Made by a program: the position numbers and the translations under genes
NCBI GenBank assembly: GCA_020050795.1
Contig: JAGVKD010000021.1
Location: 1-64,000, forward strand
Reading direction: 5' to 3'
Length of the DNA stretch: 64,000 bases
Origin: Candidatus Babeliales bacterium
Lineage (GTDB): Bacteria > Babelota > Babeliae > Babelales > Vermiphilaceae
Notes under the pieces: generated by a model
Told to the model about the DNA's origin: nothing
The model's database searches: none
Seen by the model: the letters and a program-made list of their open reading frames with translations, nothing else
Shown here: positions 1 to 64,000 of the stretch, in pieces
Numbering within the stretch: position 1 is the stretch's first letter
Layout: each line of letters begins with the position of its first letter

Positions 1-135
1 AGCATGATGATGAGTGCCCTATGTTCGGCGGGGAGCGGGCAGTCCAGCAGCCTGCTGGTGCATTGGGTTAAGGGTATTGGGCAAGCAATACCCTTAGAAA
101 CAGCGGAGAAAGATACAAAAAAAGAAAAACAATGA
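1..135 (+). CDS. 3' end of a gene cut by the window edge
   Basis: Frame 1 is open from the first base to TGA at 133-135 and encodes the last 44 residues of a protein. The tail contains SAGSGQSSSLL and ends in a Lys/Glu-rich stretch (ETAEKDTKKEKQ). The small-residue GQSSS motif near the C-terminus is reminiscent of the end of the nitronate monooxygenase / FabK flavoprotein family, but 44 residues are too few for an assignment. Two perfect inverted repeats (48-62 and 69-96) lie within this stretch, so part of the sequence could be selected as RNA rather than protein. It converges on the hydrolase gene at 179. Confidence 0.5.
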   Translation, partial: SMMMSALCSAGSGQSSSLLVHWVKGIGQAIPLETAEKDTKKEKQ

Positions 136-178
136 AGGCAACGGTTGGACAAGAAAAATGTTTTTAGAAAAAAATAAC

Positions 179-1120
179 CTAGTCTCTCCGTTTGTTGCCT
201 ACGGTGATTGATACAAGATGTTCCTTGGTTGAATAACCTGGTTCATCTTTCAACTTCACCATGGTATCGACTACTTCGCTGATCGATTGCAGGAAATTTG
301 GTTTAATAAAATCTTCGTGAAAAAGAGCGCGGCCATTAATCTTTACTTTCGTTTGCACAATCTTTGGATGTTCCTCGAATCTGCGCGCTGATGTTGGAAT
401 CCAGGTGCGAGATCCGTTGGGGTTTGCTTTTTGCTTATTAAATTGTGGCGCAACAATTTGAATGAGATCGAGCGGAGAATAAATATTATAGATCTGTGTG
501 AATAGTGAACTTTTAATTGCATCACATGTTTCATATTGGACGGGGCATGCAAGCATGATCAATTCATCAATTGCAAAAGGATGTGTGTCTTCAAGTCTCG
601 CCATGCAGAGTGCAAGATTGCCACCGTGACTATGAGTCAGTAGACGAATAACCGGTTCAGTTCCATATTCAGCACGATAAATATCAACAATTTGAGCAAG
701 CTGAATATACAATTTTTTCCCGGCTTCTTGGCGCCTAGCTCCATTTAACGCGCCAGACCAGCCAAATACATAAAACGTGTCCCATGCAAATCGTTCAGGA
801 TTACTCAAGTGAACTGAGCGGGCAATGGTGTAAAGCGGGCAGGTTGATTTGAGTTCGTCTGCGAATTTTAATTGCGTGCAGCAATTGAATTCAGTGATAT
901 AAGGCGTATTTTTCAACAGACGGGTGCCGTGGATCCAGACAGTAATTGGCGGTGGGGTGTTTTTTTTGAGCAGCACGGGAGTTTCTTTTGCCGGACGAAA
1001 TACGTTTATTTCTTTCTTAATAATGCGATGACGATTTGCACACTGTGGCAAAAGAAGGGCGATACAGATAAAAAGAGGGTGAGCAAACACGGCGCCAAAC
1101 GCGAGATTAAGACGCTTCAT
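179..1120 (-). CDS. Exported alpha/beta hydrolase (lipase-like), copy 1
   Basis: A 313-residue protein with a hydrophobic export signal (residues 8-27). The fold is indicated by an oxyanion-type HGT at 64-66 and the nucleophile elbow HSHGGN at 163-168, a G/H-x-S-x-G variant with Ser164 as presumed nucleophile. Candidate acid and base are the Asp of SPLDLIQI and the His of ALFHEDFI near the C-terminus; both are kept in the paralog at 2444-3496. I chose the ATG at 1120 because GGAGA lies just upstream and a signal peptide follows at once; the longer open frame to 1234 has neither. It probably acts outside the cytoplasm on lipid or ester substrates; the substrate is unknown. Triad by inspection, function by inference. 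Confidence 0.75.
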   Translation of the reverse strand: MKRLNLAFGAVFAHPLFICIALLLPQCANRHRIIKKEINVFRPAKETPVLLKKNTPPPITVWIHGTRLLKNTPYITEFNCCTQLKFADELKSTCPLYTIARSVHLSNPERFAWDTFYVFGWSGALNGARRQEAGKKLYIQLAQIVDIYRAEYGTEPVIRLLTHSHGGNLALCMARLEDTHPFAIDELIMLACPVQYETCDAIKSSLFTQIYNIYSPLDLIQIVAPQFNKQKANPNGSRTWIPTSARRFEEHPKIVQTKVKINGRALFHEDFIKPNFLQSISEVVDTMVKLKDEPGYSTKEHLVSITVGNKRRD

Positions 1121-1190
1121 TTTCTCTCCGTGCAAGTTATTGCTTCGTCTATAAGTAACTATACACAAAAATGAGGCGTCAATAGAAACA

Positions 1191-1222
1191 AAAATCCCGA
1201 GCGTTTGCCCGGGATTTTTTTT
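1191..1222 (-). terminator. Rho-independent terminator
   Basis: Nine-base perfect stem (AAAATCCCG with CGGGATTTT, 10-nt loop) with T-runs on both sides. Read leftward it follows the stop codon of the gene at 1240-2361. Confidence 0.85.
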
Positions 1223-1239
1223 AGGTGTTTGCAAATAAG

Positions 1240-2361
1240 TTATTCGTAGAGATCTTTGATGTCATTTTCACGACCGGCATCTATGATTGCTTGCTTGAAT
1301 GCCGGATAGCGCTCATCGAGTACTGTTTTCCAGCTTTTTTTGAATACTGGAATTTGCTCAGGAGCATGTTTGGCGATTTGGCCGCAGAGTTCTCCGATGC
1401 CATTCAATGCATCACCAACATATTTTTTATCGTTCTGATAAAAGAAATCTTGCGGACGAGAATTGTCTGGTTGTTCAAAATCTGCATATGCCAATACATC
1501 GGTAACGAGTACACCGTTGTCATCTTTGAATGCCATAAGGTTACCACCGACGCACCACAAGCCAGCATAGGCGATCACTTCACAGGCTTCAGTTAATGTT
1601 TCCTGCGAAACTGTGGACCAGAAAAGCTTCTCTTCATCATCAGAGAGTGTGTTGAGGGGTCTAGCATTTCTGAGTGGCTTCTCAACAATAAAATAATTTT
1701 CATCGTGCTCTTCGGTCCCTTGTCCAGGAATGTGAGCAAGATGCTCTGCTGAGATCACAAATCTTTTGCCAGCTCTTTCTCGCGCACGCAACCAGTGAGC
1801 CATGCGGCTTGTTGTTTGGTGCGTTCTAACCTCATTTGTTTTTTCAAAGGGGAAAGTGCTGAATGCTTTTTCGCCTTCTGTTTCTTTCTTTTCTCTGATC
1901 CAATCATGGGGACTGTGCTGTGAGCCAACTAATCCAAAAATTATGGCGCGTTTGCCGGAAACTTTGGCGATAGGGCTGTTTGGATCTTCTGGGTCAAGCT
2001 GCCATACATAATTCCAGCGAGAGATATTTTTAATTCCTGATTCTTTAAACGCTTGGCCTGTTTTTCTCATATCAGTGACTACTGATTCGTACGTTCTTTC
2101 TTTGGGTATTTGAGTCAGTTGTGCAAGCAGACGGAGATTGTCTGCATTTGCAAGCCAGCGTTTTACTTTTTCATCATCTTCTTGTGACATCGGAGAATAT
2201 TTTGCTGCAAGAGCGGGTAATGTTTGTGACGTGATCACTTCACCGGTAGCTAGGGTGTTACCCAATCGTTTAACAACAGATTCTTCTGGTTGTTGTTCCA
2301 TTGCCAGAGCAGTGCCGCCGCATGCCAATAGTAATCCTAGGTATGCAATATGTTGTTTCAT
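1240..2361 (-). CDS. Exported protein of unknown function
   Basis: A 373-residue protein with a signal peptide (residues 1-20) and a predicted mature start at or near MEQQPEE. It is preceded by AAGGAGTTCTG, a good ribosome binding site. The middle part (FIVEKPLRNARPL, then VLVTDVLAYADFEQ) has the feel of a small-molecule-kinase-like fold, but I see no complete catalytic motif set and do not assign one. It lies between the two hydrolase paralogs on the same strand, so the three may be functionally linked. I do not recognise the family. Confidence 0.75.
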   Translation of the reverse strand: MKQHIAYLGLLLACGGTALAMEQQPEESVVKRLGNTLATGEVITSQTLPALAAKYSPMSQEDDEKVKRWLANADNLRLLAQLTQIPKERTYESVVTDMRKTGQAFKESGIKNISRWNYVWQLDPEDPNSPIAKVSGKRAIIFGLVGSQHSPHDWIREKKETEGEKAFSTFPFEKTNEVRTHQTTSRMAHWLRARERAGKRFVISAEHLAHIPGQGTEEHDENYFIVEKPLRNARPLNTLSDDEEKLFWSTVSQETLTEACEVIAYAGLWCVGGNLMAFKDDNGVLVTDVLAYADFEQPDNSRPQDFFYQNDKKYVGDALNGIGELCGQIAKHAPEQIPVFKKSWKTVLDERYPAFKQAIIDAGRENDIKDLYE

Positions 2362-2443
2362 CAGAACTCCTTGAAAGGTGTTATAGGTGTTTAATCTAGC
2401 CGCTTTAGATTAACGAAAATTTAGGTACGCGGCTATACGGGGA

Positions 2444-3496
2444 TTATATTTTTAAAATAATATCTTTTTCGGTGCAACAATCTTTTTTTGTCTCGTGCAT
2501 GATCCGAGGCAAATTATGGAAAAATGTTGGAATGATAAATTCAATATGCAGAAGTCCCCGATTTGAGCGAGCAATGAATCTGGTTGTTTTGTGCACTTTG
2601 GACACAAGTGGACCAAAAAGGTCGGTGTCTTGTTTGCTCCACAGAGGTTTTCCATCCCATTTCATGCGCACTTGTTTGAGTTTTGGATTGTTTAAAAAGT
2701 GGCGCTCAGAGAATAGTGGGCATTCTACGCATTTCCAGAAAGCGCAGGTAATTGGTGCGAATGTTTTATCACTCCATGCTTGTTGAAATGCTGGCTGTAT
2801 CGGGTGAAATTTTTGCATATCCAATATCTGGATCATGTCGTCATGGGAATGAATATTAAATGCGTGCTTAAAAATAGGATCAGTAATATATTTTGATGTT
2901 TCTTTTTGCACAGGACATGCAAGAAGAATGAGCTGATCAACAGTAAACGCATTTGGTTTTTTTTGGCCTGCATGCGCCAATTGCAGTGCAATGTTGCCGC
3001 CATGACTGTGGGACATAATCGTAATCTGTGGTGGCGTGCCATATTCTTTTTGATACGGGATAACAATGCGTTCTACAATTTGATCATAAAGAAGATGAGC
3101 TGCTTCATAGCGATGACGCGGATCTAATTTGCCAGACCAGACAAAGCTATAAAAATTTTCTAATGGGTACTGTTTAGAGTCGACACTATTTAAAATAGTA
3201 CCGATGGTGCGTACATAAAATTTCTCATCGATTTCGGTGATGGGATGGAGTCCTGGAGGGCCGCCATGGATACGGTCTTCAAGTTCCATAGCCTGACGCG
3301 AAACGCCAATGGGGATAATTGAATTCACTCGCGTGCCATGAATATAGATAGTGACCGGTCCACGCACGAAGCGTACGTTTTCGCACTGTGCAGCAGAAGG
3401 AGATTTGATATTTTCCTGAGAATTACGCGCTTTGAGTACCATTGCCATCGCAAGAATACTGAAGAACGTAATGCTGAAAAATCCTAACTTATTCAT
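2444..3496 (-). CDS. Exported alpha/beta hydrolase (lipase-like), copy 2
   Basis: A 350-residue paralog of the protein at 179-1120. It shares VTIYIHGTR (oxyanion side), the nucleophile elbow MSHSHGGNIAL, the acid-bearing IHSHDDMIQIL and a C-terminal LLHIEFIIPTFF matching LFHEDFIKPNFL of copy 1, so the Ser-Asp-His triad appears intact in both. The ATG at 3496 has TAGGAG upstream and is followed by a membrane or signal segment (residues 3-20, FFSITFFSILAMAMVL); the longer frame to 3658 runs into the divergent nfeD gene and is rejected. An internal Cys-rich insert (CAFWKCVEC) is absent from copy 1. Likely extracytoplasmic esterase or lipase of unknown substrate. Confidence 0.75.
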   Translation of the reverse strand: MNKLGFFSITFFSILAMAMVLKARNSQENIKSPSAAQCENVRFVRGPVTIYIHGTRVNSIIPIGVSRQAMELEDRIHGGPPGLHPITEIDEKFYVRTIGTILNSVDSKQYPLENFYSFVWSGKLDPRHRYEAAHLLYDQIVERIVIPYQKEYGTPPQITIMSHSHGGNIALQLAHAGQKKPNAFTVDQLILLACPVQKETSKYITDPIFKHAFNIHSHDDMIQILDMQKFHPIQPAFQQAWSDKTFAPITCAFWKCVECPLFSERHFLNNPKLKQVRMKWDGKPLWSKQDTDLFGPLVSKVHKTTRFIARSNRGLLHIEFIIPTFFHNLPRIMHETKKDCCTEKDIILKI

Positions 3497-3641
3497 ACTT
3501 TTTTCTCCTAATAGCACGGTTTTTCCGTGACTAATCCCTGTTTTTATTCTATAGTAATAATAACCCAAGTTCAAAAGGGCCTTCTTTCTGAACACCACTA
3601 GATATATATTTCTATCATTTCTTATCACACAGGGAGGCAGC

Positions 3642-4076
3642 ATGAATACCTTTTTCACTGCGTGGATCCTTCTGGCACTCTTATTTCTTTTTTTCGAGAT
3701 GGGTAGCCCCGGATTATTCTATTTCCTATCGTTCTCATTCGGAGCATTGGCTGCGGCAGTCAGTAGTCTTGCGGTAGGAGCAGTAACCTCACAAATACTT
3801 ATTTTCCTAGCCGGCACGTGCATTGCCTTGCTTGTGCTCAAATGGTGGGTTGCTCGCAAAAGTAACAAAAATCATTCACACGACAAAAGTAATATCTACG
3901 CGCTCAAAGGAAAGCGAGCAGTGGTATTGAAGGATATCACCCCAGATGCATCGGGAACGGTCAAAATTGGTGGTGAATCATGGATGGCGCGATCAGCACA
4001 CCACATTGCGGCTGGAAGCCATGTACTAGTGGTTGATGTGCGAGGTGCGCATGTCCTTGTTGAAGAAGTTAAATAA
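3642..4076 (+). CDS. NfeD-family membrane protein
   Basis: A 144-residue protein with the short-NfeD layout: hydrophobic helices over residues 5-70, then a soluble OB-fold domain (residues about 85-144) beginning LKGKRAVVLKDI and containing GTVKIGGESWMARS, the typical NfeD C-domain sequence. NfeD proteins are encoded beside, and work with, SPFH/stomatin proteins in the membrane. Here the SPFH gene follows after 25 nt. The start at 3642 has GGGAGG upstream. Strong assignment to family; the physiological role (membrane microdomain organisation) is general family knowledge. Confidence 0.9.
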   Translation: MNTFFTAWILLALLFLFFEMGSPGLFYFLSFSFGALAAAVSSLAVGAVTSQILIFLAGTCIALLVLKWWVARKSNKNHSHDKSNIYALKGKRAVVLKDITPDASGTVKIGGESWMARSAHHIAAGSHVLVVDVRGAHVLVEEVK

Positions 4077-4101
4077 AATTTAAAATTTTGGAGGATTAAT
4101 C

Positions 4102-5106
4102 ATGAACGTAGTTATGATGAATCTACCTCTCGGCTTTGCCATTTTGGCAGGAGCTCTTGTGTTGTTTCTCTTTGTTCTATTGCTCAAGTCTGTCTACCTT
4201 GTGCGTCAGGCAGAAGTGATTGTGATCGAACGCTTAGGGCGTTATGATCGCACCATGGGAGCGGGCTTGCATATTGTGCTGCCGTTCTTAGAGCGTCCAC
4301 GAACTACAATCTGGACATACTTGGAAGATAGAGGCACGGGGCGTTATTATCGCTATGTGCAAACATTGGATCGCATTGATTTGCGCGAATCGGTTTACGA
4401 TTTTCCAAAACAAAATGTGATTACCAAAGACAACGTGACCACTGAAATTAATGCACTTTTGTATTATCAAATTACTGATCCAAAAGCAGCATTATACGAA
4501 GTGAACAATTTGCCAGAGGCGATCGAAAAACTTACGCAAACAACATTGCGTGATGTAATCGGTTCAATGGATTTGGATGAAACCCTTGTTTCGCGTAGTC
4601 ATATTAATGAGCGCTTGCGTCTCATTTTAGATGAAGCGACAGACAAGTGGGGTGTGAAGGTCAATCGCGTTGAGTTGCAAGAAGTGAATCCTCCGCACGA
4701 TATTCGTGTTGCGATGGAAAAACAAATGCGAGCAGAACGTGATCGCCGCGCAACCATTCTTGAGTCTGAAGGTAAAAAACGGGCTGCGATTCTTGAAGCC
4801 GAAGGCGTTAAGGAATCGAAAGTGCTTCGTGCAACAGGTGAAGCTGAATCAGTAATCATTGCCGCTGAGAGTGAAGCGCAAGCTCGCTTGAAGGCTGCAA
4901 ATGCTGAAGCGAAAGCAATTGAACTTGTGAGCAATGCTATCCAAAAAGGTGACCCATTGCCATATTTGATTGCGATGCAATATATCAAAATATTGCCAGA
5001 AATTACCAAAGGTGCAGAAGGTAAAACAGTGGTGATTCCTTATGACGCAAGCTCAGTCATTGGTTCACTCGCTTCCATTAAACAGATCTTTGAACAGATC
5101 AAATAA
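4102..5106 (+). CDS. SPFH/stomatin-family membrane protein (QmcA-like)
   Basis: A 334-residue protein with one N-terminal membrane helix (residues about 9-30), a band-7/SPFH domain (about 33-190; EVIVIERLGRYDRTMGAGLH, DFPKQNVITKDNV) and a long Glu/Lys/Ala-rich coiled coil (about 195-265; EGKKRAAILEAEGVKES). This is the architecture of bacterial stomatin-like proteins that oligomerise on the inner membrane with an NfeD partner. GGAGG sits 8 nt upstream of the ATG. It forms a two-gene operon with the upstream NfeD gene and ends at a strong terminator. Confidence 0.93.
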   Translation: MNVVMMNLPLGFAILAGALVLFLFVLLLKSVYLVRQAEVIVIERLGRYDRTMGAGLHIVLPFLERPRTTIWTYLEDRGTGRYYRYVQTLDRIDLRESVYDFPKQNVITKDNVTTEINALLYYQITDPKAALYEVNNLPEAIEKLTQTTLRDVIGSMDLDETLVSRSHINERLRLILDEATDKWGVKVNRVELQEVNPPHDIRVAMEKQMRAERDRRATILESEGKKRAAILEAEGVKESKVLRATGEAESVIIAAESEAQARLKAANAEAKAIELVSNAIQKGDPLPYLIAMQYIKILPEITKGAEGKTVVIPYDASSVIGSLASIKQIFEQIK

Positions 5107-5141
5107 AAAAAGGGCCCCGCATTGTGCGGGGCCCTTTTTTT
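5105..5141. terminator. Bidirectional terminator
   Basis: Sixteen-base stem built on AGGGCCCCGC / GCGGGGCCCT with a 5-nt loop and A/T tracts on both flanks. It serves the SPFH gene on the plus strand and the small exported gene at 5144 on the minus strand. Confidence 0.95.
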
Positions 5142-5143
5142 GT

Positions 5144-5464
5144 CTATTTCTTTTTTTTATAAATGGATTTCTTTAAACCGTCTTCATATCCCACTTGAAT
5201 TTCTTGTATGTCAGGGAATTCTTTCTTCAATATTTTAATGAGCGCTTTTGGTTCGCTCGGATATTTATCCATCCATTTTTGTGGATGAATACTATTTTTA
5301 CGCAGTAGAAAAATAATGTACGGAAGTTGGCCGCCCTGTCTAAGAACATGTGGATTTGGGCATTTGTCAGTAGGTATCCTACGCAACATATAATCCATCG
5401 AATGCAGCATGGCCGATGAAAATGCGCATGCGATAAGTGCAGAGAATAGAAGTATTCTTTTCAT
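5144..5464 (-). CDS. Small exported protein, three-copy tandem family (member 1)
   Basis: A 106-residue protein with a signal peptide ending near MLHSM. It shares with its two upstream neighbours the signal sequence type (SALIACAFSSAMLHSM), an N-P-H-(V/S)-L motif, a Y-(I/M/A)-x-(F/Y) segment, and a C-terminal block KLR-x-(E/Q)-FPD-x-(Q/Y)-EI. The products look like one small domain of 80-90 residues acting outside the inner membrane. AGG precedes the ATG by 5 nt and the gap to the upstream member is only 6 nt, so the three are co-transcribed. Function unknown. Confidence 0.75.
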   Translation of the reverse strand: MKRILLFSALIACAFSSAMLHSMDYMLRRIPTDKCPNPHVLRQGGQLPYIIFLLRKNSIHPQKWMDKYPSEPKALIKILKKEFPDIQEIQVGYEDGLKKSIYKKKK

Positions 5465-5470
5465 GTCTGC

Positions 5471-5800
5471 CTATCGTTTTTTATAGATTTTTATGTTTGT
5501 GCCAGTTCCCGGATATACTACAAGGATTTCTTGTGTATCAGGAAATTCACGTCTCAGCTTGTCAATCAGTTCTAGTCTATCTATGGGTAGGGCTAACGGT
5601 TTGCGAACAAGAGCCTGACTTGTAAGCACATAGGCCATATCTGGATATACACCTTCACATTTAAGAGAATGTGGATCTTGGGGATCTGGAGCTATGCCAA
5701 GAGGAGCGTCGCACGGAATGTTAAAGCGATTCATCGAATGGAGTGCGGTCGATGACAATGCGCATGCGATGAATGCGGAGAGTAAAGTTATTTTATTCAT
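5471..5800 (-). CDS. Small exported protein, three-copy tandem family (member 2)
   Basis: A 109-residue paralog of the genes on either side. The signal peptide SAFIACALSSTALHSM leads to a mature part starting at or next to Met-Asn. Diagnostic shared blocks are PHSL, YPDMAYVL, RKPLALP and LRREFPDTQEILVVYPG; the last ends in the same way as member 3 (EIRIEYPAHG). No clear Shine-Dalgarno precedes the ATG at 5800, and the gap to member 3 is 18 nt, so translation may be coupled. Function unknown. Confidence 0.75.
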   Translation of the reverse strand: MNKITLLSAFIACALSSTALHSMNRFNIPCDAPLGIAPDPQDPHSLKCEGVYPDMAYVLTSQALVRKPLALPIDRLELIDKLRREFPDTQEILVVYPGTGTNIKIYKKR

Positions 5801-5818
5801 AGTGGAATGTTTTTTTAT

Positions 5819-6160
5819 TTATGGTTGCTTCACGAAAATTGTTCTGGATTTTATAAGCATACCGTGTGCGGGATATTCTATTCTTATTTCGTATGCATCA
5901 GGAAATTGAGTTCTCAGCTTTTTAATCAGCAGCTTTGGATTTATAGTAGGCATGTCAGCTAATGGTCTTCTAACATGAGGATTCCTTTCACGAAGAATGA
6001 ATGCTGCCTCCGGATATTCTCCTTCATGTTCAAGAGAATGTGGATTTGGGGGTGTGGAAGCCAGTTTGCCGAGCCATAATACTTTGCCATTCATTGAGTG
6101 CAACATAGCCGATGAGAATGCGCATGATATGATCGCAGAGAGTAGAAGTTTGTTTTTCAT
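5819..6160 (-). CDS. Small exported protein, three-copy tandem family (member 3)
   Basis: A 113-residue protein, first in the three-gene leftward unit, with AAGG 7 nt upstream of the ATG. The signal peptide SAIISCAFSSAMLHSM is followed by PNPHSLEHEGEYPEAAF, RRPLADMP and KLRTQFPDAYEIRIEYP, matching members 1 and 2 in order and spacing. No cysteine is conserved in the mature parts, so disulfides are not expected. No known domain is recognised. Confidence 0.75.
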   Translation of the reverse strand: MKNKLLLSAIISCAFSSAMLHSMNGKVLWLGKLASTPPNPHSLEHEGEYPEAAFILRERNPHVRRPLADMPTINPKLLIKKLRTQFPDAYEIRIEYPAHGMLIKSRTIFVKQP

Positions 6161-6243
6161 AGCAACCTTATAGTTTGAAATTTTTAATATTCAAAATAGG
6201 GTAGCTAAAAATGGGAATAAATAAATCTTTTCTGAAAATATGA

Positions 6244-6268
6244 AGAGGAGGGCCAAAAGCCCTCCTCT
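6244..6268 (-). terminator. Terminator-like hairpin
   Basis: Stem GAGGAGGGC / GCCCTCCTC (10 bp counting the outer A-T pair) with loop CAAAA, just beyond the stop of the gene at 6288-6569; on the minus strand it is followed by a loose T-rich stretch. Confidence 0.7.
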
Positions 6269-6287
6269 CGCTGTTTAAGAGTGTTTT

Positions 6288-6569
6288 CTATTTATCAATA
6301 CCATTGTCAGGATCATCAAGCGGCTCTTTGAGCTTCATACATGCTGAAACAGGAGCAGGAGCAGGAGCTCTTCTTTCCGCAAATACAGGCGCACGTTGCT
6401 GATTTCGTACAGGTTGATCAATAGGGACCCGTCTTTCTTGCCCCCAGCCGCCATACTCAATTCGGTAGGCTGGCTCTTGGGCAGGTAAGTCAAAGTCTTC
6501 AGTTCCCCAAAACATTGGAGAAATGGTGCCCACATGGGCTAAAAAAATAAGCGCAATAATAGTACGCAT
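6288..6569 (-). CDS. Small exported Pro/Arg-rich protein
   Basis: A 93-residue protein starting MRTIIALIFLAHVGTISPM with a hydrophobic export signal. The mature part is rich in Pro, Ala, Arg and Gln (RRAPAPAPVSAC) and ends in an acidic tail (DDPDNGIDK). A GTG five codons upstream is possible but would bury the signal peptide. The ribosome binding site is weak (GGAATG). It is the last gene before the hairpin at 6244. No family recognised; it could be a short surface or periplasmic protein. Confidence 0.55.
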   Translation of the reverse strand: MRTIIALIFLAHVGTISPMFWGTEDFDLPAQEPAYRIEYGGWGQERRVPIDQPVRNQQRAPVFAERRAPAPAPVSACMKLKEPLDDPDNGIDK

Positions 6570-6652
6570 AGATTCATTCCACACATAAATAGGTGATACA
6601 AATTAGAAATTAAAATAAAAAATGTGGGAACAAAAGAGGGGGAGCGCGTTGA

Positions 6653-6739
6653 TTAGCGATTTCGCCAGGCTTGGAAAGCCAGGGATGCTATGAAGAAAGA
6701 GCGATAAATAAGACTGTTCGAAAATTGGAAAGTGTTCAT
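6653..6739 (-). CDS. Candidate micro-ORF, 28 residues
   Basis: ATG at 6739 is preceded by AAGG at a spacing of 7 nt and opens a 28-codon frame ending TAA at 6653. The peptide is amphipathic to hydrophobic in the middle (SFFIASLAFQAWRNR at its end), compatible with a small membrane peptide. It lies on the same strand as the exported genes on both sides. Its short length makes chance a real possibility. Confidence 0.3.
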   Translation of the reverse strand: MNTFQFSNSLIYRSFFIASLAFQAWRNR

Positions 6740-6798
6740 AAAAGAACCTTAAAAAAGGGGATTAACTCTTTTTTAGCCTAATTGTTTTTGATGGGTTG

Positions 6799-6828
6799 TC
6801 AAACAATCACGTGTTTTAAGGGCTTCAT
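6799..6828 (-). CDS. Nine-codon mini-ORF with a strong ribosome binding site
   Basis: AAGGAG at 6836-6841 sits 6-7 nt upstream of an ATG that encodes MKPLKHVIV and then stops. It starts 20 nt after the stop codon of the gene at 6849. It may be a leader peptide, the remnant of a longer gene, or a Shine-Dalgarno that arose by chance. Confidence 0.25.
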   Translation of the reverse strand: MKPLKHVIV

Positions 6829-6848
6829 TACCATCTCCTTCTGGAGCG

Positions 6849-7031
6849 CTATTTAATGGGAAGGTCTTTTTTTGCCTCATATCGTTTTATCTCTGCTTGT
6901 TCATCATGCGCAAGCTCTTCTATTTCTGCAGCATGAACACATGCACTACAAAGAGTCACCAGTGCGCATAATTTCACTATATTTGCGATAACGAGTAAGG
7001 CGAGTCCTAGACCAGCTTCTAATCGTTTCAT
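6849..7031 (-). CDS. Very small exported protein
   Basis: A 60-residue product: a long hydrophobic signal (residues 6-32, with LCALVTLCSAC) and a short charged mature part (AEIEELAHDEQAEIKRYEAKKD) that would form one helix. AAGGGG at 7039-7044 is ideally spaced for the ATG at 7031; another ATG at 7037 overlaps the stop of the preceding frame as ATGA but is only 1 nt from the Shine-Dalgarno. Function unknown. Confidence 0.5.
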   Translation of the reverse strand: MKRLEAGLGLALLVIANIVKLCALVTLCSACVHAAEIEELAHDEQAEIKRYEAKKDLPIK

Positions 7032-7033
7032 AT

Positions 7034-7351
7034 TCATACCCCTTGGGCTTTTTGATCGGTTAGCGCATAAGGTGCATGACTATGAAGTGGTGCTAGACCG
7101 AAAAGTCTCTTTAATTCTGGATGTGTATTATCCAAGATCGTGTTGGCAAACAATGATAGGATTTTAGTGGGGCGTCTGAGCTGTTAGAGATCCATGGCAC
7201 TCTGCTGAGGCATCATTGTCTGCCAGCTAGTAAAGAGACGAATATTTTGGGACATAAAAGGAGCGGTGCAAAATGTTGTATGCGTAGACGATTCGCATGA
7301 ACATAAACGGCCTTGCTCGTTGCGTTTTTCGGAGTTGTAGTAAACCATCAT
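7034..7351 (-). pseudogene. Small gene split by one in-frame ochre stop
   Basis: An ATG at 7351 with AAGGAG (7360-7365) 8 nt upstream opens 55 codons beginning MMVYYNSEKRNEQ. A TAA at 7184-7186 interrupts it, but the same frame continues open for 49 further codons (containing NTHPELKRLFGLAPLHSHAP) to a TGA at 7034 that overlaps the next ATG as ATGA. The good ribosome binding site, the absence of other stops over 105 codons and the overlap at the far end suggest a single ancestral protein broken by one nonsense change. Alternatives are a genuine 55-residue protein or a sequencing error. No homology recognised; the sequence has no signal peptide. Confidence 0.45.
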
Positions 7352-7558
7352 GGGCTTTACTCCTTCTACCAGGTGATAGGTGAATCAGATAGTAACACTG
7401 CTTGTTAGAACAAGTGATAACACATCAACTATATGAAATCAACACATTTTTCTTTTTATTTTTTAATGTCTATATGTGCATTTTTTCGTGTTGTTTTCAC
7501 CCCTATTGGCGTGTTGTGCAACATGCGATGTTGCGCTGAAAAGCGCGTGTTGATCGCG
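7352..7558. other. Intergenic stretch, AT-rich with one palindrome
   Basis: No supportable gene on either strand. It holds a 14-bp perfect palindrome CTTGTTAGAACAAG at 7401-7414, a T-rich tract around 7446-7475, and a possible weak minus-strand promoter (TTGATT, 17 nt, TATCAC) for the split gene. Confidence 0.4.
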
Positions 7559-7663
7559 TTATTCGATTGCGTCTAATGCTGCTAAGTGTTTTGCAACGCC
7601 ATGTGCAACAAATCGACCATTTTTTGCAATTGTGTCTATATGCGTTTTTTTGGCGTCATTCAT
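7559..7663 (-). CDS. Candidate 34-residue ORF coupled to the upstream gene
   Basis: The ATG at 7661-7663 overlaps the TGA of the gene at 7660-8445 as ATGA, the arrangement used for translational coupling. The frame runs 34 codons (starting MNDAKKTHIDTIAKNG) to TAA at 7559. The peptide is helix-forming and rich in Ala, Lys and His. There is no independent Shine-Dalgarno. Moderately plausible as a small protein, but chance cannot be excluded. Confidence 0.3.
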   Translation of the reverse strand: MNDAKKTHIDTIAKNGRFVAHGVAKHLAALDAIE

Positions 7664-8445
7664 GAAAGAGGTTTTAGGTAGGTATTCAGGCGGTTATTCC
7701 AGCCTAAAATGAACGGCTTTTCCGGCTTATCGGCGGGTGCATATTCTGCTCTTTCAGCGAGTATTTTTTTTGCACATAGGGTGAATTCTGCAACTGGATC
7801 CTGTGCGCGGGCATCCATTGCTTGCAGAACATGACGCAATCCCCAGCCATGACCATCATATTGTTCCCGTGGATTTGTTCCCCAGCCTTTGAAGTTGCAA
7901 TAATCGATGAGGGCATACATGCCATTCTCGCTGCTAGCCAATCGGTAAAATTGTTTTTTGATGTGGGCATATTTTGATCGAGGAGCGGCGCTAAGCATGG
8001 TAGGTAGCGCTTGCTCGAGTTGTTGAATAATGAATTGAGTTTGCAGCTCTATGGTGTTTGCAAGCAGGGTGCGTAGTGCCGTTAGCCGTGTTCCTTCAAA
8101 ATCTGCCATGAAAGAATCGCGAGTTTCCCATGGGCAAGCCCGCGCGTTCTTCAGCCATTCTGGCAAATCTATATCGTGTTGGGTTAGAAATCTGAGAAGA
8201 TCTGGAAATGTTTGAGTGTAGGGCCCATTATAATTTTGAGGAAACCAAATAAAGTGGCCGATGCCAAATGAAGGAAAGGGTTCTTTTTGATTCCAGAAGG
8301 TTAGTTTTGTGGTGCTTTGGGCGCATTCATTTCGCCAAATGCTCATGCCAATAATTTTTTGCTGTTCCGTAGTCAGTGATATTTTTGATGCCGATAGAGA
8401 GATCGCCATTGAAAGAAAGAAAATTATCGGTAATGTATTGCTCAT
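7660..8445 (-). CDS. Conserved exported protein, possibly lysozyme-like
   Basis: A 261-residue protein with a signal peptide (residues 1-19). The sequence has the conserved blocks of a widespread exported family: W-R-N-E-C near residue 40, FPSFGIGHFIWFPQNY, LPEWLK..ACPW, GMYALIDYCNFKGWG, and GHGWGLRHVLQAM. The invariant Glu in WRNEC followed by SFGIGHF resembles the Glu plus G-x-G-H arrangement of lysozyme-type muramidases, which is the basis for the tentative function; I have not verified it. The gene is divergent from that at 8481, separated by 35 nt. The family call from memory is moderate; the enzymatic role is inference. Confidence 0.7.
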   Translation of the reverse strand: MSNTLPIIFFLSMAISLSASKISLTTEQQKIIGMSIWRNECAQSTTKLTFWNQKEPFPSFGIGHFIWFPQNYNGPYTQTFPDLLRFLTQHDIDLPEWLKNARACPWETRDSFMADFEGTRLTALRTLLANTIELQTQFIIQQLEQALPTMLSAAPRSKYAHIKKQFYRLASSENGMYALIDYCNFKGWGTNPREQYDGHGWGLRHVLQAMDARAQDPVAEFTLCAKKILAERAEYAPADKPEKPFILGWNNRLNTYLKPLS

Positions 8446-8480
8446 AGAAGTGTCTCCCTTTATTTTTTAAGGAGTTTAGC

Positions 8481-8984
8481 ATGAAGAAATTATGTCTGTT
8501 AATGATTGTATTATGTCCCCTTGCGATTCACGGCATGGACGAGAAAAAACAAATTGTTGATCTTGTGCAATTTGAGAAAGAGCCGGTGTGGCGCATGGCG
8601 TTTGGCGAAATGAAGGAAACAGCGCACCAGGCTGAATTGCAAAAATATGATGTTGTGCCAACGGTGATACAAAGATTTATGGAGGCGAATGCCGACAAAA
8701 TGGATTTAGACTTTGATCTCAAAACAGTGCGAAATCCTCTTGTTGCCACATTGAGTACCCTGAAAAAAGAGAGTCCGCAAGAGTATCAAAAATATGTGTG
8801 TGCGATGGTATATTGTGCGAAGGGATTGCAGTTCATTGCAAGAAACCAATTGGATGTTTGGCCAATCAATAAAGAACATTATGATATTTTCAAAAATTTT
8901 GTTATCGCGGTTCGTACGACCAGCATTGAAGTAGCCAAAGATGCGCTTGCTGCACAAAAGCGGATAGCAGAGGCATATAATTAA
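8481..8984 (+). CDS. Small exported helical protein
   Basis: A 167-residue protein with signal peptide MKKLCLLMIVLCPLAIHG and a predicted mature start MDEKKQ. AAGGAG lies 7 nt upstream of the ATG. The mature part is predicted helical. A P-x-EY segment (SPQEYQKYVCAMVYCAKG) resembles RPKEYNSVVDQLAHT of the pair at 11131-12399, so the three may be distant relatives. Its stop codon abuts the convergent gene ending at 8985. Function unknown. Confidence 0.7.
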   Translation: MKKLCLLMIVLCPLAIHGMDEKKQIVDLVQFEKEPVWRMAFGEMKETAHQAELQKYDVVPTVIQRFMEANADKMDLDFDLKTVRNPLVATLSTLKKESPQEYQKYVCAMVYCAKGLQFIARNQLDVWPINKEHYDIFKNFVIAVRTTSIEVAKDALAAQKRIAEAYN

Positions 8985-10997
8985 TTAATGCTTGCCCACT
9001 AATTCCGCAAATTCTTCAGTAGGCAGTGGTGAGGATTCAATACCCCACCATTGCTTATTTCTTTCTTCCGCGGTGAATGAAGGAATCATGCGCGAAGGTC
9101 GATTGTACCAAACAAAGTCATGATACTTCTTCACATTATCCACGATATTAAAATCTTTTGCGGACGTTAATTTTGAGAGCATCACAACCGAGGCATGCAG
9201 CAGATAGATGTGTTGTTTTTGTAGCCAGTCGTAGTGAGAAAAATAATCAGTGTTGAAGGTAGCAAAAAGGAGCGGTTCTTTTTTACTGCTCAGTCCGCGT
9301 GTGATGCCGCGATAGAACCATGAGTTGGGCAATGTTGGTGCATAGGCAGCAAAAATAGCGTTGGGTAATTTTGCTCGCATATGTTTTTTGAGCATAGCGC
9401 CAATGTCTGCCGCATCTTGCGAGAGAACTCTAAAATAATTATCAAATAGTTTTTGTGATTTTAAATAATCGATCTTTTCGTCAAGAGACCGTGCGAGCGG
9501 CGCTTTTTTATTTTTTTGCATGTAACGTTGCCAGGTGAAGTCTGAAAAATCCATGAGATCAGTGAATGAACTTGCCTGGTCTTGTGCATGATACATTTCA
9601 AAATCAAAGAACACACCATCGACCGGAACTTCTTTGAATGTTTCTAAGAACGTATCAAAAATATCGAGTGTTTCTGGTTTCCAAAAGTTATCGATATCAA
9701 ATGGTGATGGAATTTTTAAATAGGTTTTGCCAAAAAGATCCACGACCGGATGGGCAACTGGATGATTGAAAAAATTACTTGTTAAATTAAGCCCCAAAAA
9801 CACTTTTGGTAATTCCTTTTTCTGTTTACGTGAGTAGGTAATAAACGCTGCAAATAATTTCTTAATATGGGCAATATATGATTCTCGTTCATCTTTTTTT
9901 CGCCCATGATCACTCAAATACCAATCTGGGAGCAGCTCAAACCAAAGCAGATTGAAGTGTGCATCATAGAGCATTTTTATGCCGCGATCTGAATCACCGA
10001 AATCATAGGGATCGAGCCATGCGCATGTGATGCCATTTCTTGTCCAATCATATCGTTTATCAAGATGCATGGCGCTACGTGCGTGCTCTTTTTTGTGTCT
10101 CATATATGCGAGGATTAATTCCTTAGGTAATGCGGGACGATTGCTCCCTTCAATATTTTTGAGCGAGTGGGCGTGTGCCGCTTGAAAAAATTCCAATAAT
10201 GTTTGCTGCGCGGCGGCAAGAAGTTCTTGGCGAATTGCAAGGTCATAAGGATTTTTAATAAAATTTTCGTCCAGTTCAGCGAATGATAAAAGAGATAATT
10301 TGCTTAGCAGAATAATAGTATTGCTTTCCTGATTGTGAAGCATCACGCCGAGTGGCAATGTTGCTTGTGCGCGAAACGAAATTTTTTCTGTGTTAATTGG
10401 TGTGTGCTGCGCAAGCACATCTTTTTCCTGTTGTGCGCGAGCCATTGTGGCAACGAGTTCATTTGTTTTGGGTATGGCGGCTGTATTTGGTTTTGGATTG
10501 AGGAGGGTCGTGCCAAAAAGATCAGCATGCTGCACGTCAGATTGCAAAAAATGGGCAACAAATGGATTGGCAATTGCCTCTAGAACTTTGTTACCAGCAA
10601 CAAGATTCATTGAAGAGAGAATAGTCATCACGCGTTGGTGCATCGCATTGGAATAACGCGGGCGCGCGGGCAGAATGAAGCCAATTGATTTGTTTGGTTG
10701 CTGTGCAAAGGAGCGCAGTGCATCAAAACATGTTTGCGAGATTGGATGATTTGGGTTTGCCAGAATGTCATGGCTACACAAAAAGAACGCAGCATCGTAG
10801 TTATTAAAGTTTGGCTCTTCGAGAATGTCATAAATATTTTTATAGTGGGTCTTGAAGCCAACTGATTGGCACAAAAGTTCCAGGTTTCGAAACTGATGAC
10901 GATCTTTTCCATTTGTATCGACAATGATGAGTGACAATCCGTGCAGTTCCGCGCAAATAGATAGTCCGATTCCCAGAATGATAGTTAATTTTTTCAT
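8985..10997 (-). CDS. Large exported protein, possible two-domain glycoside hydrolase
   Basis: A 670-residue protein with a signal peptide (residues 1-18). An N-terminal Rossmann-like region (LIIVDTNGKDRHQFRNLELL, YDAAFFLCSHD) recalls ThuA/glutaminase-like folds. The C-terminal half has the look of a TIM-barrel glycosidase: HFNLLWFELLPDWYLSDHG, KVFLGLNL and VDGVFFDFEMYH, the last with acidic residues at the end of a presumed beta strand. No exact family is recognised. The ATG at 10997 is preferred because AAGGGG lies upstream and a signal peptide follows; the frame extends 25 codons further without one. Likely an extracytoplasmic carbohydrate-active or surface protein. Confidence 0.65.
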   Translation of the reverse strand: MKKLTIILGIGLSICAELHGLSLIIVDTNGKDRHQFRNLELLCQSVGFKTHYKNIYDILEEPNFNNYDAAFFLCSHDILANPNHPISQTCFDALRSFAQQPNKSIGFILPARPRYSNAMHQRVMTILSSMNLVAGNKVLEAIANPFVAHFLQSDVQHADLFGTTLLNPKPNTAAIPKTNELVATMARAQQEKDVLAQHTPINTEKISFRAQATLPLGVMLHNQESNTIILLSKLSLLSFAELDENFIKNPYDLAIRQELLAAAQQTLLEFFQAAHAHSLKNIEGSNRPALPKELILAYMRHKKEHARSAMHLDKRYDWTRNGITCAWLDPYDFGDSDRGIKMLYDAHFNLLWFELLPDWYLSDHGRKKDERESYIAHIKKLFAAFITYSRKQKKELPKVFLGLNLTSNFFNHPVAHPVVDLFGKTYLKIPSPFDIDNFWKPETLDIFDTFLETFKEVPVDGVFFDFEMYHAQDQASSFTDLMDFSDFTWQRYMQKNKKAPLARSLDEKIDYLKSQKLFDNYFRVLSQDAADIGAMLKKHMRAKLPNAIFAAYAPTLPNSWFYRGITRGLSSKKEPLLFATFNTDYFSHYDWLQKQHIYLLHASVVMLSKLTSAKDFNIVDNVKKYHDFVWYNRPSRMIPSFTAEERNKQWWGIESSPLPTEEFAELVGKH

Positions 10998-11130
10998 AAC
11001 CCAACCCCTTTCATAATTACAAACTAGCAATTTTACTAGAGGGGTTGCAATAAAAACATTGAAATAAGCCACTTTAATATGTAAAGCTGTTCAGCAGCAT
11101 CTCAACTCTTTTTTCTCAAGGAGATAGGTG

Positions 11131-11637
11131 ATGAAAAAATTTATGCTCATTCCAATTCTTTTTGTTAATCTTTCGTATGGTATGGATAATGGCCTTCTAT
11201 TTGAGAAGTTCAAAACAAAGTGTAAAAAGATGTCCGTCTTTAATGGTGTAGATGTGCGTGCAGAAAACATTGATGCCAATCCAGCAGAAGTATGTGCGGC
11301 TATTCAAAGCCTTTCTGACTTGGCGAAACATTTGCCTCGTGAGATTTATGAAAAGCCACTCAAGCAGCTTGTTGAAAAGCAACGGATAGAACAGCCAGAA
11401 GAATATCAAAAAGTGGTTAGTCAATTAGCCCACATAGCCATGTATCGCTACAAAGGGGACCAAGCTCTGATCCGCTCTCTTATCTTTGAAGCGGTGCGAA
11501 TACGCACGCATTACCATGAGACTCGTGGTGCGGGGCTTGCAAGAGAAGAGAAGTCATCGAACAATACAAGGAACGTTGGGATTGTATTTGCTCTTGGGTG
11601 TGCACTCGGATTTCTAGGCCGTTCTGTTTTTGGTTAA
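11131..11637 (+). CDS. Exported protein of a tandem pair, with C-terminal membrane anchor
   Basis: A 168-residue protein with signal peptide (KFMLIPILFVNLSYG) and mature start MDNG. AAGGAGA precedes the ATG at 11131; an in-frame GTG three bases earlier is less likely. It shares with the next gene the blocks NPAEVCAAIQSL, P-x-E-x-YxK-PLK-LVEKQ and P-x-EYxxVV-QLAH. It ends in a glycine-rich hydrophobic segment (VGIVFALGCALGFLG) that would anchor the C-terminus in a membrane, which the paralog lacks. Function unknown. Confidence 0.72.
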   Translation: MKKFMLIPILFVNLSYGMDNGLLFEKFKTKCKKMSVFNGVDVRAENIDANPAEVCAAIQSLSDLAKHLPREIYEKPLKQLVEKQRIEQPEEYQKVVSQLAHIAMYRYKGDQALIRSLIFEAVRIRTHYHETRGAGLAREEKSSNNTRNVGIVFALGCALGFLGRSVFG

Positions 11638-11661
11638 TGGATCGAGAAAAATGGGCAGGTG

Positions 11662-12399
11662 ATGAAAAAGGGCATTTTACTTTTGATCTTCTTTTTTAAA
11701 CTTTCCGATGGGATGAATTATAACCAAGAAGATCTCTTTAAGACCTTTGTCGCAAAATGTAAGGACAGGAAAGTTAATGGTGCCTGTGAAGTGCATGTGG
11801 ACTTGATTAAAACCAACCCGTCAGAAGTGTGCGCCGCTATCCACAGTCTTCCCGAGCTCGGGAAGGGATTGCCTCCCGAAAGTTATGCAAAGTCACTCAA
11901 GCCGCTAGTGGAAAAACAACAGCGCGAGCGACCAAAAGAATACAACAGTGTCGTTGATCAATTAGCACACACAGTTTTACGTCGCCATAGAAGTGCTCAG
12001 GATCTTGTGTGGCATCTCATTATTAACGCTGTCCAGACACAAACGCGAGAATATGAGGCGCGATGTGCTGAGCTTGAAAAAGACAATAAGCGGCTTAAAG
12101 ACGCGCAAAGTGAACAGCATAACGAAGATAATCAAGTTGCAACTGCGCAGGTGCCGCAGCCATCTATGCCCCAAGCTTTGCAGGATTTGTATGAAAAGCG
12201 CATTGAGAATTTTCAAGCGCGCCTTAAGGAAATGGGAGATCTTCATCAACAGTTTGAAGATCTAGCCAAAGAGGACAGACTGCTTGCGCAGGAAGAAATG
12301 AAACAGGCTCAAGCTCGCATTGCGGAACTCGAAAAAGACAATAACCATCTCAAGGAATATTTATTGCTTGGTAGCTGTTCAGCTTGTTTACGAAACTGA
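11662..12399 (+). CDS. Exported protein of a tandem pair, with coiled coil
   Basis: A 245-residue paralog of the preceding protein over its first 130 residues (NPSEVCAAIHSL, PLVEKQQRERPKEYNSVV). After that it diverges into a long heptad-rich region (residues about 135-240) containing two copies of AELEKDN(K/N)-LK, indicating a coiled coil, and it ends with LLLGSCSACLRN instead of the membrane anchor. The gap to the upstream gene is 24 nt. ATG at 11662 follows an in-frame GTG. A pair with a common head and different tails suggests division of roles in one complex; this is inference. Confidence 0.7.
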   Translation: MKKGILLLIFFFKLSDGMNYNQEDLFKTFVAKCKDRKVNGACEVHVDLIKTNPSEVCAAIHSLPELGKGLPPESYAKSLKPLVEKQQRERPKEYNSVVDQLAHTVLRRHRSAQDLVWHLIINAVQTQTREYEARCAELEKDNKRLKDAQSEQHNEDNQVATAQVPQPSMPQALQDLYEKRIENFQARLKEMGDLHQQFEDLAKEDRLLAQEEMKQAQARIAELEKDNNHLKEYLLLGSCSACLRN

Positions 12400-12425
12400 G
12401 TCTATTTTTTTTATTGAGCAAAAAT

Positions 12426-12471
12426 AAAAGCCCATCCGTCATTTCGCGACAGAAATGACGGACGGGCTTTT
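12426..12471. terminator. Bidirectional terminator
   Basis: Long stem (AAAAGCCC, mismatch, TCCGTCATTTC paired with GAAATGACGGA, mismatch, GGGCTTTT) between the convergent genes ending at 12399 and 12475. The core CGTCATTTC stem recurs in the terminator at 63401. Confidence 0.92.
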
Positions 12472-12474
12472 GTA

Positions 12475-12873
12475 TTAATCCTGTATTTCGCTCGATCTTA
12501 TTATAAGTGAACGACTCACTTCTCCACTTACCGATTCTGCAACTCTGCGAGAGAACGCAGCAATTTCTTCTTCAGATGGATTGAGTGAAAGTTCACCTTT
12601 GCGCATTGCTTCAACAGCCGTATCGACAATCGTGTGCACGATGCCGGCGACATTATAACCAACGTTTGCGGCATTGCGCGGATCTTTCACGAGGTTAAAA
12701 AAATTACCTATGATTTTAGCAAAACCGGCCAATATGATTTGGCCGGTTTCAGGTTTGTCTTCTTCTGGAATCACTGTTGCGGCAGGATGCCATTGAGGTT
12801 TTGCGTTTGAATTGATTTGTGCACTGAGTGCGATCGGGGAAAGAATAAGCGCTGAAAGCAGCAACTTTTTCAT
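12475..12873 (-). CDS. Small exported protein
   Basis: A 132-residue protein with signal peptide MKKLLLSALILSPIALSAQ and AAGGAG 6 nt upstream. The mature part contains a hydrophobic stretch (ILAGFAKIIGNFFNLV) and a helical acidic C-terminus (NPSEEEIAAFSRRVAESV). It lies downstream of the corC gene on the same strand, separated by a GC-rich palindrome-like island. No family recognised. Confidence 0.7.
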   Translation of the reverse strand: MKKLLLSALILSPIALSAQINSNAKPQWHPAATVIPEEDKPETGQIILAGFAKIIGNFFNLVKDPRNAANVGYNVAGIVHTIVDTAVEAMRKGELSLNPSEEEIAAFSRRVAESVSGEVSRSLIIRSSEIQD

Positions 12874-12946
12874 GCCATCTCCTTTAGATATTATGAGGGA
12901 GGTATGAGTTTTGCTGCAAGTATATACGCTGTTTTCAGATTTGTAA

Positions 12947-12996
12947 CCCGTCTACGCCTAACGGCTACGTCGGGCTAACGTCCGGCCGTCGCGACT
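12947..12996. repeat. GC-rich palindrome-like island
   Basis: Fifty bases of unusual composition (CGTCTACGCC, CGGCTACGTCGGG, ACGTCCGGCCGTCGCG) inside otherwise AT-rich intergenic DNA. The outer parts CCCG...CGGG can pair, and the motif (A/T)ACGTC is iterated. It resembles dispersed intergenic palindromes of bacteria, but this is the only copy I see in the window. Confidence 0.4.
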
Positions 12997-13000
12997 GTTA

Positions 13001-14326
13001 TTATTTTGCTTCTTGCTCTGGCGCATGTTCTTCTTCAAATACAAGAACTTGCTGCACGCGTGTTGCACTCGCTTTGTGAACTTGGAAATAATAGCCCTTA
13101 TAAAGCACACGTTCGCCTTTTCTCGGCAAGTGTTGTAGCTGCTCAGTCAAAAAGCCAGCAAGGGTTATAGAGCCTTCAGTTTCGAATGAAATTTTGAAAA
13201 AGCTGCTCAATTCTTCGATTGAGACGCTTGCATCAACGAGCCAGCCACCTTTTTGCAGCTCAGTAATTTTTGCATTTTCAGGTTCATGCTCATCGCTAAT
13301 ATCACCAACGATTTGTTCGAGCACGTCTTCAAGTGTGATCAAACCAGTGATGATGCCATATTCGTTCAGCACGATTGCCATGTGCATATGCTGTTGGCGC
13401 AATTCTTGGAGTAGCTGGTTAATTTTAACGCTTTCAGGGATAAAAATAATCGGCCGAACCAAATCTTTGAGTGGTTTTTCTTCATTATTCGAAAGAAGTA
13501 AGAAAATATCTTTCAAATGGACCATGCCGATAACGTTGTCCATTTTTTTGTCATACACCGGTAGTCGTGTGAAATTATAACGAGAAAAAACACGAAGTGT
13601 ATTTTGCAGTGAAGTATTGAGATCCACCGAAATGATTTCAGTCGCCGGTACCATAATTTCTTTAACAGGTGTTAGTCCAAGCTCAAAAATGTTTTGCAAC
13701 ATTTCAGTTTTTTGTGCTTCCAATAATCCCTTGTCATGAATGTAGTCGATCAAGAAACGAATTTCTCGTTCAGATGCAACCCATTCGCCACTGTCTTCGC
13801 CCGGTTCGCCAGCACCGAAAAGTGATACGACACGATCAGAAAATGCCATCAAAACGCGACTCAAAGGATAGAGTGCAAAATAGACAGCGTTGATCAGCCA
13901 AAGCATTGAGCCAAACATGCGCTCGCCTTGTCCCTTTGCCAAACTTTTGGGCAAAATTTCCCCAAAAATGATAATGGCGATTGTTGCAAAGCCAATACCA
14001 AAAAAGAAGCCAAGACCGCTCGATAAATTGTAATGTTCACATAGCAATTCGATCACATAGGTGCCCAAAGATGCAGCAGTTACATCAGCACAGTTGCTAA
14101 CAATGAGTGATGTGATCAATACGCGATGAGGATTTTTTTCTAATGTTTGAAAAAGGTGCTTGTAGCGATCTGTGGATCGAGCAAGCTCTTTTAATTTAAA
14201 AAGCCGTAGGGCGGTAATGCTAGTTTCTAAAAACGAAAAAACGGCACGCACAAAAAGTGCTGCCACAAACAGAATAAACGGGGTGCTCAGGCGAGCAAGG
14301 AGGGAGAGGGAGGGGTCAGTATCCAT
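13001..14326 (-). CDS. CNNM/CorC-family membrane protein with CBS pair
   Basis: A 441-residue protein with the full HlyC/CorC layout: a CNNM/DUF21 membrane domain (residues about 10-195, with the signature GEILPKSLAK at 122-131), two CBS domains (about 223-280 and 287-345; VKEIMVPATEI, LNEYGIITGLITLEDVLEQIVGDI) and a C-terminal CorC_HlyC domain (about 360-435; GWLVDASVSIEEL). Members are implicated in Mg2+ or other divalent-cation export and are sometimes misnamed hemolysins. GGAAAG precedes the ATG by 5 nt. It follows rpoD by 52 nt on the same strand and probably ends the lgt-dnaG-rpoD transcript. Confidence 0.92.
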   Translation of the reverse strand: MDTDPSLSLLARLSTPFILFVAALFVRAVFSFLETSITALRLFKLKELARSTDRYKHLFQTLEKNPHRVLITSLIVSNCADVTAASLGTYVIELLCEHYNLSSGLGFFFGIGFATIAIIIFGEILPKSLAKGQGERMFGSMLWLINAVYFALYPLSRVLMAFSDRVVSLFGAGEPGEDSGEWVASEREIRFLIDYIHDKGLLEAQKTEMLQNIFELGLTPVKEIMVPATEIISVDLNTSLQNTLRVFSRYNFTRLPVYDKKMDNVIGMVHLKDIFLLLSNNEEKPLKDLVRPIIFIPESVKINQLLQELRQQHMHMAIVLNEYGIITGLITLEDVLEQIVGDISDEHEPENAKITELQKGGWLVDASVSIEELSSFFKISFETEGSITLAGFLTEQLQHLPRKGERVLYKGYYFQVHKASATRVQQVLVFEEEHAPEQEAK

Positions 14327-14378
14327 ATTCTTTCCATTTTACCTTATAAAAAAATGCTTCATTACTATGTTTCGACTA

Positions 14379-16238
14379 TTATTCTTCATCATCCCCGTCA
14401 TCAAATGGTTCTTCACCATCCTCAAGTTCTTGATCAAAGAAGGTGAGCAATTTCTTGCTGCGTGATGGATGACGTAGTTTGCGGAGCGCCTTCACCTCAA
14501 TTTGGCGAATACGTTCACGCGTTACTGAGAAATCTTTACCAACTTCTTCGAGTGTATGCTCAGATGCAACATCAATCCCGAAACGCATTTTGAGTACTTT
14601 TTCTTCACGAGGAGTGAGTGTTTTGAGCACTTCGCGTACACGCTCTTTCAAGTCTGTGTTTGCGACCGTTTCTGAAGGAGAGAATTCATTTTCGTTTTCA
14701 ATGAAATCCTTGATGAATGCATCTTCAGAATCACCAACCGGAGTTTCGAGTGAGATTGGCTCTTTAGAAATCTTGATGATGTTTTTGATTTTCTTCTCAT
14801 CAAGATTTAACTCTTTTGCCAATTCAGCATATGTCGGTTCGCGGCCATTTTCTTGCACAAAGGTACGCTTGATTTTGTTGATTTTATTAAGCGTTTCAAC
14901 CATATGCACTGGAACACGAATCGTACGTGATTGATCTGCTATAGCACGGGTGATCGCTTGGCGAATCCACCATGTTGCATAGGTAGAAAATTTGTAGCCA
15001 CGTTCAAATTCAAATTTCTCAACCGCCTTCATCAGACCAATATTACCTTCTTGAATCAAATCAAGGAAATGCAAACCACGGTTCACATATTTTTTGGCAA
15101 TATTAACGACCAAACGCAAGTTGGCTTTCGCAAGATCATCTTTCGCGCGCTTATCTTCAACTTGAGCTGTGACAAATTTTTGATAGAGCTCAAGGGTTTT
15201 TTTGCGCGGCAAGCCAAGTTCTTGCTCAAGTTTTTTTATCGTTTTGTTGGCAACACGAATAGTGTTATCAACTTCTTCAATCGCGCGTTGTTGCTCTTCA
15301 GTTGGTTTACGAGATTTTTTCAAGACCGCAAGTTGTTCGTTAGCAGCAACGATCATTGATTCTCGTTCTGCAATCTTTTGAATTTGCTTTTCAACTCGTT
15401 TACCGAACTTACGAATAAGCTTGTTGGCAAGTCTGATTGCTTTGATTTCTTTAACAACTTCTTCTTTGTTATCCGCGACTTTTTGCAGCATTTCCTGTTT
15501 TTTTGCTACATTATCCAACTTGCCACGATAACTTTGATAAATCTTTTCTTCGTTATTGATCAAGTCAGAAACATCGCCAAGGGATTTCAAAAGACGTTTC
15601 TTCTCTTTTTCCAATTCAGGCAAATTATCTTCGCCAAATTCAGAGAACTGAATAATGTCTTTGAGGGCAACCACATCTTTGCGGACGCGATCTCCCAGGA
15701 TCACTAATTCTTTGTGAATCATTGGAAAGCGTGCGACTGAATCAATAGATATTGCCTTACTTTCAGCAATTTTATTTGCGATAGTTGATTCAGTTTTTTT
15801 GTTCAGTAGGGGAATCTTACCGATATCACGCAAGTATGATTTAACGCTGTCCGTTGTTTGCGGAGACGAAGAGACCGTTTCTTCATCGTCAGCACGCTCT
15901 TCTTCTTCATCTTCATCTTCAAAGACATCAGCGCCAATTTTGTCGAGCTTCGAGCGAATATCTGCTACACGTGAAGTAGTTTCTTCCGTTTCATCGGCCT
16001 CAACACTCGTTGCAGCTTCAAGTTCTTCTTGGGTGACAAGATCAACATTCTCTTTATCAAGACGACGGAGTAATTTCTCAGTGTCTTGCTCATTCAATTC
16101 ATTCTTGTCGCCGAACTCGATGACCTCTTCGTAAGTTAGAAGGCCTCTTTTTTTGCCTTTATCGACTAACTCATTTACGAGTTCATCATGAACATCGAAC
16201 TCTGCATTTTTCTTTTTCGCGATGATCTTTTTGGCCAT
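14379..16238 (-). CDS. rpoD: Primary sigma factor RpoD (sigma-70)
   Basis: A 619-residue primary sigma factor. It has a region 1.1-like head ([10 protein letters not shown], with [12 protein letters not shown]), an acidic linker, region 1.2 ([15 protein letters not shown]), a helical non-conserved insertion of about 200 residues, region 2 from residue 370 ([50 protein letters not shown]), region 3, and region 4 from residue 541 ([36 protein letters not shown]). The promoter-reading residues of 2.4 and 4.2 look intact, so standard -10/-35 promoters are expected. It follows dnaG by 27 nt, the classic macromolecular-synthesis pairing, and has AAAGGG upstream. Confidence 0.98.
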
Positions 16239-16265
16239 TAGTATTAAACACCCTTTATCGACTAA

Positions 16266-18035
16266 CTATTGTGTTTTGCTGCCCTGGGGAGCGATTGCCT
16301 GCTTGAGTGCCATAAATTCTTTTAATATCGCCTGTACTCGCGGCTCATCCTGCGTATCTTTTGCATGAGCTAGCTGCAGCTTAACGTGATGCACCAAATG
16401 CTTCCAACGTTTTTTTTGTAATTGCAGTACAAGCTCTTGAAACTCCTGCTTTTCGATTGATTTCTCATGTTCAACAACAAGTTCATGAGCTAAATTTTGC
16501 AGGGCAGGTTCAAGGTTCTGTATGAGTCCGGAAAATTCAACCGATTTCTCGTCCCGTTTTGTCAGTAAGGCATCAATTATTTTGACAATCGGTTCGCTCA
16601 GGCATGTGCGTAGGAGCGAAACATTGGTTTCTCCAACCAAATTTGTATTATTGAGTATAGCAGCTCCAATCCTTTTTTCTAGTGAAGAAAGAACCACAAT
16701 CGCTTCCTGGTCGTCATTTTGGGCCGGTTGCTCTTCAGGAGCACTATTTCTTTTTTGGGGGGCGGCTTGCAGGAGCTCCCGTTTGAGCGATTCAAAGGGA
16801 ACATCGAAGGTGGTAGCCGCCTTTTGGAGCAACATATCCTGCTTGAGCGGATCCTCTATTGGTCGGATTATTTCAATTAATCTGCGTGCAGACTGTACCT
16901 TCTCATGGACTGTTTGTGAAGGCAACTCTTTCGACATTGAATCAATAAAAAAGACAAAAATATCTTGCGCATGCTCAATGGCAGGTTTCAGATCGTTGCC
17001 TGCAGCAAGGTATGAATCGGGATCCTGGCTGTTGGGCAATGAGATTACCTTGAGCTCCATGTGAGCTTGCCAACAAAGTTCAGTGAGTCGTAGCACTGCG
17101 TGATGACCTGCTTCGTCCCCATCATAGAGCACGTATAAATAGGGTGCCATGCGCGAAAGCTGCTTCAAGTGCGCAGCGGTGCATGCTGTTCCAAGGGTGG
17201 CCACGGTGTTAGTGTAGCCATACTGTGCCATAGCGATGCAGTCGGTGTAGCCCTCGACTAAAAAGGTGTAACCAGCTTGCTGGATTGCCTTTTTCGCTTG
17301 AGGCAAACCAAAGAGCAGCGAGCCTTTTATGAAATAATCATTTTCTCGTGAATTATAATATTTCGGACGCGTATCTTCCGGTTTGAATGTGCGTCCGCCA
17401 AAGCCACAAAAACGACCAATATGATCCCGAATAGGGAAAATTATCCGTTCTTCAAATGGTGAATAGATAACTTTTTTCCCCATCGCCAAAAAGTTGGTAT
17501 CAAGAAGATCATCCTGCAGAATGTTGAGCTGCTTCATGGCGTGCGTGAGCGCACGAATCGATTGCATTCCGCCTGGCATGTAGCCAACTGCAAAATCGTC
17601 GATGCTGGTGAGGGTAATATTTCGCTGGTGAAGATAATTGATAACCGATGGTGATTTTTTGAGCTCTTCGTGGCACCACAATGCAATCTGTTTGCAGATG
17701 GCAAAATAGGCTTCCTTCTTTTCCATGTTCTCTTCATGGTGCTCAAAAGCGATATCTTTTGGAATTTCTAAATTCTTTCGCTCGGCAAGCAATTGTGCTG
17801 CTTCAAGCTGTGAACAATTCTCCACTTTTGCCGTGAAGGAAATAACATCGCCACTCGTGTGGCACCCAAAGCAGTAAAAAATATCTTTGTGTGGACTAAC
17901 GGTGAAAGATGCCGTTTTTTCATGATGGAAAGGGCAACGAGCTTTCCAATAATTACCCGCTTTTCGGAGTGTGGTGTATTCGCTCACCACATCAAAAATA
18001 GAGACGTGTGATTTTATGAAACTAAAAAGATTCAT
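16266..18035 (-). CDS. dnaG: DNA primase DnaG
   Basis: A 589-residue primase that makes RNA primers at the replication fork. The N-terminal zinc finger is complete (Cys34, His37, Cys55, Cys58 in ARCPFHHEKTASF and YCFGCHTSGD). The RNA-polymerase core follows (about 110-370) with the TOPRIM Glu in LVEGYTDCIAMAQYG (Glu261) and the metal-binding DGD at 305-307. The C-terminal helical DnaB-interaction part is divergent. The ATG overlaps the lgt stop by 4 nt, so translation is coupled; rpoD follows. Length is normal for the family. Confidence 0.98.
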   Translation of the reverse strand: MNLFSFIKSHVSIFDVVSEYTTLRKAGNYWKARCPFHHEKTASFTVSPHKDIFYCFGCHTSGDVISFTAKVENCSQLEAAQLLAERKNLEIPKDIAFEHHEENMEKKEAYFAICKQIALWCHEELKKSPSVINYLHQRNITLTSIDDFAVGYMPGGMQSIRALTHAMKQLNILQDDLLDTNFLAMGKKVIYSPFEERIIFPIRDHIGRFCGFGGRTFKPEDTRPKYYNSRENDYFIKGSLLFGLPQAKKAIQQAGYTFLVEGYTDCIAMAQYGYTNTVATLGTACTAAHLKQLSRMAPYLYVLYDGDEAGHHAVLRLTELCWQAHMELKVISLPNSQDPDSYLAAGNDLKPAIEHAQDIFVFFIDSMSKELPSQTVHEKVQSARRLIEIIRPIEDPLKQDMLLQKAATTFDVPFESLKRELLQAAPQKRNSAPEEQPAQNDDQEAIVVLSSLEKRIGAAILNNTNLVGETNVSLLRTCLSEPIVKIIDALLTKRDEKSVEFSGLIQNLEPALQNLAHELVVEHEKSIEKQEFQELVLQLQKKRWKHLVHHVKLQLAHAKDTQDEPRVQAILKEFMALKQAIAPQGSKTQ

Positions 18036-18811
18036 GAAGAAGTACCGTCTCGCCTAATGAAGAAAAATCCAATCAGTGCGCCTGCAACAATCATCAGGGC
18101 AATAATCTGATTCGTTGAAAATAAATGGTATGGATCGAAAGGGAAAAACGCCTGGTCTGCGCGCCAAAAATCAGTTACAAATCGTTCTGCGCCGATAAGC
18201 ACGAGGTATGAGCAGAGAATTTCGCCAGGCCTGGTGAATATTTTTTGAAGGAAAAAATAGAGCACAATAAAGATAACAAGGAGCGAGAAGGCGCTATAAA
18301 GTTGTGCCGGATGAATGCACTGATTGAGCGGTGCGCTTGATAGTTCGTCGGTGTAGACCACGCCCCACGAATATTCAGTAACTCGTCCATAACAGCACCC
18401 AGCAAAAAAGCAGCCTACACGGGCAATCGATTGCAAGAAGGGTGCATGCAGGGCGATTAAATCAAAAAATCTTAAAATTGGTATGCCTGCGCGATAGAGA
18501 TAGAGGGGTAAAACGGCCAGAATACCAAGGATGCCACCAAGTAGAGAAAGTCCGCCTTCCCAGAAAGCCCAGACATCGCTCATTGAACGAATATGTTCTG
18601 GTTCAGTGAGTACAAAAAAAAGCCTTCCGCCAACGAGCGCAGAGATCATGCACAGCAATATAATTTCAGTAAATCGATCATCCAGTTTGAGTTCTTTAAA
18701 CCAGGGATGCTGTCTGACCAAATAGATGGTTATGAACAGACCGATGGCAATAGCCAAGCCGTAGCTATGAATGGCGAATGGGCCATAGAGTGGCAACAAA
18801 ACGCGACGCAT
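18032..18811 (-). CDS. lgt: Prolipoprotein diacylglyceryl transferase Lgt
   Basis: A 259-residue integral membrane enzyme that transfers diacylglycerol from phosphatidylglycerol to the lipobox Cys of prelipoproteins, the first step of lipoprotein maturation. Recognisable blocks: PFAIHSYGLAIAIG, LVGGRLFFVL (60-68), FWEGGLSLLGG, the Lgt signature region RVGCFFAGCCYGR (131-143), and HPAQLYSA. Several membrane helices are evident. AATGGAGC lies upstream of the ATG. It is the first gene of the leftward lgt-dnaG-rpoD-corC unit; lspA, the next enzyme in the pathway, is at 45590. Confidence 0.97.
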   Translation of the reverse strand: MRRVLLPLYGPFAIHSYGLAIAIGLFITIYLVRQHPWFKELKLDDRFTEIILLCMISALVGGRLFFVLTEPEHIRSMSDVWAFWEGGLSLLGGILGILAVLPLYLYRAGIPILRFFDLIALHAPFLQSIARVGCFFAGCCYGRVTEYSWGVVYTDELSSAPLNQCIHPAQLYSAFSLLVIFIVLYFFLQKIFTRPGEILCSYLVLIGAERFVTDFWRADQAFFPFDPYHLFSTNQIIALMIVAGALIGFFFIRRDGTSS

Positions 18812-18867
18812 GCAAGCTCCATTTGTGTAGCATTGTTACTGGGGATCGATTACTTAGGTTGTTTTCA

Positions 18868-18873
18868 AGTATA
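18868..18873 (-). promoter_or_regulatory. Extended -10 promoter for the lgt operon
   Basis: On the minus strand TGTGTATACT gives a TGn-TATACT extended -10 box about 57 nt upstream of the lgt ATG. No convincing -35 is seen, which extended -10 promoters tolerate. Confidence 0.5.
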
Positions 18874-18898
18874 CACAATTTTTATGAAGCTCTATCAT

Positions 18899-19351
18899 TC
18901 ATTTTTTTGTTCGTTTTTTCTGCACAGCCTTTGTATCTAAATCACCGCTACTTTCAAGGCTAATTTCGGGTGATACTTTCTCAGCATTTGTAGCATTTAT
19001 GCGCTCTGTTTTATTGTCCCAACCATTGAATCCAATCGATACAGTATCAGTGGCACCCGTCTCGTTTGCCACTTTGAACTCAACCTGCTTGGTGCCAGTG
19101 CGAGTTCCTATGGCGGTTTTCCATACATAGTCATATTGCACCACAAGGCGAGAATCATTTACCGTGGCTGTTTTGCCCGGTTCGATTGTCTTGCCATTGA
19201 CCCGGAGATTGAATTCTTTCGGGTAGTGAGTAGAGAAAAATTTATAGTAGCCAAGATCTTTACGTTTGATTCCGTTTTGCACCGTGATGGGTTGCGCGCT
19301 TAGATTGCCAGCTAGGGCCATACCTATGACAAGTAGTATTCCGTGTTTCAT
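18899..19351 (-). CDS. Exported protein, probably a beta-sandwich
   Basis: A 150-residue protein with signal peptide (residues 1-19, ending GNLSAQ). The mature part is rich in beta-forming segments (EFNLRVNGKTIEPGKTATV, RLVVQYDYVW, TDTVSIGFNGWDN) and ends with a Lys/Arg tail (KAVQKKRTKK). The ATG at 19351 has GGGAG 6 nt upstream; the TTG two codons earlier is less likely. Possible immunoglobulin-like or carbohydrate-binding fold by appearance only. No family recognised. It is transcribed toward the lgt operon with a 87-nt gap holding the lgt promoter. Confidence 0.7.
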   Translation of the reverse strand: MKHGILLVIGMALAGNLSAQPITVQNGIKRKDLGYYKFFSTHYPKEFNLRVNGKTIEPGKTATVNDSRLVVQYDYVWKTAIGTRTGTKQVEFKVANETGATDTVSIGFNGWDNKTERINATNAEKVSPEISLESSGDLDTKAVQKKRTKK

Positions 19352-19523
19352 TGCCAACTCCCTTTAAAAATCCTCTTTACCCCAGGATAGCAAGACGGCT
19401 TTCTTGGGGTAAAGATATTTTCATTTAGAAATTTTCACCCGGGGTGGGGTTATAGGTTTTTCGTGAGCCAAAGATAACCTATTGCCAGAACTACCAGGGG
19501 CCTCATTTAATGGACACGGCCTG

Positions 19524-19551
19524 TTGACTAGTTTTCTATTTGTAATAAGCT
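19524..19551 (+). promoter_or_regulatory. Promoter of the TTGA-N16/17-TAAGCT type
   Basis: TTGACT, 16-nt spacer (containing TTTTCTATTTG), TAAGCT. The same arrangement and spacer core appear at 28466, 29783 and less clearly 29328, each before an exported-protein gene. Confidence 0.6.
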
Positions 19552-19617
19552 TGTTAATGAAGGGTATAAGAAAATGAAGCAACACCAGGGTTAAAGGATC
19601 ATTCTTAAGGGGGATTT

Positions 19618-20082
19618 ATGAAAAAGTTATTTAAAATATTATCACTTGGATTGACGACTTCTATAGCTCTTTCTTCAGTTCCTGCGCAAGCGGTTGAACT
19701 TGGGGATACTGCTAAGACATTCGTACGTGGTACTAAGGCTGCAGCCAGAGGTTTGGCTGAGGTTTGTGCTACTGCTTATGAGAATGCCCATGTGCTTCGA
19801 TTAATTGCGATTTCCGGCTTGGCTGGTATCGGTGCCTATGCTACGTTTACAAAATTGAATAAATCGTTTCAAAAAGAACATCAGCCAAAAGGTTTTGTAC
19901 AGACGGTGGTCTATGGTGCTGAGGCTGGTACGCGTCGAGCGGCTACTGGTGCCTTGATTCTGGCTTCCTTGCTAGGATTCGAGTTTATTAGACGTGGTTT
20001 TGTCGCAGAACTTGATGCGAATGATGCAGCGGTAACACTTGCAAAAACCATTGCGGATAATGCATATAGAAGCGGATTATAA
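19618..20082 (+). CDS. Exported/membrane protein
   Basis: A 154-residue protein with a textbook signal peptide ending VPAQA at residue 26. Two further hydrophobic segments (LIAISGLAGIGAYATF and ATGALILASLLGFEF) follow, so the product is probably an inner-membrane protein with periplasmic and cytoplasmic loops. AAGGGGG lies 6 nt upstream of the ATG. It has its own promoter at 19524 and a terminator at 20101, and so is monocistronic. The TM plus small-residue pattern resembles that of the protein at 28535, which has the same promoter type. Function unknown. Confidence 0.72.
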   Translation: MKKLFKILSLGLTTSIALSSVPAQAVELGDTAKTFVRGTKAAARGLAEVCATAYENAHVLRLIAISGLAGIGAYATFTKLNKSFQKEHQPKGFVQTVVYGAEAGTRRAATGALILASLLGFEFIRRGFVAELDANDAAVTLAKTIADNAYRSGL

Positions 20083-20100
20083 GTAGAAGTTTAAGAAACT

Positions 20101-20133
20101 AAAAAGCTCGTGAGAAATCACGAGCTTTTTTTG
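20101..20133. terminator. Bidirectional terminator
   Basis: Twelve-base perfect stem AAAAAGCTCGTG / CACGAGCTTTTT with 6-nt loop, between the convergent stops at 20082 and 20139. Confidence 0.95.
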
Positions 20134-20138
20134 TGCTT

Positions 20139-21959
20139 TTAAGGGGTGCTTATTTTCCCAGTTTCCTGCTTCTTAATCTTGAAGATTAGCAGGGTGATAG
20201 CTGCTGGGGTCATACCTGGAAGCAGGGCCGCATCAGCAATCGTGGCAGGACGGTATTTATTGAGCTTCTGCTGCAATTCCTTTGATAGTCCGGGTAAAGC
20301 ATCAAAAACCAGAGAATCGGGGATCCTGAGGGCTTTATGCTGCTCTCTGCGCTTGATTTCCAGCCGCTCCCGTTCGATATAGGGTTCATAGCGTAATTCA
20401 GCGTGGATAATCAGGGCAGCCCGTTCTGAGTGAGGTTTGCCCGTTATGGCCTCAAGCTCTTCTCGAGAGCCGAGATCGACACTCCAGCGACGCTTGATTT
20501 CAGCATGTTCTTTAGCCGTTCTCAACAAGGCAATCGTTTCTTCAATCAGTGCTTTTTCAGCACAAAAATCTGCATATAATGTTTCATCAATAAGACCCAG
20601 CTCATAAGCACGAGGCATAAGGCGAATAAAGACGTTATCTTGACGTAGGAGCAAACGTCGTTCTGCGCGAGAGGTAAACATGCGGTATGGTTCATCCACG
20701 CCCATAGTAACCAGGTCATCGATCATAACGCCGATATAGCTCTCATCCCGTTCAAGAATAAATGGTTCTTTATTGTGTGCTTTTTGATGGGCATTAATAC
20801 CCGCCAAAAGACCTTGGCCCGCTGCTTCTTCATAGCCGGTGGTGCCATTGATCTGGCCAGCCAGAAAGAGGCCAGGGATCGTTTCCACTTCAAGGGTTAA
20901 ATTCAGCTGATTGGGCAATACAAAGTCATATTCAACTGCATAGCCTGGTTTTGCAATAATGGCATTCTCAAAGCCCTTAATGCTGCGCACATAGGCAAGC
21001 TGCACATCTTCAGGCAATGAGGTTGAAATACCATTTGGATAGATCTCATCAGTATTGGCCCCTTCAGGCTCAACAAACACATGATGAGAGTTCTTATCAG
21101 GAAAGCGACCAATCTTATCTTCGATTGAAGGGCAATAGCGGGGGCCTATCCCTGAAATGTTGCCATTATACATGGCAGATTGGTGCAGGTTATCAGCAAT
21201 AATTTTATGGGTATTTTCATTAGTATGAGCAATAAAGCAGTCATGAGAGTTTTCAACGGTATGGGGATAAAACTCAAACAAGTAGTTGAGCTTATCAGCT
21301 TCCTGATGCTCTAGCTGTGAAAAATCGAGGCTTGAACGCAATAGGCGGGGTGGGGTCCCTGTTTTGAGGCGCCCGAGCTTGAGGCCAGACCGGTTCAAAA
21401 AGAGTGAAAGTCCGGTTACCGCTTGCTCGCCACGCCGTCCAGCGGCCTGGTTGAATTTTCCGATGTGAATTTTGCCGTTTAAAAAGGTCCCAGTCGTAAG
21501 AATAACGGTAGGAGCGGTTAATTGCTCGCCTTCCTTGGTAACCACGCCTAGAACGCGATTTTGACCGTCTAGAAGGATATCCTCAGCGGTAGTGCCCAAA
21601 AGGGTCAGGTTAGGGAGCTTTTTCAGGGTGGCTACGGCAAGCTCATTATAGGCGTATTTATCGATTTGAAGTCTCAAGCCTTGGACTGCGGGTCCTTTGC
21701 TTGTATTGAGCATGCGTGCCTGCAGGTATGTTTTTGTGCATAACCTGGGCATTAAGCCGCCAAGGGCGCTTATTTCAAACACAATATGCCCCTTGCCTAC
21801 ACCCCCGACAGCAGGGTTGCATGGCATAAGGCCAATTTTTTCGATATCGAGCGTGATCAAGAGAGTTTTTGATCCCAGTTTTGCTGCTGCGTGTGCTGCT
21901 TCAATTCCGGCATGACCACCGCCAACAACAATGACATCATAATGGTGTGTTTTATTCAT
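20139..21959 (-). CDS. mnmG: tRNA uridine-5-carboxymethylaminomethyl modification enzyme MnmG (GidA)
   Basis: A 606-residue FAD enzyme that, with the GTPase MnmE, modifies U34 of several tRNAs. The N-terminus carries the dinucleotide fold VIVVGGGHAGIEAAHAAAKLG and the family signature GLMPCNPAVGGVGKGH. Other hallmarks are GLRLQIDKYAYN, TGTFLNGKIHIG, PRYCPSIEDKI, EGANTDEIYPNG, the conserved GYEEAAGQGL and the C-terminal helical domain that binds MnmE. Length is slightly short of the usual 620-630 but nothing essential is missing. mnmE is not in the window. No Shine-Dalgarno is evident. Confidence 0.98.
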   Translation of the reverse strand: MNKTHHYDVIVVGGGHAGIEAAHAAAKLGSKTLLITLDIEKIGLMPCNPAVGGVGKGHIVFEISALGGLMPRLCTKTYLQARMLNTSKGPAVQGLRLQIDKYAYNELAVATLKKLPNLTLLGTTAEDILLDGQNRVLGVVTKEGEQLTAPTVILTTGTFLNGKIHIGKFNQAAGRRGEQAVTGLSLFLNRSGLKLGRLKTGTPPRLLRSSLDFSQLEHQEADKLNYLFEFYPHTVENSHDCFIAHTNENTHKIIADNLHQSAMYNGNISGIGPRYCPSIEDKIGRFPDKNSHHVFVEPEGANTDEIYPNGISTSLPEDVQLAYVRSIKGFENAIIAKPGYAVEYDFVLPNQLNLTLEVETIPGLFLAGQINGTTGYEEAAGQGLLAGINAHQKAHNKEPFILERDESYIGVMIDDLVTMGVDEPYRMFTSRAERRLLLRQDNVFIRLMPRAYELGLIDETLYADFCAEKALIEETIALLRTAKEHAEIKRRWSVDLGSREELEAITGKPHSERAALIIHAELRYEPYIERERLEIKRREQHKALRIPDSLVFDALPGLSKELQQKLNKYRPATIADAALLPGMTPAAITLLIFKIKKQETGKISTP

Positions 21960-21983
21960 AACGCTTTATAGGTTGCTGAAAAC

Positions 21984-22015
21984 AATTAAAAACAGGGCGC
22001 ATTACGCGCCCCGTC
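21984..22015 (-). terminator. Terminator of the gene at 22042
   Basis: Stem around GGGCGC ATTAC GCGCCC; on the minus strand the hairpin is followed by TTTTTAATT. Confidence 0.75.
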
Positions 22016-22041
22016 CTTTATTTTCAGTATCACAGATCTTG

Positions 22042-22701
22042 CTATGCTTTGCAACGAAGTCTCAGGACGTTAAGTATCTGAGCGTGGGAAAGGCAGCCAT
22101 CTTTTGTCAGCTCGCCCAATTGCGCTTGCAGCTCCTGAATTTTGATGATAATTGGCTTGTAGCCAGGCGTTGCTCTCATGGTTTCAATAAGAGCATTGAG
22201 TGACTGAGAAAAGGCATCAAATTTCCTACTTATTTCAATTTTCAGATTTCTTAATCGTAAGCCAACCAAAAGTGCAGTGCCCCCCTGATTTGCGCGCAGG
22301 ACAGTGCGGGTATAATCCATTATATTTGCCATTTCGTGCAGCAGAGCATTAGTTTGCTGTACCGGCTTATAGTTCACATTATGCTTATCTAGAGAGGCGA
22401 GAAGGGCTTCTATGGGAATGAATGTACAGGCTTTTGCCTCTGCATAGGTCTGATCAAAATCATCAACATGATCCGAGAAGCGGCGCGTATCGGTTGGCGA
22501 TAAGAAGGTGGCAAAGTTTTTAGCCAACTTCTGTGTGGAATTTGTAAGTGCATCTAATATTTCATCCAGCTTCTGAATGGTCTGCGCTGTGTGAGAGTCG
22601 GCATTGATAGTTTGCATTGATAGTATTGGCATCATTACTACGGGTGTAATCAGTCTCAGGAATGTGGCGCATGTAAAATTTTTTATGATAGAGCGCTTCA
22701 T
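22042..22701 (-). CDS. Exported helical protein, paired family (member 1)
   Basis: A 219-residue protein with an N-terminal export signal (about residues 10-35, ending INA). It is paralogous to the next gene along its length: F-(L/V)-SP-(T/A)-D-x-R, HVDDF-(D/E)-Q, IP-(I/M)-(E/D)-(A/T)-LLAS, YKPV-QT, MDF/Y-x-(R/Q)-(T/K)-xLRANQG, (T/K)-TPGY and a C-terminal LRxRCKA. The whole mature part looks alpha-helical. GGAAGG lies about 7 nt upstream. Both copies end in a basic RCK tail. Function unknown; separate terminators behind each copy allow independent expression levels. Confidence 0.75.
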   Translation of the reverse strand: MKRSIIKNFTCATFLRLITPVVMMPILSMQTINADSHTAQTIQKLDEILDALTNSTQKLAKNFATFLSPTDTRRFSDHVDDFDQTYAEAKACTFIPIEALLASLDKHNVNYKPVQQTNALLHEMANIMDYTRTVLRANQGGTALLVGLRLRNLKIEISRKFDAFSQSLNALIETMRATPGYKPIIIKIQELQAQLGELTKDGCLSHAQILNVLRLRCKA

Positions 22702-22846
22702 AGATAACCTTCCAGCGTTAGATATTTCTAATCAATAAAATCACTGTTAGATCACTATACTGTCTATGGTGATACCTTGAATAGAAAATGGGACAATAGA
22801 ATGATTTGGCCGAATTAAATTGCGGCGCCTGTAGATGAGACAAACA

Positions 22847-22875
22847 AAACGGGACGTATAATACGCCCCGTTTTT
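22847..22875 (-). terminator. Terminator of the gene at 22900
   Basis: Stem AAACGGG, one mismatch, CGTA / TACG, CCCGTTT with a 3-nt loop; flanked by T/A runs. Confidence 0.9.
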
Positions 22876-22899
22876 AATATCGTAATTTAAGAGATCAGA

Positions 22900-23577
22900 T
22901 TATTGCTTACAACGTTGTTTAATAACGCCAAGCATTTTAAACTGCTGAGCCATAGACATACCTTCGTCTTTCAAGAGCTCTCTCAATTCAACCTGAAGGG
23001 CTGTAACCTTGAGGGCAAGCTCATAATAGCCAGGTGTCGTCTTCATAGTTTCAGACAGCACAGCAAGTGCAACAAACACTTCTTGCAATTTCTCACGCGC
23101 AGTCGCTTTCATAGCGATCAGCTTTTTACCAAGCGCCGTAGGGTTTGTTACCCCTTGGTTTGCACGCAATGTTTTCTGGATAAAATCCATAATATGACCC
23201 ATTTTGTGCAATACCGTATGCGTTTGGAGCACTGGTTTATAGTCAGCGCTTTCCTTAGCTACAGAAGCAAGAAGGGTATCCATAGGGATCAATAAGTCAC
23301 GTTTCGCCGCTAGGTAACACTGCTCAAAGTCATCAACGTGGGCAGCATAAGGGCGTTTATCGGCAGGGGATACGAAAGCGGTCATTTTTTCAGACAACTC
23401 CATCGCATAACCCTGACCCAAGCAGAAGAACTCATCAAGTTTTTCTGTGATGCAGGATGTTTCTACTGATTGAGCATGTATAGTTTGAATAGATAAAGCC
23501 GGCACTACGACTGCTACGGGTGTAGCAAACATAAGTAGTGTGGCCAATGTGAATTTTTTAGTAGTATAGTTCTTCAT
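22900..23577 (-). CDS. Exported helical protein, paired family (member 2)
   Basis: A 225-residue paralog of the gene at 22042, with the same order of blocks (FVSPADKRPYAAHVDDFEQ, IPMDTLLASV, YKPVLQTHTVLHKMGHIMDF, LRANQG, MKTTPGYYELALKV, KQRCKQ). The export signal spans roughly residues 10-37 and ends IHAQS. GGGAGG is upstream. Two Cys near the mature N-terminus (SCITEKLDEFFCLG) are absent from the paralog. A 198-nt gap separates the two genes and holds the terminator of this one. No known family. Confidence 0.75.
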   Translation of the reverse strand: MKNYTTKKFTLATLLMFATPVAVVVPALSIQTIHAQSVETSCITEKLDEFFCLGQGYAMELSEKMTAFVSPADKRPYAAHVDDFEQCYLAAKRDLLIPMDTLLASVAKESADYKPVLQTHTVLHKMGHIMDFIQKTLRANQGVTNPTALGKKLIAMKATAREKLQEVFVALAVLSETMKTTPGYYELALKVTALQVELRELLKDEGMSMAQQFKMLGVIKQRCKQ

Positions 23578-23796
23578 AAAATCAAACCTCCCATTAGGGT
23601 TAGTTAGTTATCTAGGTTGTAAAAATCCCTTTTTTTGGCTCACTATCAGTCTACTTGATATGGAAGATAGGGCAAAAGGGGTGCCAATAGGTTGATTTAG
23701 TCGCATTATCCCGTTATCTTCAATGAATCAAAGGACGAATGCAAAAGACTATTAAGCGTATAAAAAACACCTTAAACTACCCTTTTTTGGATCCCA

Positions 23797-24861
23797 ATGC
23801 TCTACCATATATCCTCCTATCTTCAACCCTATGTTCCTGCATTGAATGTGGTTCACTATGTGAGCTTTCGGGCAATAGCCTCATTATTGAGTACTTTGTG
23901 CTTCTCTTTCGCCTTTGGAAACTGGTTTATTCTCCACTCCCAACGATTCTTTCGTTCAAAATCGCGGGAATTCACCCCAGAGACCCATCGCATGAAAGAC
24001 AACCTTCCTACCATGGGGGGCCTGTTTATTCTTTGTGCCGTGACGCTCAATATGCTTCTTTGGTGTGATCTGACCCAACCGAGAGTGTGGCTTCTTCTAG
24101 TCTGCTTGCTTGGCTTTGGTGCTATCGGGGCCTGGGATGATTGGGGTAAAATTACCCGCAAAAAGGGCATTTCTGCCCGGCTCAAATTCTGGCTGCAAGT
24201 TTCGGTGGCCCTAATAGTAACGGTGGGGTGGCTCTATTTTACTGGAGCGCCAACAACCGTGTCCCTACCATTCCTGAAGAACATTCAGCCGAATCTCGGT
24301 ATTTTCTTCATCGCCTGGGCCATATTTTTGCTCGTAGCGACAAGTAATGCGGTTAACCTAACCGATGGCCTAGATGGGCTAGCTATTGGGTCCCTGATAC
24401 TCAATTTTGGCACTTTCGCGCTTATTGCCTATGTAGCGGGTCATAGTGTCCTAGCGGCCTACCTGCAGATTCCCTGGGCCGAAACGGCTGAACTGGCCGT
24501 GGCAACCTCAATCTTGATGGGAGCCTCCCTGGGCTTTCTCTGGTATAACACCTATCCTGCCCAAATTTTCATGGGGGATGTTGGTTCGCTGGCCTTGGGT
24601 GCTGGATTGGCCTTCATTGCTTTAATGACCAAACAGGAGCTGCTTCTGGCTATTTCAGGCGGACTCTTCGCGCTTGAGACGGCATCAGTAATATTGCAGG
24701 TTCTATCCTTCAAATATCGTGGTAAACGCATGTTTAAGATGGCCCCCATTCATCATCACTTTGAATTGCTCGGTTGGCCTGAATCGAAGATTACGGTCAG
24801 ATTTGGCATTATCTCTTTTATCCTCTGCCTGCTTGCCCTGATCACCTTGAAATTGCGATAG
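23797..24861 (+). CDS. mraY: Phospho-N-acetylmuramoyl-pentapeptide-transferase MraY
   Basis: A 354-residue integral membrane enzyme that makes lipid I from undecaprenyl phosphate and UDP-MurNAc-pentapeptide. All family blocks are present: KDNLPTMGGLFIL, the catalytic Asp region GAWDDWGKI, NAVNLTDGLDGLAIG, FMGDVGSLALGAGLAFIAL, and the His-rich MAPIHHHFELLGWPESKI. About ten membrane helices are visible. It stands alone, away from the usual mur cluster, between minus-strand exported genes and a terminator, which is typical of reduced genomes. With murB, glmU and mreB it shows that peptidoglycan synthesis is retained. Confidence 0.98.
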   Translation: MLYHISSYLQPYVPALNVVHYVSFRAIASLLSTLCFSFAFGNWFILHSQRFFRSKSREFTPETHRMKDNLPTMGGLFILCAVTLNMLLWCDLTQPRVWLLLVCLLGFGAIGAWDDWGKITRKKGISARLKFWLQVSVALIVTVGWLYFTGAPTTVSLPFLKNIQPNLGIFFIAWAIFLLVATSNAVNLTDGLDGLAIGSLILNFGTFALIAYVAGHSVLAAYLQIPWAETAELAVATSILMGASLGFLWYNTYPAQIFMGDVGSLALGAGLAFIALMTKQELLLAISGGLFALETASVILQVLSFKYRGKRMFKMAPIHHHFELLGWPESKITVRFGIISFILCLLALITLKLR

Positions 24862-24887
24862 AAAGTTCATCTAGTAGTTTAAAATAG

Positions 24888-24915
24888 AAAGGGTCCCAAT
24901 TCGGGGCCCTTTTTC
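24888..24915 (+). terminator. Terminator of mraY
   Basis: Stem AAAGGG, G-T wobble, CCC / GGG, CCCTTT with loop AATTC, followed by TTTTTC. Confidence 0.9.
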
Positions 24916-24980
24916 ATTGCCGGCATGCATCCACATTCTCTAGGCTGAGATTGGGTAGACAATAAAAAAGGAAAGTTCTG

Positions 24981-25856
24981 ATGAAAAAACTATGTATAGC
25001 CGTCTTGCTGTTCTCTAGGATCAATGCAATGCAGCGTGTGGGGACTACAAGCAGGGCGGCAATCCAGGCTGGAAGAGCTATGCCACAAATGCTCAGTACT
25101 GCATCGCACAAGCCGCATACATTTGGTCCAAGAAGTCATCTTCAGAAACGAATGAACCAAGAAGAATATAGAATTATCCCGGGAGCAGATCTTCAGGGCG
25201 CTCATCTTGTCAAAGCAAATCTTGAGCATGCCGATCTGAGAGTGGCAAATCTGGTAGATGCTAATTTGTATGGGGCCAATCTTGTTGAAGCACAACTTAA
25301 TCAAGCAGATCTTACTCGTGCAGATCTTAGAGGTGCGCGTTTGATGAGGGCACACCTTTCGCATGCAACACTCACTAGTGCAAATTTTGAATTTGCTGAT
25401 TTGCAGCACGCAGACCTATCTGGGGCACATCTTTTTGGAGTTGATTTTGGCAATGCAAATCTTAAAAATGCAAACTTTAGATGGGCCGATTTGAGAGATG
25501 CAATGCTCGATGGTGCGAATCTTTCACAAGCAGATTTTCAAAATGCAAATCTGCAAGGCGCCCATCTGGTAGATAGCAATTGCAGCCATGCGAATTTTAG
25601 TAGGGCAAATCTGCAGGGAGTCGATTTTGATGGAGCAGATCTTTTAGGAGCAAAGTTCCATGGTACAGATTTGAGAGATGCAAAAAATCTTGATAAAGCA
25701 AAGAATGCAAATCTACGTGGCGCATTCTTTGGATATGCTCACGTGGTGAAAAAAACTTTTAACGAAAATAGAAAAGCGATTGCGGCGAATATACCGCAAG
25801 GTATCGGCGCATCTTGGTGGCAGAGATTTAAGAATTATCTTGGTTTTGCGCAGTAA
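24981..25856 (+). CDS. Exported pentapeptide-repeat protein
   Basis: A 291-residue protein with an N-terminal export signal (residues 1-17). From about residue 68 to 250 it consists of some 35 consecutive A(D/N)LxX pentapeptides (for example ADLQGAHLVKANLEHADLR), which fold as a right-handed quadrilateral beta-helix. Cytoplasmic relatives mimic DNA and bind gyrase, but an exported version more likely acts in binding at the periplasm or surface. A Gly-rich Trp-containing tail (GIGASWWQRFKNYLGFAQ) may be a membrane-contact segment. AAAGG lies upstream. Its last 29 nt overlap the convergent permease gene. Two other pentapeptide proteins are encoded at 34102 and 34677. Confidence 0.88.
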   Translation: MKKLCIAVLLFSRINAMQRVGTTSRAAIQAGRAMPQMLSTASHKPHTFGPRSHLQKRMNQEEYRIIPGADLQGAHLVKANLEHADLRVANLVDANLYGANLVEAQLNQADLTRADLRGARLMRAHLSHATLTSANFEFADLQHADLSGAHLFGVDFGNANLKNANFRWADLRDAMLDGANLSQADFQNANLQGAHLVDSNCSHANFSRANLQGVDFDGADLLGAKFHGTDLRDAKNLDKAKNANLRGAFFGYAHVVKKTFNENRKAIAANIPQGIGASWWQRFKNYLGFAQ

Positions 25857-27123
25857 TAAAATACATTGTTGCACCGGTGATCAGCAGCAGGAAGAATGCT
25901 ACCAGAGCATAGCTGCTTGCGATGAGCAATCCGCGGATACACATGCCCATCAGGAGCACAGCACTGCCAAGGCCTAGAATCGGCACAGCCCAGCTGACTG
26001 CTAAATTTGGATTATTTCGTTTTGCATAGATCAATGAAAGCACACACATGAAATAGGCGAATACTACGCCCAGTCCACTAATTTGTTGCAGCAAAACTCT
26101 TTCGCCGCCAGTGACGGCCAAATACATCAAACAAAGTATCAATTCTGTCAGAACGCATAGCCACGGAATATCTTGCTTATTCAGTTTCGCAAAGGCAGAT
26201 GAACCGATGAGATGTTTGTGTTCTGCAAGTGCGTATAAGTTCCAGCTGTTGCTAAACAAAATTCCATAGGCGCCGCCAAGAGCTGATGAAGCAATAGCAA
26301 GATGCAAAAAGGTGTGCCAAGTTGCGGCATTCATTCCAGCCGCTGAAAGAAGTGCTGGGAATGCACAAAGATATGTTTGTGATTCACTCAATGCGTTGCC
26401 CAATGCGCCATAAAATGCAAATTGATAGAGCGCTAAAATTGCCACAACAATCCCATAGGAAATAAAAATTACGAGCGGTGCATTTTTTTCCGGATCTTTA
26501 ATTCTGCTGCTCAAAGAAACGGCCGCTTCAAATCCAATGCATGCATAGAGCACTAATGGCATCATCGAAGGAATGCCACTCCAGATGGCATATTCGCTGG
26601 TCAGATACGTTCCATTGAATAGCCAAAGACCGACTAATATTGCAAACAAAATGGGAATAGTTTTGAGTGTGATGAATACTGCTTGAACGGTACTTCCTGT
26701 GCGCATATTGCGCATATTCATCAGAGTGAAAAATATAAGAATTGCGCTATCGAGCAGCAGGGGATTGATGATTGCCAGTGCGGGAATAATTGTTTGCATG
26801 AGCAGAACACTTGCATGAGTGATCAATGTGGCAGATGCCAATTTTGCGACAAAAAAAGTCCATGAGCTTAAAAATCCAGCCAAAGGACTTATTTCTTTTT
26901 GTGCGAAAGTGTAGAACCCACCGCCTGGATGCAAGCGCAGCAAATGGCTAATCGAGAGAATGAGTGGCAACATTAAAACGCCAACAATCAGATAACCTAA
27001 AAAACCAAGTGCGCCAGCGCGTGTTGCCAGTGCCGTGGTGTTAATAAAAATACCTGTGCCAAGCATGATATTCACGTTAATCATGATAGCAGCAGGTAAG
27101 GATAATTTTTGTTTATGGATCAT
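25828..27123 (-). CDS. APC-superfamily amino acid permease
   Basis: A 431-residue membrane protein with about twelve hydrophobic helices and APC hallmarks: the first-helix unwound glycine motif NIMLGTGIFI, HPGGGFYTFAQKEISPLAGFLSSW (helices 2-3), and LYACIGFEAAVSLSSRIKDPEKNAP (helix 6 and following loop). It should import amino acids or polyamines, probably from the host cell. The ATG at 27123 opens directly on the first helix; a TTG nine codons upstream is possible. No Shine-Dalgarno is seen at either. The 3' end overlaps the convergent pentapeptide gene by 29 nt, so expression of the two may interfere. Confidence 0.92.
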   Translation of the reverse strand: MIHKQKLSLPAAIMINVNIMLGTGIFINTTALATRAGALGFLGYLIVGVLMLPLILSISHLLRLHPGGGFYTFAQKEISPLAGFLSSWTFFVAKLASATLITHASVLLMQTIIPALAIINPLLLDSAILIFFTLMNMRNMRTGSTVQAVFITLKTIPILFAILVGLWLFNGTYLTSEYAIWSGIPSMMPLVLYACIGFEAAVSLSSRIKDPEKNAPLVIFISYGIVVAILALYQFAFYGALGNALSESQTYLCAFPALLSAAGMNAATWHTFLHLAIASSALGGAYGILFSNSWNLYALAEHKHLIGSSAFAKLNKQDIPWLCVLTELILCLMYLAVTGGERVLLQQISGLGVVFAYFMCVLSLIYAKRNNPNLAVSWAVPILGLGSAVLLMGMCIRGLLIASSYALVAFFLLLITGATMYFITAQNQDNS

Positions 27124-27221
27124 AAAAACTTTCAGTGAAAAAACTTTCAAAGGATGATTTTTATTTTAGTGTAGAAAGGTTTTGTGGTTGCGGCAAATTA
27201 CGATGCGCATAATTCGCGAGA

Positions 27222-28352
27222 TTATGCTTGTACGGTTTTTTCTGCCTGGCTAATTGTATTACCCAATTGAAGGATAATTTTTCTGTTCTTTTTACCGAGA
27301 CCCTCTTCTAGTGGAGCCTCTGCCGCTATTTTTTTCCAAATCGGTATCATAGCTTCTTCACAACGGCTTCGCTTGTAGAGATCAAGCAATTCTGGTGATG
27401 GCTTTGCACTTTTGCATGCAGTGGCGACCGCTTTACATCCTGCCGAATAATCTTTTTTGAAAAAATGGGCTGCAGCAGCATACATCTGTCCAGAAGGATC
27501 ATCGCGTAATGGGCGCACCATTTTTATCGTTTCATCAAAATCATCGCTGAGATTGCTCAGCTCGGCAGATAGTAATGTGTGATAACGAAAGTGATCATTA
27601 GATCCTTGTTTGACCATAATTTGGGCTAAATTGTGTTTCGCCTCATGGCACAGGGCAGCACGCTTTGATGTTTTTTCATGAGCGACACCCAAGAGTGCAT
27701 AGACAAATGCATGGCGTACTTCGTTTGTTGGATGAATATCCACAACCGCACGCAGATGTGGCACTGCTTGTGCGAGTGATGTTGATTGGGAAGCAAGCGT
27801 ACCGTGCACTTCATGCAGTTTTTCCATATTTTTTTGATGCTTGATGCGCGCTGCTTCTTTTGCAGGTAGTTCTTTGAAAAATTGACGACATTCATTAAGA
27901 GCGGCCAACTGTTCGTGCACCGGAATTGATTCAAGTGATTCTTGATTTTTTATTACAGCATCAAAATAAAAAGAGGTAATGTCGGTATACAATATGCGAG
28001 GAGATGTTGTCAGTCTCAGATTGAGAGCTGATTTTCGCGATTGGCTATCGAAGGCTGCGGCTTCTCGTACTTTTTGCGCTAACTCGGAATATCTCTGTTC
28101 TATTTTAGGACCGAAAAAACGAGCGCATGCCTGATCTTTGGGATCAGTAATGTGATCAGGAGTTAGTTGGCTCAGTACTTTGATTTGGTCAGCATATTCA
28201 CTTGGATTTGAATCTTTTTTCAATCCAAAGGTAAGCAATGAATGAAATGAGGGACGCGTCGCTTTTTTGGTTGCGACATCCATTAATTGCATCGTGTATG
28301 TTGCGTTAAAAGAACATACGGCGGCCATAGCAATGGCAAGTCTCAAATTCAT
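27222..28352 (-). CDS. Exported helical-repeat protein
   Basis: A 376-residue protein with signal peptide (residues 1-20, ending YTM). The mature part is wholly alpha-helical with spaced Ala/Leu pairs resembling TPR or Sel1-type helical hairpins (HLRAVVDIHPTNEVRHAFVYALLGVAHE, YAAAAHFFKKDYSAGCKAVATACK), though no clean repeat consensus emerges. GGGGGGAAG precedes the ATG. It ends with a Lys-rich segment. Such repeats typically mediate protein binding in the periplasm. Family unknown. Confidence 0.72.
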   Translation of the reverse strand: MNLRLAIAMAAVCSFNATYTMQLMDVATKKATRPSFHSLLTFGLKKDSNPSEYADQIKVLSQLTPDHITDPKDQACARFFGPKIEQRYSELAQKVREAAAFDSQSRKSALNLRLTTSPRILYTDITSFYFDAVIKNQESLESIPVHEQLAALNECRQFFKELPAKEAARIKHQKNMEKLHEVHGTLASQSTSLAQAVPHLRAVVDIHPTNEVRHAFVYALLGVAHEKTSKRAALCHEAKHNLAQIMVKQGSNDHFRYHTLLSAELSNLSDDFDETIKMVRPLRDDPSGQMYAAAAHFFKKDYSAGCKAVATACKSAKPSPELLDLYKRSRCEEAMIPIWKKIAAEAPLEEGLGKKNRKIILQLGNTISQAEKTVQA

Positions 28353-28465
28353 TCTTCCCCCCTAGGAATATGAAATAAACTCCATTTTTACACTTTCCAG
28401 TGTTGCAAAATTGGCCAGGTTGTCAATCGCCCCTCTTGTTACAATGGGCTTTCCAGGCCGTCCCT

Positions 28466-28494
28466 TTGACACTGTTTTCTATTTGAAATAAGCT
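28466..28494 (+). promoter_or_regulatory. Promoter of the TTGA-N16/17-TAAGCT type
   Basis: TTGACA, 17-nt spacer with TTTTCTATTTG, TAAGCT, then GGAAGTGGGTA. The -10 lies 46 nt upstream of the first ATG at 28535, the same distance as at 29350 and 29805. Confidence 0.7.
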
Positions 28495-28534
28495 GGAAGT
28501 GGGTAGAAATAATGTTTTTGAGCGCTAAAAGGTT

Positions 28535-29236
28535 ATGATGAAAAAACTATTTTTGTTTCTAGGTTTAGCTCTGGGTATTAACCAGACAACTCAGCCGCTT
28601 TCACTTTCGAATGCACGCATTTTTGCTGGTGTTATAGGCGTTGGTGCTGCTTCAGGGGCTTTTTATATTGCGGCATCTGAGCAAGATTCTTGTGAAAAAA
28701 AATCTCTCTTTGAACAGTATCAATTCCCGGTGTTGTCAGCAGCAGCAAGTGGTCTTGTGGCAGCAGGATTGGGTTATTGGCTTTTGTATGGCTACACACC
28801 TGAATGGAAGTTTTCTGAACTCAAATCTGTTGTTACCACGATAGAAAATGATCCGATTGCAAAGCGGGATTTTACCAAAACTCCTGCAATTGATTTTATT
28901 CAGACGCAATGGGGACGGGTCACCTATTATCTCGTTAAAGCCAAACGTGCTGCATATCGTCTTGTTGATAGATGTGATTATGCATCGAGATTAACGCACA
29001 AGCTTGAGCAAGATTTGCCAGGCGGTGTGAGTGTGGATGAGGTAACCAAATTTGTACCAACCATTGATGCAGCAAAAGAAAATGCTCTGACTGTGGCAAA
29101 AGCAGCGTTGAATCATAAACACTATGCAACTCAAGAAGCTGCGCGCTTTGCAGCAAAACGAGTGGCAAAACAAGCATTGACAGTCAAGTTTGAGCATGAA
29201 TGTAAGCCAGGATTCTTCGTGGTTTTTAAACCGTAA
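28535..29236 (+). CDS. Exported/membrane protein
   Basis: A 233-residue protein beginning MMKK with a signal peptide (residues 2-22), a second hydrophobic segment (AGVIGVGAASGAFYIAA) and a third (VLSAAASGLVAAGLGYWLLY), then a long helical soluble part rich in Lys and Ala. The likely topology is a two- or three-helix membrane anchor with a C-terminal domain of about 140 residues. AAAGG lies just upstream. It is the first of five consecutive rightward exported genes that share a promoter type, and it is followed by a terminator. Function unknown. Confidence 0.72.
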   Translation: MMKKLFLFLGLALGINQTTQPLSLSNARIFAGVIGVGAASGAFYIAASEQDSCEKKSLFEQYQFPVLSAAASGLVAAGLGYWLLYGYTPEWKFSELKSVVTTIENDPIAKRDFTKTPAIDFIQTQWGRVTYYLVKAKRAAYRLVDRCDYASRLTHKLEQDLPGGVSVDEVTKFVPTIDAAKENALTVAKAALNHKHYATQEAARFAAKRVAKQALTVKFEHECKPGFFVVFKP

Positions 29237-29258
29237 AATAAATTTTTTGAAATGGTAG

Positions 29259-29284
29259 AGGGCTCATTCGGGAGCCTTTTCTTT
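29259..29284 (+). terminator. Terminator
   Basis: Stem GGCTC / GAGCC with loop ATTCGG followed by TTTTCTTT, directly after the gene ending at 29236. Confidence 0.7.
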
Positions 29285-29317
29285 AGTCCGCCGGAGCTCG
29301 ATAGAGCGAAGGAGGAT
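29277..29317. repeat. Dispersed imperfect palindrome, copy 1
   Basis: AGTCCGCCGGAGC, 6-nt spacer, GAGCGAAGGAGGAT forms an imperfect hairpin. The first 21 nt are identical to 30969-30989 and the AGGAGGAT half also recurs there. The two copies flank the four-gene C-x13-C cluster. Confidence 0.8.
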
Positions 29318-29327
29318 CGTTCAAGCC

Positions 29328-29355
29328 TAGATTTTTTTCTGACTTCCAATAAGCT
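29328..29355 (+). promoter_or_regulatory. Promoter with TAAGCT -10, weak -35
   Basis: TAGATT, 16-nt spacer, TAAGCT (29350-29355), 44 nt before the ATG at 29394. The -10 and its distance match the other promoters of this type; the -35 does not. Confidence 0.45.
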
Positions 29356-29393
29356 GAAAAGCCTAATGAATAACAACAACAAGGGGTCTTTTT

Positions 29394-29702
29394 ATGAAAA
29401 AATTTTTATTGAGTATGCTACTCATCCCAGCTTTGTGCTTTGCTAAAGCCACTCCAGAAGTGAGATTGGTTGATAGTGCACAGGCAGTCTTGGGTGAAAT
29501 GTTTGAAATGCTTGGTGATGATAAGCAAGGACAGCTAGAAAGACTGCGCGCTATAAAACGAATGTGCCAGAATGAATATTCGCAAGATAAAGATGCGCGG
29601 CGGGAATGTTTGTCATTTTTCATACTATGTTACCAAAGCAACAAATCTGAAAAAGCTATGATCGAGCTTTTTAAAGCCCATAATGATTTTATCAATTCAT
29701 AA
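29394..29702 (+). CDS. Small exported C-x13-C protein, four-copy family (member 1)
   Basis: A 102-residue protein with signal peptide (residues 1-17, ending CFA). The mature part has one Cys pair in the block CQNEYSQDKDARREC, that is Cys, 13 residues, Cys with a (D/N)ARR(D/E)C ending shared by the next two genes. It ends with AHNDFINS, matching YRNYINS and MTEFINS in members 2 and 3. AAGGGG is 7 nt upstream of the ATG. A conserved pair of Cys in an exported protein suggests a disulfide. No known family. Confidence 0.75.
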   Translation: MKKFLLSMLLIPALCFAKATPEVRLVDSAQAVLGEMFEMLGDDKQGQLERLRAIKRMCQNEYSQDKDARRECLSFFILCYQSNKSEKAMIELFKAHNDFINS

Positions 29703-29720
29703 AAAAATTTAGTTCAAAAA

Positions 29721-29747
29721 AGAGGGGACCTGAAAAGGCCCTTCTTT
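29721..29747 (+). terminator. Terminator
   Basis: AGAGGGG, bulged A, CC / GG, CCCTTCT with loop TGAAAA and a T-rich tail, following the gene ending at 29702. Confidence 0.75.
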
Positions 29748-29782
29748 ATTTGTTGGTAAAAAAGCGTATTCATTGGGGGTTC

Positions 29783-29810
29783 TTGAGCTTTTTCTCAATT
29801 TGAATAAGCT
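29783..29810 (+). promoter_or_regulatory. Promoter of the TTGA-N16/17-TAAGCT type
   Basis: TTGAGC, 16-nt spacer, TAAGCT followed by GGATGTGGGTA, nearly the same downstream sequence as at 28495 (GGAAGTGGGTA). Confidence 0.65.
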
Positions 29811-29848
29811 GGATGTGGGTAATAAATAACAATCAATTAGGGGTTTTT

Positions 29849-30157
29849 ATGAAAAGATTACTATTGGCAGCAAGTGTGTTTGCAGTTTCAGGAATAAGTG
29901 CTTCAAAGTCTCCAGAAGAAGAATTTATAGATAGCGTGCAGATAGGTAGAGAAATGCCTAATCAAGAGAAGCAAGAGTTTATAGAAAAGCTTCGTAAACT
30001 GAGACACTTTTGTCGAGATGAATATCCGAAAGATACAAATGCACGACGGGACTGTATGGAATTCTTTTCTAGTAGGGACTTAATCGAAACAGTGGAAAGT
30101 CATCCTTCTCAAGCCAGTAAGCTTTTTAAAGCTTATAGAAATTATATTAATTCATAA
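29849..30157 (+). CDS. Small exported C-x13-C protein, four-copy family (member 2)
   Basis: A 102-residue paralog with signal peptide KRLLLAASVFAVSGISAS. The family block reads CRDEYPKDTNARRDC, with 13 residues between the two Cys. The C-terminus is AYRNYINS. TTAGGGG lies 6 nt upstream of the ATG at 29849; an in-frame GTG twelve codons earlier would put the signal peptide internally and is rejected. Members 2, 3 and 4 follow one another at 11 and 30 nt and are one transcript. Function unknown. Confidence 0.75.
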   Translation: MKRLLLAASVFAVSGISASKSPEEEFIDSVQIGREMPNQEKQEFIEKLRKLRHFCRDEYPKDTNARRDCMEFFSSRDLIETVESHPSQASKLFKAYRNYINS

Positions 30158-30168
30158 GAAAGTTTTAC

Positions 30169-30552
30169 ATGAAAAAGTTACTACTCGCAGCAAGTTTTCT
30201 TGCAGTTTCCGGTATAAGTTCTGCGAATGTGCCAGCAGAAAAATCGTCAGCAAAAAAAGTGGCGACTCACTTAGCAGAAATTCTTAACTTAAACGATGCT
30301 GAGTGGCAACAGGCAGTAGATATGCTTATGGCTAAACAAAAAGAATGTCGTGAGGCTCATCCTGAGAAAGGATTTGCAAGACGAGAGTGTATGCAGACGT
30401 TTGGTGAGTTCGTGACGGCATATGTGAGTACGCAGAAACTGCTTCAAGTGACTGATCCTTCCAATCCACAAGCAAAGTTTATGGAAATGCAGATTCGAGA
30501 GTTTGTGCTTGGTTCTCTAGGAGCTCGGATGACAGAATTCATTAATTCGTAA
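30169..30552 (+). CDS. Small exported C-x13-C protein, four-copy family (member 3)
   Basis: A 127-residue paralog. The signal sequence KLLLAASFLAVSGISSANVP is almost the same as in members 2 and 4, and the Cys block is CREAHPEKGFARREC. It is longer than members 1 and 2 because of an extra helical stretch (LLQVTDPSNPQAKFMEM). The C-terminus is MTEFINS. The bases before the ATG, GAAAGTTTTAC, are identical to those before member 4 and lack a Shine-Dalgarno, evidence of recent duplication including the junction. Confidence 0.75.
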   Translation: MKKLLLAASFLAVSGISSANVPAEKSSAKKVATHLAEILNLNDAEWQQAVDMLMAKQKECREAHPEKGFARRECMQTFGEFVTAYVSTQKLLQVTDPSNPQAKFMEMQIREFVLGSLGARMTEFINS

Positions 30553-30582
30553 AGAAAAAAATAAACCAATAGAAAGTTTTAC

Positions 30583-30933
30583 ATGAAAAAGTTATTACTC
30601 GTAGCAAGCTTGCTTGCGATTTCCGGTATAAGTTCTGCGAATATACCAGCAGAAAAATCGCCAGCAGAAAAATTTGCTGATTGCACGGCAGAGATATTTG
30701 GATTTTCTGAAGTTGAGCGTCAAGAATTGAAAAAAAAGCTAGATTGGGTAAAGCAGGGGTGCGCTGAAGGAAATCCCAATCAAGGCGACCGTGATTTTTG
30801 CATGGCCTATTATGTGCAAGGGATGGTGAAGGCGGAACCAAAAATCGCGCGCTTTGAGAATGAGACAATGAAGCTGAAGCCGGCAGATCGGGAGCGTTTT
30901 CAGAGTGCTGGACTAGAATATATGTACAGATAA
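30583..30933 (+). CDS. Small exported C-x13-C protein, four-copy family (member 4, divergent)
   Basis: A 116-residue paralog. The signal and first mature residues (ISGISSANIPAEKSPAEKF) closely match member 3 (VSGISSANVPAEKSSAKKV). The Cys block is CAEGNPNQGDRDFC, one residue shorter and without the ARR. The C-terminus (LEYMYR) has also departed from the FINS ending. It therefore looks like the fastest-changing copy. A terminator and the second palindrome copy follow. Function unknown. Confidence 0.75.
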   Translation: MKKLLLVASLLAISGISSANIPAEKSPAEKFADCTAEIFGFSEVERQELKKKLDWVKQGCAEGNPNQGDRDFCMAYYVQGMVKAEPKIARFENETMKLKPADRERFQSAGLEYMYR

Positions 30934-30947
30934 ATCAGATCAAAATT

Positions 30948-30974
30948 AAGGGACCCGAAAAGGTCCCTTTTTCT
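30948..30974 (+). terminator. Terminator
   Basis: Stem AAGGGACC / GGTCCCTT with loop CGAAAA, followed by TTTCTTT. Confidence 0.92.
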
Positions 30975-31006
30975 TTAGTCCGCCGGAGCCTAGTGCGTAG
31001 GAGGAT
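30969..31006. repeat. Dispersed imperfect palindrome, copy 2
   Basis: Shares 21 identical nt with 29277-29297, including AGTCCGCCGGAGC, and then GCGTAGGAGGAT. As with copy 1 it directly follows a terminator T-run. Confidence 0.8.
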
Positions 31007-31042
31007 TGTCTGTCTATTCTTGCCTCTTACGGGGCCCCCACA

Positions 31043-31822
31043 TTAGTGGGGATTAGGTATTGCCCAACCAAGATAGAGGGCGATTGAACCTGCGATGGCC
31101 GCATTGAGGCTTTCGGTCCCACCTGGCATCGGCAGGGTTATGGCAAATTCGCATTGTGCGCGCCACTCCTCAGGCAATCCATGTGCCTCATTTCCAACTA
31201 CGAGCAACGTGTCGCTCAGGGCAAATTTTGATGGATTTTGACCCCCTGATACCACCATGGCTGCCAGGGCAATCGACCGCTTCATGATTAAAAGCTCATT
31301 CCAGCTCAGAGTGTAGAGCTGCACTTTGGCGATAGTGCCTGAACTTGCTTGGACCACTTTCGGGCTCCAAGGATCGCAACCTTCCACCACCACAACCGTT
31401 TCAGCATTCATGGCTGCTGCGCTGCGAATCAGCGTTCCCATGTTTCCCGGATCGGAAATTTGGGCCAGAACAATGCCGGGCGAGAGTGGATCAAGTGGCT
31501 CATCGGGGATAGGAAAAACGCCCAACACGCCGCTTGGCGATTCGGCACAACTGAGGGATTTGAGCAGTTCCTGTGTGACCAGATGGATTCGTTCTTTTTC
31601 CACATGGTATTCTGCCCACGATTTTCCATTGCTCAGATTATTATTTTTGAGAAAATCTTCGGTGATGAAAAGCATGTCAGGATAGAGATTATTCAAGAGC
31701 AATGTGGTGCACACTCGTTTACCTTCAGCAATGAACTGATGGTGGGCTGTGCGGCCCTTTTTGGCATGCAATTGTTTCACATGTTTGATGAGCGGATTAT
31801 TTGGCGATGTGATGATATTCAT
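31043..31822 (-). CDS. SpoU/TrmH-family RNA 2'-O-methyltransferase
   Basis: A 259-residue SPOUT methyltransferase with an N-terminal RNA-binding subdomain (NNPLIKHVKQLHAKKGR, FIAEGKRVC) and the three knot motifs: ISDPGNMGTLIRSAAAM, VVGNEAHGLPEEW and LPMPGGTESLNAAIAGSIALY. It methylates a ribose 2'-OH in rRNA or tRNA using SAM; the exact site cannot be told. The ATG at 31822 fits the family N-terminus (MNIITSPNNPLIKH); the frame extends 27 codons upstream. A short hairpin with CCCCCAC/GTGGGG overlaps the stop codon. Confidence 0.95.
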   Translation of the reverse strand: MNIITSPNNPLIKHVKQLHAKKGRTAHHQFIAEGKRVCTTLLLNNLYPDMLFITEDFLKNNNLSNGKSWAEYHVEKERIHLVTQELLKSLSCAESPSGVLGVFPIPDEPLDPLSPGIVLAQISDPGNMGTLIRSAAAMNAETVVVVEGCDPWSPKVVQASSGTIAKVQLYTLSWNELLIMKRSIALAAMVVSGGQNPSKFALSDTLLVVGNEAHGLPEEWRAQCEFAITLPMPGGTESLNAAIAGSIALYLGWAIPNPH

Positions 31823-31996
31823 AAGCAACTCTGTTTGATTTTCAATTAATTTATTTTGAGTTGTTCGATATCCCTCGATACATTTTTGCAGACGCAAAAA
31901 CACTCGGGACGAACGGGTAGTAAAAATTTATCTGAAATAGGAAAAAAGGACATCTTCATGCAGCAATATTGTTATGGGGTCCCCATTCATGGGGAT

Positions 31997-33136
31997 TTAT
32001 ATCTCATCATTGAGAATTCTTTGCCGATAGTTCGCCATAAGCTGAACCATGAAGTGAAGATTGTGAATGGTTGCCAATATATGGCCAGTCACTTCTTTTG
32101 CTTTGAACAAATGGTGCAAGTAGGCGCGGCTATAGCGAGAGCATACACTGCAGCTGCACTGCGGATCAATCGGTCCAAAATCGGTACGATTGCTGCTGTT
32201 TAAAATTTTTACATCACCCTGAGTCGTGAACAGGAGCCCATGGCGTGCACAGCGGGTCGGGTGAGAACTATCAAAGGTATCAACACCCAGTGTGATGCAT
32301 GGTTCAAGCGAGGCAAGATCGGCAATGCCAAGCAGATGGTTTGGCGCCTCAGTTGGAATACGTGGCATGAGCAGCGTGAGCATTTCGATCATCTGTTCTT
32401 TTGTTTTGCCAAGCGATCCACCGATAGCAAAGCCATCGAAAGGCAAATTGGTCAAAAACTCTGCACTTTCTTTGCGCATTTCAGGATCGATGCCACCATG
32501 GATCACAGCATACATTGCCTGATTTTGTGGATTGGCCAAATGGGCATCAAGAGATCGTTTTTCCCAGCGATGGGTGCGATCGAGTGAATTTTTTAATTTT
32601 TGTGCGCTGATATGGTAGGGCGGTAGTTCATCGAAAGGGATGATAATATCGGCGCCTAAATCTTTTTGAGCAGCAACGGAGGTTTCTGGTGTGAGAAGCA
32701 CTTTTGCGCCATCACGATAGGAACGGAAAAGAACGCCATCTTCAGAAATATTGAGCACGGCATTATTGGCCGTTTTTTGTCCGCGGCTTTTGAGTTCATC
32801 TTTGACGGTACCATATGCCAAACTAAAAACCTGAAACCCACCAGAATCGGTGATGATTGGTGTGGTGCGGTTCATGAATTTGTGCAGGCCGCCCGCCTCC
32901 TTGATCGTTTGCGTTCCTGGTTGCAGCATGAGGTGGTAGGTGTTGCAAAACATCAATTGCAGGCCAACATCGTGAGCAAGGGCGCTATCGACAGCTTTCA
33001 TGGTCGCATTGGTACCGACACCCACGAAATTGGGCGTGTCGATGATGCCATGGGGCGTGTGGATCCTGCCAACGCGTGCACGGGATTTTTTAGATGTATG
33101 AATCAGTTCAAAATGAAATGGTTTTTTTAGAGTCAT
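31997..33136 (-). CDS. tgt: tRNA-guanine transglycosylase Tgt
   Basis: A 379-residue enzyme that exchanges G34 for a 7-deazaguanine precursor in tRNAs of the queuosine pathway. Visible are VGVGTNATMKAVD, NTYHLMLQPG, the catalytic-loop Asp97 in ITDSGGFQVFSL, GIADLASLEPCITLGVDTFD-SSHPTR(C)ARHG, and the zinc site Cys327, Cys329, Cys332 and His358 with the family's exact spacing. The ATG at 33136 gives the normal length; an alternative ATG at 33166 would add 10 residues. The start codon lies inside a 12-bp inverted repeat. A queuosine-precursor carrier is encoded 4 kb away. Confidence 0.97.
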   Translation of the reverse strand: MTLKKPFHFELIHTSKKSRARVGRIHTPHGIIDTPNFVGVGTNATMKAVDSALAHDVGLQLMFCNTYHLMLQPGTQTIKEAGGLHKFMNRTTPIITDSGGFQVFSLAYGTVKDELKSRGQKTANNAVLNISEDGVLFRSYRDGAKVLLTPETSVAAQKDLGADIIIPFDELPPYHISAQKLKNSLDRTHRWEKRSLDAHLANPQNQAMYAVIHGGIDPEMRKESAEFLTNLPFDGFAIGGSLGKTKEQMIEMLTLLMPRIPTEAPNHLLGIADLASLEPCITLGVDTFDSSHPTRCARHGLLFTTQGDVKILNSSNRTDFGPIDPQCSCSVCSRYSRAYLHHLFKAKEVTGHILATIHNLHFMVQLMANYRQRILNDEI

Positions 33137-33177
33137 AGCCTGAAAACGTAAAGTAACACTTCTCATTTTCAGGCTAT
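33135..33177 (-). promoter_or_regulatory. Perfect 12-bp inverted repeat at the tgt start
   Basis: ATAGCCTGAAAA (33135-33146) and TTTTCAGGCTAT (33166-33177) are perfectly complementary, 19 nt apart. In mRNA the hairpin would hide the tgt ATG and the AGG just before it. It lies between the stop of the gene at 33222 and tgt on the same strand. Confidence 0.65.
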
Positions 33178-33221
33178 TGATTAAAGAGTAGGTCGTCAAA
33201 TTTTATTCGAGCTAAAAAGGG

Positions 33222-34091
33222 CTATTCATTGCGCCAATTGAACAATCGCTTGATACGAGCGACCCAAGAGGTCGTTGGTTCTTCCTCTTCCTCTTTTCCT
33301 TTACCCGTGTCGACGGGCCTTGGTGCCGGCTCTAGTTTTGGTTGGGTAGAGGTTGGCGATTTTAGCTTTTTCATTTCTGTTAAAAAGTCTTTTTCAATTG
33401 CGTTGATTGCTTCAACCGATTCAATTGCGTTGATTTTTTCGACCGACGAAGGTTCTTGTATTTTCAGAGAGGTTTCTCCCGCTTTGGATTCTGGTATAAA
33501 GTTTTTTTGTGAAAGGTCCTCTAATGGCTTGAGAACAGTTCGGTACATTATAGCAATAAACTCTTTATCGAGTTTTTCGAGTTGCTCATTAATTTTTTGA
33601 TTTTTCTCTTGTTCTTCTTTAGTTTTGGCTGTTTCTTCTGCAAGGAATTTATTTAAAAATTGTCTATCTTCCCTTAAATATGGAATCAATTCTTTATTAA
33701 TCTCGGCAAAAGCTTGTTCGTAGGTGACAGTAGGTTTTTCTATTTCTTTTTTAAGCTCATCTTGTTTGTCGGTGACAGTAAGTTTTTCTATTTCTTTTTT
33801 AAGCTCATCTTGTTTGTCGATGACAGTAAGTTTTTCTATTTCTTTTTTAAGCTCATTAAGCGCGCTTACCACAAGGGCTTCCCGTGCTCCAAGCATATTC
33901 AATTCATTCTCGCTGCGGCGCGCCTGATATACATACCTATAAACGGCACATGCTGTCGCGATACCAACCGCACAGAGTGCTGCATTTTTGTGTTCAACGA
34001 TCCAACCCCAAGCATCTTGATACCAAACTGCATGCGCAGGCTGTGGTGCCAGCAGGGCGAGAGCGAGAATTAGTGCTTTTATTTGTTTCAT
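33222..34091 (-). CDS. Anchor-module protein with coiled-coil domain
   Basis: A 289-residue protein, last of a four-gene operon. Residues 1-21 are a signal peptide identical at protein level to that of the next gene; residues 22-55 (W-Y-x-D plus KNAALCAVGIATACAVY) form the shared second hydrophobic segment, ending in Arg-rich sequence. The rest is coiled coil, starting with three tandem 16-residue repeats (DELKKEIEKLTVTDKQ), then a helical region, a Pro-rich linker (PTSTQPKLEPAPRPVD) and an acidic/basic tail. GGAG is 7 nt upstream of the ATG at 34091. Positive residues after the second segment favour a cytoplasmic C-terminal domain if the signal is cleaved; this is inference. Confidence 0.78.
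   Translation of the reverse strand: MKQIKALILALALLAPQPAHAVWYQDAWGWIVEHKNAALCAVGIATACAVYRYVYQARRSENELNMLGAREALVVSALNELKKEIEKLTVIDKQDELKKEIEKLTVTDKQDELKKEIEKPTVTYEQAFAEINKELIPYLREDRQFLNKFLAEETAKTKEEQEKNQKINEQLEKLDKEFIAIMYRTVLKPLEDLSQKNFIPESKAGETSLKIQEPSSVEKINAIESVEAINAIEKDFLTEMKKLKSPTSTQPKLEPAPRPVDTGKGKEEEEEPTTSWVARIKRLFNWRNE
33716..33859 (-). repeat. Three in-frame 48-bp tandem repeats
   Basis: Three copies encoding (D/N)ELKKEIEK(L/P)TV(I/T)(D/Y)(K/E)Q in the coiled-coil gene. Copies are nearly identical in DNA, so they are young or kept uniform by slippage. Confidence 0.9.
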
Positions 34092-34101
34092 TGATAGTCT
34101 C

Positions 34102-34680
34102 CTATTTTTGTAATGTCTGTATATCAATCCAGGTTTTGTTGCGCATCACGGTGCCATATGCGCCTGCAAATTTTGTGCCTGCAATGGATGCACCCGTAAG
34201 ATCTGCACCCGAAAGATTTGCGCCACTCAGATCTGCATCATTTAAATTTACGCGCACAAGAGTTGCGCCTTTCAGATTTGCATTTTTTAAAATTGCTCCG
34301 CCAAGAATTGCACCGGTAAGATTGGCATGCAAGAGGTTTGCCCTAGTTAAGTCTGCTCTGCTTAGGTTTGCGCCCACTAGATTTGCGCGCTTGAGATTTG
34401 CATTCTGAAGTTGTGTCATGTTTTCCTTTGTGCCATGCAGATCAGCTTTCTCAAGGTCTACGCCCGGACACATCAAATATTCGATACCATATATTGTTCG
34501 CCGGTCATCGCAGCGTGTGAGCTGATAGGTCACCGCGCATGCGGCAGCAATACCAACAAGACAGAGCGCAACATTTTTTTGTTCAACAACCCAATTCCAA
34601 ATATTGTCATACCATGCTGCGTGCGCGGGTTGTGGTGCCAGCAAGGCGAGGGCGAGAATGAGAGCTTTTATTTGTTTCAT
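34102..34680 (-). CDS. Anchor-module protein with pentapeptide repeats
   Basis: A 192-residue protein. Residues 1-21 are the shared signal peptide; over this segment it differs from the gene at 34091 only at synonymous sites. The second hydrophobic segment follows (KNVALCLVGIAAACAV), then a motif shared with the next gene (RC(D/N)DRRTI-x-x-(I/V)-EYL(M/I)CP). Residues about 72-165 are some 18 pentapeptides (NLKRANLVGANLSRADLTR). It overlaps the upstream gene by 4 nt. The beta-helix would present a rod-like surface next to the membrane. Function unknown. Confidence 0.82.
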   Translation of the reverse strand: MKQIKALILALALLAPQPAHAAWYDNIWNWVVEQKNVALCLVGIAAACAVTYQLTRCDDRRTIYGIEYLMCPGVDLEKADLHGTKENMTQLQNANLKRANLVGANLSRADLTRANLLHANLTGAILGGAILKNANLKGATLVRVNLNDADLSGANLSGADLTGASIAGTKFAGAYGTVMRNKTWIDIQTLQK

Positions 34681-36656
34681 GAATTTTCCTTCACCAATGT
34701 ATTACGCGTCCCTTCTAATTTTTTTATGAATGATGTTTTGAGTTGTGTGAGTTCTGCCATTGCTTTCTTATCATTTTTCTTAGTGTCATATTCTAGATCC
34801 ATGAAGGTGCGAATTGCTTTGAATCTCTCTTTAATTTCTCGAATCTTGTTACTTTTTTGTGCTGCTTGTTTAGGCAGTTCCACTTTTTGATCGAGATAAA
34901 GCGGTAGGATTTCAAGCGTGTTTTTGAGTGGTTCAAATTCAGATTTGAGAGTTTTTCCTGTGGCATATATGGTTGCGGCCAACGATTTTTTTATGTCGCT
35001 TAGTGGGCCGACGGTGTTGGCGCCTGAAGGTCGTGCGCTCTCAATAGTTTTTTCTATCTGATCAAAATAGACATAGAGTTCTGCTATTGGCGTTTGCTCA
35101 ATCATGAGTGGGCGAATTGTTACTTTCAGGCGATTGGTAAAAGATTCTTTAATTGCATTGATAAGCGATTCTTTATCATGCAGACGAGTGTAGGTGATGG
35201 TTCCATCTTTTTTATTTTCTTTAAATGTATTTTTTATGATGGTAGCAACCCAGCCATCAATATCGGTGAGTGTCCATAGTGTCGTACGTATTTTTTTAAA
35301 AAGGTCTTCAAGGAGTGTTTTGATTTCATGTTCTGAATAATTTTTTTTGCGCAACTTTTGTTCGGCAGGTTTCATATATTTATAAAATTCGCGCGCAGGG
35401 CGATCGACAAATTTATTGTGCACTTTCAACAATGCGGGATATGGCTGAATGCTCTCGGTTAACTCAGTGAGCGATTCAAGATAGTGTTTGCCAAGTGCAA
35501 CATGTGGAGTAAAGATTGTGTCCACTGTTTTCAGATAATTTTTTATCAAAGAGTTTTCTTGTTTAGGTTTTTCAATCGGTTGCGCAGCAGTTTTTTTTGT
35601 AGTGGGTGCCGCTTGTTTTACCTCAGTTGTTTTAATTGTTTCTTGTTTTTTGGATTCAGATTTTGTTTCCGCAGGAACCGTAGGCGCAGTGACTTGCGTT
35701 TCAGGCATCTCTATACCTTTTGGGGCTTGGATGATTGCTGTTTCGTTCGTTGGCGCTTGTGCGATTTCAGTTGGTTTGTGCGGTAGGGTAGCACTTATTT
35801 TTTTGGCAATTTTTAGTTTGCTAGGTTCTTCGCGGACTGTATCGATGGTTGGTTTTTGCACAAAAACTTCAGTCGGGCCCGCTTCTTTTTGCATTATCAG
35901 CTGCCTAGATTGTGGCACATGTGAACCTTGCTTAGGTTCTATGAAAGTGGCAGAAGTAGTCGATTGCAGACGAGCTGTGGTTGCCGTTGCCACAGTAGTG
36001 TTGATATTGGTTGTCTTCTCTCTGAGTCGTGGTTTGCTTTTTTCAATATTTATGGCTGGCTCAGTTTCATGAATAGTTGCTTTTGGTAAAGTGGGTTGGA
36101 GATTGAATTTAAATGATGGTGTTCTTCTTTTTATATTCATTATCGATGGTTGGACACCACGGGCTTTAAAACCTCTGATGCCTTCAATAGTGGCTCCCTC
36201 AAAATTTGCATCAGTGAAAATTGCATCGGTAACGTCGGCATAACTAAGATTTGCGTTTTTAAAATTGGCGCCACTCAAATCAGCTTTATAGAAATTTACG
36301 CGCGTAAGATTTGCGCCGCTCAGATTTGCATTTTTTAAGATCGCTTCGCTAAGAACTGCGCCTTCAAGGTTTGCCCGTCTGAGATCTGCTTTCTGAAGGT
36401 CTGCATTCTGAAGATTTTTTCCTGCAAGATTTGCATCGGGACATATTAAATATTCAACGTTATTTATTGTTCGCCGATCATTGCAGCGCGTTGCGTATTT
36501 ATATGCTATTGAGCAGGCAGTAGCCAGACCAAGAGTGCACAATGCTGCATTCTTGTTTTCAACGGCCCAATTTAAAAGATCATCCCACCATCCAGCGTGC
36601 GCAGGCTGTGGTGCCAGCAAGGCAAGAGCAAGAAAAAGTGTTTTGATCTGTTTCAT
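34677..36656 (-). CDS. Anchor-module protein with pentapeptides and large C-terminal domain
   Basis: A 659-residue protein. The signal peptide is that of the two downstream genes with two substitutions; the hydrophobic segment (KNAALCTLGLATACSIAYKY), the RCNDRRTINNVEYLICP motif and about 17 pentapeptides (to residue 155) follow. Then comes a long Thr/Pro/Lys/Glu-rich linker (about 160-400) and a 250-residue helical domain (YPALLKVHNKFVDRPAREFYKY onward) with no recognised homology. The ATG at 36656 opens the signal peptide; the 25 codons upstream are rejected. The large linker suggests the helical domain reaches away from the membrane. Confidence 0.8.
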   Translation of the reverse strand: MKQIKTLFLALALLAPQPAHAGWWDDLLNWAVENKNAALCTLGLATACSIAYKYATRCNDRRTINNVEYLICPDANLAGKNLQNADLQKADLRRANLEGAVLSEAILKNANLSGANLTRVNFYKADLSGANFKNANLSYADVTDAIFTDANFEGATIEGIRGFKARGVQPSIMNIKRRTPSFKFNLQPTLPKATIHETEPAINIEKSKPRLREKTTNINTTVATATTARLQSTTSATFIEPKQGSHVPQSRQLIMQKEAGPTEVFVQKPTIDTVREEPSKLKIAKKISATLPHKPTEIAQAPTNETAIIQAPKGIEMPETQVTAPTVPAETKSESKKQETIKTTEVKQAAPTTKKTAAQPIEKPKQENSLIKNYLKTVDTIFTPHVALGKHYLESLTELTESIQPYPALLKVHNKFVDRPAREFYKYMKPAEQKLRKKNYSEHEIKTLLEDLFKKIRTTLWTLTDIDGWVATIIKNTFKENKKDGTITYTRLHDKESLINAIKESFTNRLKVTIRPLMIEQTPIAELYVYFDQIEKTIESARPSGANTVGPLSDIKKSLAATIYATGKTLKSEFEPLKNTLEILPLYLDQKVELPKQAAQKSNKIREIKERFKAIRTFMDLEYDTKKNDKKAMAELTQLKTSFIKKLEGTRNTLVKENS

Positions 36657-36666
36657 ATGAATCTCG

Positions 36667-37008
36667 TTATTGTTTTTCAACATCTTGTATTGTGGCAGGT
36701 GCGACTGTGGGTTTTTGTTCTTTATTTTCAATTACCGGATTCGTTGGCTGGATATCTTCTTCCACATCATCGCCTTCATCTTCGAATGCAGCTCTTAACA
36801 CAAGGCGTGCTCCTATATAGCAAGCAGCGCCAATACCAAGCCAGCAGGCCCATTTTTGGAGTGTTGGAGAATTTTGAAATGATTGTGGCAAATGATTCCA
36901 GATAGATGTTCCGATAGAGCTGGCCGTGTCTGAAAACCAGTTAGCATATGTTTGATGCGGCACTAAGATAATGGCCAGGCCAAGAAATAATGTTTTGAAA
37001 TGCTTCAT
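36667..37008 (-). CDS. Small membrane protein heading the modular operon
   Basis: A 113-residue protein, first in the four-gene unit, 10 nt upstream of the next gene. Its signal peptide (MKHFKTLFLGLAIILVPHQT) is a diverged form of the shared one, and a W-F-x-D start to the mature part and a second hydrophobic segment (CWLGIGAACYIGARLVL) keep the same plan. The C-terminus is acidic then Pro/Thr-rich (EDEGDDVEEDIQP). AAGGGGT precedes the ATG. It may be the small partner or ancestor of the three modular proteins. Function unknown. Confidence 0.72.
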   Translation of the reverse strand: MKHFKTLFLGLAIILVPHQTYANWFSDTASSIGTSIWNHLPQSFQNSPTLQKWACWLGIGAACYIGARLVLRAAFEDEGDDVEEDIQPTNPVIENKEQKPTVAPATIQDVEKQ

Positions 37009-37128
37009 ACCCTTACCCCTAATAGACGGATACCCATACCCTTATATATTCAGATTGAAATATTTTATGGGTAATATGCAAGAAAACAGGGTAAAACAAG
37101 TGAGGGGGTGATGTGTACGGATGGGCGA

Positions 37129-37800
37129 TTACTTTTTGCCAGGGAAGACAAAATGGCGTGAAAAGGCTACCAACGGTGTTCCCACCGCTATTGCGATCAA
37201 TTTGATCAGGTAGCTCACCAGAATAATATGGCCAATATTGGAAACGAGACCATAAAGCCCGAGAAGGCTGAAAAGAATGGTATCAACCAATTGGCTGACA
37301 GACACAGAGGCATAGTTGCGTGCAACGAGCCATTTGTGCGTCCAGATACGGCGCAGGAAGCCATAGAGCAGGTAATCAACATTTTGTGAAATAAAGAAGG
37401 CGATAAATGAGGCTACGATAATGCGGGGCATTGGCGTGAGCAGCAGGCTAAAAGCGCCTTGAGAGATATCAAAGGTACTTGGCATATACCACAGGTGTAT
37501 TTGTGGAATAATGGCGAAAAAAATGAGGGCAAAAAAATTGATGTAGATTGTTTTTTTGGCAATCTCACGTCCAAAATATTCTTGCAGTAGGTTCAAGCCT
37601 AGGGTGGCGCCAATGGTGAATGCATCAGCACAGGTGGCAGAAAACCCAAAGATGGTGATCTGCTTGAGAACGAATAAGTTTGCAAGTACGCACTGGAGAG
37701 AAATAAAGGCTACAAGAGCGCTTTGTCCCAGGCCCAGGCTGGCCAACATCGCCCCGACAATAATGAGCGTGTGAACCAGAAAAATGATCTCATTTGGCAT
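37129..37800 (-). CDS. yhhQ: Queuosine-precursor transporter (YhhQ/VUT family)
   Basis: A 223-residue membrane protein with six hydrophobic helices and the family landmarks: FGFSATCADAFTIGATLGLNLLQEYFGREIA, MPRIIVASFIAFFISQNVDYLLY and the NYASVSVSQLVDTILFSLLG block. Members import preQ0/preQ1 or queuine-type bases for queuosine synthesis. The ATG at 37800 has AGGAGC 7 nt upstream. Only tgt of the pathway is seen nearby, consistent with salvage from the host. It lies upstream of the modular operon on the same strand, separated by 120 nt. Confidence 0.9.
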   Translation of the reverse strand: MPNEIIFLVHTLIIVGAMLASLGLGQSALVAFISLQCVLANLFVLKQITIFGFSATCADAFTIGATLGLNLLQEYFGREIAKKTIYINFFALIFFAIIPQIHLWYMPSTFDISQGAFSLLLTPMPRIIVASFIAFFISQNVDYLLYGFLRRIWTHKWLVARNYASVSVSQLVDTILFSLLGLYGLVSNIGHIILVSYLIKLIAIAVGTPLVAFSRHFVFPGKK

Positions 37801-37913
37801 TAAAAAGCTCCTAGATGCCTTTAGTATAGCGCAAAATCGGGCGGGGGGCGATGACAAAAGCCCTAAGATCTGCTACTTTTAAAGTATATTTGGAAATTGT
37901 GTGGGGGATTTTT

Positions 37914-38567
37914 GTGAAAAAACTTTTCCAGAGCGCACGCCTTCAGGGTGTTAAGCTCATTGTTCCAATTGTTATTCTTTTAGGGATGCCGACGCTAATC
38001 AAGCCGGCTTCTTGTGAACCAGTTCCGGCGGCAACGCATACCGATTTTAGGTCTCTTGATCCTAAAAAAATTCATGGTCGTTATCTGCTTGAGAACCTAG
38101 ATCAATTCGATCAGGCTGCGTTCGAAAAATTTCTAAATACTATCAGCTGGGGGCTCACAATGCCACACTGTATGGTAAGCATGAAGGTTGGCAAGGATCG
38201 TGCAGATCAGCTTACCCACTATAGCCCAATCTTGTCACCGCTTTTGCAAACAAAAAAAAGTTTAAAAAATACTCATTTCCATATTCATACCCATTTTTCG
38301 CAAGAAGAACGTCTTGCGATAGCAAATGAGTATCTGACCTACTATCTCTCATTTGGTGGCGATAAAGATGCCGTTGATTCGGTGCATGAACTGACGCTCA
38401 AAAAGCTTGAAGTATCAGAAACGGTAACGGTGCCTAATCTTGTTCACCAGATCAAACACAATGCATCATTACGCGATAGATTTGAACGTACTAAGTATGA
38501 ATTCTTAATCGGTCTTGCTGTATTGTGGATTCAGCGCGAGCGGTATGAAGCAATGAGAGCGGCGTAG
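37914..38567 (+). CDS. Exported protein of unknown function
   Basis: A 217-residue protein starting with GTG at 37914, chosen because GGGGGA lies 5 nt upstream and the following residues (KKLFQSARLQGVKLIVPIVILLG) make a signal peptide ending near KPASC. The mature part is helical and His-rich in the middle (KNTHFHIHTHFSQEER). It forms an operon with the next gene (9 nt gap). A TATATT box at 37885-37890 may be the -10. No family recognised. Confidence 0.68.
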   Translation: MKKLFQSARLQGVKLIVPIVILLGMPTLIKPASCEPVPAATHTDFRSLDPKKIHGRYLLENLDQFDQAAFEKFLNTISWGLTMPHCMVSMKVGKDRADQLTHYSPILSPLLQTKKSLKNTHFHIHTHFSQEERLAIANEYLTYYLSFGGDKDAVDSVHELTLKKLEVSETVTVPNLVHQIKHNASLRDRFERTKYEFLIGLAVLWIQRERYEAMRAA

Positions 38568-38576
38568 GAAATGACC

Positions 38577-39188
38577 ATGAAAATCATGCGTACGCTTTTG
38601 TGTCTATTGCTTGGAATATGTATTGGTGCTGCAGGGATGTATTGGTATGTTCAGCGTGGCAAGCCAACTGAAATTCAAGCATGCCCAATTGCTTTTGATT
38701 TTGAATCACAGCGCGCATGTTTGGTTGATTTTATTCATACACAAATCAAAAAACAGTGTATCTATCTGGCTAACACACCAGATTTTATTTCAAAACTAAC
38801 GCCATATCACAAGCACAAAGCAAGTTGTGTTGTGTTGCGTGATAATTTCTTTGGTCAAAAAGAGCGTTGCGATCAAACATTCAATTCCATCGGCACACAG
38901 GAACATCAACAATATATTCATATGGTTTTGCGTGAAATAGATCAGACTATGACAGCGCATCCTGCATTAGATGGTATGGATGTTTTGAATGACATTCTCA
39001 GCAGAAAGCCATACCGCGTCATTCAACCAGGTGTGTATGATGATGCCTATTTTGAACAAACAGCGCTTTCTTTGCTGATCATAGCGGCGCACAAACTTGA
39101 TATTTGGAAAGACAAATCACCCGATGAGCCAGCGCCAAAAAAAATAAAAAAAGGCCGGTCAAAATGGCGATGGAAAGAAGTTAAATAA
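38577..39188 (+). CDS. Membrane-anchored protein with basic tail
   Basis: A 203-residue protein with one N-terminal membrane helix (residues 5-24, LLCLLLGICIGAAGMYWYV) and a soluble helical domain containing four scattered Cys. The last 20 residues are strongly basic (APKKIKKGRSKWRWK). The ATG at 38577 is 8 nt from TAGGA; the ATG at 38571 is only 1-2 nt away and is less likely. It is co-transcribed with the gene at 37914 and ends at a strong terminator. Function unknown. Confidence 0.7.
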   Translation: MKIMRTLLCLLLGICIGAAGMYWYVQRGKPTEIQACPIAFDFESQRACLVDFIHTQIKKQCIYLANTPDFISKLTPYHKHKASCVVLRDNFFGQKERCDQTFNSIGTQEHQQYIHMVLREIDQTMTAHPALDGMDVLNDILSRKPYRVIQPGVYDDAYFEQTALSLLIIAAHKLDIWKDKSPDEPAPKKIKKGRSKWRWKEVK

Positions 39189-39196
39189 AAGATTAT

Positions 39197-39231
39197 AGGC
39201 GAGTTTGAAACTTTCAAACTCGCCTTTTTTA
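39197..39231 (+). terminator. Terminator
   Basis: Thirteen-base perfect stem AGGCGAGTTTGAA / TTCAAACTCGCCT with 3-nt loop, followed by TTTTTATT. Confidence 0.96.
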
Positions 39232-39294
39232 TTGCAAAGCATTCCCCATCTTGATTAGAATAAAAATTGATTAATAGAAAATAAGGGGTGGGGT

Positions 39295-39498
39295 ATGAAG
39301 ATCAAAGCAATTCTTATCACTCTGTTGCTTGCAACAGCAACACCGATGCAGGCGCAAAAATCTTTGGACGAGTATTCATTACGGACTAAACAAGCAGGAT
39401 TGCACATTCTCAAGAATCCTGAGCTTCGTAAAAAGCTTCTTGCACCAAAACAAGAGAAAACTTGGTGGCAAACTTTTACAGGCTGGTTTGGATTTTAA
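39295..39498 (+). CDS. Very small exported protein
   Basis: A 67-residue protein: signal peptide (residues 1-20, ending MQAQ), a short charged helix (SLRTKQAGLHILKNPELRKKL) and an aromatic C-terminus (TWWQTFTGWFGF) that could insert in a membrane. A similar Trp-rich end closes the pentapeptide protein at 24981. AAGGGGTGGGGT precedes the ATG. Its stop lies 3 nt from the convergent murB stop. Function unknown. Confidence 0.65.
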   Translation: MKIKAILITLLLATATPMQAQKSLDEYSLRTKQAGLHILKNPELRKKLLAPKQEKTWWQTFTGWFGF

Positions 39499-39501
39499 TT
39501 T

Positions 39502-40437
39502 TTAGAGCAGTGGCCATTCTTTAAAGCCGACAAGTTCGCATTCAGGTTGCGGGACAATATCAAATTGGTCCCGCACTTTTTTTTGCATAAGTTGAACGAG
39601 TTGCACAATGTCTGTTGAGGTCGCTTTACCGCGATTGACCAGCATGTTTGCATGTTGGTGCGAAACGATTGCATCACCAACTGAGAGTGTGCCTTTCGCG
39701 CCGATTTTATCCAAATAGTAGGCAGTATAAATCATCTTTTTGCCATTGCTTTCGAGTGTTACTTCATGTGGGTGGAAATTGCGGAAAAAGCTTCCACAAG
39801 TGTGGGTTATCGGATAGCGGGCAGCGCGATGGCGAATAATTTCTGTGCGGCGTCCGCGTGCGAATGCCACTTCAAGATCAGTTGCCTTTTTGAGTGCAAA
39901 GGTGGCATCAACGAGAAAGTAATTATGTTCATGGAGCGTGGAATAATCATATCCAAAATTGAACCATGCTCGATTGACAGGCATAATCGTGCCAGTGGTT
40001 TTTTCTATCACATGCGCCGACACCAGAAAGTGCTCAAGAAGAAATTGAAAGTAGTGCAAATTTATAAATACCGATCCGCCCACCGTGCCGGGAATGCCGC
40101 TAAATTCTTCGAGCCCGAGAATGTTGTGATCAAGGCACCATTCAATCAGATCAGACATAGAGACGCCCGATCCGGCTTTCACCAACAGGCCATCAGCATT
40201 TGTCTCAAAAGTAATGTTTTTGAGGGCCGGTCGTATAACCAATCCATCAAATCCATCGTCACTGATTAAAATATTGGCACCTTGGCCCAGCACAAAAATC
40301 GGTTCATTGTGCGTTTGTGCGTAGGCGAGTGCCGATGCAAACTCTGCGCCATTGTGTGGCTCGCAAAATAATTTTGCCGGGCCGCCAGTTTGGAACCAGT
40401 TTTTATCTTTCAGGGGGATATTAGTTTGTATGATCAT
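39502..40437 (-). CDS. murB: UDP-N-acetylenolpyruvoylglucosamine reductase MurB
   Basis: A 311-residue FAD enzyme that reduces enolpyruvyl-UDP-GlcNAc to UDP-MurNAc in peptidoglycan synthesis. Landmarks: LKDKNWFQTGGPAKLFCEP, FAD site VLGQGANILISDDGFDGLVI, GLEEFSGIPGTVGGSVF, the catalytic Ser in THTCGSFFRNF, GTLSVGDAIVSHQHANMLVN and the terminal Glu motif PQPECELVGF. GGGG lies 8 nt upstream of the ATG. It stands outside any mur cluster. Confidence 0.97.
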   Translation of the reverse strand: MIIQTNIPLKDKNWFQTGGPAKLFCEPHNGAEFASALAYAQTHNEPIFVLGQGANILISDDGFDGLVIRPALKNITFETNADGLLVKAGSGVSMSDLIEWCLDHNILGLEEFSGIPGTVGGSVFINLHYFQFLLEHFLVSAHVIEKTTGTIMPVNRAWFNFGYDYSTLHEHNYFLVDATFALKKATDLEVAFARGRRTEIIRHRAARYPITHTCGSFFRNFHPHEVTLESNGKKMIYTAYYLDKIGAKGTLSVGDAIVSHQHANMLVNRGKATSTDIVQLVQLMQKKVRDQFDIVPQPECELVGFKEWPLL

Positions 40438-40467
40438 GAAGTGGACCCCGAAAAATTGGTGGGTGGA

Positions 40468-41379
40468 TTAGTAATGGACTATTGGCTGCCGTTTTTCACG
40501 AATGTGCACTTTGCGCTGTGCAACCAAATCTCTGCAGCGATCTGAGCAGGTTGAATTATAATCCTGTTCACATGGCTTGCATGAAATAAAGTGGCGGTTG
40601 CATTCAGCATTCAGGCAATTGTTATAGTCATCGCACGGCTTGCTGCACAAATAACATGAGCCTAAAACATCGTCATTCACCTTCAGTGCAATGCGATTAT
40701 CAAACACATAGTTTTTGCCACGGAAGAAGCCTTCGGGGAATTGCTCCACATAGCGGTGAATACCGCCTCGAATCTGGAACACTTTTTTAGCAACGCCTTT
40801 TTGCTGCAGGACAGCCGTTGCTCGTTCGCAGCGGATTCCGGCAGTGCAGACCATGAGGACTTGTTTGTCTTTAAATTGATCAAGATTTTTTTCTATATAT
40901 TCAGGAAATTCACGGAAGTTTTTGATGTCTGAGGTAACAGAATTAGTGAATTTTCCGATTGCCCATTCAAAATCGTTACGGGTATCGAGGACTACAAGGT
41001 CATCAGGATGGGTTTCTAGTAGTTGATGCACTTGGTCGGCTGTGAGGTGTTGGCCGCCATCTTTTGGAGATACGGCTACAGGATCAAGGCCGAGGTGTAC
41101 AATCTCGTCTTTGATTTTAATCTGCAGCTTGCTAAAACAGTCGGCGCCACCAGCGCTTTCTTTAAAATCGATATCGTTAAAAAGCGGGTGTTTTGCCATA
41201 ATTTCTTTGTACCGTTCGCAGCTCTCATCGGTGCCCCCAACAGTACCATTGATACCTTCGTGGCCAAGAATGATGCGACCAGTCAGGCCCAGATCAGTGC
41301 AGATTTGTTGCTGCCATTTCATAGCCCGTTTTGGAAATTCGATATGCACGTATTTATAAAAAATAAGAACTTTACCCAT
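40468..41379 (-). CDS. trhO: tRNA uridine(34) hydroxylase TrhO (rhodanese-domain)
   Basis: A 303-residue YceA/TrhO protein that hydroxylates U34 of tRNAs with oxygen. It has the N-terminal acylphosphatase-like domain (GLTGRIILGHEGINGTVGG), the central rhodanese domain (VLDTRNDFEWAIGKF) with active-site Cys178 in MVCTAGIRCE, and a C-terminal Cys cluster (CYLCSKPCDDYNNC and CKPCEQDYNSTCSDRC) that probably binds zinc. AAGGGG lies 7 nt upstream of the ATG. Together with mnmG and tgt it makes wobble-position modification well represented in this window. Confidence 0.95.
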   Translation of the reverse strand: MGKVLIFYKYVHIEFPKRAMKWQQQICTDLGLTGRIILGHEGINGTVGGTDESCERYKEIMAKHPLFNDIDFKESAGGADCFSKLQIKIKDEIVHLGLDPVAVSPKDGGQHLTADQVHQLLETHPDDLVVLDTRNDFEWAIGKFTNSVTSDIKNFREFPEYIEKNLDQFKDKQVLMVCTAGIRCERATAVLQQKGVAKKVFQIRGGIHRYVEQFPEGFFRGKNYVFDNRIALKVNDDVLGSCYLCSKPCDDYNNCLNAECNRHFISCKPCEQDYNSTCSDRCRDLVAQRKVHIREKRQPIVHY

Positions 41380-41812
41380 AGTGTACCCCTTGCATGGAAA
41401 ATCTACTGTACATAGACCTATATTAGCTTATCATTCCGGAAAAAGTTCGTCATCATAATTTCCCCGTCATTTCCAAAATGAAACGATTGGGTGCCCCATA
41501 AGTACCATATGAGCAGCAGGACCAGTAGAAGGTTTGTCGAGGGCTCATTTCTGTTTAAATCGTTTTTTTGCCAAATTCTTTACTTTTATGATTGAAGTTC
41601 AGAATACTGGAATTCGTATTATCAAAAAAAATAAAAAAATAAGCTCATATGAAATCAATTTTTTATCCAACGGGCTCAAGTTTTTTAAGTTTCTTTTTAT
41701 CCTCAACCCAAAAATTGGAACTTTCGGTGCTTGCATTAATTGGATACTGTGATAGAAATTTCTAAGTAGTAGTATATGTATAACCTTCCTGTATTTTTAA
41801 GAAGGAGATCCG
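41380..41812. other. Intergenic region between trhO and the aquaporin gene
   Basis: No gene I can support. At the left is the minus-strand promoter region of trhO, with TAATAT (41420-41425) and an overlapping TAAGCT (41424-41429) that has ATGACG 17 nt upstream. The middle (41560-41720) is very AT-rich. At the right a palindrome AGAAATTTCT (41756-41765) and AAGAAGGAG precede the aquaporin gene. Confidence 0.5.
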
Positions 41813-42424
41813 ATGAGGCAATATATAATGGAACTGTTGGGAGCGTTATTCCTAACACTTGCCATTACCCTAACAGGTAATGCTCTCGCGATCGGTGTAA
41901 TGTTTGCGGTTCTAGTTTATATCGGTGCACATGTTTCTGGTGCACATTACAATCCGGCAGTGAGCCTTGCGGTTTGGATGCGCAAAGGACTCAAAACGGA
42001 TGAACTTGTAAAATATATCGGAGTTCAAATCATTGGTGCGTTGCTTGCTGCAGTTGTCTACAACAAATTGACAGGCAACCATTTCCCTCTCGAAGAAACC
42101 CCAGGTGTTCACCTTGGTTGGGCAGTTATCATGGAAGCAGCATTAACGGCTCTTCTTTGCTTGACATTCCTAACGGTGACTATGGGTTCTCAGTTTAAAA
42201 ATGGCGAAATTTACGGCCTAGCAATTGGTCTTGCATTACTTGCAATCGCATCAATTGGTGGTCTATTTAACCCAGCTGTTGCACTCGGAGCTATGCTCTG
42301 CAGTCTAATCGCTGGCAATGGATTTGGTACAACGAATGCGATGCTCGTATTCTTGGTTGCTCCACTTGTAGGTGGCGCGCTTGCTGCAATGGCATACCAA
42401 TTCTTGAATGGCAAAAAAGCGTAA
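41813..42424 (+). CDS. Aquaporin/MIP-family channel with altered selectivity filter
   Basis: A 203-residue membrane protein with six hydrophobic helices and two half-helix motifs, HVSGAHYNPAV (NPA at 47-49) and GGLFNPAVALG (NPA at 153-155). These make it a member of the major intrinsic protein family. It is short, and the residue after the second NPA is Val156 where water and glycerol channels have the ar/R-filter Arg. Substrate is therefore uncertain. AAGGAG lies 6 nt upstream of the ATG. It is followed by its own terminator. Confidence 0.92.
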   Translation: MRQYIMELLGALFLTLAITLTGNALAIGVMFAVLVYIGAHVSGAHYNPAVSLAVWMRKGLKTDELVKYIGVQIIGALLAAVVYNKLTGNHFPLEETPGVHLGWAVIMEAALTALLCLTFLTVTMGSQFKNGEIYGLAIGLALLAIASIGGLFNPAVALGAMLCSLIAGNGFGTTNAMLVFLVAPLVGGALAAMAYQFLNGKKA

Positions 42425-42449
42425 AATGCTTTGATGCTTCAAATGAATC

Positions 42450-42487
42450 AAAAAGCGAGTGGCAAATTTGTCGCTCGCTTTTTTTTT
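42450..42487 (+). terminator. Terminator of the aquaporin gene
   Basis: Stem AAAAGCGAG / CTCGCTTTT with internal pairing in the loop and a long T-run. Confidence 0.9.
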
Positions 42488-42509
42488 AGTTCAAAAAAAG
42501 GAAAAACTA

Positions 42510-43166
42510 ATGTCACGATTTCAAATGATGTTCGAAGATCGCGCAGATGCAGGGCAACGCCTTGCGGAACAATTGAAAGAGTACAAAGAAAAGAATAATG
42601 TCATTGTGTTAGGCCTGCCGCGCGGGGGTGTGGTTGTCGCAGCTGAAGTTGCGCAGGATCTCCAAGCGCCACTTGATGTTGTGGTAGTGCGCAAAATAGG
42701 ATCCGCTGCAAATCCCGAAGTGGCTATTGGTGCTCTCATGCAAGATGGAACCGTTCTTTGGGATAAGGAACTTGCCAAAATATTGGACCTGCATAGTGAT
42801 GAAGTTGAACAGATTGTCGACCAAGAAAGAGAAGAGCTAGTACGGCGTCTCGCTCAATATCGCCATGGTCGCGGTCCATTAAAGTTGGGCAATAAGATTG
42901 TGATTCTTGTAGATGATGGGCTCGCAACGGGAATGACTATGCGTGCGGCAATAAAAACAGTTCAAGAACAAAAACCGCTCAAAATTATTGTTGCCGTTCC
43001 GGTTGCCTCCAATATCCAGGCAGCACAAATCAGGGGCATGATGGGTGTGGATGATTGTCTCTGTTTGATAGAAGATCCGACCTTCCGTTCAGTGGGACAA
43101 TACTACAATCATTTTGCGCAAGTGAATGATGAAGAGGTTGAAACGCTTCTGCACATAGTCAAATAG
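42510..43166 (+). CDS. Phosphoribosyltransferase-family protein
   Basis: A 218-residue type-I phosphoribosyltransferase fold protein: VIVLGLPRGGVVVAAEVA near residue 31-48, VVVRKIGSAANPEVAIGAL (61-76), and the PRPP-binding motif VILVDDGLATGMTMRAA at 131-147. This sequence type is found in COG1926-like proteins, whose base substrate is not established. AAGGA lies upstream of the ATG at 42510; the extra 17 codons upstream are rejected because they overlap the terminator. Separate from the ComF homolog at 46503. Confidence 0.88.
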   Translation: MSRFQMMFEDRADAGQRLAEQLKEYKEKNNVIVLGLPRGGVVVAAEVAQDLQAPLDVVVVRKIGSAANPEVAIGALMQDGTVLWDKELAKILDLHSDEVEQIVDQEREELVRRLAQYRHGRGPLKLGNKIVILVDDGLATGMTMRAAIKTVQEQKPLKIIVAVPVASNIQAAQIRGMMGVDDCLCLIEDPTFRSVGQYYNHFAQVNDEEVETLLHIVK

Positions 43167-43265
43167 ATTCTCACCAAAATTGAAGCTCCTTTAATTTTAT
43201 CGTATGATGAAATCCTAATGTTGTACTAGTTGCACCATGCATATCCCACTACTTTGGAATGCCTT

Positions 43266-45593
43266 ATGAAACTGTCTATTGCCTGGATTTTCGATCATAT
43301 AGATTCTAATTGGAAAAAACTTGATATTCCTGACGTGGTTACGCAATTGAATCGTACCACCGCAGAAATTGAGAGTTTTGAAAAAATTTCTTTTGATGCA
43401 GATCGATTTGCTCTGGCAGAAGTTATTGCAGTAGGCAGTGACGTGGCCGTTCATTGTGTAGAGTGGAAGCAAGATGCCGCATTGCCGTTGCGTGATGATG
43501 CGCGTGTTGGTGCACTCTTCATTATTTCCCGTACTGGCAAAACATTTGCATGGACCAAACTTTCAGAATGGCATTGCAGTAAAGATGGTCTTCTTCCTGC
43601 CATGTGGGTGGAAGAAAAAAAACGTGCGGGTGGCTGGAAAAAAGAAATTGCTCTCGAAGATTACACATTTGATATTGATAACAAATCAATTACACACCGT
43701 CCTGATTTATGGGGACATCGTGGTTTTGCGCGAGAGATCGCCGCAATGCTCGGGTTGCCACTCAAACCATTAGAAACATTTCTTTCTGATATTCCCGTTG
43801 TGCAGCATGCCTGGTCTGCAAAAGCATCCAAGGACGAACCAATTTCAATCAAGATCGATGATCAGGAAGGGTGCCGTCGTTTCGCCGGTGCTTATCTGAA
43901 AGATGTTGTGCCAACGCCGTCGCATGCCTGGATGGCATATCGTTTGGCGATAACAGAAACCCGTCCGATCGATGGGATTGTTGATGCAACCAATTATGTG
44001 ATGCTTGATTTTGGGCATCCAATGCATGCCTTCGATGCGGACACTATCGCAGGGAATGAAATTATCGTGCGCAAAGCACGCAAAAAAGAAGCGCTTGTCT
44101 TGCTCGATGGTCAGAAGATTGAACTGCGTCCCGATGATATTGTGATTGCCGATAAAGATGGCGCACTCTCTCTTGCGGGAATCATGGGTGGCAAAACAAG
44201 TGGCGTGACCTCAAATACGCGAGATTTATTTTTAGAAGCCGCGTGGTTTGATGCAACTATCATTCGCCATTCAGCTGCACATCACAAAGTGCGTACTGAA
44301 GCTTCCGCTCGTTTTGAAAAAACATTAGATCCAAACGGTAACATTATTGCGTTGCAACGCTTTGTGCGTGTGCTCCAAGATGTGCACATAGATTTCCACC
44401 AATGCAGTGCTATTCAGTCCGTTGGTCCACAAGCGGAATCAATTGACATTACGCTCACACAAAGTTTTATTGAAAGCCGACTTGGCTGCCAAGTGACGAC
44501 CAAGAAAATAGAAAGTATTTGTCATGCATTGGCGTTTGAGCTGACGCACAAAAAACAAGATCACGATGTTATCTATACCGTGACCGTTCCTTCATCGCGA
44601 TCTACCAAAGATATCAGAATAAAAGAAGATATCGTGGAGGAAATTGCGCGTTTTGTTGGCTACGATAATATCAAACCCCATTTGCCCAAGTTGGCACTCA
44701 CGCCATCTGATCTTTCGCATGTTGAACTTGAACGATTGCTTCGTGAAGTGTGCGCCTATGCGATGGGCATGCAAGAAATTTGTGGCTACGCTTTTTTTGA
44801 TGAATCATTCTTGCACAAGCTGCACTGGCAACCAGAAAATACGATTTCAGTACAAAGTCCCGTATCGGACAATTGGCGCCGTTTGGTGACCACGCTCATG
44901 CCAAATATGTTTAAGGCGGTTGAAGAAAATTCCGCTGAATATGATCAATTACGCTTCTTTGAATGGGCGCGTGTGTGGCATAAAAAACCATCCATTCTCG
45001 AGCAAAGAAAGTTAACCGGTATTTTCTTTGATAAAAAAAATCCTGTCGATTTTTATGATGCAAAATTATTATTGAGCAACCTCTTTGAATCGCTGCGTTG
45101 CACAGTCAGTTGGCAGCAAGTTGCCGATCCTGAGCAACCATGGTTTGCGCCATATCGCACTGCACACATTACGCACAACGGACAAGTAATTGGAACGGCG
45201 GGAATTGTTGAACCATTTTTCTTGAAAGACATTACTGATGGTCATGCATTTGCATTTGAGCTTGATGGTGATTTTCTTCTTTCATACCAACACAAAGCAA
45301 TACATTTTGTAGCGATGCCAAAATATCCTGATGTCCATCGCGATATCAGTATGATGGTGCCGCTCAAAGTGACAGTTGCGCAACTGCAAGAAAGTATTGC
45401 CGATGCGGATGATCACATCAAGCAGGTTGTGCTGCAAGATTTCTTCACCAAAGAAGAATGGAAAGATAGAAAAGCGCTGACTTTCCGTTTGGTACTTCGT
45501 GATACAGAAAAAACGATGACCAAAGAAGAAGTAGATGCTGTGTGTGCTAAAGTTGCGCACGTGCTCAACCGCGCAGGGGCGGAAATTCGATGA
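43266..45593 (+). CDS. pheT: Phenylalanyl-tRNA synthetase beta subunit PheT
   Basis: A 775-residue beta subunit. The B3/B4 editing region ([37 protein letters not shown]), B5 ([25 protein letters not shown]), the synthetase-like core and the C-terminal anticodon-binding FDX-ACB domain ([21 protein letters not shown] to the end) are clear. The N-terminal EMAPII-like tRNA-binding domain is present in position but very divergent: the usual HPNADKL and CGAPN motifs are absent. The ATG at 43266 fits the family start (MKLSIAWI). pheS is not in the window. lspA overlaps the end by 4 nt. Confidence 0.96.
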
Positions 45594-46051
45594 GGCGATT
45601 TCTAAAATATATGCTGCTTGGCAGTGGCATTGTGTTGGTTGATGGCATCACCAAAATGTGGGCGCTTGAACAGTGTCAGCCATATTGGTTCGTGAATCAA
45701 TTTCTTTCTATCACTCCAACGCTCAATCGCGGCGTATCATGGGGATTGTTTTATTGTGAGCAGCAATTGCCATTCACACTCATGTCGCTTTTTATTGTGG
45801 CAATCACCATCGCATTGTGTGCGCATGCAATGATGCGTGCACGAGAAGGGTACGCAGTGTGGGGGCAGGTGTGTGCAATTTCTGGATCAATATCGAATAT
45901 CTATGATCGATTTTCATATGGTGGTGTGATCGATTTTATTCTCATCTCCTATAAAAATTGGGAATTCCCTGTTTTCAATATTGCTGATGTGGCAATTGTT
46001 GGCGGCGTTGCTTTGATGCTCTGGCAATTGTGGTTCCTTGACGAAAAATAA
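45590..46051 (+). CDS. lspA: Lipoprotein signal peptidase LspA
   Basis: A 153-residue membrane aspartyl protease that removes signal peptides from prolipoproteins after Lgt action. Four helices are visible. The family motifs are there: [39 protein letters not shown] and VFNIADVAI; the two catalytic Asp are Asp115 and Asp133. It overlaps pheT by 4 nt (ATGA) and pgpA follows 2 nt after its stop, so it belongs to the pheT-lspA-pgpA-comF operon. Confidence 0.97.
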
Positions 46052-46053
46052 CT

Positions 46054-46509
46054 ATGAAAAATAAATTCTTTCTTCATGTCGCCACACTCGGTCCGATCGG
46101 ATATCTGCCGGCACCAGGAACATGTGGCACGCTCGCAACAATTCCATTTGTTTTTTTGCTGCAGCATTTTCTTGGCACGGGCATAGCGTATGCAGCTTTT
46201 ACTATACTATTTACGATCATTTCCCTTGTGATTGTCAGCAGAGCTTTGGCTTTGTTAAATCATGGTAATGATCCGCAGCAGATCATACTGGATGAAGTGG
46301 TGGGTTGCTTGATTGTTTTTGCGTGGATTCCACTTTCACTCAATACATTTTCTTTGGGCATTATCCTGTTTCGCGCCTTAGATATTTTCAAACCGGGACC
46401 AATTGCCTGGATGGAACAATTACCTGGTGCATGGGGCAATGTGACAGATGATATTTTGGCAGGGTTGGTGAGCAATATCATTGTCTATGTTCTGATTTCA
46501 GCATGTTAA
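46054..46509 (+). CDS. pgpA: Phosphatidylglycerophosphatase A PgpA
   Basis: A 151-residue membrane enzyme that dephosphorylates phosphatidylglycerophosphate to phosphatidylglycerol. It has the PgpA signature GPIGYLPAPGTCGTLATIP, the conserved ILDEVVGCLIVF, and DIFKPGPIAWMEQLPGAWGNVTDDILAG. No Shine-Dalgarno is evident and the lspA stop is 2 nt away, so translation is probably coupled. Phosphatidylglycerol is the Lgt donor, so its neighbours lspA and distant lgt act in a connected pathway. Confidence 0.95.
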   Translation: MKNKFFLHVATLGPIGYLPAPGTCGTLATIPFVFLLQHFLGTGIAYAAFTILFTIISLVIVSRALALLNHGNDPQQIILDEVVGCLIVFAWIPLSLNTFSLGIILFRALDIFKPGPIAWMEQLPGAWGNVTDDILAGLVSNIIVYVLISAC

Positions 46510-47156
46510 AAGAAACCTATAATTTTATTATTAAAAAAATCATAGCACCGCCATTTTGTCGGGCATGCCAGATCTTTTTATCGCATGATGATGTACTGTG
46601 CGCAGAATGTCATGCAGGTATTGCCCCACTGATCTCAACCGAAGTTTTTATAACGCCAAAATATTCCTGCAAAGTGTTTGCTGTTGGCAAATATGAAGAT
46701 CCACTCAAACCGCTCATTTTGGCAAAAAGTTGGTCTGATCGATCGGCGAGCCATCAGCTCGGGCAGCTTGTGTGGGAAAAAACATATATTCGGCATCAAG
46801 AATTTGATTTCATTGTTCCAGTGCCATTGCACTGGACGCGATTTTCCTATCGTGGATTCAATCAAGCACAAGAACTTGCGCAGGTACTTGCGCACAAAAG
46901 CGGCAAGCCGGTGTTGAATGCACTCACGCGTACACGCCGTACGCCATTTCAATCGGCGGTATCGGCAGCGCAACGGGAAGCGAATGTGAATCGTGTGTTT
47001 GCGCTCAATGAATTGAATAAAGAACAACTGAAAGACAAACACATTTTGCTTGTTGATGATCTGATGACCACTGGCGCCACGCTCAAAAGTGCAGCACGCG
47101 AATTAATTCGGTGCAAGCCAGCATCGATCAAAGCAGTAGTGGTTTGCAGGACATAA
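46503..47156 (+). CDS. comF: ComF-family phosphoribosyltransferase-like protein
   Basis: A 217-residue ComF/GntX protein. The N-terminal zinc site is complete (Cys19, Cys22, Cys33, Cys36 in FCRACQIF and LCAECH). The PRTase part has FDFIVPVPLHWTRFSYRGFNQAQELA and the PRPP motif HILLVDDLMTTGATL. ComF is linked to DNA uptake in competent bacteria; in others its role is unclear. The ATG overlaps the pgpA stop by 7 nt. A strong terminator follows, ending the four-gene operon. Confidence 0.94.
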   Translation: MLKETYNFIIKKIIAPPFCRACQIFLSHDDVLCAECHAGIAPLISTEVFITPKYSCKVFAVGKYEDPLKPLILAKSWSDRSASHQLGQLVWEKTYIRHQEFDFIVPVPLHWTRFSYRGFNQAQELAQVLAHKSGKPVLNALTRTRRTPFQSAVSAAQREANVNRVFALNELNKEQLKDKHILLVDDLMTTGATLKSAARELIRCKPASIKAVVVCRT

Positions 47157-47159
47157 AAA

Positions 47160-47188
47160 AAGGGGAGCCAATTGGTTCCCCTTAATTA
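47160..47188. terminator. Terminator of the pheT operon
   Basis: Near-perfect palindrome AAGGGGA-CCAATTGG-TCCCCTT followed by AATTATT, between convergent genes. Confidence 0.9.
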
Positions 47189-47205
47189 TTCGAAAAGTCT
47201 TGCGA

Positions 47206-48054
47206 CTATTTTTTTGCCGCTTGAGCTTTTTTAACTTTTCTATAGCCCTGTAATTTTTCTACAAATTGTGCGTCGTTATCATACTCAGTATCAGAATACA
47301 CGATTTCTGATTCTGCAGGTTTTTGTGCAAAGAGATCTGCACGAATTGCTTTACGTTCCTGCATACGTGCTTGGATCATATCATATGCATCTGCCAATAA
47401 TTGAAGATCTGCCGCGTCTTCGTTGCGCAACAAAGTATCAACACGTTTAACAGAGCGAACATCTTTTAACTTAAAGTTAACTGTTTGTTTGGAACCTCGC
47501 ACAAGACTGCCGAGTTGTTGAACTGGTCCTTCATGAATTGCTTTTTGAACTTCATGTTGACTTGGAATTGTGCCATCACGTTTTGCTTGTAAGCTCGCTA
47601 TAGCCTCAGTTTGTTCTTTCATGATTGCGCGATTACGATCACTCGTGAGCTGATCGATCATAGCTGCTGGAATCGTCATCTTGTGCTCACAATGAGTTGC
47701 GCATCGCTCATCGCATCGGAAATAGCTTTGTACATATGAAGTTCTATTATAACCCGTAAGTGCTAATCCAATGCTTCCCAAGGCTCCACGTCGATACGCA
47801 GCTTCTACTTTTTCTGTATTATCTTTTGCTTCTTCAGCAGCTGTTTGATCTGCGGGGGCTGCAGCAGTCAATTGTTGAACAGTCGTTTCGACCACAGCTT
47901 CTGGCAAATTAGTAAGAGGAGTATTACCTTTGGCAGTGCCGGGAGCTTTTACTGGAGCATCTTTTACCAGCTGTGATACCACGTCTTCTGTTTCCATCGC
48001 AAATAATGCAGCAGGCGCAAGCAGAAGCGTAATGCTTAGCAAATGTTTTTTCAT
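47206..48054 (-). CDS. Exported protein with Cys-rich motif
   Basis: A 282-residue protein with signal peptide (residues 1-18) and mature start METEDV. An Ala/Thr/Pro-rich region (to about residue 80) leads to a compact motif CDERCATHC (three Cys at 3-residue spacing, preceded by SYFR) that could bind metal or form disulfides, then a helical Arg/Lys/Glu-rich domain and a Tyr/Asp segment (SDTEYDNDAQF). GGGGAG is 7 nt upstream. It is monocistronic. Function unknown. Confidence 0.72.
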   Translation of the reverse strand: MKKHLLSITLLLAPAALFAMETEDVVSQLVKDAPVKAPGTAKGNTPLTNLPEAVVETTVQQLTAAAPADQTAAEEAKDNTEKVEAAYRRGALGSIGLALTGYNRTSYVQSYFRCDERCATHCEHKMTIPAAMIDQLTSDRNRAIMKEQTEAIASLQAKRDGTIPSQHEVQKAIHEGPVQQLGSLVRGSKQTVNFKLKDVRSVKRVDTLLRNEDAADLQLLADAYDMIQARMQERKAIRADLFAQKPAESEIVYSDTEYDNDAQFVEKLQGYRKVKKAQAAKK

Positions 48055-48214
48055 GAAAATCTCCCCATAAAATCAGTATGGAATGTGAAAAATACTGTAA
48101 CTACTTTTATTTTTTGGTTTGTTTCTAAACAAACTGGTCTAAGTGATATCATGTTGGCAAATCGATTGCAAGTACTTACCCCCTTTTTTGAAAAATATGT
48201 CTAAGCTACGAAGA

Positions 48215-48249
48215 AGCGCCTTTCTCTTAAATAAAAGGCGCTTTAATTT
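48215..48249 (-). terminator. Terminator of the gene at 48265
   Basis: Ten-base perfect stem AAGCGCCTTT / AAAGGCGCTT. Confidence 0.88.
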
Positions 48250-48264
48250 TTATGATTTTAGTTT

Positions 48265-49212
48265 CTATTCGTTGTTATTGTTGCCATCATCAGTTGCTTC
48301 TTCTTCCTCTTGCTCAAGTGGTGGCAATGTTTGTGATCGTGGGAGTCTGGTTGCACTGCGCTGAGCTATTCCGGCGGTTGTGTGCGCTGCTTCTGCTATG
48401 AGATCCAACACTTTAAGAGTTGCTGCAGAGCAAACATCTTGCGCTCTTTCAGTCGCTTCAACAATTCTGCTGAGCTCTTCTAGCTTGACACCATCCTTGA
48501 TTTTCCCTGTCCGAATAATATCAGAGATAGTAGTGCGTTCTAGATCGGTTGCATACGCTCTTCTATCAAATAATGCCTTTAATGCATCTCCATACTGTTG
48601 ATCTTCTAAAAGTGGCCGCAAATCTTCAATGCAAGTAGCGCTTTCAATTCTTCCCAGCACATAAAGATAAAAGGCGTGATTTTTGGGATCAAGAACATAG
48701 TCAGATGGGTTCACTCGTTTTCTGACAGCCCGTGTTGTTTTTGTGCAAGCTGTTCCGATTGATTCGGCGAAACTGTCAAAAAAACTTTTTGGTATGGCAA
48801 CCTGGACCTGCACTGTTTCTTCAACGGGCTTTGGAGGTATTACTTTTGCCTCAGCAGGTTTTGGAGCGACTGTTTTTTTGGCTACAGTTTTTGCTTTTGC
48901 CGGAGCAGTCTTTTTTACCACTGGGGCAGGCGCAGGCGCGGGAGCAGCTGCAGGAGGGGTTGGTAGTACCTTTGGAGCGGCAATAACTTTCGCGGCAATA
49001 GGGGCTTTTGGTTGAACAACCGCCACAGGCTTAAGAGCAGGGGGTGCAGGAATAGGCGCTTCGTCCTCAAACTCCTCATCATCCGATAGAGCAATTACTC
49101 CAATGGGCGCTTGCCGAGTTTCATTGAAATCATCATCTTCCATGCCGAATGCCATTGGAGCTTGTGCCACTGCCAGGAGACAAAATAGTGGAATATAGAG
49201 TTTTGTGTGCAT
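48265..49212 (-). CDS. Exported protein with Pro/Ala-rich spacer
   Basis: A 315-residue protein with signal peptide ending AFG and mature start MEDDD. An acidic segment is followed by a long Pro/Ala/Lys/Val-rich region (residues about 50-130, with TPPAAAPAPAPAP and KTAPAKAKTVAKK), which is typical of periplasm-spanning or cell-wall spacers. The C-terminal half is a compact helical domain (VLDPKNHAFYLYVLGRIES, DALKALFDRRAYATDLE) with an acidic Asn-rich end. AAGGA is upstream. The plan resembles TonB-like or surface spacers but no motif of those families is found. Confidence 0.72.
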   Translation of the reverse strand: MHTKLYIPLFCLLAVAQAPMAFGMEDDDFNETRQAPIGVIALSDDEEFEDEAPIPAPPALKPVAVVQPKAPIAAKVIAAPKVLPTPPAAAPAPAPAPVVKKTAPAKAKTVAKKTVAPKPAEAKVIPPKPVEETVQVQVAIPKSFFDSFAESIGTACTKTTRAVRKRVNPSDYVLDPKNHAFYLYVLGRIESATCIEDLRPLLEDQQYGDALKALFDRRAYATDLERTTISDIIRTGKIKDGVKLEELSRIVEATERAQDVCSAATLKVLDLIAEAAHTTAGIAQRSATRLPRSQTLPPLEQEEEEATDDGNNNNE

Positions 49213-49347
49213 CTAAGAGTTCCTTTTTTTTCAGAATAAACTTAAACAATAATAAATGCTGTTCAAGGAAAAATAAAAAATCGCCCTCAAGTCTAGTAAA
49301 AGAAGCAAAAAGGGCAAGAAGCTCCTTTTCATGCGATATAAAATAAA

Positions 49348-49374
49348 GCGGAGCGCAATTGAACTGCGCTCCGC
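49348..49374 (-). terminator. Terminator of the gene at 49411
   Basis: Ten-base perfect stem GCGGAGCGCA / TGCGCTCCGC with 7-nt loop. Confidence 0.85.
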
Positions 49375-49410
49375 CTGAAATTGTGCTGTAGTATCTGCCA
49401 TAGTTGTTTA

Positions 49411-50232
49411 TTATTTATCAGTTTTTTTGCTTTCTGCAGCATCTAATGTTTTCTTGCGCAACTTTAATAGATCAAGTTGTGTTTTTGTCAGATGTTGTCC
49501 GCGTGCCGATAGGAAGGCATCAAAGATAGATGGCTCAAATTTTGCAGCATCTCGTGCAGCCTCGACGCAATAATTATTTGCACAAAATGATGCAGCAAAA
49601 AGAGCATCCACTTCGTTTAAAGAAGTTTCTTTATCTCCAGCAAGAGCGGCTTCCAACTTCCTGCAATGGAGTGTGTATTCTGTAAATGGATCAGCTTGCC
49701 ACCGCGCAAGCGCCGTTTTTGCTGCTTGGCCTGCTAATTGTAAGATAGCTTTGCCTTCAGGGGTGTCTGCTTTTTCTAATACTCGCTCAGCAATATTAAC
49801 TGCTTGCGCGGCGAAAATTTGAGCGCGTAGAATGGCGTCCACTCCGGGTATAGTTTCCACTGCTTTTGCCATGTCCGCTGCTTCATCGGATTCTCCAGCG
49901 GTTAGCGCCAACGGATTTGAAGCTTTTCTTTTCGGTTGAGATGAGGGTGCGTATTGTTTTGATTGAGAGATGGCAGGATCTGCCTCGAGAGCTGCTTGCC
50001 GAGCCGCTTTTTCTGCCTGATCAAGATCCATTTCCACTTCCATGTGAGTTCTTGCACCGACGATCAAACCGTGACGGGCATTTGCCTCAAGGGCCGCCCG
50101 CCTAGTCGCTTCCATCTCGACTTCAAAAAGAGAAACGAATGGGCGATGATCTGTGACATCGCCCGGTTGCATGCCCAAGGCAGAGGATGCGATTCCGCTT
50201 GCGGTGATGAGGAGGAAAATATTTTTTTTCAC
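49411..50232 (-). CDS. Exported helical protein, paired signal family (member 1)
   Basis: A 273-residue protein starting with GTG at 50232 (AAGGAAG upstream). The signal peptide (FLLITASGIASSALG) and mature start MQPGD closely match the upstream gene (LLLIAASSITSSAMG, MNLGA). The mature part is helical, Ala-rich and charged, with a central Pro/Lys segment (SSQPKRKASNPLAL) and two Cys close together (ASFCANNYCVEAA). Two AALEA(N/D) stretches hint at an internal repeat. Function unknown. Confidence 0.72.
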   Translation of the reverse strand: MKKNIFLLITASGIASSALGMQPGDVTDHRPFVSLFEVEMEATRRAALEANARHGLIVGARTHMEVEMDLDQAEKAARQAALEADPAISQSKQYAPSSQPKRKASNPLALTAGESDEAADMAKAVETIPGVDAILRAQIFAAQAVNIAERVLEKADTPEGKAILQLAGQAAKTALARWQADPFTEYTLHCRKLEAALAGDKETSLNEVDALFAASFCANNYCVEAARDAAKFEPSIFDAFLSARGQHLTKTQLDLLKLRKKTLDAAESKKTDK

Positions 50233-50278
50233 GAGCAGCTTCCTTGTGTATCTTTTTTAATTTCTTAATTTTTAAAAC

Positions 50279-50641
50279 TTATTCAGTTTTTTCTTTCGCT
50301 ATTTCTTCTGGGTTGTTTGTTTCAGCAGGAACGGGACTTGTTTTAATTTCTTCAATCTCTTTTACATCATCGAAAGCGTGGGCTGCGCGTTCAATTCCAT
50401 CATTTAGTTGGCTCAGTAATGTTTTTTCGCCACGAGATTTTGCCTCGGCCTCTCGTCGATTCCAGAGTGCTGGTAGTTGCCCCGGATAGAGTTTTCCACC
50501 TTGGCGAGCCTGAAGTTCTGCTATTTCTTGGTCTTCGAGATCTTCGTCTAACATTTGTGAAAACATTGCTCCAAGATTCATACCCATTGCTGAAGATGTG
50601 ATGCTGCTCGCAGCGATGAGTAATAGAAGATTCATTTTCAT
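50279..50641 (-). CDS. Small exported helical protein, paired signal family (member 2)
   Basis: A 120-residue protein with AAGGA 6 nt upstream. The signal peptide is shared with the gene downstream (46-nt gap), but the mature part is different: acidic helix (DEDLEDQEIAELQARQGG), then Arg/Glu-rich helix and an acidic Pro-containing tail. The pair is probably one transcript. It illustrates the reuse of one export signal with unrelated mature domains, as in the operon at 33222-37008. Function unknown. Confidence 0.68.
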   Translation of the reverse strand: MKMNLLLLIAASSITSSAMGMNLGAMFSQMLDEDLEDQEIAELQARQGGKLYPGQLPALWNRREAEAKSRGEKTLLSQLNDGIERAAHAFDDVKEIEEIKTSPVPAETNNPEEIAKEKTE

Positions 50642-50709
50642 AAAGATCCTTATTTTTGTATAACGTCGATTTTTTCTGACGCTAGTCTAGTCCCTTTTTA
50701 TAAAAAGCA

Positions 50710-50730
50710 AAAGCGCTTATCCAGCGCTTT
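50710..50730. other. Hairpin between divergent genes
   Basis: AAAGCGC, 7-nt loop, GCGCTTT. It terminates nothing obvious, since the genes on either side are divergent; it could shield one promoter from the other. Confidence 0.4.
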
Positions 50731-50745
50731 CAGGAATTGAAAAAG

Positions 50746-50774
50746 TTGGTAAAAGGGCGTTCCTATGGTACTAT
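50746..50774 (+). promoter_or_regulatory. Sigma-70 promoter of the lipoprotein chaperone gene
   Basis: TTGGTA, 17-nt spacer ending TGG, TACTAT; a TGn element precedes the -10. It leaves a 5' leader of about 63 nt before the ATG at 50844. Confidence 0.6.
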
Positions 50775-50843
50775 AACTCCTAATATTCTGCGTAAATAAT
50801 GCAGCAGTCTAGAGAGTAAACATAATGTATGTAAGGAGTTTTC

Positions 50844-51914
50844 ATGAGTAATCGTTTATCTAATCAGAAAAATGGTGTGGTAATTGGAGCGCTTGCAATT
50901 CTTGTATTGCTACCAGGTTGCGGTGTGCTTGATTGGGTGAAAGACAAAATGGGTGGTAGTCGTCAGGCTAGTTCCCAGTCGGCTGATCAAGGCATGATTA
51001 CTGATGGCTCACTTGTAGTTGTTTCGATGGACGGAAAACCGTTAATCACACAAGAGCGTTTGATTAAAGAAAAAAATGATGTGATTGAATCGAATCCACA
51101 GCTCAAAGCAATGCTTGCAATGATGGATGAAAAGCAACTTGAACGTAACCTCGTTGAAGGGCTGACAAATCAAGAAATCGTTAAGCGCTATATAGAAGAA
51201 AAGAACATCCACGCGAGCAATGAATATCAAGAAGAATTGGAACGTACAATCCGTTCTATTCGCCACATGTTGAACGTGAAATACTTTAGCCAAGAATTCC
51301 CAGTATCGGTGAGCGATGCTGACGCTAAAGAATTTTATAATAAAAACAAAGATTCAATGCCGCAATTGTTGCTTTCACGCGGAGGCATAGAAGCAAAAGG
51401 TGTGCCATTCCAAAAACTTGAAGAAGCTAAAAAGTTCTTAGCACAAGCAAATCAAGCTGGTGGATTTGATAAAGCGGTACAAACTGCGAATGTGGCAGAC
51501 AAAGTGAAAGACTTCCGTCTGGTCAACAAACAAAGCCTTGGCATCGATGCTGAATTGCGTGATAGCATTCTTGATATCGCACAAGCACCGACAACCAAAT
51601 TATTCAGCCTTAAAGACGGCACTCATTGGGTTGTCTTTGCCGATAAGAAAGAAGACGCGCAATATCGTCCATTCGAACAAGTTAAAAATGACCTGAAACA
51701 GTACCTTGAAAAAGAAAAACGTGTTGAGCGTTTCGACCAAGAAATTTCTCGCTTGAAACAAGAATACCGTGTCTTGATCAACGAAGATTATTTCACACCA
51801 GAGCAAACAGCAGAAGTACCAAATGGTGCTATGTCTCAAGGCAATGAAACAGGAATGGATCAACCAGTAGCGACGGTTAATCAAGAAGCTCCTCATGCAG
51901 CACGTGCCGCATAG
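50844..51914 (+). CDS. SurA/PrsA-like lipoprotein (peptidyl-prolyl isomerase family)
   Basis: A 356-residue protein with a lipoprotein signal: hydrophobic helix then lipobox LPGC with Cys at about residue 26. The helical SurA-N type chaperone region (IESNPQLKAMLAMMDEKQLERNLVEGLTNQEIVKRYIEE) is followed by a degenerate parvulin-like segment (PFQKLEEAKKFLAQANQAGGF to WVVFADKKEDAQYRPFEQV) lacking the usual GGDLG motif. It would assist folding of envelope proteins from the membrane face. AAGGAG lies 6 nt upstream. A second member is encoded next at 52120. Confidence 0.82.
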   Translation: MSNRLSNQKNGVVIGALAILVLLPGCGVLDWVKDKMGGSRQASSQSADQGMITDGSLVVVSMDGKPLITQERLIKEKNDVIESNPQLKAMLAMMDEKQLERNLVEGLTNQEIVKRYIEEKNIHASNEYQEELERTIRSIRHMLNVKYFSQEFPVSVSDADAKEFYNKNKDSMPQLLLSRGGIEAKGVPFQKLEEAKKFLAQANQAGGFDKAVQTANVADKVKDFRLVNKQSLGIDAELRDSILDIAQAPTTKLFSLKDGTHWVVFADKKEDAQYRPFEQVKNDLKQYLEKEKRVERFDQEISRLKQEYRVLINEDYFTPEQTAEVPNGAMSQGNETGMDQPVATVNQEAPHAARAA

Positions 51915-51934
51915 TTCTTCACGAAATTAGTTAT

Positions 51935-51970
51935 AAAAAAAGAGCGCATTTTCGAATGCGCTCTTTTTTT
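51935..51970 (+). terminator. Terminator
   Basis: Sixteen-base stem AAAAAAAGAGCGCATT / AATGCGCTCTTTTTTT with tetraloop TTCG. Confidence 0.97.
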
Positions 51971-52119
51971 GTTACACTAGTGCAGATTATTTTATTACCA
52001 GAAAACCCACTGCCTTTTTTAAGGCAGGGCATTTAATTGGCTCTCCCTTTTTCAGGGGGTCCCCGCAATCACGGCTCTTAAGCCGTGTGTGGGGATAAAA
52101 AAAACATCAGGAAGTATAG
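51971..52119 (+). promoter_or_regulatory. Structured leader of the SurA-like gene
   Basis: Between the terminator and the ATG lie three hairpins: CTGCCTT/AAGGCAG (52010-52027), CTCCC/GGGGG (about 52043-52059), and a two-part stem TCCCC...CACGGCT/AGCCGTG...GGGGA (52060-52095) followed by eight A. A -35/-10-like pair TTGTTA, 16 nt, TTTATT sits at 51969-51996. No known riboswitch class is recognised. Confidence 0.5.
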
Positions 52120-53088
52120 ATGAAAAAATTATTAGTGTGTTTGGGACTTGTCATCGCTCTGGTGCCCAGATTGAATGCGCATGCGAAACATGATCACGGC
52201 AAGCAGGCACATGCTCACACAAAATCAGATGTATCAAACACGTCACAAAAAAATGTGGTTGATAAAAAAGAACAACCGCTCACATTCAAAAGTGAAGAAT
52301 TTTTAATCGATACCATTCAGGCGATTGTCTATGGCCAATCGGGAGCAGAAATTATCACGATGTCTGATGTTGAGCGCCCAAGCTTGACTGGCCAAATGCG
52401 TAAGATTGATGATCTTGTCTTTGAACGTATGGTCATACTTGATGCAGCAAAACATAAAATTCCGATGGATGAAGAAGCAGTGGATAAATACCTGCAGCAA
52501 ATCATGCGCGAAAACGGTATGACTCCCGAACAGCTCAACCAGGTCTTCACTGCAGCCGGCTACACCCCGAAAGAAGGCCGTGAGCAATTTAGTATCATGC
52601 AAACGGTAAATACTATGCTTGATTTTAAAGTGCGTTCTGGATTGATCGTACCCCGCAGGGACATCGAATTGTATTATGAAGCGCATCCAGAAACAATTGA
52701 GGCACAATATCTGGTGCAATATGCACGAGTGCCGTTTGATACTACTCAAGGTAAAGACGCGCAGCGTAAAGAACTTGTTGCCTATGCAAAAACAGGCAAA
52801 GGGAATGGTGGGATTGCATGGAGTGATCCATTCTGGATTAGCAAAGATGAGGTTGCGCAGGATAAGATTTTCATTTTTGATCTGCCTGTCGGAACTATTT
52901 CACCGCCACAAGAAACGGCAACTGGTTTTGAACTTTATCGGGTGAAGGATACAAAAGAGCCGCATCTGCGAACGCTTGATGAACGGTATCGAGAAATTTC
53001 AGATATTTTGCGCCAGCCGCGCTACCAACAATTATTAACTGATTATCGTACCGTGCTGATGACTGGTTCGATTATTGTGTACCTCTAG
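52120..53088 (+). CDS. Periplasmic SurA-like chaperone
   Basis: A 322-residue protein with signal peptide (residues 1-20) and a His-rich mature start (HAKHDHGKQAHAHTK). The SurA-N helical region (IITMSDVERPSLTGQMRKIDDLVFERMVILDAAKHKIPMDEEAVDKYLQ, AAGYTPKEGREQFS) is clear. A parvulin-like domain follows (YLVQYARVPFDTTQ, GNGGIAWSDPFWISKDEV, LPVGTISPPQETATGFELYRV). Role: chaperone for outer-membrane proteins such as the barrel at 60257. AGGAAG lies 6-7 nt upstream. The His-rich segment may bind metal. Confidence 0.88.
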   Translation: MKKLLVCLGLVIALVPRLNAHAKHDHGKQAHAHTKSDVSNTSQKNVVDKKEQPLTFKSEEFLIDTIQAIVYGQSGAEIITMSDVERPSLTGQMRKIDDLVFERMVILDAAKHKIPMDEEAVDKYLQQIMRENGMTPEQLNQVFTAAGYTPKEGREQFSIMQTVNTMLDFKVRSGLIVPRRDIELYYEAHPETIEAQYLVQYARVPFDTTQGKDAQRKELVAYAKTGKGNGGIAWSDPFWISKDEVAQDKIFIFDLPVGTISPPQETATGFELYRVKDTKEPHLRTLDERYREISDILRQPRYQQLLTDYRTVLMTGSIIVYL

Positions 53089-53096
53089 CACACAAT

Positions 53097-54350
53097 TTAT
53101 TCAGCCTCTTGTTCTTCGCTATCTTGATCTTGAAGCTCCTGTGCAAGCAGGAGCGTTTTTTCTATCAAATCTTTTTTGCGCTCTTTTAATTCAGGCTTGG
53201 TATCAAAATAGGCACTGAGTAGTGATTGCAAATCCATATCCATTTTCACGGCACCAAATCGCCGTTCACGTGTTTCGACTGGCCGTATCGGAATAATGCC
53301 AACCACATACATAGCAGAAGCGCATGCACGGTGCACAAGTTTGAGATCCACTGCATCTTGCCGTCCGACAGGAATGTGGTACACAACTTTGAGAACTGCA
53401 TCGGCTATAGAATGCTTGGCAATGGCAGCCAACACTTGTTCTGTTTGCGCTTCATTTTCTTTGAGCTTCACCTCTATTTGGATGAAATCGCGCGTGGGCG
53501 TTTTGATAAATTCATGAGAGCAGGTTCCTTTTTTTGGAATGGAAACCAAACAAAAACCTTTTGCTTCTTTACGCTCGCCAAAATCCACTCGCTCAATCGA
53601 TCCGGCGTAGACCACCGATGGATAACCATTTTTATTTAAATCTTGATAGCGGTGCAGATGACCAAGCGCCACATAATCAAAAGGCTCGATTGCCAATTGC
53701 GAAGGTAACAAAATTGGATCGGTGCCAAATATGGCCCGTTTTTCTGAACCGGAAAAAATTCCATTGCTCACCGTCAAATGACCGGCAAGCACTGCGGGAA
53801 CTTGTGGATCTAACGCAGCAGCTTGATCTTTGATAATGTGCGCGATTGCTTTGGAAATGTAGGAAGTAATTTCGTGTGCTGTTTTGTGCAGATGTTTTTC
53901 TGCTATTGAAACGGTGTTGCGCGTTGGCCATGGAATGCCAACCACATTGATTGGACCGTTTTTGGTTTCTAAATGAATCGTGGTTGGTTTTGATACCACA
54001 TGAAAACCGTCAACGGGCAGTGTGCTGAAAATATCTAATGCATTTGCTTTGCCAAAACTGAGCGGATGATCATGATTGCCCACCACAATGATTGCAGGAA
54101 TTTTTGCATCATAGAGACGGAAGAATGATTCGATTAATAACTTTTGTTGTGTCTGGCTCGGGTGCGGTGTTTTATACGCGTCGCCCGAGAAGAGAAAAAA
54201 ATCGACCTTACGTTCTATTGCTGCATCAATGCAAAAATTGAACGCGCGATCAAAATCTAAAAGACGAGAATGAATTCCCGTCTTTGGATCAACGCGTCCA
54301 TAATTTTCAACGCCGTAATGAATATCTGCTGTATGAATGAAGGTGATCAT
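53097..54350 (-). CDS. sbcD: SbcD/Mre11-like DNA exonuclease subunit
   Basis: A 417-residue calcineurin-like phosphoesterase of the SbcD family. The metal-binding motifs are in order: FIHTADIHYGVENYGR, LFSGDAYKT, VVGNHDHPLSF, VLAGHLTVSNG and YVALGHLHRYQ, followed by the capping domain. It cuts DNA hairpins and processes ends together with the ATPase SbcC, which is not in this window. The start at 54350 matches the family (MITFIHTADIH); an ATG two codons upstream exists. A TATACT box 7-12 nt before the ATG suggests a very short or absent leader. Confidence 0.92.
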   Translation of the reverse strand: MITFIHTADIHYGVENYGRVDPKTGIHSRLLDFDRAFNFCIDAAIERKVDFFLFSGDAYKTPHPSQTQQKLLIESFFRLYDAKIPAIIVVGNHDHPLSFGKANALDIFSTLPVDGFHVVSKPTTIHLETKNGPINVVGIPWPTRNTVSIAEKHLHKTAHEITSYISKAIAHIIKDQAAALDPQVPAVLAGHLTVSNGIFSGSEKRAIFGTDPILLPSQLAIEPFDYVALGHLHRYQDLNKNGYPSVVYAGSIERVDFGERKEAKGFCLVSIPKKGTCSHEFIKTPTRDFIQIEVKLKENEAQTEQVLAAIAKHSIADAVLKVVYHIPVGRQDAVDLKLVHRACASAMYVVGIIPIRPVETRERRFGAVKMDMDLQSLLSAYFDTKPELKERKKDLIEKTLLLAQELQDQDSEEQEAE

Positions 54351-54392
54351 GCACATGAGTATAGCACATGATCACGCAAATTAGTTGATTTT

Positions 54393-54935
54393 CTAGAGCT
54401 TACTTCTCTGTGTTGTTTGGCTCAATTTGTTCATGATGCCTTGTTTGTGCTGGTTAAGCATTACCAGAAAAGAGGCAGCATATTTTTCATCAGGAGTGAG
54501 AACTTTGTAGCCCGAATAATTGATTGGGGTCTTTTCAAGCCAGCCATCAATTATCTGTTGCTGACTTGCCTGTGGTGGATTGGGTAATGCACGTAGAGCT
54601 TGAATAAATGTTGCTATATGTGTGCGCCCATCAATCATGCATTGACCTATCATACAAGGTGTGAATTCGACGCGAGAGGCCAGATTTTGATGGCTTAACA
54701 CAAAGACAGTCTTAGCTATTGGCGATATATGTTGCGCAGGCAATTTTCTCGTTAACTGCGTCAAGAGAATGTTGCCTGCAAATATATCAAGCATGAGAGG
54801 ATGCATTGTTCCACCCAGGATGGCGCGCGAGAGCTTGAGCTGCTCCATGCGCTGCATCTCATCATCGTTGTTCATGCAATTGATAGTCTTGATGTTTGTT
54901 AGTAGAAGGAGTGGGATAATGAATCGTCTCTTCAT
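54393..54935 (-). CDS. Exported protein, seven-copy tandem array (copy 7, last)
   Basis: A 180-residue protein with signal peptide (IIPLLLLTNIKTINC) and mature start MNNDDE. Family traits: a HPLMLDIF box near residue 44 (HPM(I/M)xAI in others), a middle domain with paired Cys (PCMIGQCMIDG), and the C-terminal block I-x-x-W...L...YAASFLVML. It lies 3 nt after the upstream copy without a Shine-Dalgarno, so it depends on coupled translation. Function unknown. Confidence 0.75.
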   Translation of the reverse strand: MKRRFIIPLLLLTNIKTINCMNNDDEMQRMEQLKLSRAILGGTMHPLMLDIFAGNILLTQLTRKLPAQHISPIAKTVFVLSHQNLASRVEFTPCMIGQCMIDGRTHIATFIQALRALPNPPQASQQQIIDGWLEKTPINYSGYKVLTPDEKYAASFLVMLNQHKQGIMNKLSQTTQRSKL

Positions 54936-54938
54936 AAA

Positions 54939-55427
54939 TTATTTACTTTCGTTAGATTGTTTAGTTCTTTTTTGCAGTTCATGGAAAAATAATGCGGCAT
55001 ATTGTGCTCTTGCCAATGCAATATTTTTAATTGCGGTTCGCTGAGGTTCAGGAAGCGCAGCAAGATATATTTCTCTATTGGCCAGGAGCCATGCCTGAAT
55101 GGTGCCTTCTCGTGCCCATGAGGAATCTATGAAATATGCCGCTTGGGAAATAAATATATCGAGAGCAGCGAGAGTACTATGTTGTTTAGACTGAAGCAAT
55201 TTTTGTTGCACCATACTATCTAGGCCGGTGAGCGGAAAATTAGTTTGTACTGTGTTTGTGCCGCGCTTCCTGGTCAGTGAACATGCCAAGGAACAAGTGT
55301 GTTCGTCTATTTTGCTCAGTTCGATTTCCTTTTCATCAATCGCCTTGATCATGGGATGAGAATCTTTCATGCAATTGAGACTGTTGATGCTGGTCAATAG
55401 GATGAGTGAAAGAAAAAAACGCTTCAT
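54939..55427 (-). CDS. Exported protein, seven-copy tandem array (copy 6)
   Basis: A 162-residue protein: signal LSLILLTSINSLNC, mature start MKDSHPMIKAID, then LTGLDSMVQ, and the C-terminal module GTIQAWLLANREIYLAALPE and QYAALFFHELQKR. Those two C-terminal blocks match copy 5 almost residue for residue, while the middle parts differ, so the array evolves with conserved ends and a variable centre. Gap to the upstream copy is 3 nt. Confidence 0.75.
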   Translation of the reverse strand: MKRFFLSLILLTSINSLNCMKDSHPMIKAIDEKEIELSKIDEHTCSLACSLTRKRGTNTVQTNFPLTGLDSMVQQKLLQSKQHSTLAALDIFISQAAYFIDSSWAREGTIQAWLLANREIYLAALPEPQRTAIKNIALARAQYAALFFHELQKRTKQSNESK

Positions 55428-55430
55428 ACA

Positions 55431-55931
55431 TTACTTGCCTTCTTTAATTAGCATCTTTCTTTTTTTCAATTCATGGAAAAATAATGCGGCATATTGTTCC
55501 TCTTTGTATTTAAGCTGTTTTATTTTTTTTCGTTCAGGTTCTGGAAGAGTAGCGAGTGATGCGTCCCTATTTTCATCCAGCCACCGACTAATCGTGCCTT
55601 TATCTGCCCATGGGCATGCGACATTTTGGACAATAAAGAGATCAATCACGCCGAGCGTCGACCAACCATATGTTTTAGGGTCGTCTTGTGTTGCTACAAC
55701 ATCGAGTCCTGTGAATAGAAAATTAAGACTTTGGGGAGCAGATGGCGATGATCTGAGTTGTTCGCATATTCTTTCAAGAAAATAGCTAGACTCTCGTCTG
55801 TAGAGTTTGATCAATCCTTCATCTATTGCCGTCATCATGGGGTGAGGAGAGGATTTTTTTTCTTCCTCCATGCAATTGAGCGAGTTACTGCTGGTTAGCA
55901 GGATGAGCGAAAGAATAAATATTTTTTTCAT
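55431..55931 (-). CDS. Exported protein, seven-copy tandem array (copy 5)
   Basis: A 166-residue protein: signal LSLILLTSSNSLNC, mature start MEEEKKSSPHPMMTAIDEGLIKL, middle FLFTGLDVV shared with copy 6 (FPLTGLDSM), and C-terminal GTISRWLDENRDASLATLPE plus EQYAALFFHELKKR. With copy 6 it is the closest pair in the array, probably the most recent duplication. Function unknown; extracytoplasmic. Confidence 0.75.
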   Translation of the reverse strand: MKKIFILSLILLTSSNSLNCMEEEKKSSPHPMMTAIDEGLIKLYRRESSYFLERICEQLRSSPSAPQSLNFLFTGLDVVATQDDPKTYGWSTLGVIDLFIVQNVACPWADKGTISRWLDENRDASLATLPEPERKKIKQLKYKEEQYAALFFHELKKRKMLIKEGK

Positions 55932-55950
55932 GGTTTATTTACTGTTAATT

Positions 55951-56565
55951 TTATTTCGATTCTTTAATTGTTTCCAATATTTCTGGTTTTTTTTCACGCA
56001 GTTGATACAAAAAGCACGCGGCATATTTTTCTAAATTTGATTCTAAATATTTAATTTCTTTTCGTTGTGACCGTTTCAAAGTTTTTAAAAATTCCTTTCG
56101 GTGCTTTTTGCGCCACGCTTTGATGGTAGATTTTTCTGCCCACCATGGCACATGTTCCAAATCGCGACTTGCGGCAATAAATGATGTAATAGTTTCTATA
56201 GGATTACATCCAACTTGCTCAAAATCGTATGCATCGAAGCTTTTGAGATCTCTGAAAATATCATGAGAATCATCCGCATCATCAGTGGGGCGTTTGCAGA
56301 GTTCAAAAAAGGGAGTTTTCTTAGTGGTTACGAGCCAAGATTCAGCAATAGGTTTTTGCAAACTATAGAGATGTTGAGTTCCTGGCATGAAAATATTTCG
56401 TTCCTGTTGCCCAACTTGCCCAAAATCGCCGGTCACATCTCGTCTCATCTCCACGAGTTTGATCTCTGCAGTCAACAGAGCCTGGATCATGGGATGGGGT
56501 TCTTCCTCCATGCCATGCAGTGTGCTTATGGTTACAAAAATGATGAGTGAGATGAAACGTTTCAT
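55951..56565 (-). CDS. Exported protein, seven-copy tandem array (copy 4)
   Basis: A 204-residue protein: signal ISLIIFVTISTLHG, mature start MEEEPHPMIQALLTAEIKLVEM, a longer centre (SLQKPIAESWLVTTKK) and the C-terminal module STIKAWRKKHRKEFLKTLKR and EKYAACFLYQLREK. The residue before the mature Met is Gly here where four other copies have Cys, which argues that this position is a signal peptidase I -1 site and not a lipidated Cys. Function unknown. Confidence 0.75.
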   Translation of the reverse strand: MKRFISLIIFVTISTLHGMEEEPHPMIQALLTAEIKLVEMRRDVTGDFGQVGQQERNIFMPGTQHLYSLQKPIAESWLVTTKKTPFFELCKRPTDDADDSHDIFRDLKSFDAYDFEQVGCNPIETITSFIAASRDLEHVPWWAEKSTIKAWRKKHRKEFLKTLKRSQRKEIKYLESNLEKYAACFLYQLREKKPEILETIKESK

Positions 56566-56583
56566 GCCTTATTTATTCCCTCA

Positions 56584-57240
56584 TTATTCTTTTTCTAGTG
56601 GTGCGTCTGTTGCTTTTGCGCTCTCTTGTTTTGCTTTTTCTTCAAGCCGCGCGATGATGTCTTCTTTGTGAGTTTTTAACTCATTAAAGAAAATCACTGC
56701 ACCCCAAAAACCTCTTTCCTTAATCCATGCTAACGATTCTAATTCTTCTGAGGGACAGTCTTCGTATACATCTTCCATGAAGCACTCAAAAGCATCAATG
56801 GCCTCTTGAGTTTCTGGGGTATCCTTATGATCTTTTTCAAATGAAAAATTATATGCAGCAAGATTCATAAAATCTCCGCGAAACGTGCGGCCTTGTTTAT
56901 TGGTGAACCTGAGCCAGTATCCTTCCTCTTGCCATACTCTTGAAGGGGATTTGAGAGATTTGTGGAGCTGTGTCGATTCTACAAGTTCGATTTCTCCATC
57001 CAAAATCGCTTTGGTGATTAAACTTTGTGGTTTCCATGCAGCTGGAGTTGAAGATTTTGATTTTTGAAATTCTGTAATCTTTCCTTCAATCCAGACATCG
57101 ATATCGATATCATCCTCCTCCATTTTCCTCAAGGTAAGATCATCTAGCAAACCACCGTTTACGTCAGGTGATCCTTCCATGCAATGGAGTGTGCCGATGG
57201 TTGCAAAAAGCAATGAGAGAATTGTGAGATTTCTTTTCAT
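56584..57240 (-). CDS. Exported protein, seven-copy tandem array (copy 3)
   Basis: A 218-residue protein: signal ILSLLFATIGTLHC, mature start MEGSPD, an extra acidic segment (KMEEDDIDIDVW), then blocks shared with copy 2: W(K/E)P(Q/K)SLI-x-KA(I/L)LDG-(E/K)I-x-L, F-x-N-x-QG and G(D/N)FMN-x-x-AY. The C-terminal module is more distant (FFNELKTHKEDI). Copies 2 and 3 thus form a second closely related pair in the array. Function unknown. Confidence 0.75.
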   Translation of the reverse strand: MKRNLTILSLLFATIGTLHCMEGSPDVNGGLLDDLTLRKMEEDDIDIDVWIEGKITEFQKSKSSTPAAWKPQSLITKAILDGEIELVESTQLHKSLKSPSRVWQEEGYWLRFTNKQGRTFRGDFMNLAAYNFSFEKDHKDTPETQEAIDAFECFMEDVYEDCPSEELESLAWIKERGFWGAVIFFNELKTHKEDIIARLEEKAKQESAKATDAPLEKE

Positions 57241-57253
57241 GATTATTCTCTTT

Positions 57254-57766
57254 CTAGGGACTTTGTGTCTTTCCGCGTTCTTGTTTTGCTTTTTGTTTCA
57301 ATTGAGTGAGTACTGTTTTTTTGTTACGTGAAAATTCATTTAAGAAGTGTATGGCATCATGGGGTAGATCGCTATTTTGCCAATCCGACTTGTCGAATAG
57401 AAGAGTAGCCTTGCTGGCAGATTTAACGAAATGTCTAACAGTATCTATGCATACAATTGTGCTGTATGTATGGCGTTCAGAAGATATGCTATCTAATGGC
57501 TCATATGCATCAACATTCATAAAGTTGCCTTGGATCTTATGTCCCTGATTATTAACAAAGGCGAGTTGATAACCTTTTTCCTGCGACAAACCGGAATCGG
57601 ATCCTATTGGCTGGTGTATTTGTCTCGTCTTGATAAGTGAGATTTTGCCATCCAAGAGTGCTTTCATGATTAAACTTTTTGGTTCCCATGGTGCAGCTTC
57701 GCTTTCCATGCAATGGAGTGTGCCGATACTTCCAAGTAACATGAGAGCTATGAAATTTTGTTTCAT
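57254..57766 (-). CDS. Exported protein, seven-copy tandem array (copy 2)
   Basis: A 170-residue protein: signal IALMLLGSIGTLHC, mature start MESEAAPWEPKSLIMKALLDGKISLI, then FVNNQGHKIQGNFMNVDAYE as in copy 3. The C-terminal part reads DAIHFLNEFSRNKKTVLTQL. AAGGA lies 8 nt upstream and the ATG overlaps the stop of copy 1 by 4 nt. Its C-terminal KQKAKQERGKTQSP resembles EEKAKQESAKATDAP of copy 3. Function unknown. Confidence 0.75.
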   Translation of the reverse strand: MKQNFIALMLLGSIGTLHCMESEAAPWEPKSLIMKALLDGKISLIKTRQIHQPIGSDSGLSQEKGYQLAFVNNQGHKIQGNFMNVDAYEPLDSISSERHTYSTIVCIDTVRHFVKSASKATLLFDKSDWQNSDLPHDAIHFLNEFSRNKKTVLTQLKQKAKQERGKTQSP

Positions 57767-58464
57767 GAGTTGTTTCCTTCGCTGTTGGAGTTTGAATTAA
57801 CTAATTCGATTAGATCCGATGTTTGTTTTTCTTGTTGGGATTCAATTGGCGCTTCATCAGAATCCGACTCGCCTTGGCGGAGCATGGCTAAAATCAAACT
57901 CTCATTTTCTTCAAGATCTTCCAGAAATGAGAGTGCGTAATGTTCATCATAAGAACGAGGAAGTTTTTTATATCCGTGTAATGATGCATGCTTCTCCATT
58001 ATCCAGGCAGTAAAGATTGCTGGCTGCGCACAGTATGGTGGATTTTTCGATAAGCGAAGCCGTTGGATAAGGTTTGCTATGGCATTAGAAGGTGTACTAT
58101 TCGCCATAGGTTCAAGGTCTCCATCAAAGCAGCAACTAGTGCTGAAGAATATGGGTTCTAATTCTTTCGGTTCCAACATATAGATTTTGCGCACGTCAAC
58201 TGTAGATGCGTCTTTGAGATCTAAGTGTGACCAACTAGTTACCGTTCGTTCTATTATATCCAATGCAAATTGACCTCTCATTATTGAGATCGTGATAGGA
58301 TGAAGGCGACTGAAGACCCGATCTGATTTTTCACCAAGAATAAGCTTAAGTTTCGCTCTAGTTGCCTTAACTTCTTTTTTGTCTAAAGTTGTTTGGTTCG
58401 TCTCCATGCAGTGCGTGGTGAGATTGATTGCACATAATAATGGTAATGCATAAAAAATTCTCAT
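57763..58464 (-). CDS. Exported protein, seven-copy tandem array (copy 1, first)
   Basis: A 233-residue protein: signal YALPLLCAINLTTHC, mature start METNQT, then a HPITISIMRGQFAL box in the position of HPMI in other copies, a Cys pair (TSCCFDGD) and the C-terminal module FTAWIMEKHASLHGYKKLPRSYDEHYALSFLEDLEE, which is closest to copy 7. An acidic Ser/Asn-rich tail follows. AGGA is upstream; glmU ends 19 nt before it on the same strand, so glmU and the seven copies probably share one transcript. Confidence 0.75.
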   Translation of the reverse strand: MRIFYALPLLCAINLTTHCMETNQTTLDKKEVKATRAKLKLILGEKSDRVFSRLHPITISIMRGQFALDIIERTVTSWSHLDLKDASTVDVRKIYMLEPKELEPIFFSTSCCFDGDLEPMANSTPSNAIANLIQRLRLSKNPPYCAQPAIFTAWIMEKHASLHGYKKLPRSYDEHYALSFLEDLEENESLILAMLRQGESDSDEAPIESQQEKQTSDLIELVNSNSNSEGNNS

Positions 58465-58483
58465 AGACGCTTCCTGAAAATCG

Positions 58484-59959
58484 TTATTCTAAGTTAGGTG
58501 TATCATTTTCTGTTTTGATTGCACCGAAGAATGAAAATTTTCCCTTCGATGGGTTATTTTTATTCTTGTCCTCATCCTGTTCTGATTGTGCATGAATTTT
58601 GTGTGCATAACCATCTTTATTTGTCTGGTGAGAACGGGCGATTGCAAGCGCATCAGATGGCACATCTTTGGTGATTGTCGAACCAGCAGCGGTGAATGCA
58701 TTGTTGCCGATGGTGATTGGTGCAACAAGACTATTATTTGTGCCGATAAAACTATTATTGCCAATCACTGTTTTGTGTTTATTTTTGCCATCATAATTGC
58801 AGGTGATTGTACCGGCGCCAATATTGGTATGTTCGCCAATAGTTGCATCACCAAGATAGGTCAAATGTTTTGCTTTTGTGTGTGAGCCAACAATCGAGCG
58901 CGCCACTTCCACAAAATTACCAATGCATGCATGATGCTTGATTGTGCTATTTTTTTGCACGTGAGCATAGGGACCAACTTCTGCCCACTCTTCAACCGCT
59001 GAATTTTTTACTATCGAATGGGAATGAATTTGCGCATTATCTTGCACGATTGCATCTTCGATGATCGTGAATGCTTCGATGCGGCAGTTGCTGCCAATAG
59101 TTGTGGTACCCAGCAGGTGCACACCCGCGCCAATAAAGGTGCCATTGCCAATAGTGACATTCAAATCGATGTGGACATTTTGTGCAGTGAAAAAGCGGAC
59201 GCCGTGCTTCATCCAATGGCGAATCATTTCCGCGCGTTTGATTTGTTCTGCAGCCCACAAATCTTCGAGCGTGTTGATCCCGCGAATGACATCAAATGGC
59301 GCGCGTGTGGTGCTCACGGTGCTATTTTGTTTGCTTGCGATGCGCACCAGGTCAGTGATATAAAATTCGTCGTTGGTATGCCGTTGTTTCAAATCGCCAG
59401 TGTGTGCATCAAGAAAAGTTTTTTTAACAATATAAATGCCAGCATTAACAAAGCAGTGATCATGCAATTCGCCTTCAAATTCATCTGCTTGAAGGATTTC
59501 GATATGATCATCCTCTTCTATGACACGGCCATAGGTTTCTGCGCGTCTATCACTATTATGTGCAGTGACGAAACTGATCATTGCGCCTGTCTCAAGATGT
59601 TTTTCCCACAGGTGTGTGATGACGTCTTCTGTCACGAGTGGTGTGTCACCATTCATGATGAGGATGTTATCTTCTTTCCAGGTAGCCTGCGAACACAAAA
59701 TTGCATGTCCTGTACCCAGTTGCTCTTCTTGGTAGGCGAAAGAAATAGAATTGTTGTGTTGCTGGGTGATTGTTTGTTCAATGCTATCTTTCTGATAACC
59801 GACTACCGCAGTCGTTGGTATCTTCAGCCCTTCAAGTAATCGTGTTGCATATAAAATCATTGCCTGGCCGCATATCTTTTCGACCAATTTTGTTTTACCT
59901 GTATTAAAACGAGTTGATTTTCCTGCCGCAAGAACAATCGCTTGAAGATTGGTGATCAT
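58484..59959 (-). CDS. glmU: Bifunctional UDP-GlcNAc pyrophosphorylase / GlcN-1-P acetyltransferase GlmU
   Basis: A 491-residue enzyme making UDP-GlcNAc for peptidoglycan and LPS. The N-terminal nucleotidyltransferase domain has AIVLAAGKSTRFNTGKTKLV (Ser in place of the usual Gly of GxGTR), LGTGHAI and ILIMNGDTPLV. The C-terminal left-handed beta-helix (from about residue 260) has the acetyltransferase signature NFVEVARSIVGSHTKAKHLTYLGDA, GAGTITCNYDGKNK and LVAPITIGNNAFTAAGSTIT. About 35 extra residues (EQDEDKNKNNPSKGKFSFFG) extend the C-terminus beyond the usual end. It leads the seven-copy exported array. Confidence 0.97.
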   Translation of the reverse strand: MITNLQAIVLAAGKSTRFNTGKTKLVEKICGQAMILYATRLLEGLKIPTTAVVGYQKDSIEQTITQQHNNSISFAYQEEQLGTGHAILCSQATWKEDNILIMNGDTPLVTEDVITHLWEKHLETGAMISFVTAHNSDRRAETYGRVIEEDDHIEILQADEFEGELHDHCFVNAGIYIVKKTFLDAHTGDLKQRHTNDEFYITDLVRIASKQNSTVSTTRAPFDVIRGINTLEDLWAAEQIKRAEMIRHWMKHGVRFFTAQNVHIDLNVTIGNGTFIGAGVHLLGTTTIGSNCRIEAFTIIEDAIVQDNAQIHSHSIVKNSAVEEWAEVGPYAHVQKNSTIKHHACIGNFVEVARSIVGSHTKAKHLTYLGDATIGEHTNIGAGTITCNYDGKNKHKTVIGNNSFIGTNNSLVAPITIGNNAFTAAGSTITKDVPSDALAIARSHQTNKDGYAHKIHAQSEQDEDKNKNNPSKGKFSFFGAIKTENDTPNLE

Positions 59960-60256
59960 ACCATCTCCCTTTTTTTTGCCAAATTCGGAGATTTTATACC
60001 GTTATACTTAATCGAGTTTGTAGTTCAATGTGCCGTAGTTCTACATATTTTGGGTCCCTAGTTTATACTGCACCAAGACGCAGAGCAAGCACCGAGTGGT
60101 AGAAGATATCTTGCGCCCAATGGCTTTTATCATGCACACGTACTTCTCAAAAAAGAAGAATCAGTTATTATAGAGGGCACAATCAACGTGCAACAGCGCG
60201 TATTTTTTTCTCATTTCTGTTAAGATGTAACGTACACCGTAAGTGCAGGGTCCAAG
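59960..60256. other. Divergent intergenic region of glmU and the barrel gene
   Basis: No gene seen. On the minus strand TATAAC/TATAAA (around 59995-60008) is a candidate -10 for glmU. The plus side has no clear promoter; CAGGG lies 5-6 nt before the ATG at 60257. Confidence 0.4.
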
Positions 60257-61495
60257 ATGTTAAATATGAAGCCTTCGTTGTTCCTGCTGTTTATTTTATT
60301 CTGTGCATCAGCAACACAGGCTATGGTTTTCGATAACCGTTACCTACCTTTATTGCAAAAGCCGCGATTCGATTTGGATGGAACACTTTCCTGTTTTGAA
60401 ACAGATTTTGTAGTGGCCACTGCGAGCGATGCGTATAGTTCCTCAGATCAAGACACGAGTATTCCAGAAATATTTGGGGTGCTCGATTTGGGAGAGCTCA
60501 GCACAGCGATGCAAAAAGCAGGATACGTCAGTCCGCTGCGTCCTGATTGGCAAGGAAGCAAAATTTGGTTCCGAACGCCGAGTAAAATTCAGATGCAAGC
60601 ACTGACATTCTTTTTTCATCAGCGATTACTCGATTGGTTCTATGTTGGTGCATCATGGGCATTCTTCCGTACTAACTCCCGCCAAAATTTTATAGTTAAT
60701 ACCAGCTCTGGTAAAACAAACTTATTTCTCTCAACACCAGATATTATTGAGCTCGAAGAAGATCGAGTGAAGATGTTCAACACGATTGGCATCGATAGTG
60801 GACACACTGCACAACTTGGTTTTGGTGACGTTGATTTTTGGGTACGATTTGCACACGTGTGGAACTACACACTCAAATTCAGAAGCATCGATGCGGGCAT
60901 ACGATTCGGTATGTTAGCGCCATCTGGTATCGCGCAAAATCCAAATAGATCTCCATCCATTCCCAATGGTGGCGATGGGCATTGGGGTGTCTATACAACG
61001 CTCGAATCATTATTTGAATTGAAAGAAGATATGAAGGTTGGTCTTTCTGTGCGCGTGAGCAAGCGCTTCCAGAATACGAGAAATCGGCGTATGCCGGTTT
61101 TGACTGAGCCTGATATTTTCGGTGTGCTCTATGGGCCTGCAAAAGTTGATCCCGGTGTGACTCTCATATTCTCACCATACTTTTTGCTTGAAAATCTGCG
61201 TGAAGGATTAGCGCTTGGTTTGCAATACACGCTGCGTTACCACTTTGAAGATTTGTGGTGTGATGCGCGATGCGATCAAACGGTGCTCTCTAATTTGAGA
61301 CAAGTACAAAAAGATTCAGCATGGGCATCGGAATATTTTTCACTTCATGTTTTGTATGACTTTGGTAGGGTGAGAGTGCTGCGTGACTTGGCACCGGTAC
61401 TGACACTCCGATGGGATATTCCAGCGCATTTATTTGCGAGTAATCGTGTTGCCAAAGCTCAACAAGTATCACTTGGTTTGGAATTTGCGTTTTAA
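60257..61495 (+). CDS. Outer-membrane beta-barrel protein
   Basis: A 412-residue protein with signal peptide (about residues 4-22, ending TQA, mature start MVFDN). The rest alternates aromatic/hydrophobic and polar residues in stretches of about 10 (DWFYVGASWAFFRT, DVDFWVRFAHVWNYTLKFRSIDAGIRFGML, LREGLALGLQYTLRYHF) and ends VSLGLEFAF, the C-terminal Phe signature recognised by the BAM machinery. Charged loops and a Cys pair (CDARCD) lie between strands. It shows that the organism has an outer membrane. The mreB start lies 19 nt after its stop. Confidence 0.85.
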   Translation: MLNMKPSLFLLFILFCASATQAMVFDNRYLPLLQKPRFDLDGTLSCFETDFVVATASDAYSSSDQDTSIPEIFGVLDLGELSTAMQKAGYVSPLRPDWQGSKIWFRTPSKIQMQALTFFFHQRLLDWFYVGASWAFFRTNSRQNFIVNTSSGKTNLFLSTPDIIELEEDRVKMFNTIGIDSGHTAQLGFGDVDFWVRFAHVWNYTLKFRSIDAGIRFGMLAPSGIAQNPNRSPSIPNGGDGHWGVYTTLESLFELKEDMKVGLSVRVSKRFQNTRNRRMPVLTEPDIFGVLYGPAKVDPGVTLIFSPYFLLENLREGLALGLQYTLRYHFEDLWCDARCDQTVLSNLRQVQKDSAWASEYFSLHVLYDFGRVRVLRDLAPVLTLRWDIPAHLFASNRVAKAQQVSLGLEFAF

Positions 61496-61514
61496 TTGTG
61501 AAAGTGGGGACGAG

Positions 61515-62582
61515 ATGAAAGAAAGAATTTTGAAGTTTTTTCCGGCAAGAAAGTTTTTTAGTTTTTTTTCTAACGACATGGCGATCGATTTAGGAACTGC
61601 AAACACTGTCGTGTTTACACCCAGCAGAGGAATTGTGCTCAATGAGCCATCCGTGGTTGCGGTGAAAGCACACACAAATCAGGTACTAGCAGTTGGACGC
61701 AAAGCAAAAGAGATGCTTGGCAAAACGCCAGAAAATATTATTGCATCCCGTCCATTGCGCGATGGTGTGATTGCAGATTTTGATTTGACTGGACACATGC
61801 TCCGCCACTTCATTCAAACGGTGCATGATGATCGTCGCAGATTTATTCGCGCTCGTCCTCGCATGATTATTGGTGTGCCATCAGGCATTACGCAAGTTGA
61901 GCGACGCGCCGTGAAAGATTCAGCATTGCAAGCAGGCGCACGCGAAGTTTACACAATTCCAGAACCAATGGCAGCAGCAATTGGCGCAGGATTACCAGTT
62001 CATGAACCATCAGGAAGCATGATCGTTGATATCGGTGGTGGTACCACAGAAGTGGCAGTGATCTCATTGATCTCAGGCGTGTTTTGCCGATCAGTGCGCG
62101 TTGGTGGTGATGAAATGGACCGCGCGATTGTGCAGTATGTTAAACGCAAATACAACTTATTTATCGGCGAACGAACTGCAGAATTGATCAAGATGCATAT
62201 TGGTTATGCATTGCTCGAAGATAATGCATCTCGCCAACAAACTATGTTGGTTAAAGGACGCGATTTAGTTTCTGGAGTGCCAAAAACAGTTGAGTTGACG
62301 GCATCAGAAGTGAATGAGGCGTTGCTTGAAACTATCGCGAGTATTATTGATGCGGTACGCGTTGCCTTGGAAAATACACCGCCAGAATTATCTTCTGACT
62401 TGGTTGATAAGGGTATTGTGATGGCAGGCGGAGGATCGCTTTTGAAAGGGTTGGATAAACTTATTTCGAAAGATACCGGGTTGCCAGTTCGCGTTGCAGA
62501 AGATCCGCTCTTTTGTGTTGTGCGAGGAATTGGTAAAGTAATAGAAGATCTAGACTTCTTTAAAGATGCGCTTGTCGAATAA
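61515..62582 (+). CDS. mreB: Rod-shape protein MreB
   Basis: A 355-residue actin-like ATPase that directs lateral cell-wall synthesis. Nucleotide-binding motifs: phosphate-1 DLGTANTVVFTPSRGIVLNEPSVVA (from residue 25), VGVPSGITQVERRAVKDSA type loop, phosphate-2 MIVDIGGGTTEVAVISL and adenosine motif GIVMAGGGSLLKGLD. The N-terminal 20 residues (rich in Phe, Lys, Arg) form an amphipathic membrane-binding extension. GGGGACGAG precedes the ATG at 61515. mreC, mreD and rodA are not adjacent. Confidence 0.97.
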   Translation: MKERILKFFPARKFFSFFSNDMAIDLGTANTVVFTPSRGIVLNEPSVVAVKAHTNQVLAVGRKAKEMLGKTPENIIASRPLRDGVIADFDLTGHMLRHFIQTVHDDRRRFIRARPRMIIGVPSGITQVERRAVKDSALQAGAREVYTIPEPMAAAIGAGLPVHEPSGSMIVDIGGGTTEVAVISLISGVFCRSVRVGGDEMDRAIVQYVKRKYNLFIGERTAELIKMHIGYALLEDNASRQQTMLVKGRDLVSGVPKTVELTASEVNEALLETIASIIDAVRVALENTPPELSSDLVDKGIVMAGGGSLLKGLDKLISKDTGLPVRVAEDPLFCVVRGIGKVIEDLDFFKDALVE

Positions 62583-62614
62583 TATCGACTTATAGAGAGA
62601 GGGACGCCCACAGG

Positions 62615-63397
62615 ATGGCGCATTCAGAAGGCATACGCCTTAAGAAAAAATACGGCCAACATTTTTTGCGTGATACGCGGGTTGTGCAACACATGATCGA
62701 TGCGGTTACCATCGGGCCAAACACGTCAGTTTTTGAAATTGGCTGTGGCGATGGATTTTTGACTCAAGCGATTTTGCATACCAACATTGCGCGCCTATTT
62801 GTGTTTGAGATTGATCCTGAATGGGCAAAGCTTGTTCAAGACAAATTCAAATCAGATAAGCGGTTGCATATGTTTGAGACCAATTTTCTTGATCAAGATC
62901 TGAGCATGCTCGATGAGCACAAGCCGTGGACAGTGCTTGCCAACTTGCCTTATCAAGTAACGTTTCCCATTTTGCACCGGTTCCATGAGGAACGGCATCG
63001 CCTTGCAGAAGGTGTGGTGATGGTGCAGGAAGAGGTTGCGCAAAAAATTACCAAGACCCATGGCCGGGGCTATGGATTCTCCTCTCTTTATTTCCAGCAT
63101 TATTTTGAATGGAAGCAGCTTGATAAGATTCCACCAACTGCCTTCCATCCAGCACCAAAAGTTTTTTCTCGGTTGCTCTATTTCAAGCCAAAAAAAACAG
63201 TCGTGCATATTCCCGCGGAAGCAGCATTTTGGGAATTCATTACCACATGTTTTAAGCAGCCGCGCCGAATGCTGCGCAACAATTTGCGTCAGGCGCATTA
63301 TGATGAATCAAAGCTTTCTGAGGAAACATTGTCACTGCGCGCTCAGCAGATGAGCATGGATGATTTCTTGGCTGTGTGGAATAAAATTCGGACATGA
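62615..63397 (+). CDS. rsmA: 16S rRNA dimethyladenosine transferase RsmA (KsgA)
   Basis: A 260-residue SAM enzyme that dimethylates two adjacent adenines near the 3' end of 16S rRNA during 30S maturation. The family start LKKKYGQHFLRD (9-20), SAM motif I FEIGCGDGFLTQAIL (40-54) and the catalytic motif IV NLPYQVTFPIL (110-120) are all present, with the helical C-terminal domain (CFKQPRRMLRNNLR). A terminator follows, so it is the last gene of the 60257-63397 rightward run. Confidence 0.97.
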   Translation: MAHSEGIRLKKKYGQHFLRDTRVVQHMIDAVTIGPNTSVFEIGCGDGFLTQAILHTNIARLFVFEIDPEWAKLVQDKFKSDKRLHMFETNFLDQDLSMLDEHKPWTVLANLPYQVTFPILHRFHEERHRLAEGVVMVQEEVAQKITKTHGRGYGFSSLYFQHYFEWKQLDKIPPTAFHPAPKVFSRLLYFKPKKTVVHIPAEAAFWEFITTCFKQPRRMLRNNLRQAHYDESKLSEETLSLRAQQMSMDDFLAVWNKIRT

Positions 63398-63400
63398 AAA

Positions 63401-63439
63401 AGCCCGTCATTTCTCGGCAAGAAATGACGGGCTCATCTT
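63401..63439. terminator. Bidirectional terminator
   Basis: Fourteen-base perfect stem AGCCCGTCATTTCT / AGAAATGACGGGCT with loop CGGCA and flanking A and T runs, between convergent genes. Confidence 0.96.
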
Positions 63440-63456
63440 TTTTGGTCTAGGATAGT

Positions 63457-63999
63457 TTACGCAGCTTTATAGTGTAGCTGATCAGCCGCTTCATAGCTCA
63501 ACTGCAATCTCTCATCAAATGTTTTATCGTTATAATCTTCCGGTTCATACTTCCATACCGTCTCTTTAATCGTTTGAAGATGTTTTGGGTCAATCGTTGG
63601 TATGATGCCGTGCAAGTGGATTGTGCTTCCGGTATCTCGTGAAATAACCGCGCGTCCATGTTCTGGACGAAGGTCAAACACAAAATGATGTTCCGGATTA
63701 TTTGCATTGGTATATGTGTCTACCGCATAGACAATGAACGGCACAAAAGCCGCAGCTGGCAGTGGTGCGATAAGAAAATCTGCGCGATAGTCGCGGAGCG
63801 CCCAGCCGAAGAACCAAAGTTCACCATGGCCGGGAGAAACGTTTGTGAATAATTTTGAACGACCTCTGACGATCGATGGATTTTTATAATTTTGAGTCAA
63901 GGCAAAGCGAGCTGGATTATCAATAACGCCTTTTGCGCAGCGTCTCATTTTAAACTGAACTTGATGAAGCTTTTGTGGCAGGCCAAAGGTTGAATCAGC
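63457..63999 (-). CDS. C-terminal part of a protein running off the right edge
   Basis: The frame is open from the window edge to the stop at 63457, giving 180 visible residues. An internal ATG at 63948 has no Shine-Dalgarno, and the upstream codons (TFGLPQKLHQVQFK) look coding, so the true start is probably outside the window. The sequence contains GELWFFGWALRDYRADFLIAP, AFVPFIVYAVD, EHHFVFDLRPEHGRAVI and ends in Tyr/Asp/Glu-rich helices. No export signal is visible in this part and no family is recognised. Confidence 0.6.
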   Translation of the reverse strand, partial: ADSTFGLPQKLHQVQFKMRRCAKGVIDNPARFALTQNYKNPSIVRGRSKLFTNVSPGHGELWFFGWALRDYRADFLIAPLPAAAFVPFIVYAVDTYTNANNPEHHFVFDLRPEHGRAVISRDTGSTIHLHGIIPTIDPKHLQTIKETVWKYEPEDYNDKTFDERLQLSYEAADQLHYKAA

Positions 64000-64000
64000 T

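Follow-up and report, generated by a model that had tools for sequence, protein, structure and literature searches.

The genes at positions 33222-37008 of the window (the whole 64,000-nucleotide stretch analysed here, from a Candidatus Babeliales bacterium of the phylum Candidatus Dependentiae (TM6)) are a real lineage-specific family of proteins sharing one leader, a modest finding alone and a more interesting one as an instance of a pattern seen again, with an unrelated leader, at this chromosomal site. The operon is made up of four co-directional minus-strand ORFs (D, C, B and A) and lies between a yhhQ-like gene and a gene which we take to be tgt (recognised by its sequence, without a family scan), co-directional with both. 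We give an even chance to the reading that the family arose by local duplication of a gene with a Sec-targeted anchor in its 5' part and that the 3' part was then replaced or extended, with tails that would be cytoplasmic scaffolds. The features of the region are as follows, the N-terminal part shared by the genes being called the module.

37129-37857, minus strand: yhhQ-like (Vut_1) flanking gene (PF02592, E = 2.5e-30)
36667-37008, minus strand: gene D, head of the operon, 113 aa (signal peptide, NWFSD, amphipathic stretch, second hydrophobic segment, acidic tail)
about 36796-36852, minus strand: second hydrophobic segment of D
34677-36656, minus strand: gene C, 659 aa (module, pentapeptide domain, linker, helical domain)
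36594-36656, minus strand: signal peptide of C
36549-36593, minus strand: Trp-rich segment of C, GWWDDLLNWAVENKN
36495-36548, minus strand: second hydrophobic segment of C, weak (KD17 maximum 1.32)
36177-36443, minus strand: pentapeptide-repeat domain of C (PF00805, E = 8e-26)
35562-36161, minus strand: low-complexity linker of C
34680-35561, minus strand: predicted helical domain of C, orphan (low-confidence helical model)
34102-34680, minus strand: gene B, 192 aa (module, pentapeptide domain)
34618-34680, minus strand: signal peptide of B
34573-34617, minus strand: Trp-rich segment of B, AWYDNIWNWVVEQKN
34522-34572, minus strand: second hydrophobic segment of B (KD17 maximum 1.93)
34159-34482, minus strand: pentapeptide-repeat domain of B (PF00805, E = 4e-32)
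33222-34091, minus strand: gene A, 289 aa (module, coiled-coil-like charged tail)
34029-34091, minus strand: signal peptide of A, 21 codons
33984-34028, minus strand: Trp-rich segment of A, VWYQDAWGWIVEHKN
33936-33983, minus strand: second hydrophobic segment of A (KD17 maximum 1.57)
33713-33856, minus strand: three 48-bp repeats of A, 16-residue unit DKQDELKKEIEKLTVT
31997-33199, minus strand: tgt (queuine tRNA-ribosyltransferase) flanking gene, with a single homologue in 28 of 29 same-family genomes

The stop codon of C overlaps the start codon of B as ATGA. Genes A, B and C have a common start, MKQIK[AT]L[IF]LALALLAPQPAHA, with W at +2, followed by KN-(A/V)ALC-x-(V/L)G(I/L)A-(A/T)AC. The unusual point is this near-identical leader, since tandem secreted paralogues themselves are common in the window: leader identity is 90-100% among A-C, versus 25-85% in the other tandem secreted clusters. 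Six more such clusters of small signal-peptide genes are found in the window (5144-6160, 11131-12399, 22042-23577, 29394-30933, 49411-50641 and 54393-58464); the pair at 49411-50641 has 67% leader identity and unrelated mature parts.

The signal peptides of A and B are the same protein, and our recount agreed exactly with the original prediction that they (starting at 34091 and 34680) differ at seven nucleotides, all synonymous, out of 63. Without constraint, the chance of seven synonymous changes out of seven is about 1e-4 for random changes and about 5e-4 for transitions only. The signal peptide of C has two residues unlike those of A and B, and the A-C and B-C comparisons give 10 and 12 nucleotide differences, respectively, each with two nonsynonymous codons. 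Among A-C, nearly all codon differences within the signal peptide are synonymous, whereas most of those in residues 22-57 change the amino acid (Fisher P = 0.0008, 0.006 and 0.002), and dN is 0-0.04 in the signal peptide versus 0.24-0.38 in residues 22-50 (small samples). The contrast bears out the earlier view that the module is under protein-level constraint, here for the leader. Gene conversion of the 5' ends could account for the similarity of the signal peptides with no need of unusual protein-level selection and would fit the short tract in tandem copies. We consider it very improbable, as dS in the signal peptides (0.63, 0.79 and 1.38) is strongly diverged and comparable to that in residues 22-50 (1.1, 1.3 and 1.2; small samples), and all seven A/B differences are synonymous. 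With synonymous sites so well diverged (dS 0.6-1.4), neither recent copying nor conversion is needed.

Gene D has the same architecture and weak similarity to A-C (profile E = 0.007 per genome; blastp E = 1e-4). Lipoproteins were considered and rejected by inspection, because the lipobox L-(A/S)-(G/A)-C is absent and the first hydrophobic region of A-C ends in PAHA without Cys.

Profile searches of the same genome with the module and with the leader gave strong matches to the four operon genes only, the next-best leader match having E = 0.003 (18 bits); the leader is thus no generic signal peptide found throughout the genome. In the 315 kb (about 29% of the genome) covered by our scan of ORF architectures, a crude rule assigns a signal-peptide-like start to about 46% of ORFs, close to the value of about 44% of proteins given for Chromulinavorax in passages of PMC6561590. 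A signal peptide with Trp within 8 residues and a second hydrophobic segment was otherwise seen there in three proteins, which have further hydrophobic stretches. A further pentapeptide protein of the window (24981-25856) has a signal-peptide-like start without the second hydrophobic segment. Several signal-peptide proteins of this genome carry Trp-rich amphipathic C-terminal tails (SWWQRFKNYLGFAQ, TWWQTFTGWFGF, SWWYQRAWDWAKEKVLNNI and ISGWWK; window 25812-25856 and 39463-39498, G000:C7 61869-63992 (L187:1869-3992) and L192:13209-15683), one of which resembles WYQDAWGWIVEHK of the module, and W(W/Y/F) occurs in the last 20 residues at about twice the rate elsewhere, a pattern that relatives do not have. 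The protein at L187:1869-3992 (707 aa) has a signal-peptide-like start, ankyrin repeats and a WD40 propeller.

No module homologue was found in 84,980 species genomes or 2.9 million viral contigs, where there were pattern matches and none was confirmed, and no convincing one in 28 same-family relatives; consequently there are no tails elsewhere to tabulate by searching related genomes with the module, as the original prediction had envisaged. Weak matches in relatives (G015, E = 5e-4; G031, G009 and G037) look alike in having a signal peptide, W or K and a small-residue hydrophobic segment before GH1, phosphatase or unknown tails; they fall short of convincing homology and were therefore not counted as tails of the operon module. 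In relatives, a signal peptide and hydrophobic segment precede a GH1 glycosidase and two calcineurin-like phosphatases (L011:109-1671, L208:4870-6414 and L136:12744-14087).

Turning to the tails, B and C align over residues 1-174 and 1-155, respectively (53% identity over 180 columns, E about 1e-53), and C is B plus about 490 residues of linker and predicted helical domain. Because B and C are homologous through the pentapeptide domain, the operon has two tail types plus an extension, not three, and the earlier statement that the tails are unrelated is correct for A and not for B and C. The tail of A is unrelated to B and C after about residue 66 and is the one unrelated tail among A-C: nucleotide identity between A and B is about 67-80% until, around codon 50-65, it collapses to the random level over a few codons. 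No similarity between the tail of A and B or C was found in any frame, which also disposes of a frameshift origin. The three 48-bp repeats reported for the coiled-coil gene were confirmed in A, for which we found no Pfam family; among A-C, A alone matched an anti-phage defence library, with one weak match (E = 0.002). B and C exceed the Pfam cut-off of PF00805 (109.8 and 89.7 bits versus 20.2). For the helical domain of C no clear homologue was found in the 28 same-family genomes, and for its linker none in the DNA compared. Structure models had pLDDT of 47 (C tail) and 35 (B), too poor for a fold search.

Ordinary tandem duplication and divergence, in which the tail of A is old and unrecognisable or was independently extended without any special tail exchange, is a credible alternative, although we put it somewhat below an even chance. 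B and C are plain paralogues, most of the six other secreted-paralogue clusters in the 64 kb have recognisable mature homology and drifting leaders, and synonymous divergence near 1 means time enough for the tails to diverge. The drop of A/B identity to random near codon 50-65, however, is not what this account leads one to expect, and a further difficulty for it comes from a sister genus. As the searched collections hold no module homologue, the case for tail replacement is built on A together with the analogous, non-homologous family of that genus.

In 8 of the 19 family genomes with short-range linkage, yhhQ and tgt are adjacent (13-261 bp), whereas in the other 11, that of the window included, lineage-specific genes lie between them, and the intervening genes seen mostly have signal-peptide starts. 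In the sister genus g32 (two species, G037 and G039), nine tandem genes in this interval, seven in G039 and two in G037, share one leader, MKRFMLVSLMSCMLVGQ(V/I)SC, exact or drifted. Homology between this leader and that of the window was rejected (hhalign probability 0.4%), and neither the operon module nor the g32 leader was found in the other family genomes searched. We infer that the yhhQ-tgt interval tolerates insertion and has repeatedly taken in lineage-specific genes for secreted proteins in related genera, one other genus having a leader-sharing family there.

Two gene pairs of g32 have homology that ends at or just past the signal peptide. In G037, g1 and g2 are 90% identical over about 130 nt upstream (128 aligned), 92% in the signal peptide and 44% thereafter; in G039, the corresponding values for f3 and f4 are 94%, 90% and 59%. 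Since in G037 non-coding upstream DNA was kept and mature coding DNA was not, plain drift is excluded and either replacement or very strong diversification is needed. The same contrast, upstream DNA about 90% identical beside unalignable mature DNA, cannot be produced by the drift that simple tandem divergence supposes. These pairs are independent evidence for kept leaders with changed tails. Pairs with a conserved leader and an unalignable mature part numbered 16 of 17,310 among signal-peptide genes versus 0 of 34,992 among others; note that the pairs are not independent and that most positives come from one cluster. Such leader similarity was found in none of 24,564 cross-genus pairs between the genome of the window and g32, and all 33 within-genome cases of similar leaders lie at most 12 kb apart. 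A second cluster in G037 (L251:13847-16190, contig C15) has a leader like that of the g32 yhhQ-tgt genes, with two similar mature parts and one unrelated. Another G037 protein (L201), whose Cys/His pattern suggested a Josephin-like protease, had no Pfam or PDB sequence support and was not accepted as such.

Topology was assigned simply by counting charges. Net charges before and after the second hydrophobic segment are -1/+1 in A, -1/+1 in B and -2/+3 in C. Being net acidic before and net basic after the segment, the proteins should, by the positive-inside rule, be N-out/C-in, predicting that the tails face the bacterial cytoplasm and not outward; an inner-membrane anchor presenting cytoplasmic scaffolds is therefore favoured. 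Relatives have proteins of loosely similar architecture, and these follow the charge rule inconsistently. Of the original proposal of an export and anchor module, the shared segments are real, and export of the tails is doubtful from the charge pattern; we found nothing to support the accompanying suggestion that the products assemble on one membrane structure. In the duplication and tail-replacement reading, Sec would recognise the signal peptide, and cleavage would fall at AHA|(A/V/G)W, where the leader has a standard site for signal peptidase I. The 15 residues that follow, Trp-rich and amphipathic, would rest against the inner membrane on its periplasmic side. The Ala/Gly/Cys-rich segment would then work as a stop-transfer helix, leaving the coiled coil, the pentapeptide solenoid and the helical domain of the tails in the cytoplasm as scaffolds for binding.

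With its no more than moderate hydrophobicity (1.32 in C), the second segment might fail to stop transfer, which opens the way to an export reading: the weak segment would let the protein cross and later anchor in another membrane, host- or surface-facing, with the tails in contact with the host. Dependentiae live as intracellular parasites, about 44% of their proteins carry signal peptides (passages of PMC6561590), repeat proteins are regarded as effectors in the phylum, and the similar N-termini of relatives precede GH1 glycosidase and calcineurin-like phosphatase domains. We regard this reading as a serious though less likely rival, as Babela is reported to have a type II secretion system only (in the part of PMC4378268 considered), we identified no machinery for moving a Sec-exported membrane protein outward, and A, B and C all show the positive-inside pattern.

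Several known systems resemble the operon in part. Conotoxin precursors have a conserved signal and a hypervariable mature part, and the same is reportedly true of a peptide precursor family in a study of Myticalins. Such families likewise combine a conserved signal peptide, a divergent mature region and a local multigene arrangement; the genes described here, in contrast, are bacterial and encode larger proteins, whose mature parts are unrelated and not hypermutated within one scaffold. Like the pentapeptide-repeat proteins of PF00805 (HetL, PipB/PipB2, Alr5209), B and C carry the repeat domain, but it is led by a signal peptide and hydrophobic anchor, and they fall far below every named equivalog cut-off (best 69 bits versus an NCBIfam cut-off of 125 for the HetL, Qnr, MfpA, PipB and Alr5209 families), so that none of these names applies. 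DotG/IcmE of Dot/Icm similarly has a membrane anchor followed by a pentapeptide-like stretch and matches C weakly (23.4 bits, E = 1.4e-5, versus an NCBIfam cut-off of 750), but the match covers residues 20-166 of C only, the repeat part, against an internal stretch of the 1008-position model, and the identity was rejected. In the same phylum as the window, Babela massiliensis and Chromulinavorax destructans have expanded lineage-specific families of secreted and membrane proteins in genomic islands, although the passages concerned (PMC4378268, PMC6561590) describe neither leader-sharing families with exchanged tails nor the yhhQ-tgt interval.

The closest parallel is the terminal reassortment of type III effectors (Stavrinides, Ma and Guttman 2006, as described in a passage of PMC7406222), from which the principle of a kept signal with a new C-terminus is already known. 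There too an N-terminal secretion signal is conserved and the C-terminal parts are unrelated, as in A versus B and C and in g1/g2 and others in G037 and G039, and upstream DNA is also shared, as in the g32 cluster and not in the window operon. Unlike in those effectors, the leader here is of the Sec type, judged by its sequence, the copies are tandem, and in the window the shared part includes the second membrane segment. A limited literature search found no description of tandem reassortment with Sec leaders in Dependentiae.

The presence, in the same place in relatives, of an unrelated family built alike suggests that this route to new envelope proteins has been taken repeatedly. We tentatively propose that Dependentiae repeatedly make new envelope or secreted proteins at the permissive yhhQ-tgt interval, where a locus-specific leader cassette (the signal peptide, with upstream DNA in some species and the second membrane segment in the window) would be kept and new mature sequences attached to it, a Sec-based terminal reassortment that would have arisen in two or more genera from unrelated leaders. 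Thanks to the sister-genus clusters, the idea of kept leaders and renewed tails can be tested, and the leader offers a handle for finding new cluster members and testing their topology. In a Dependentiae isolate, nearly half of the proteins have signal peptides and many are orphans (passages of PMC6561590); the origin of such orphans would be easier to account for if a local process retained leaders while renewing what follows them.
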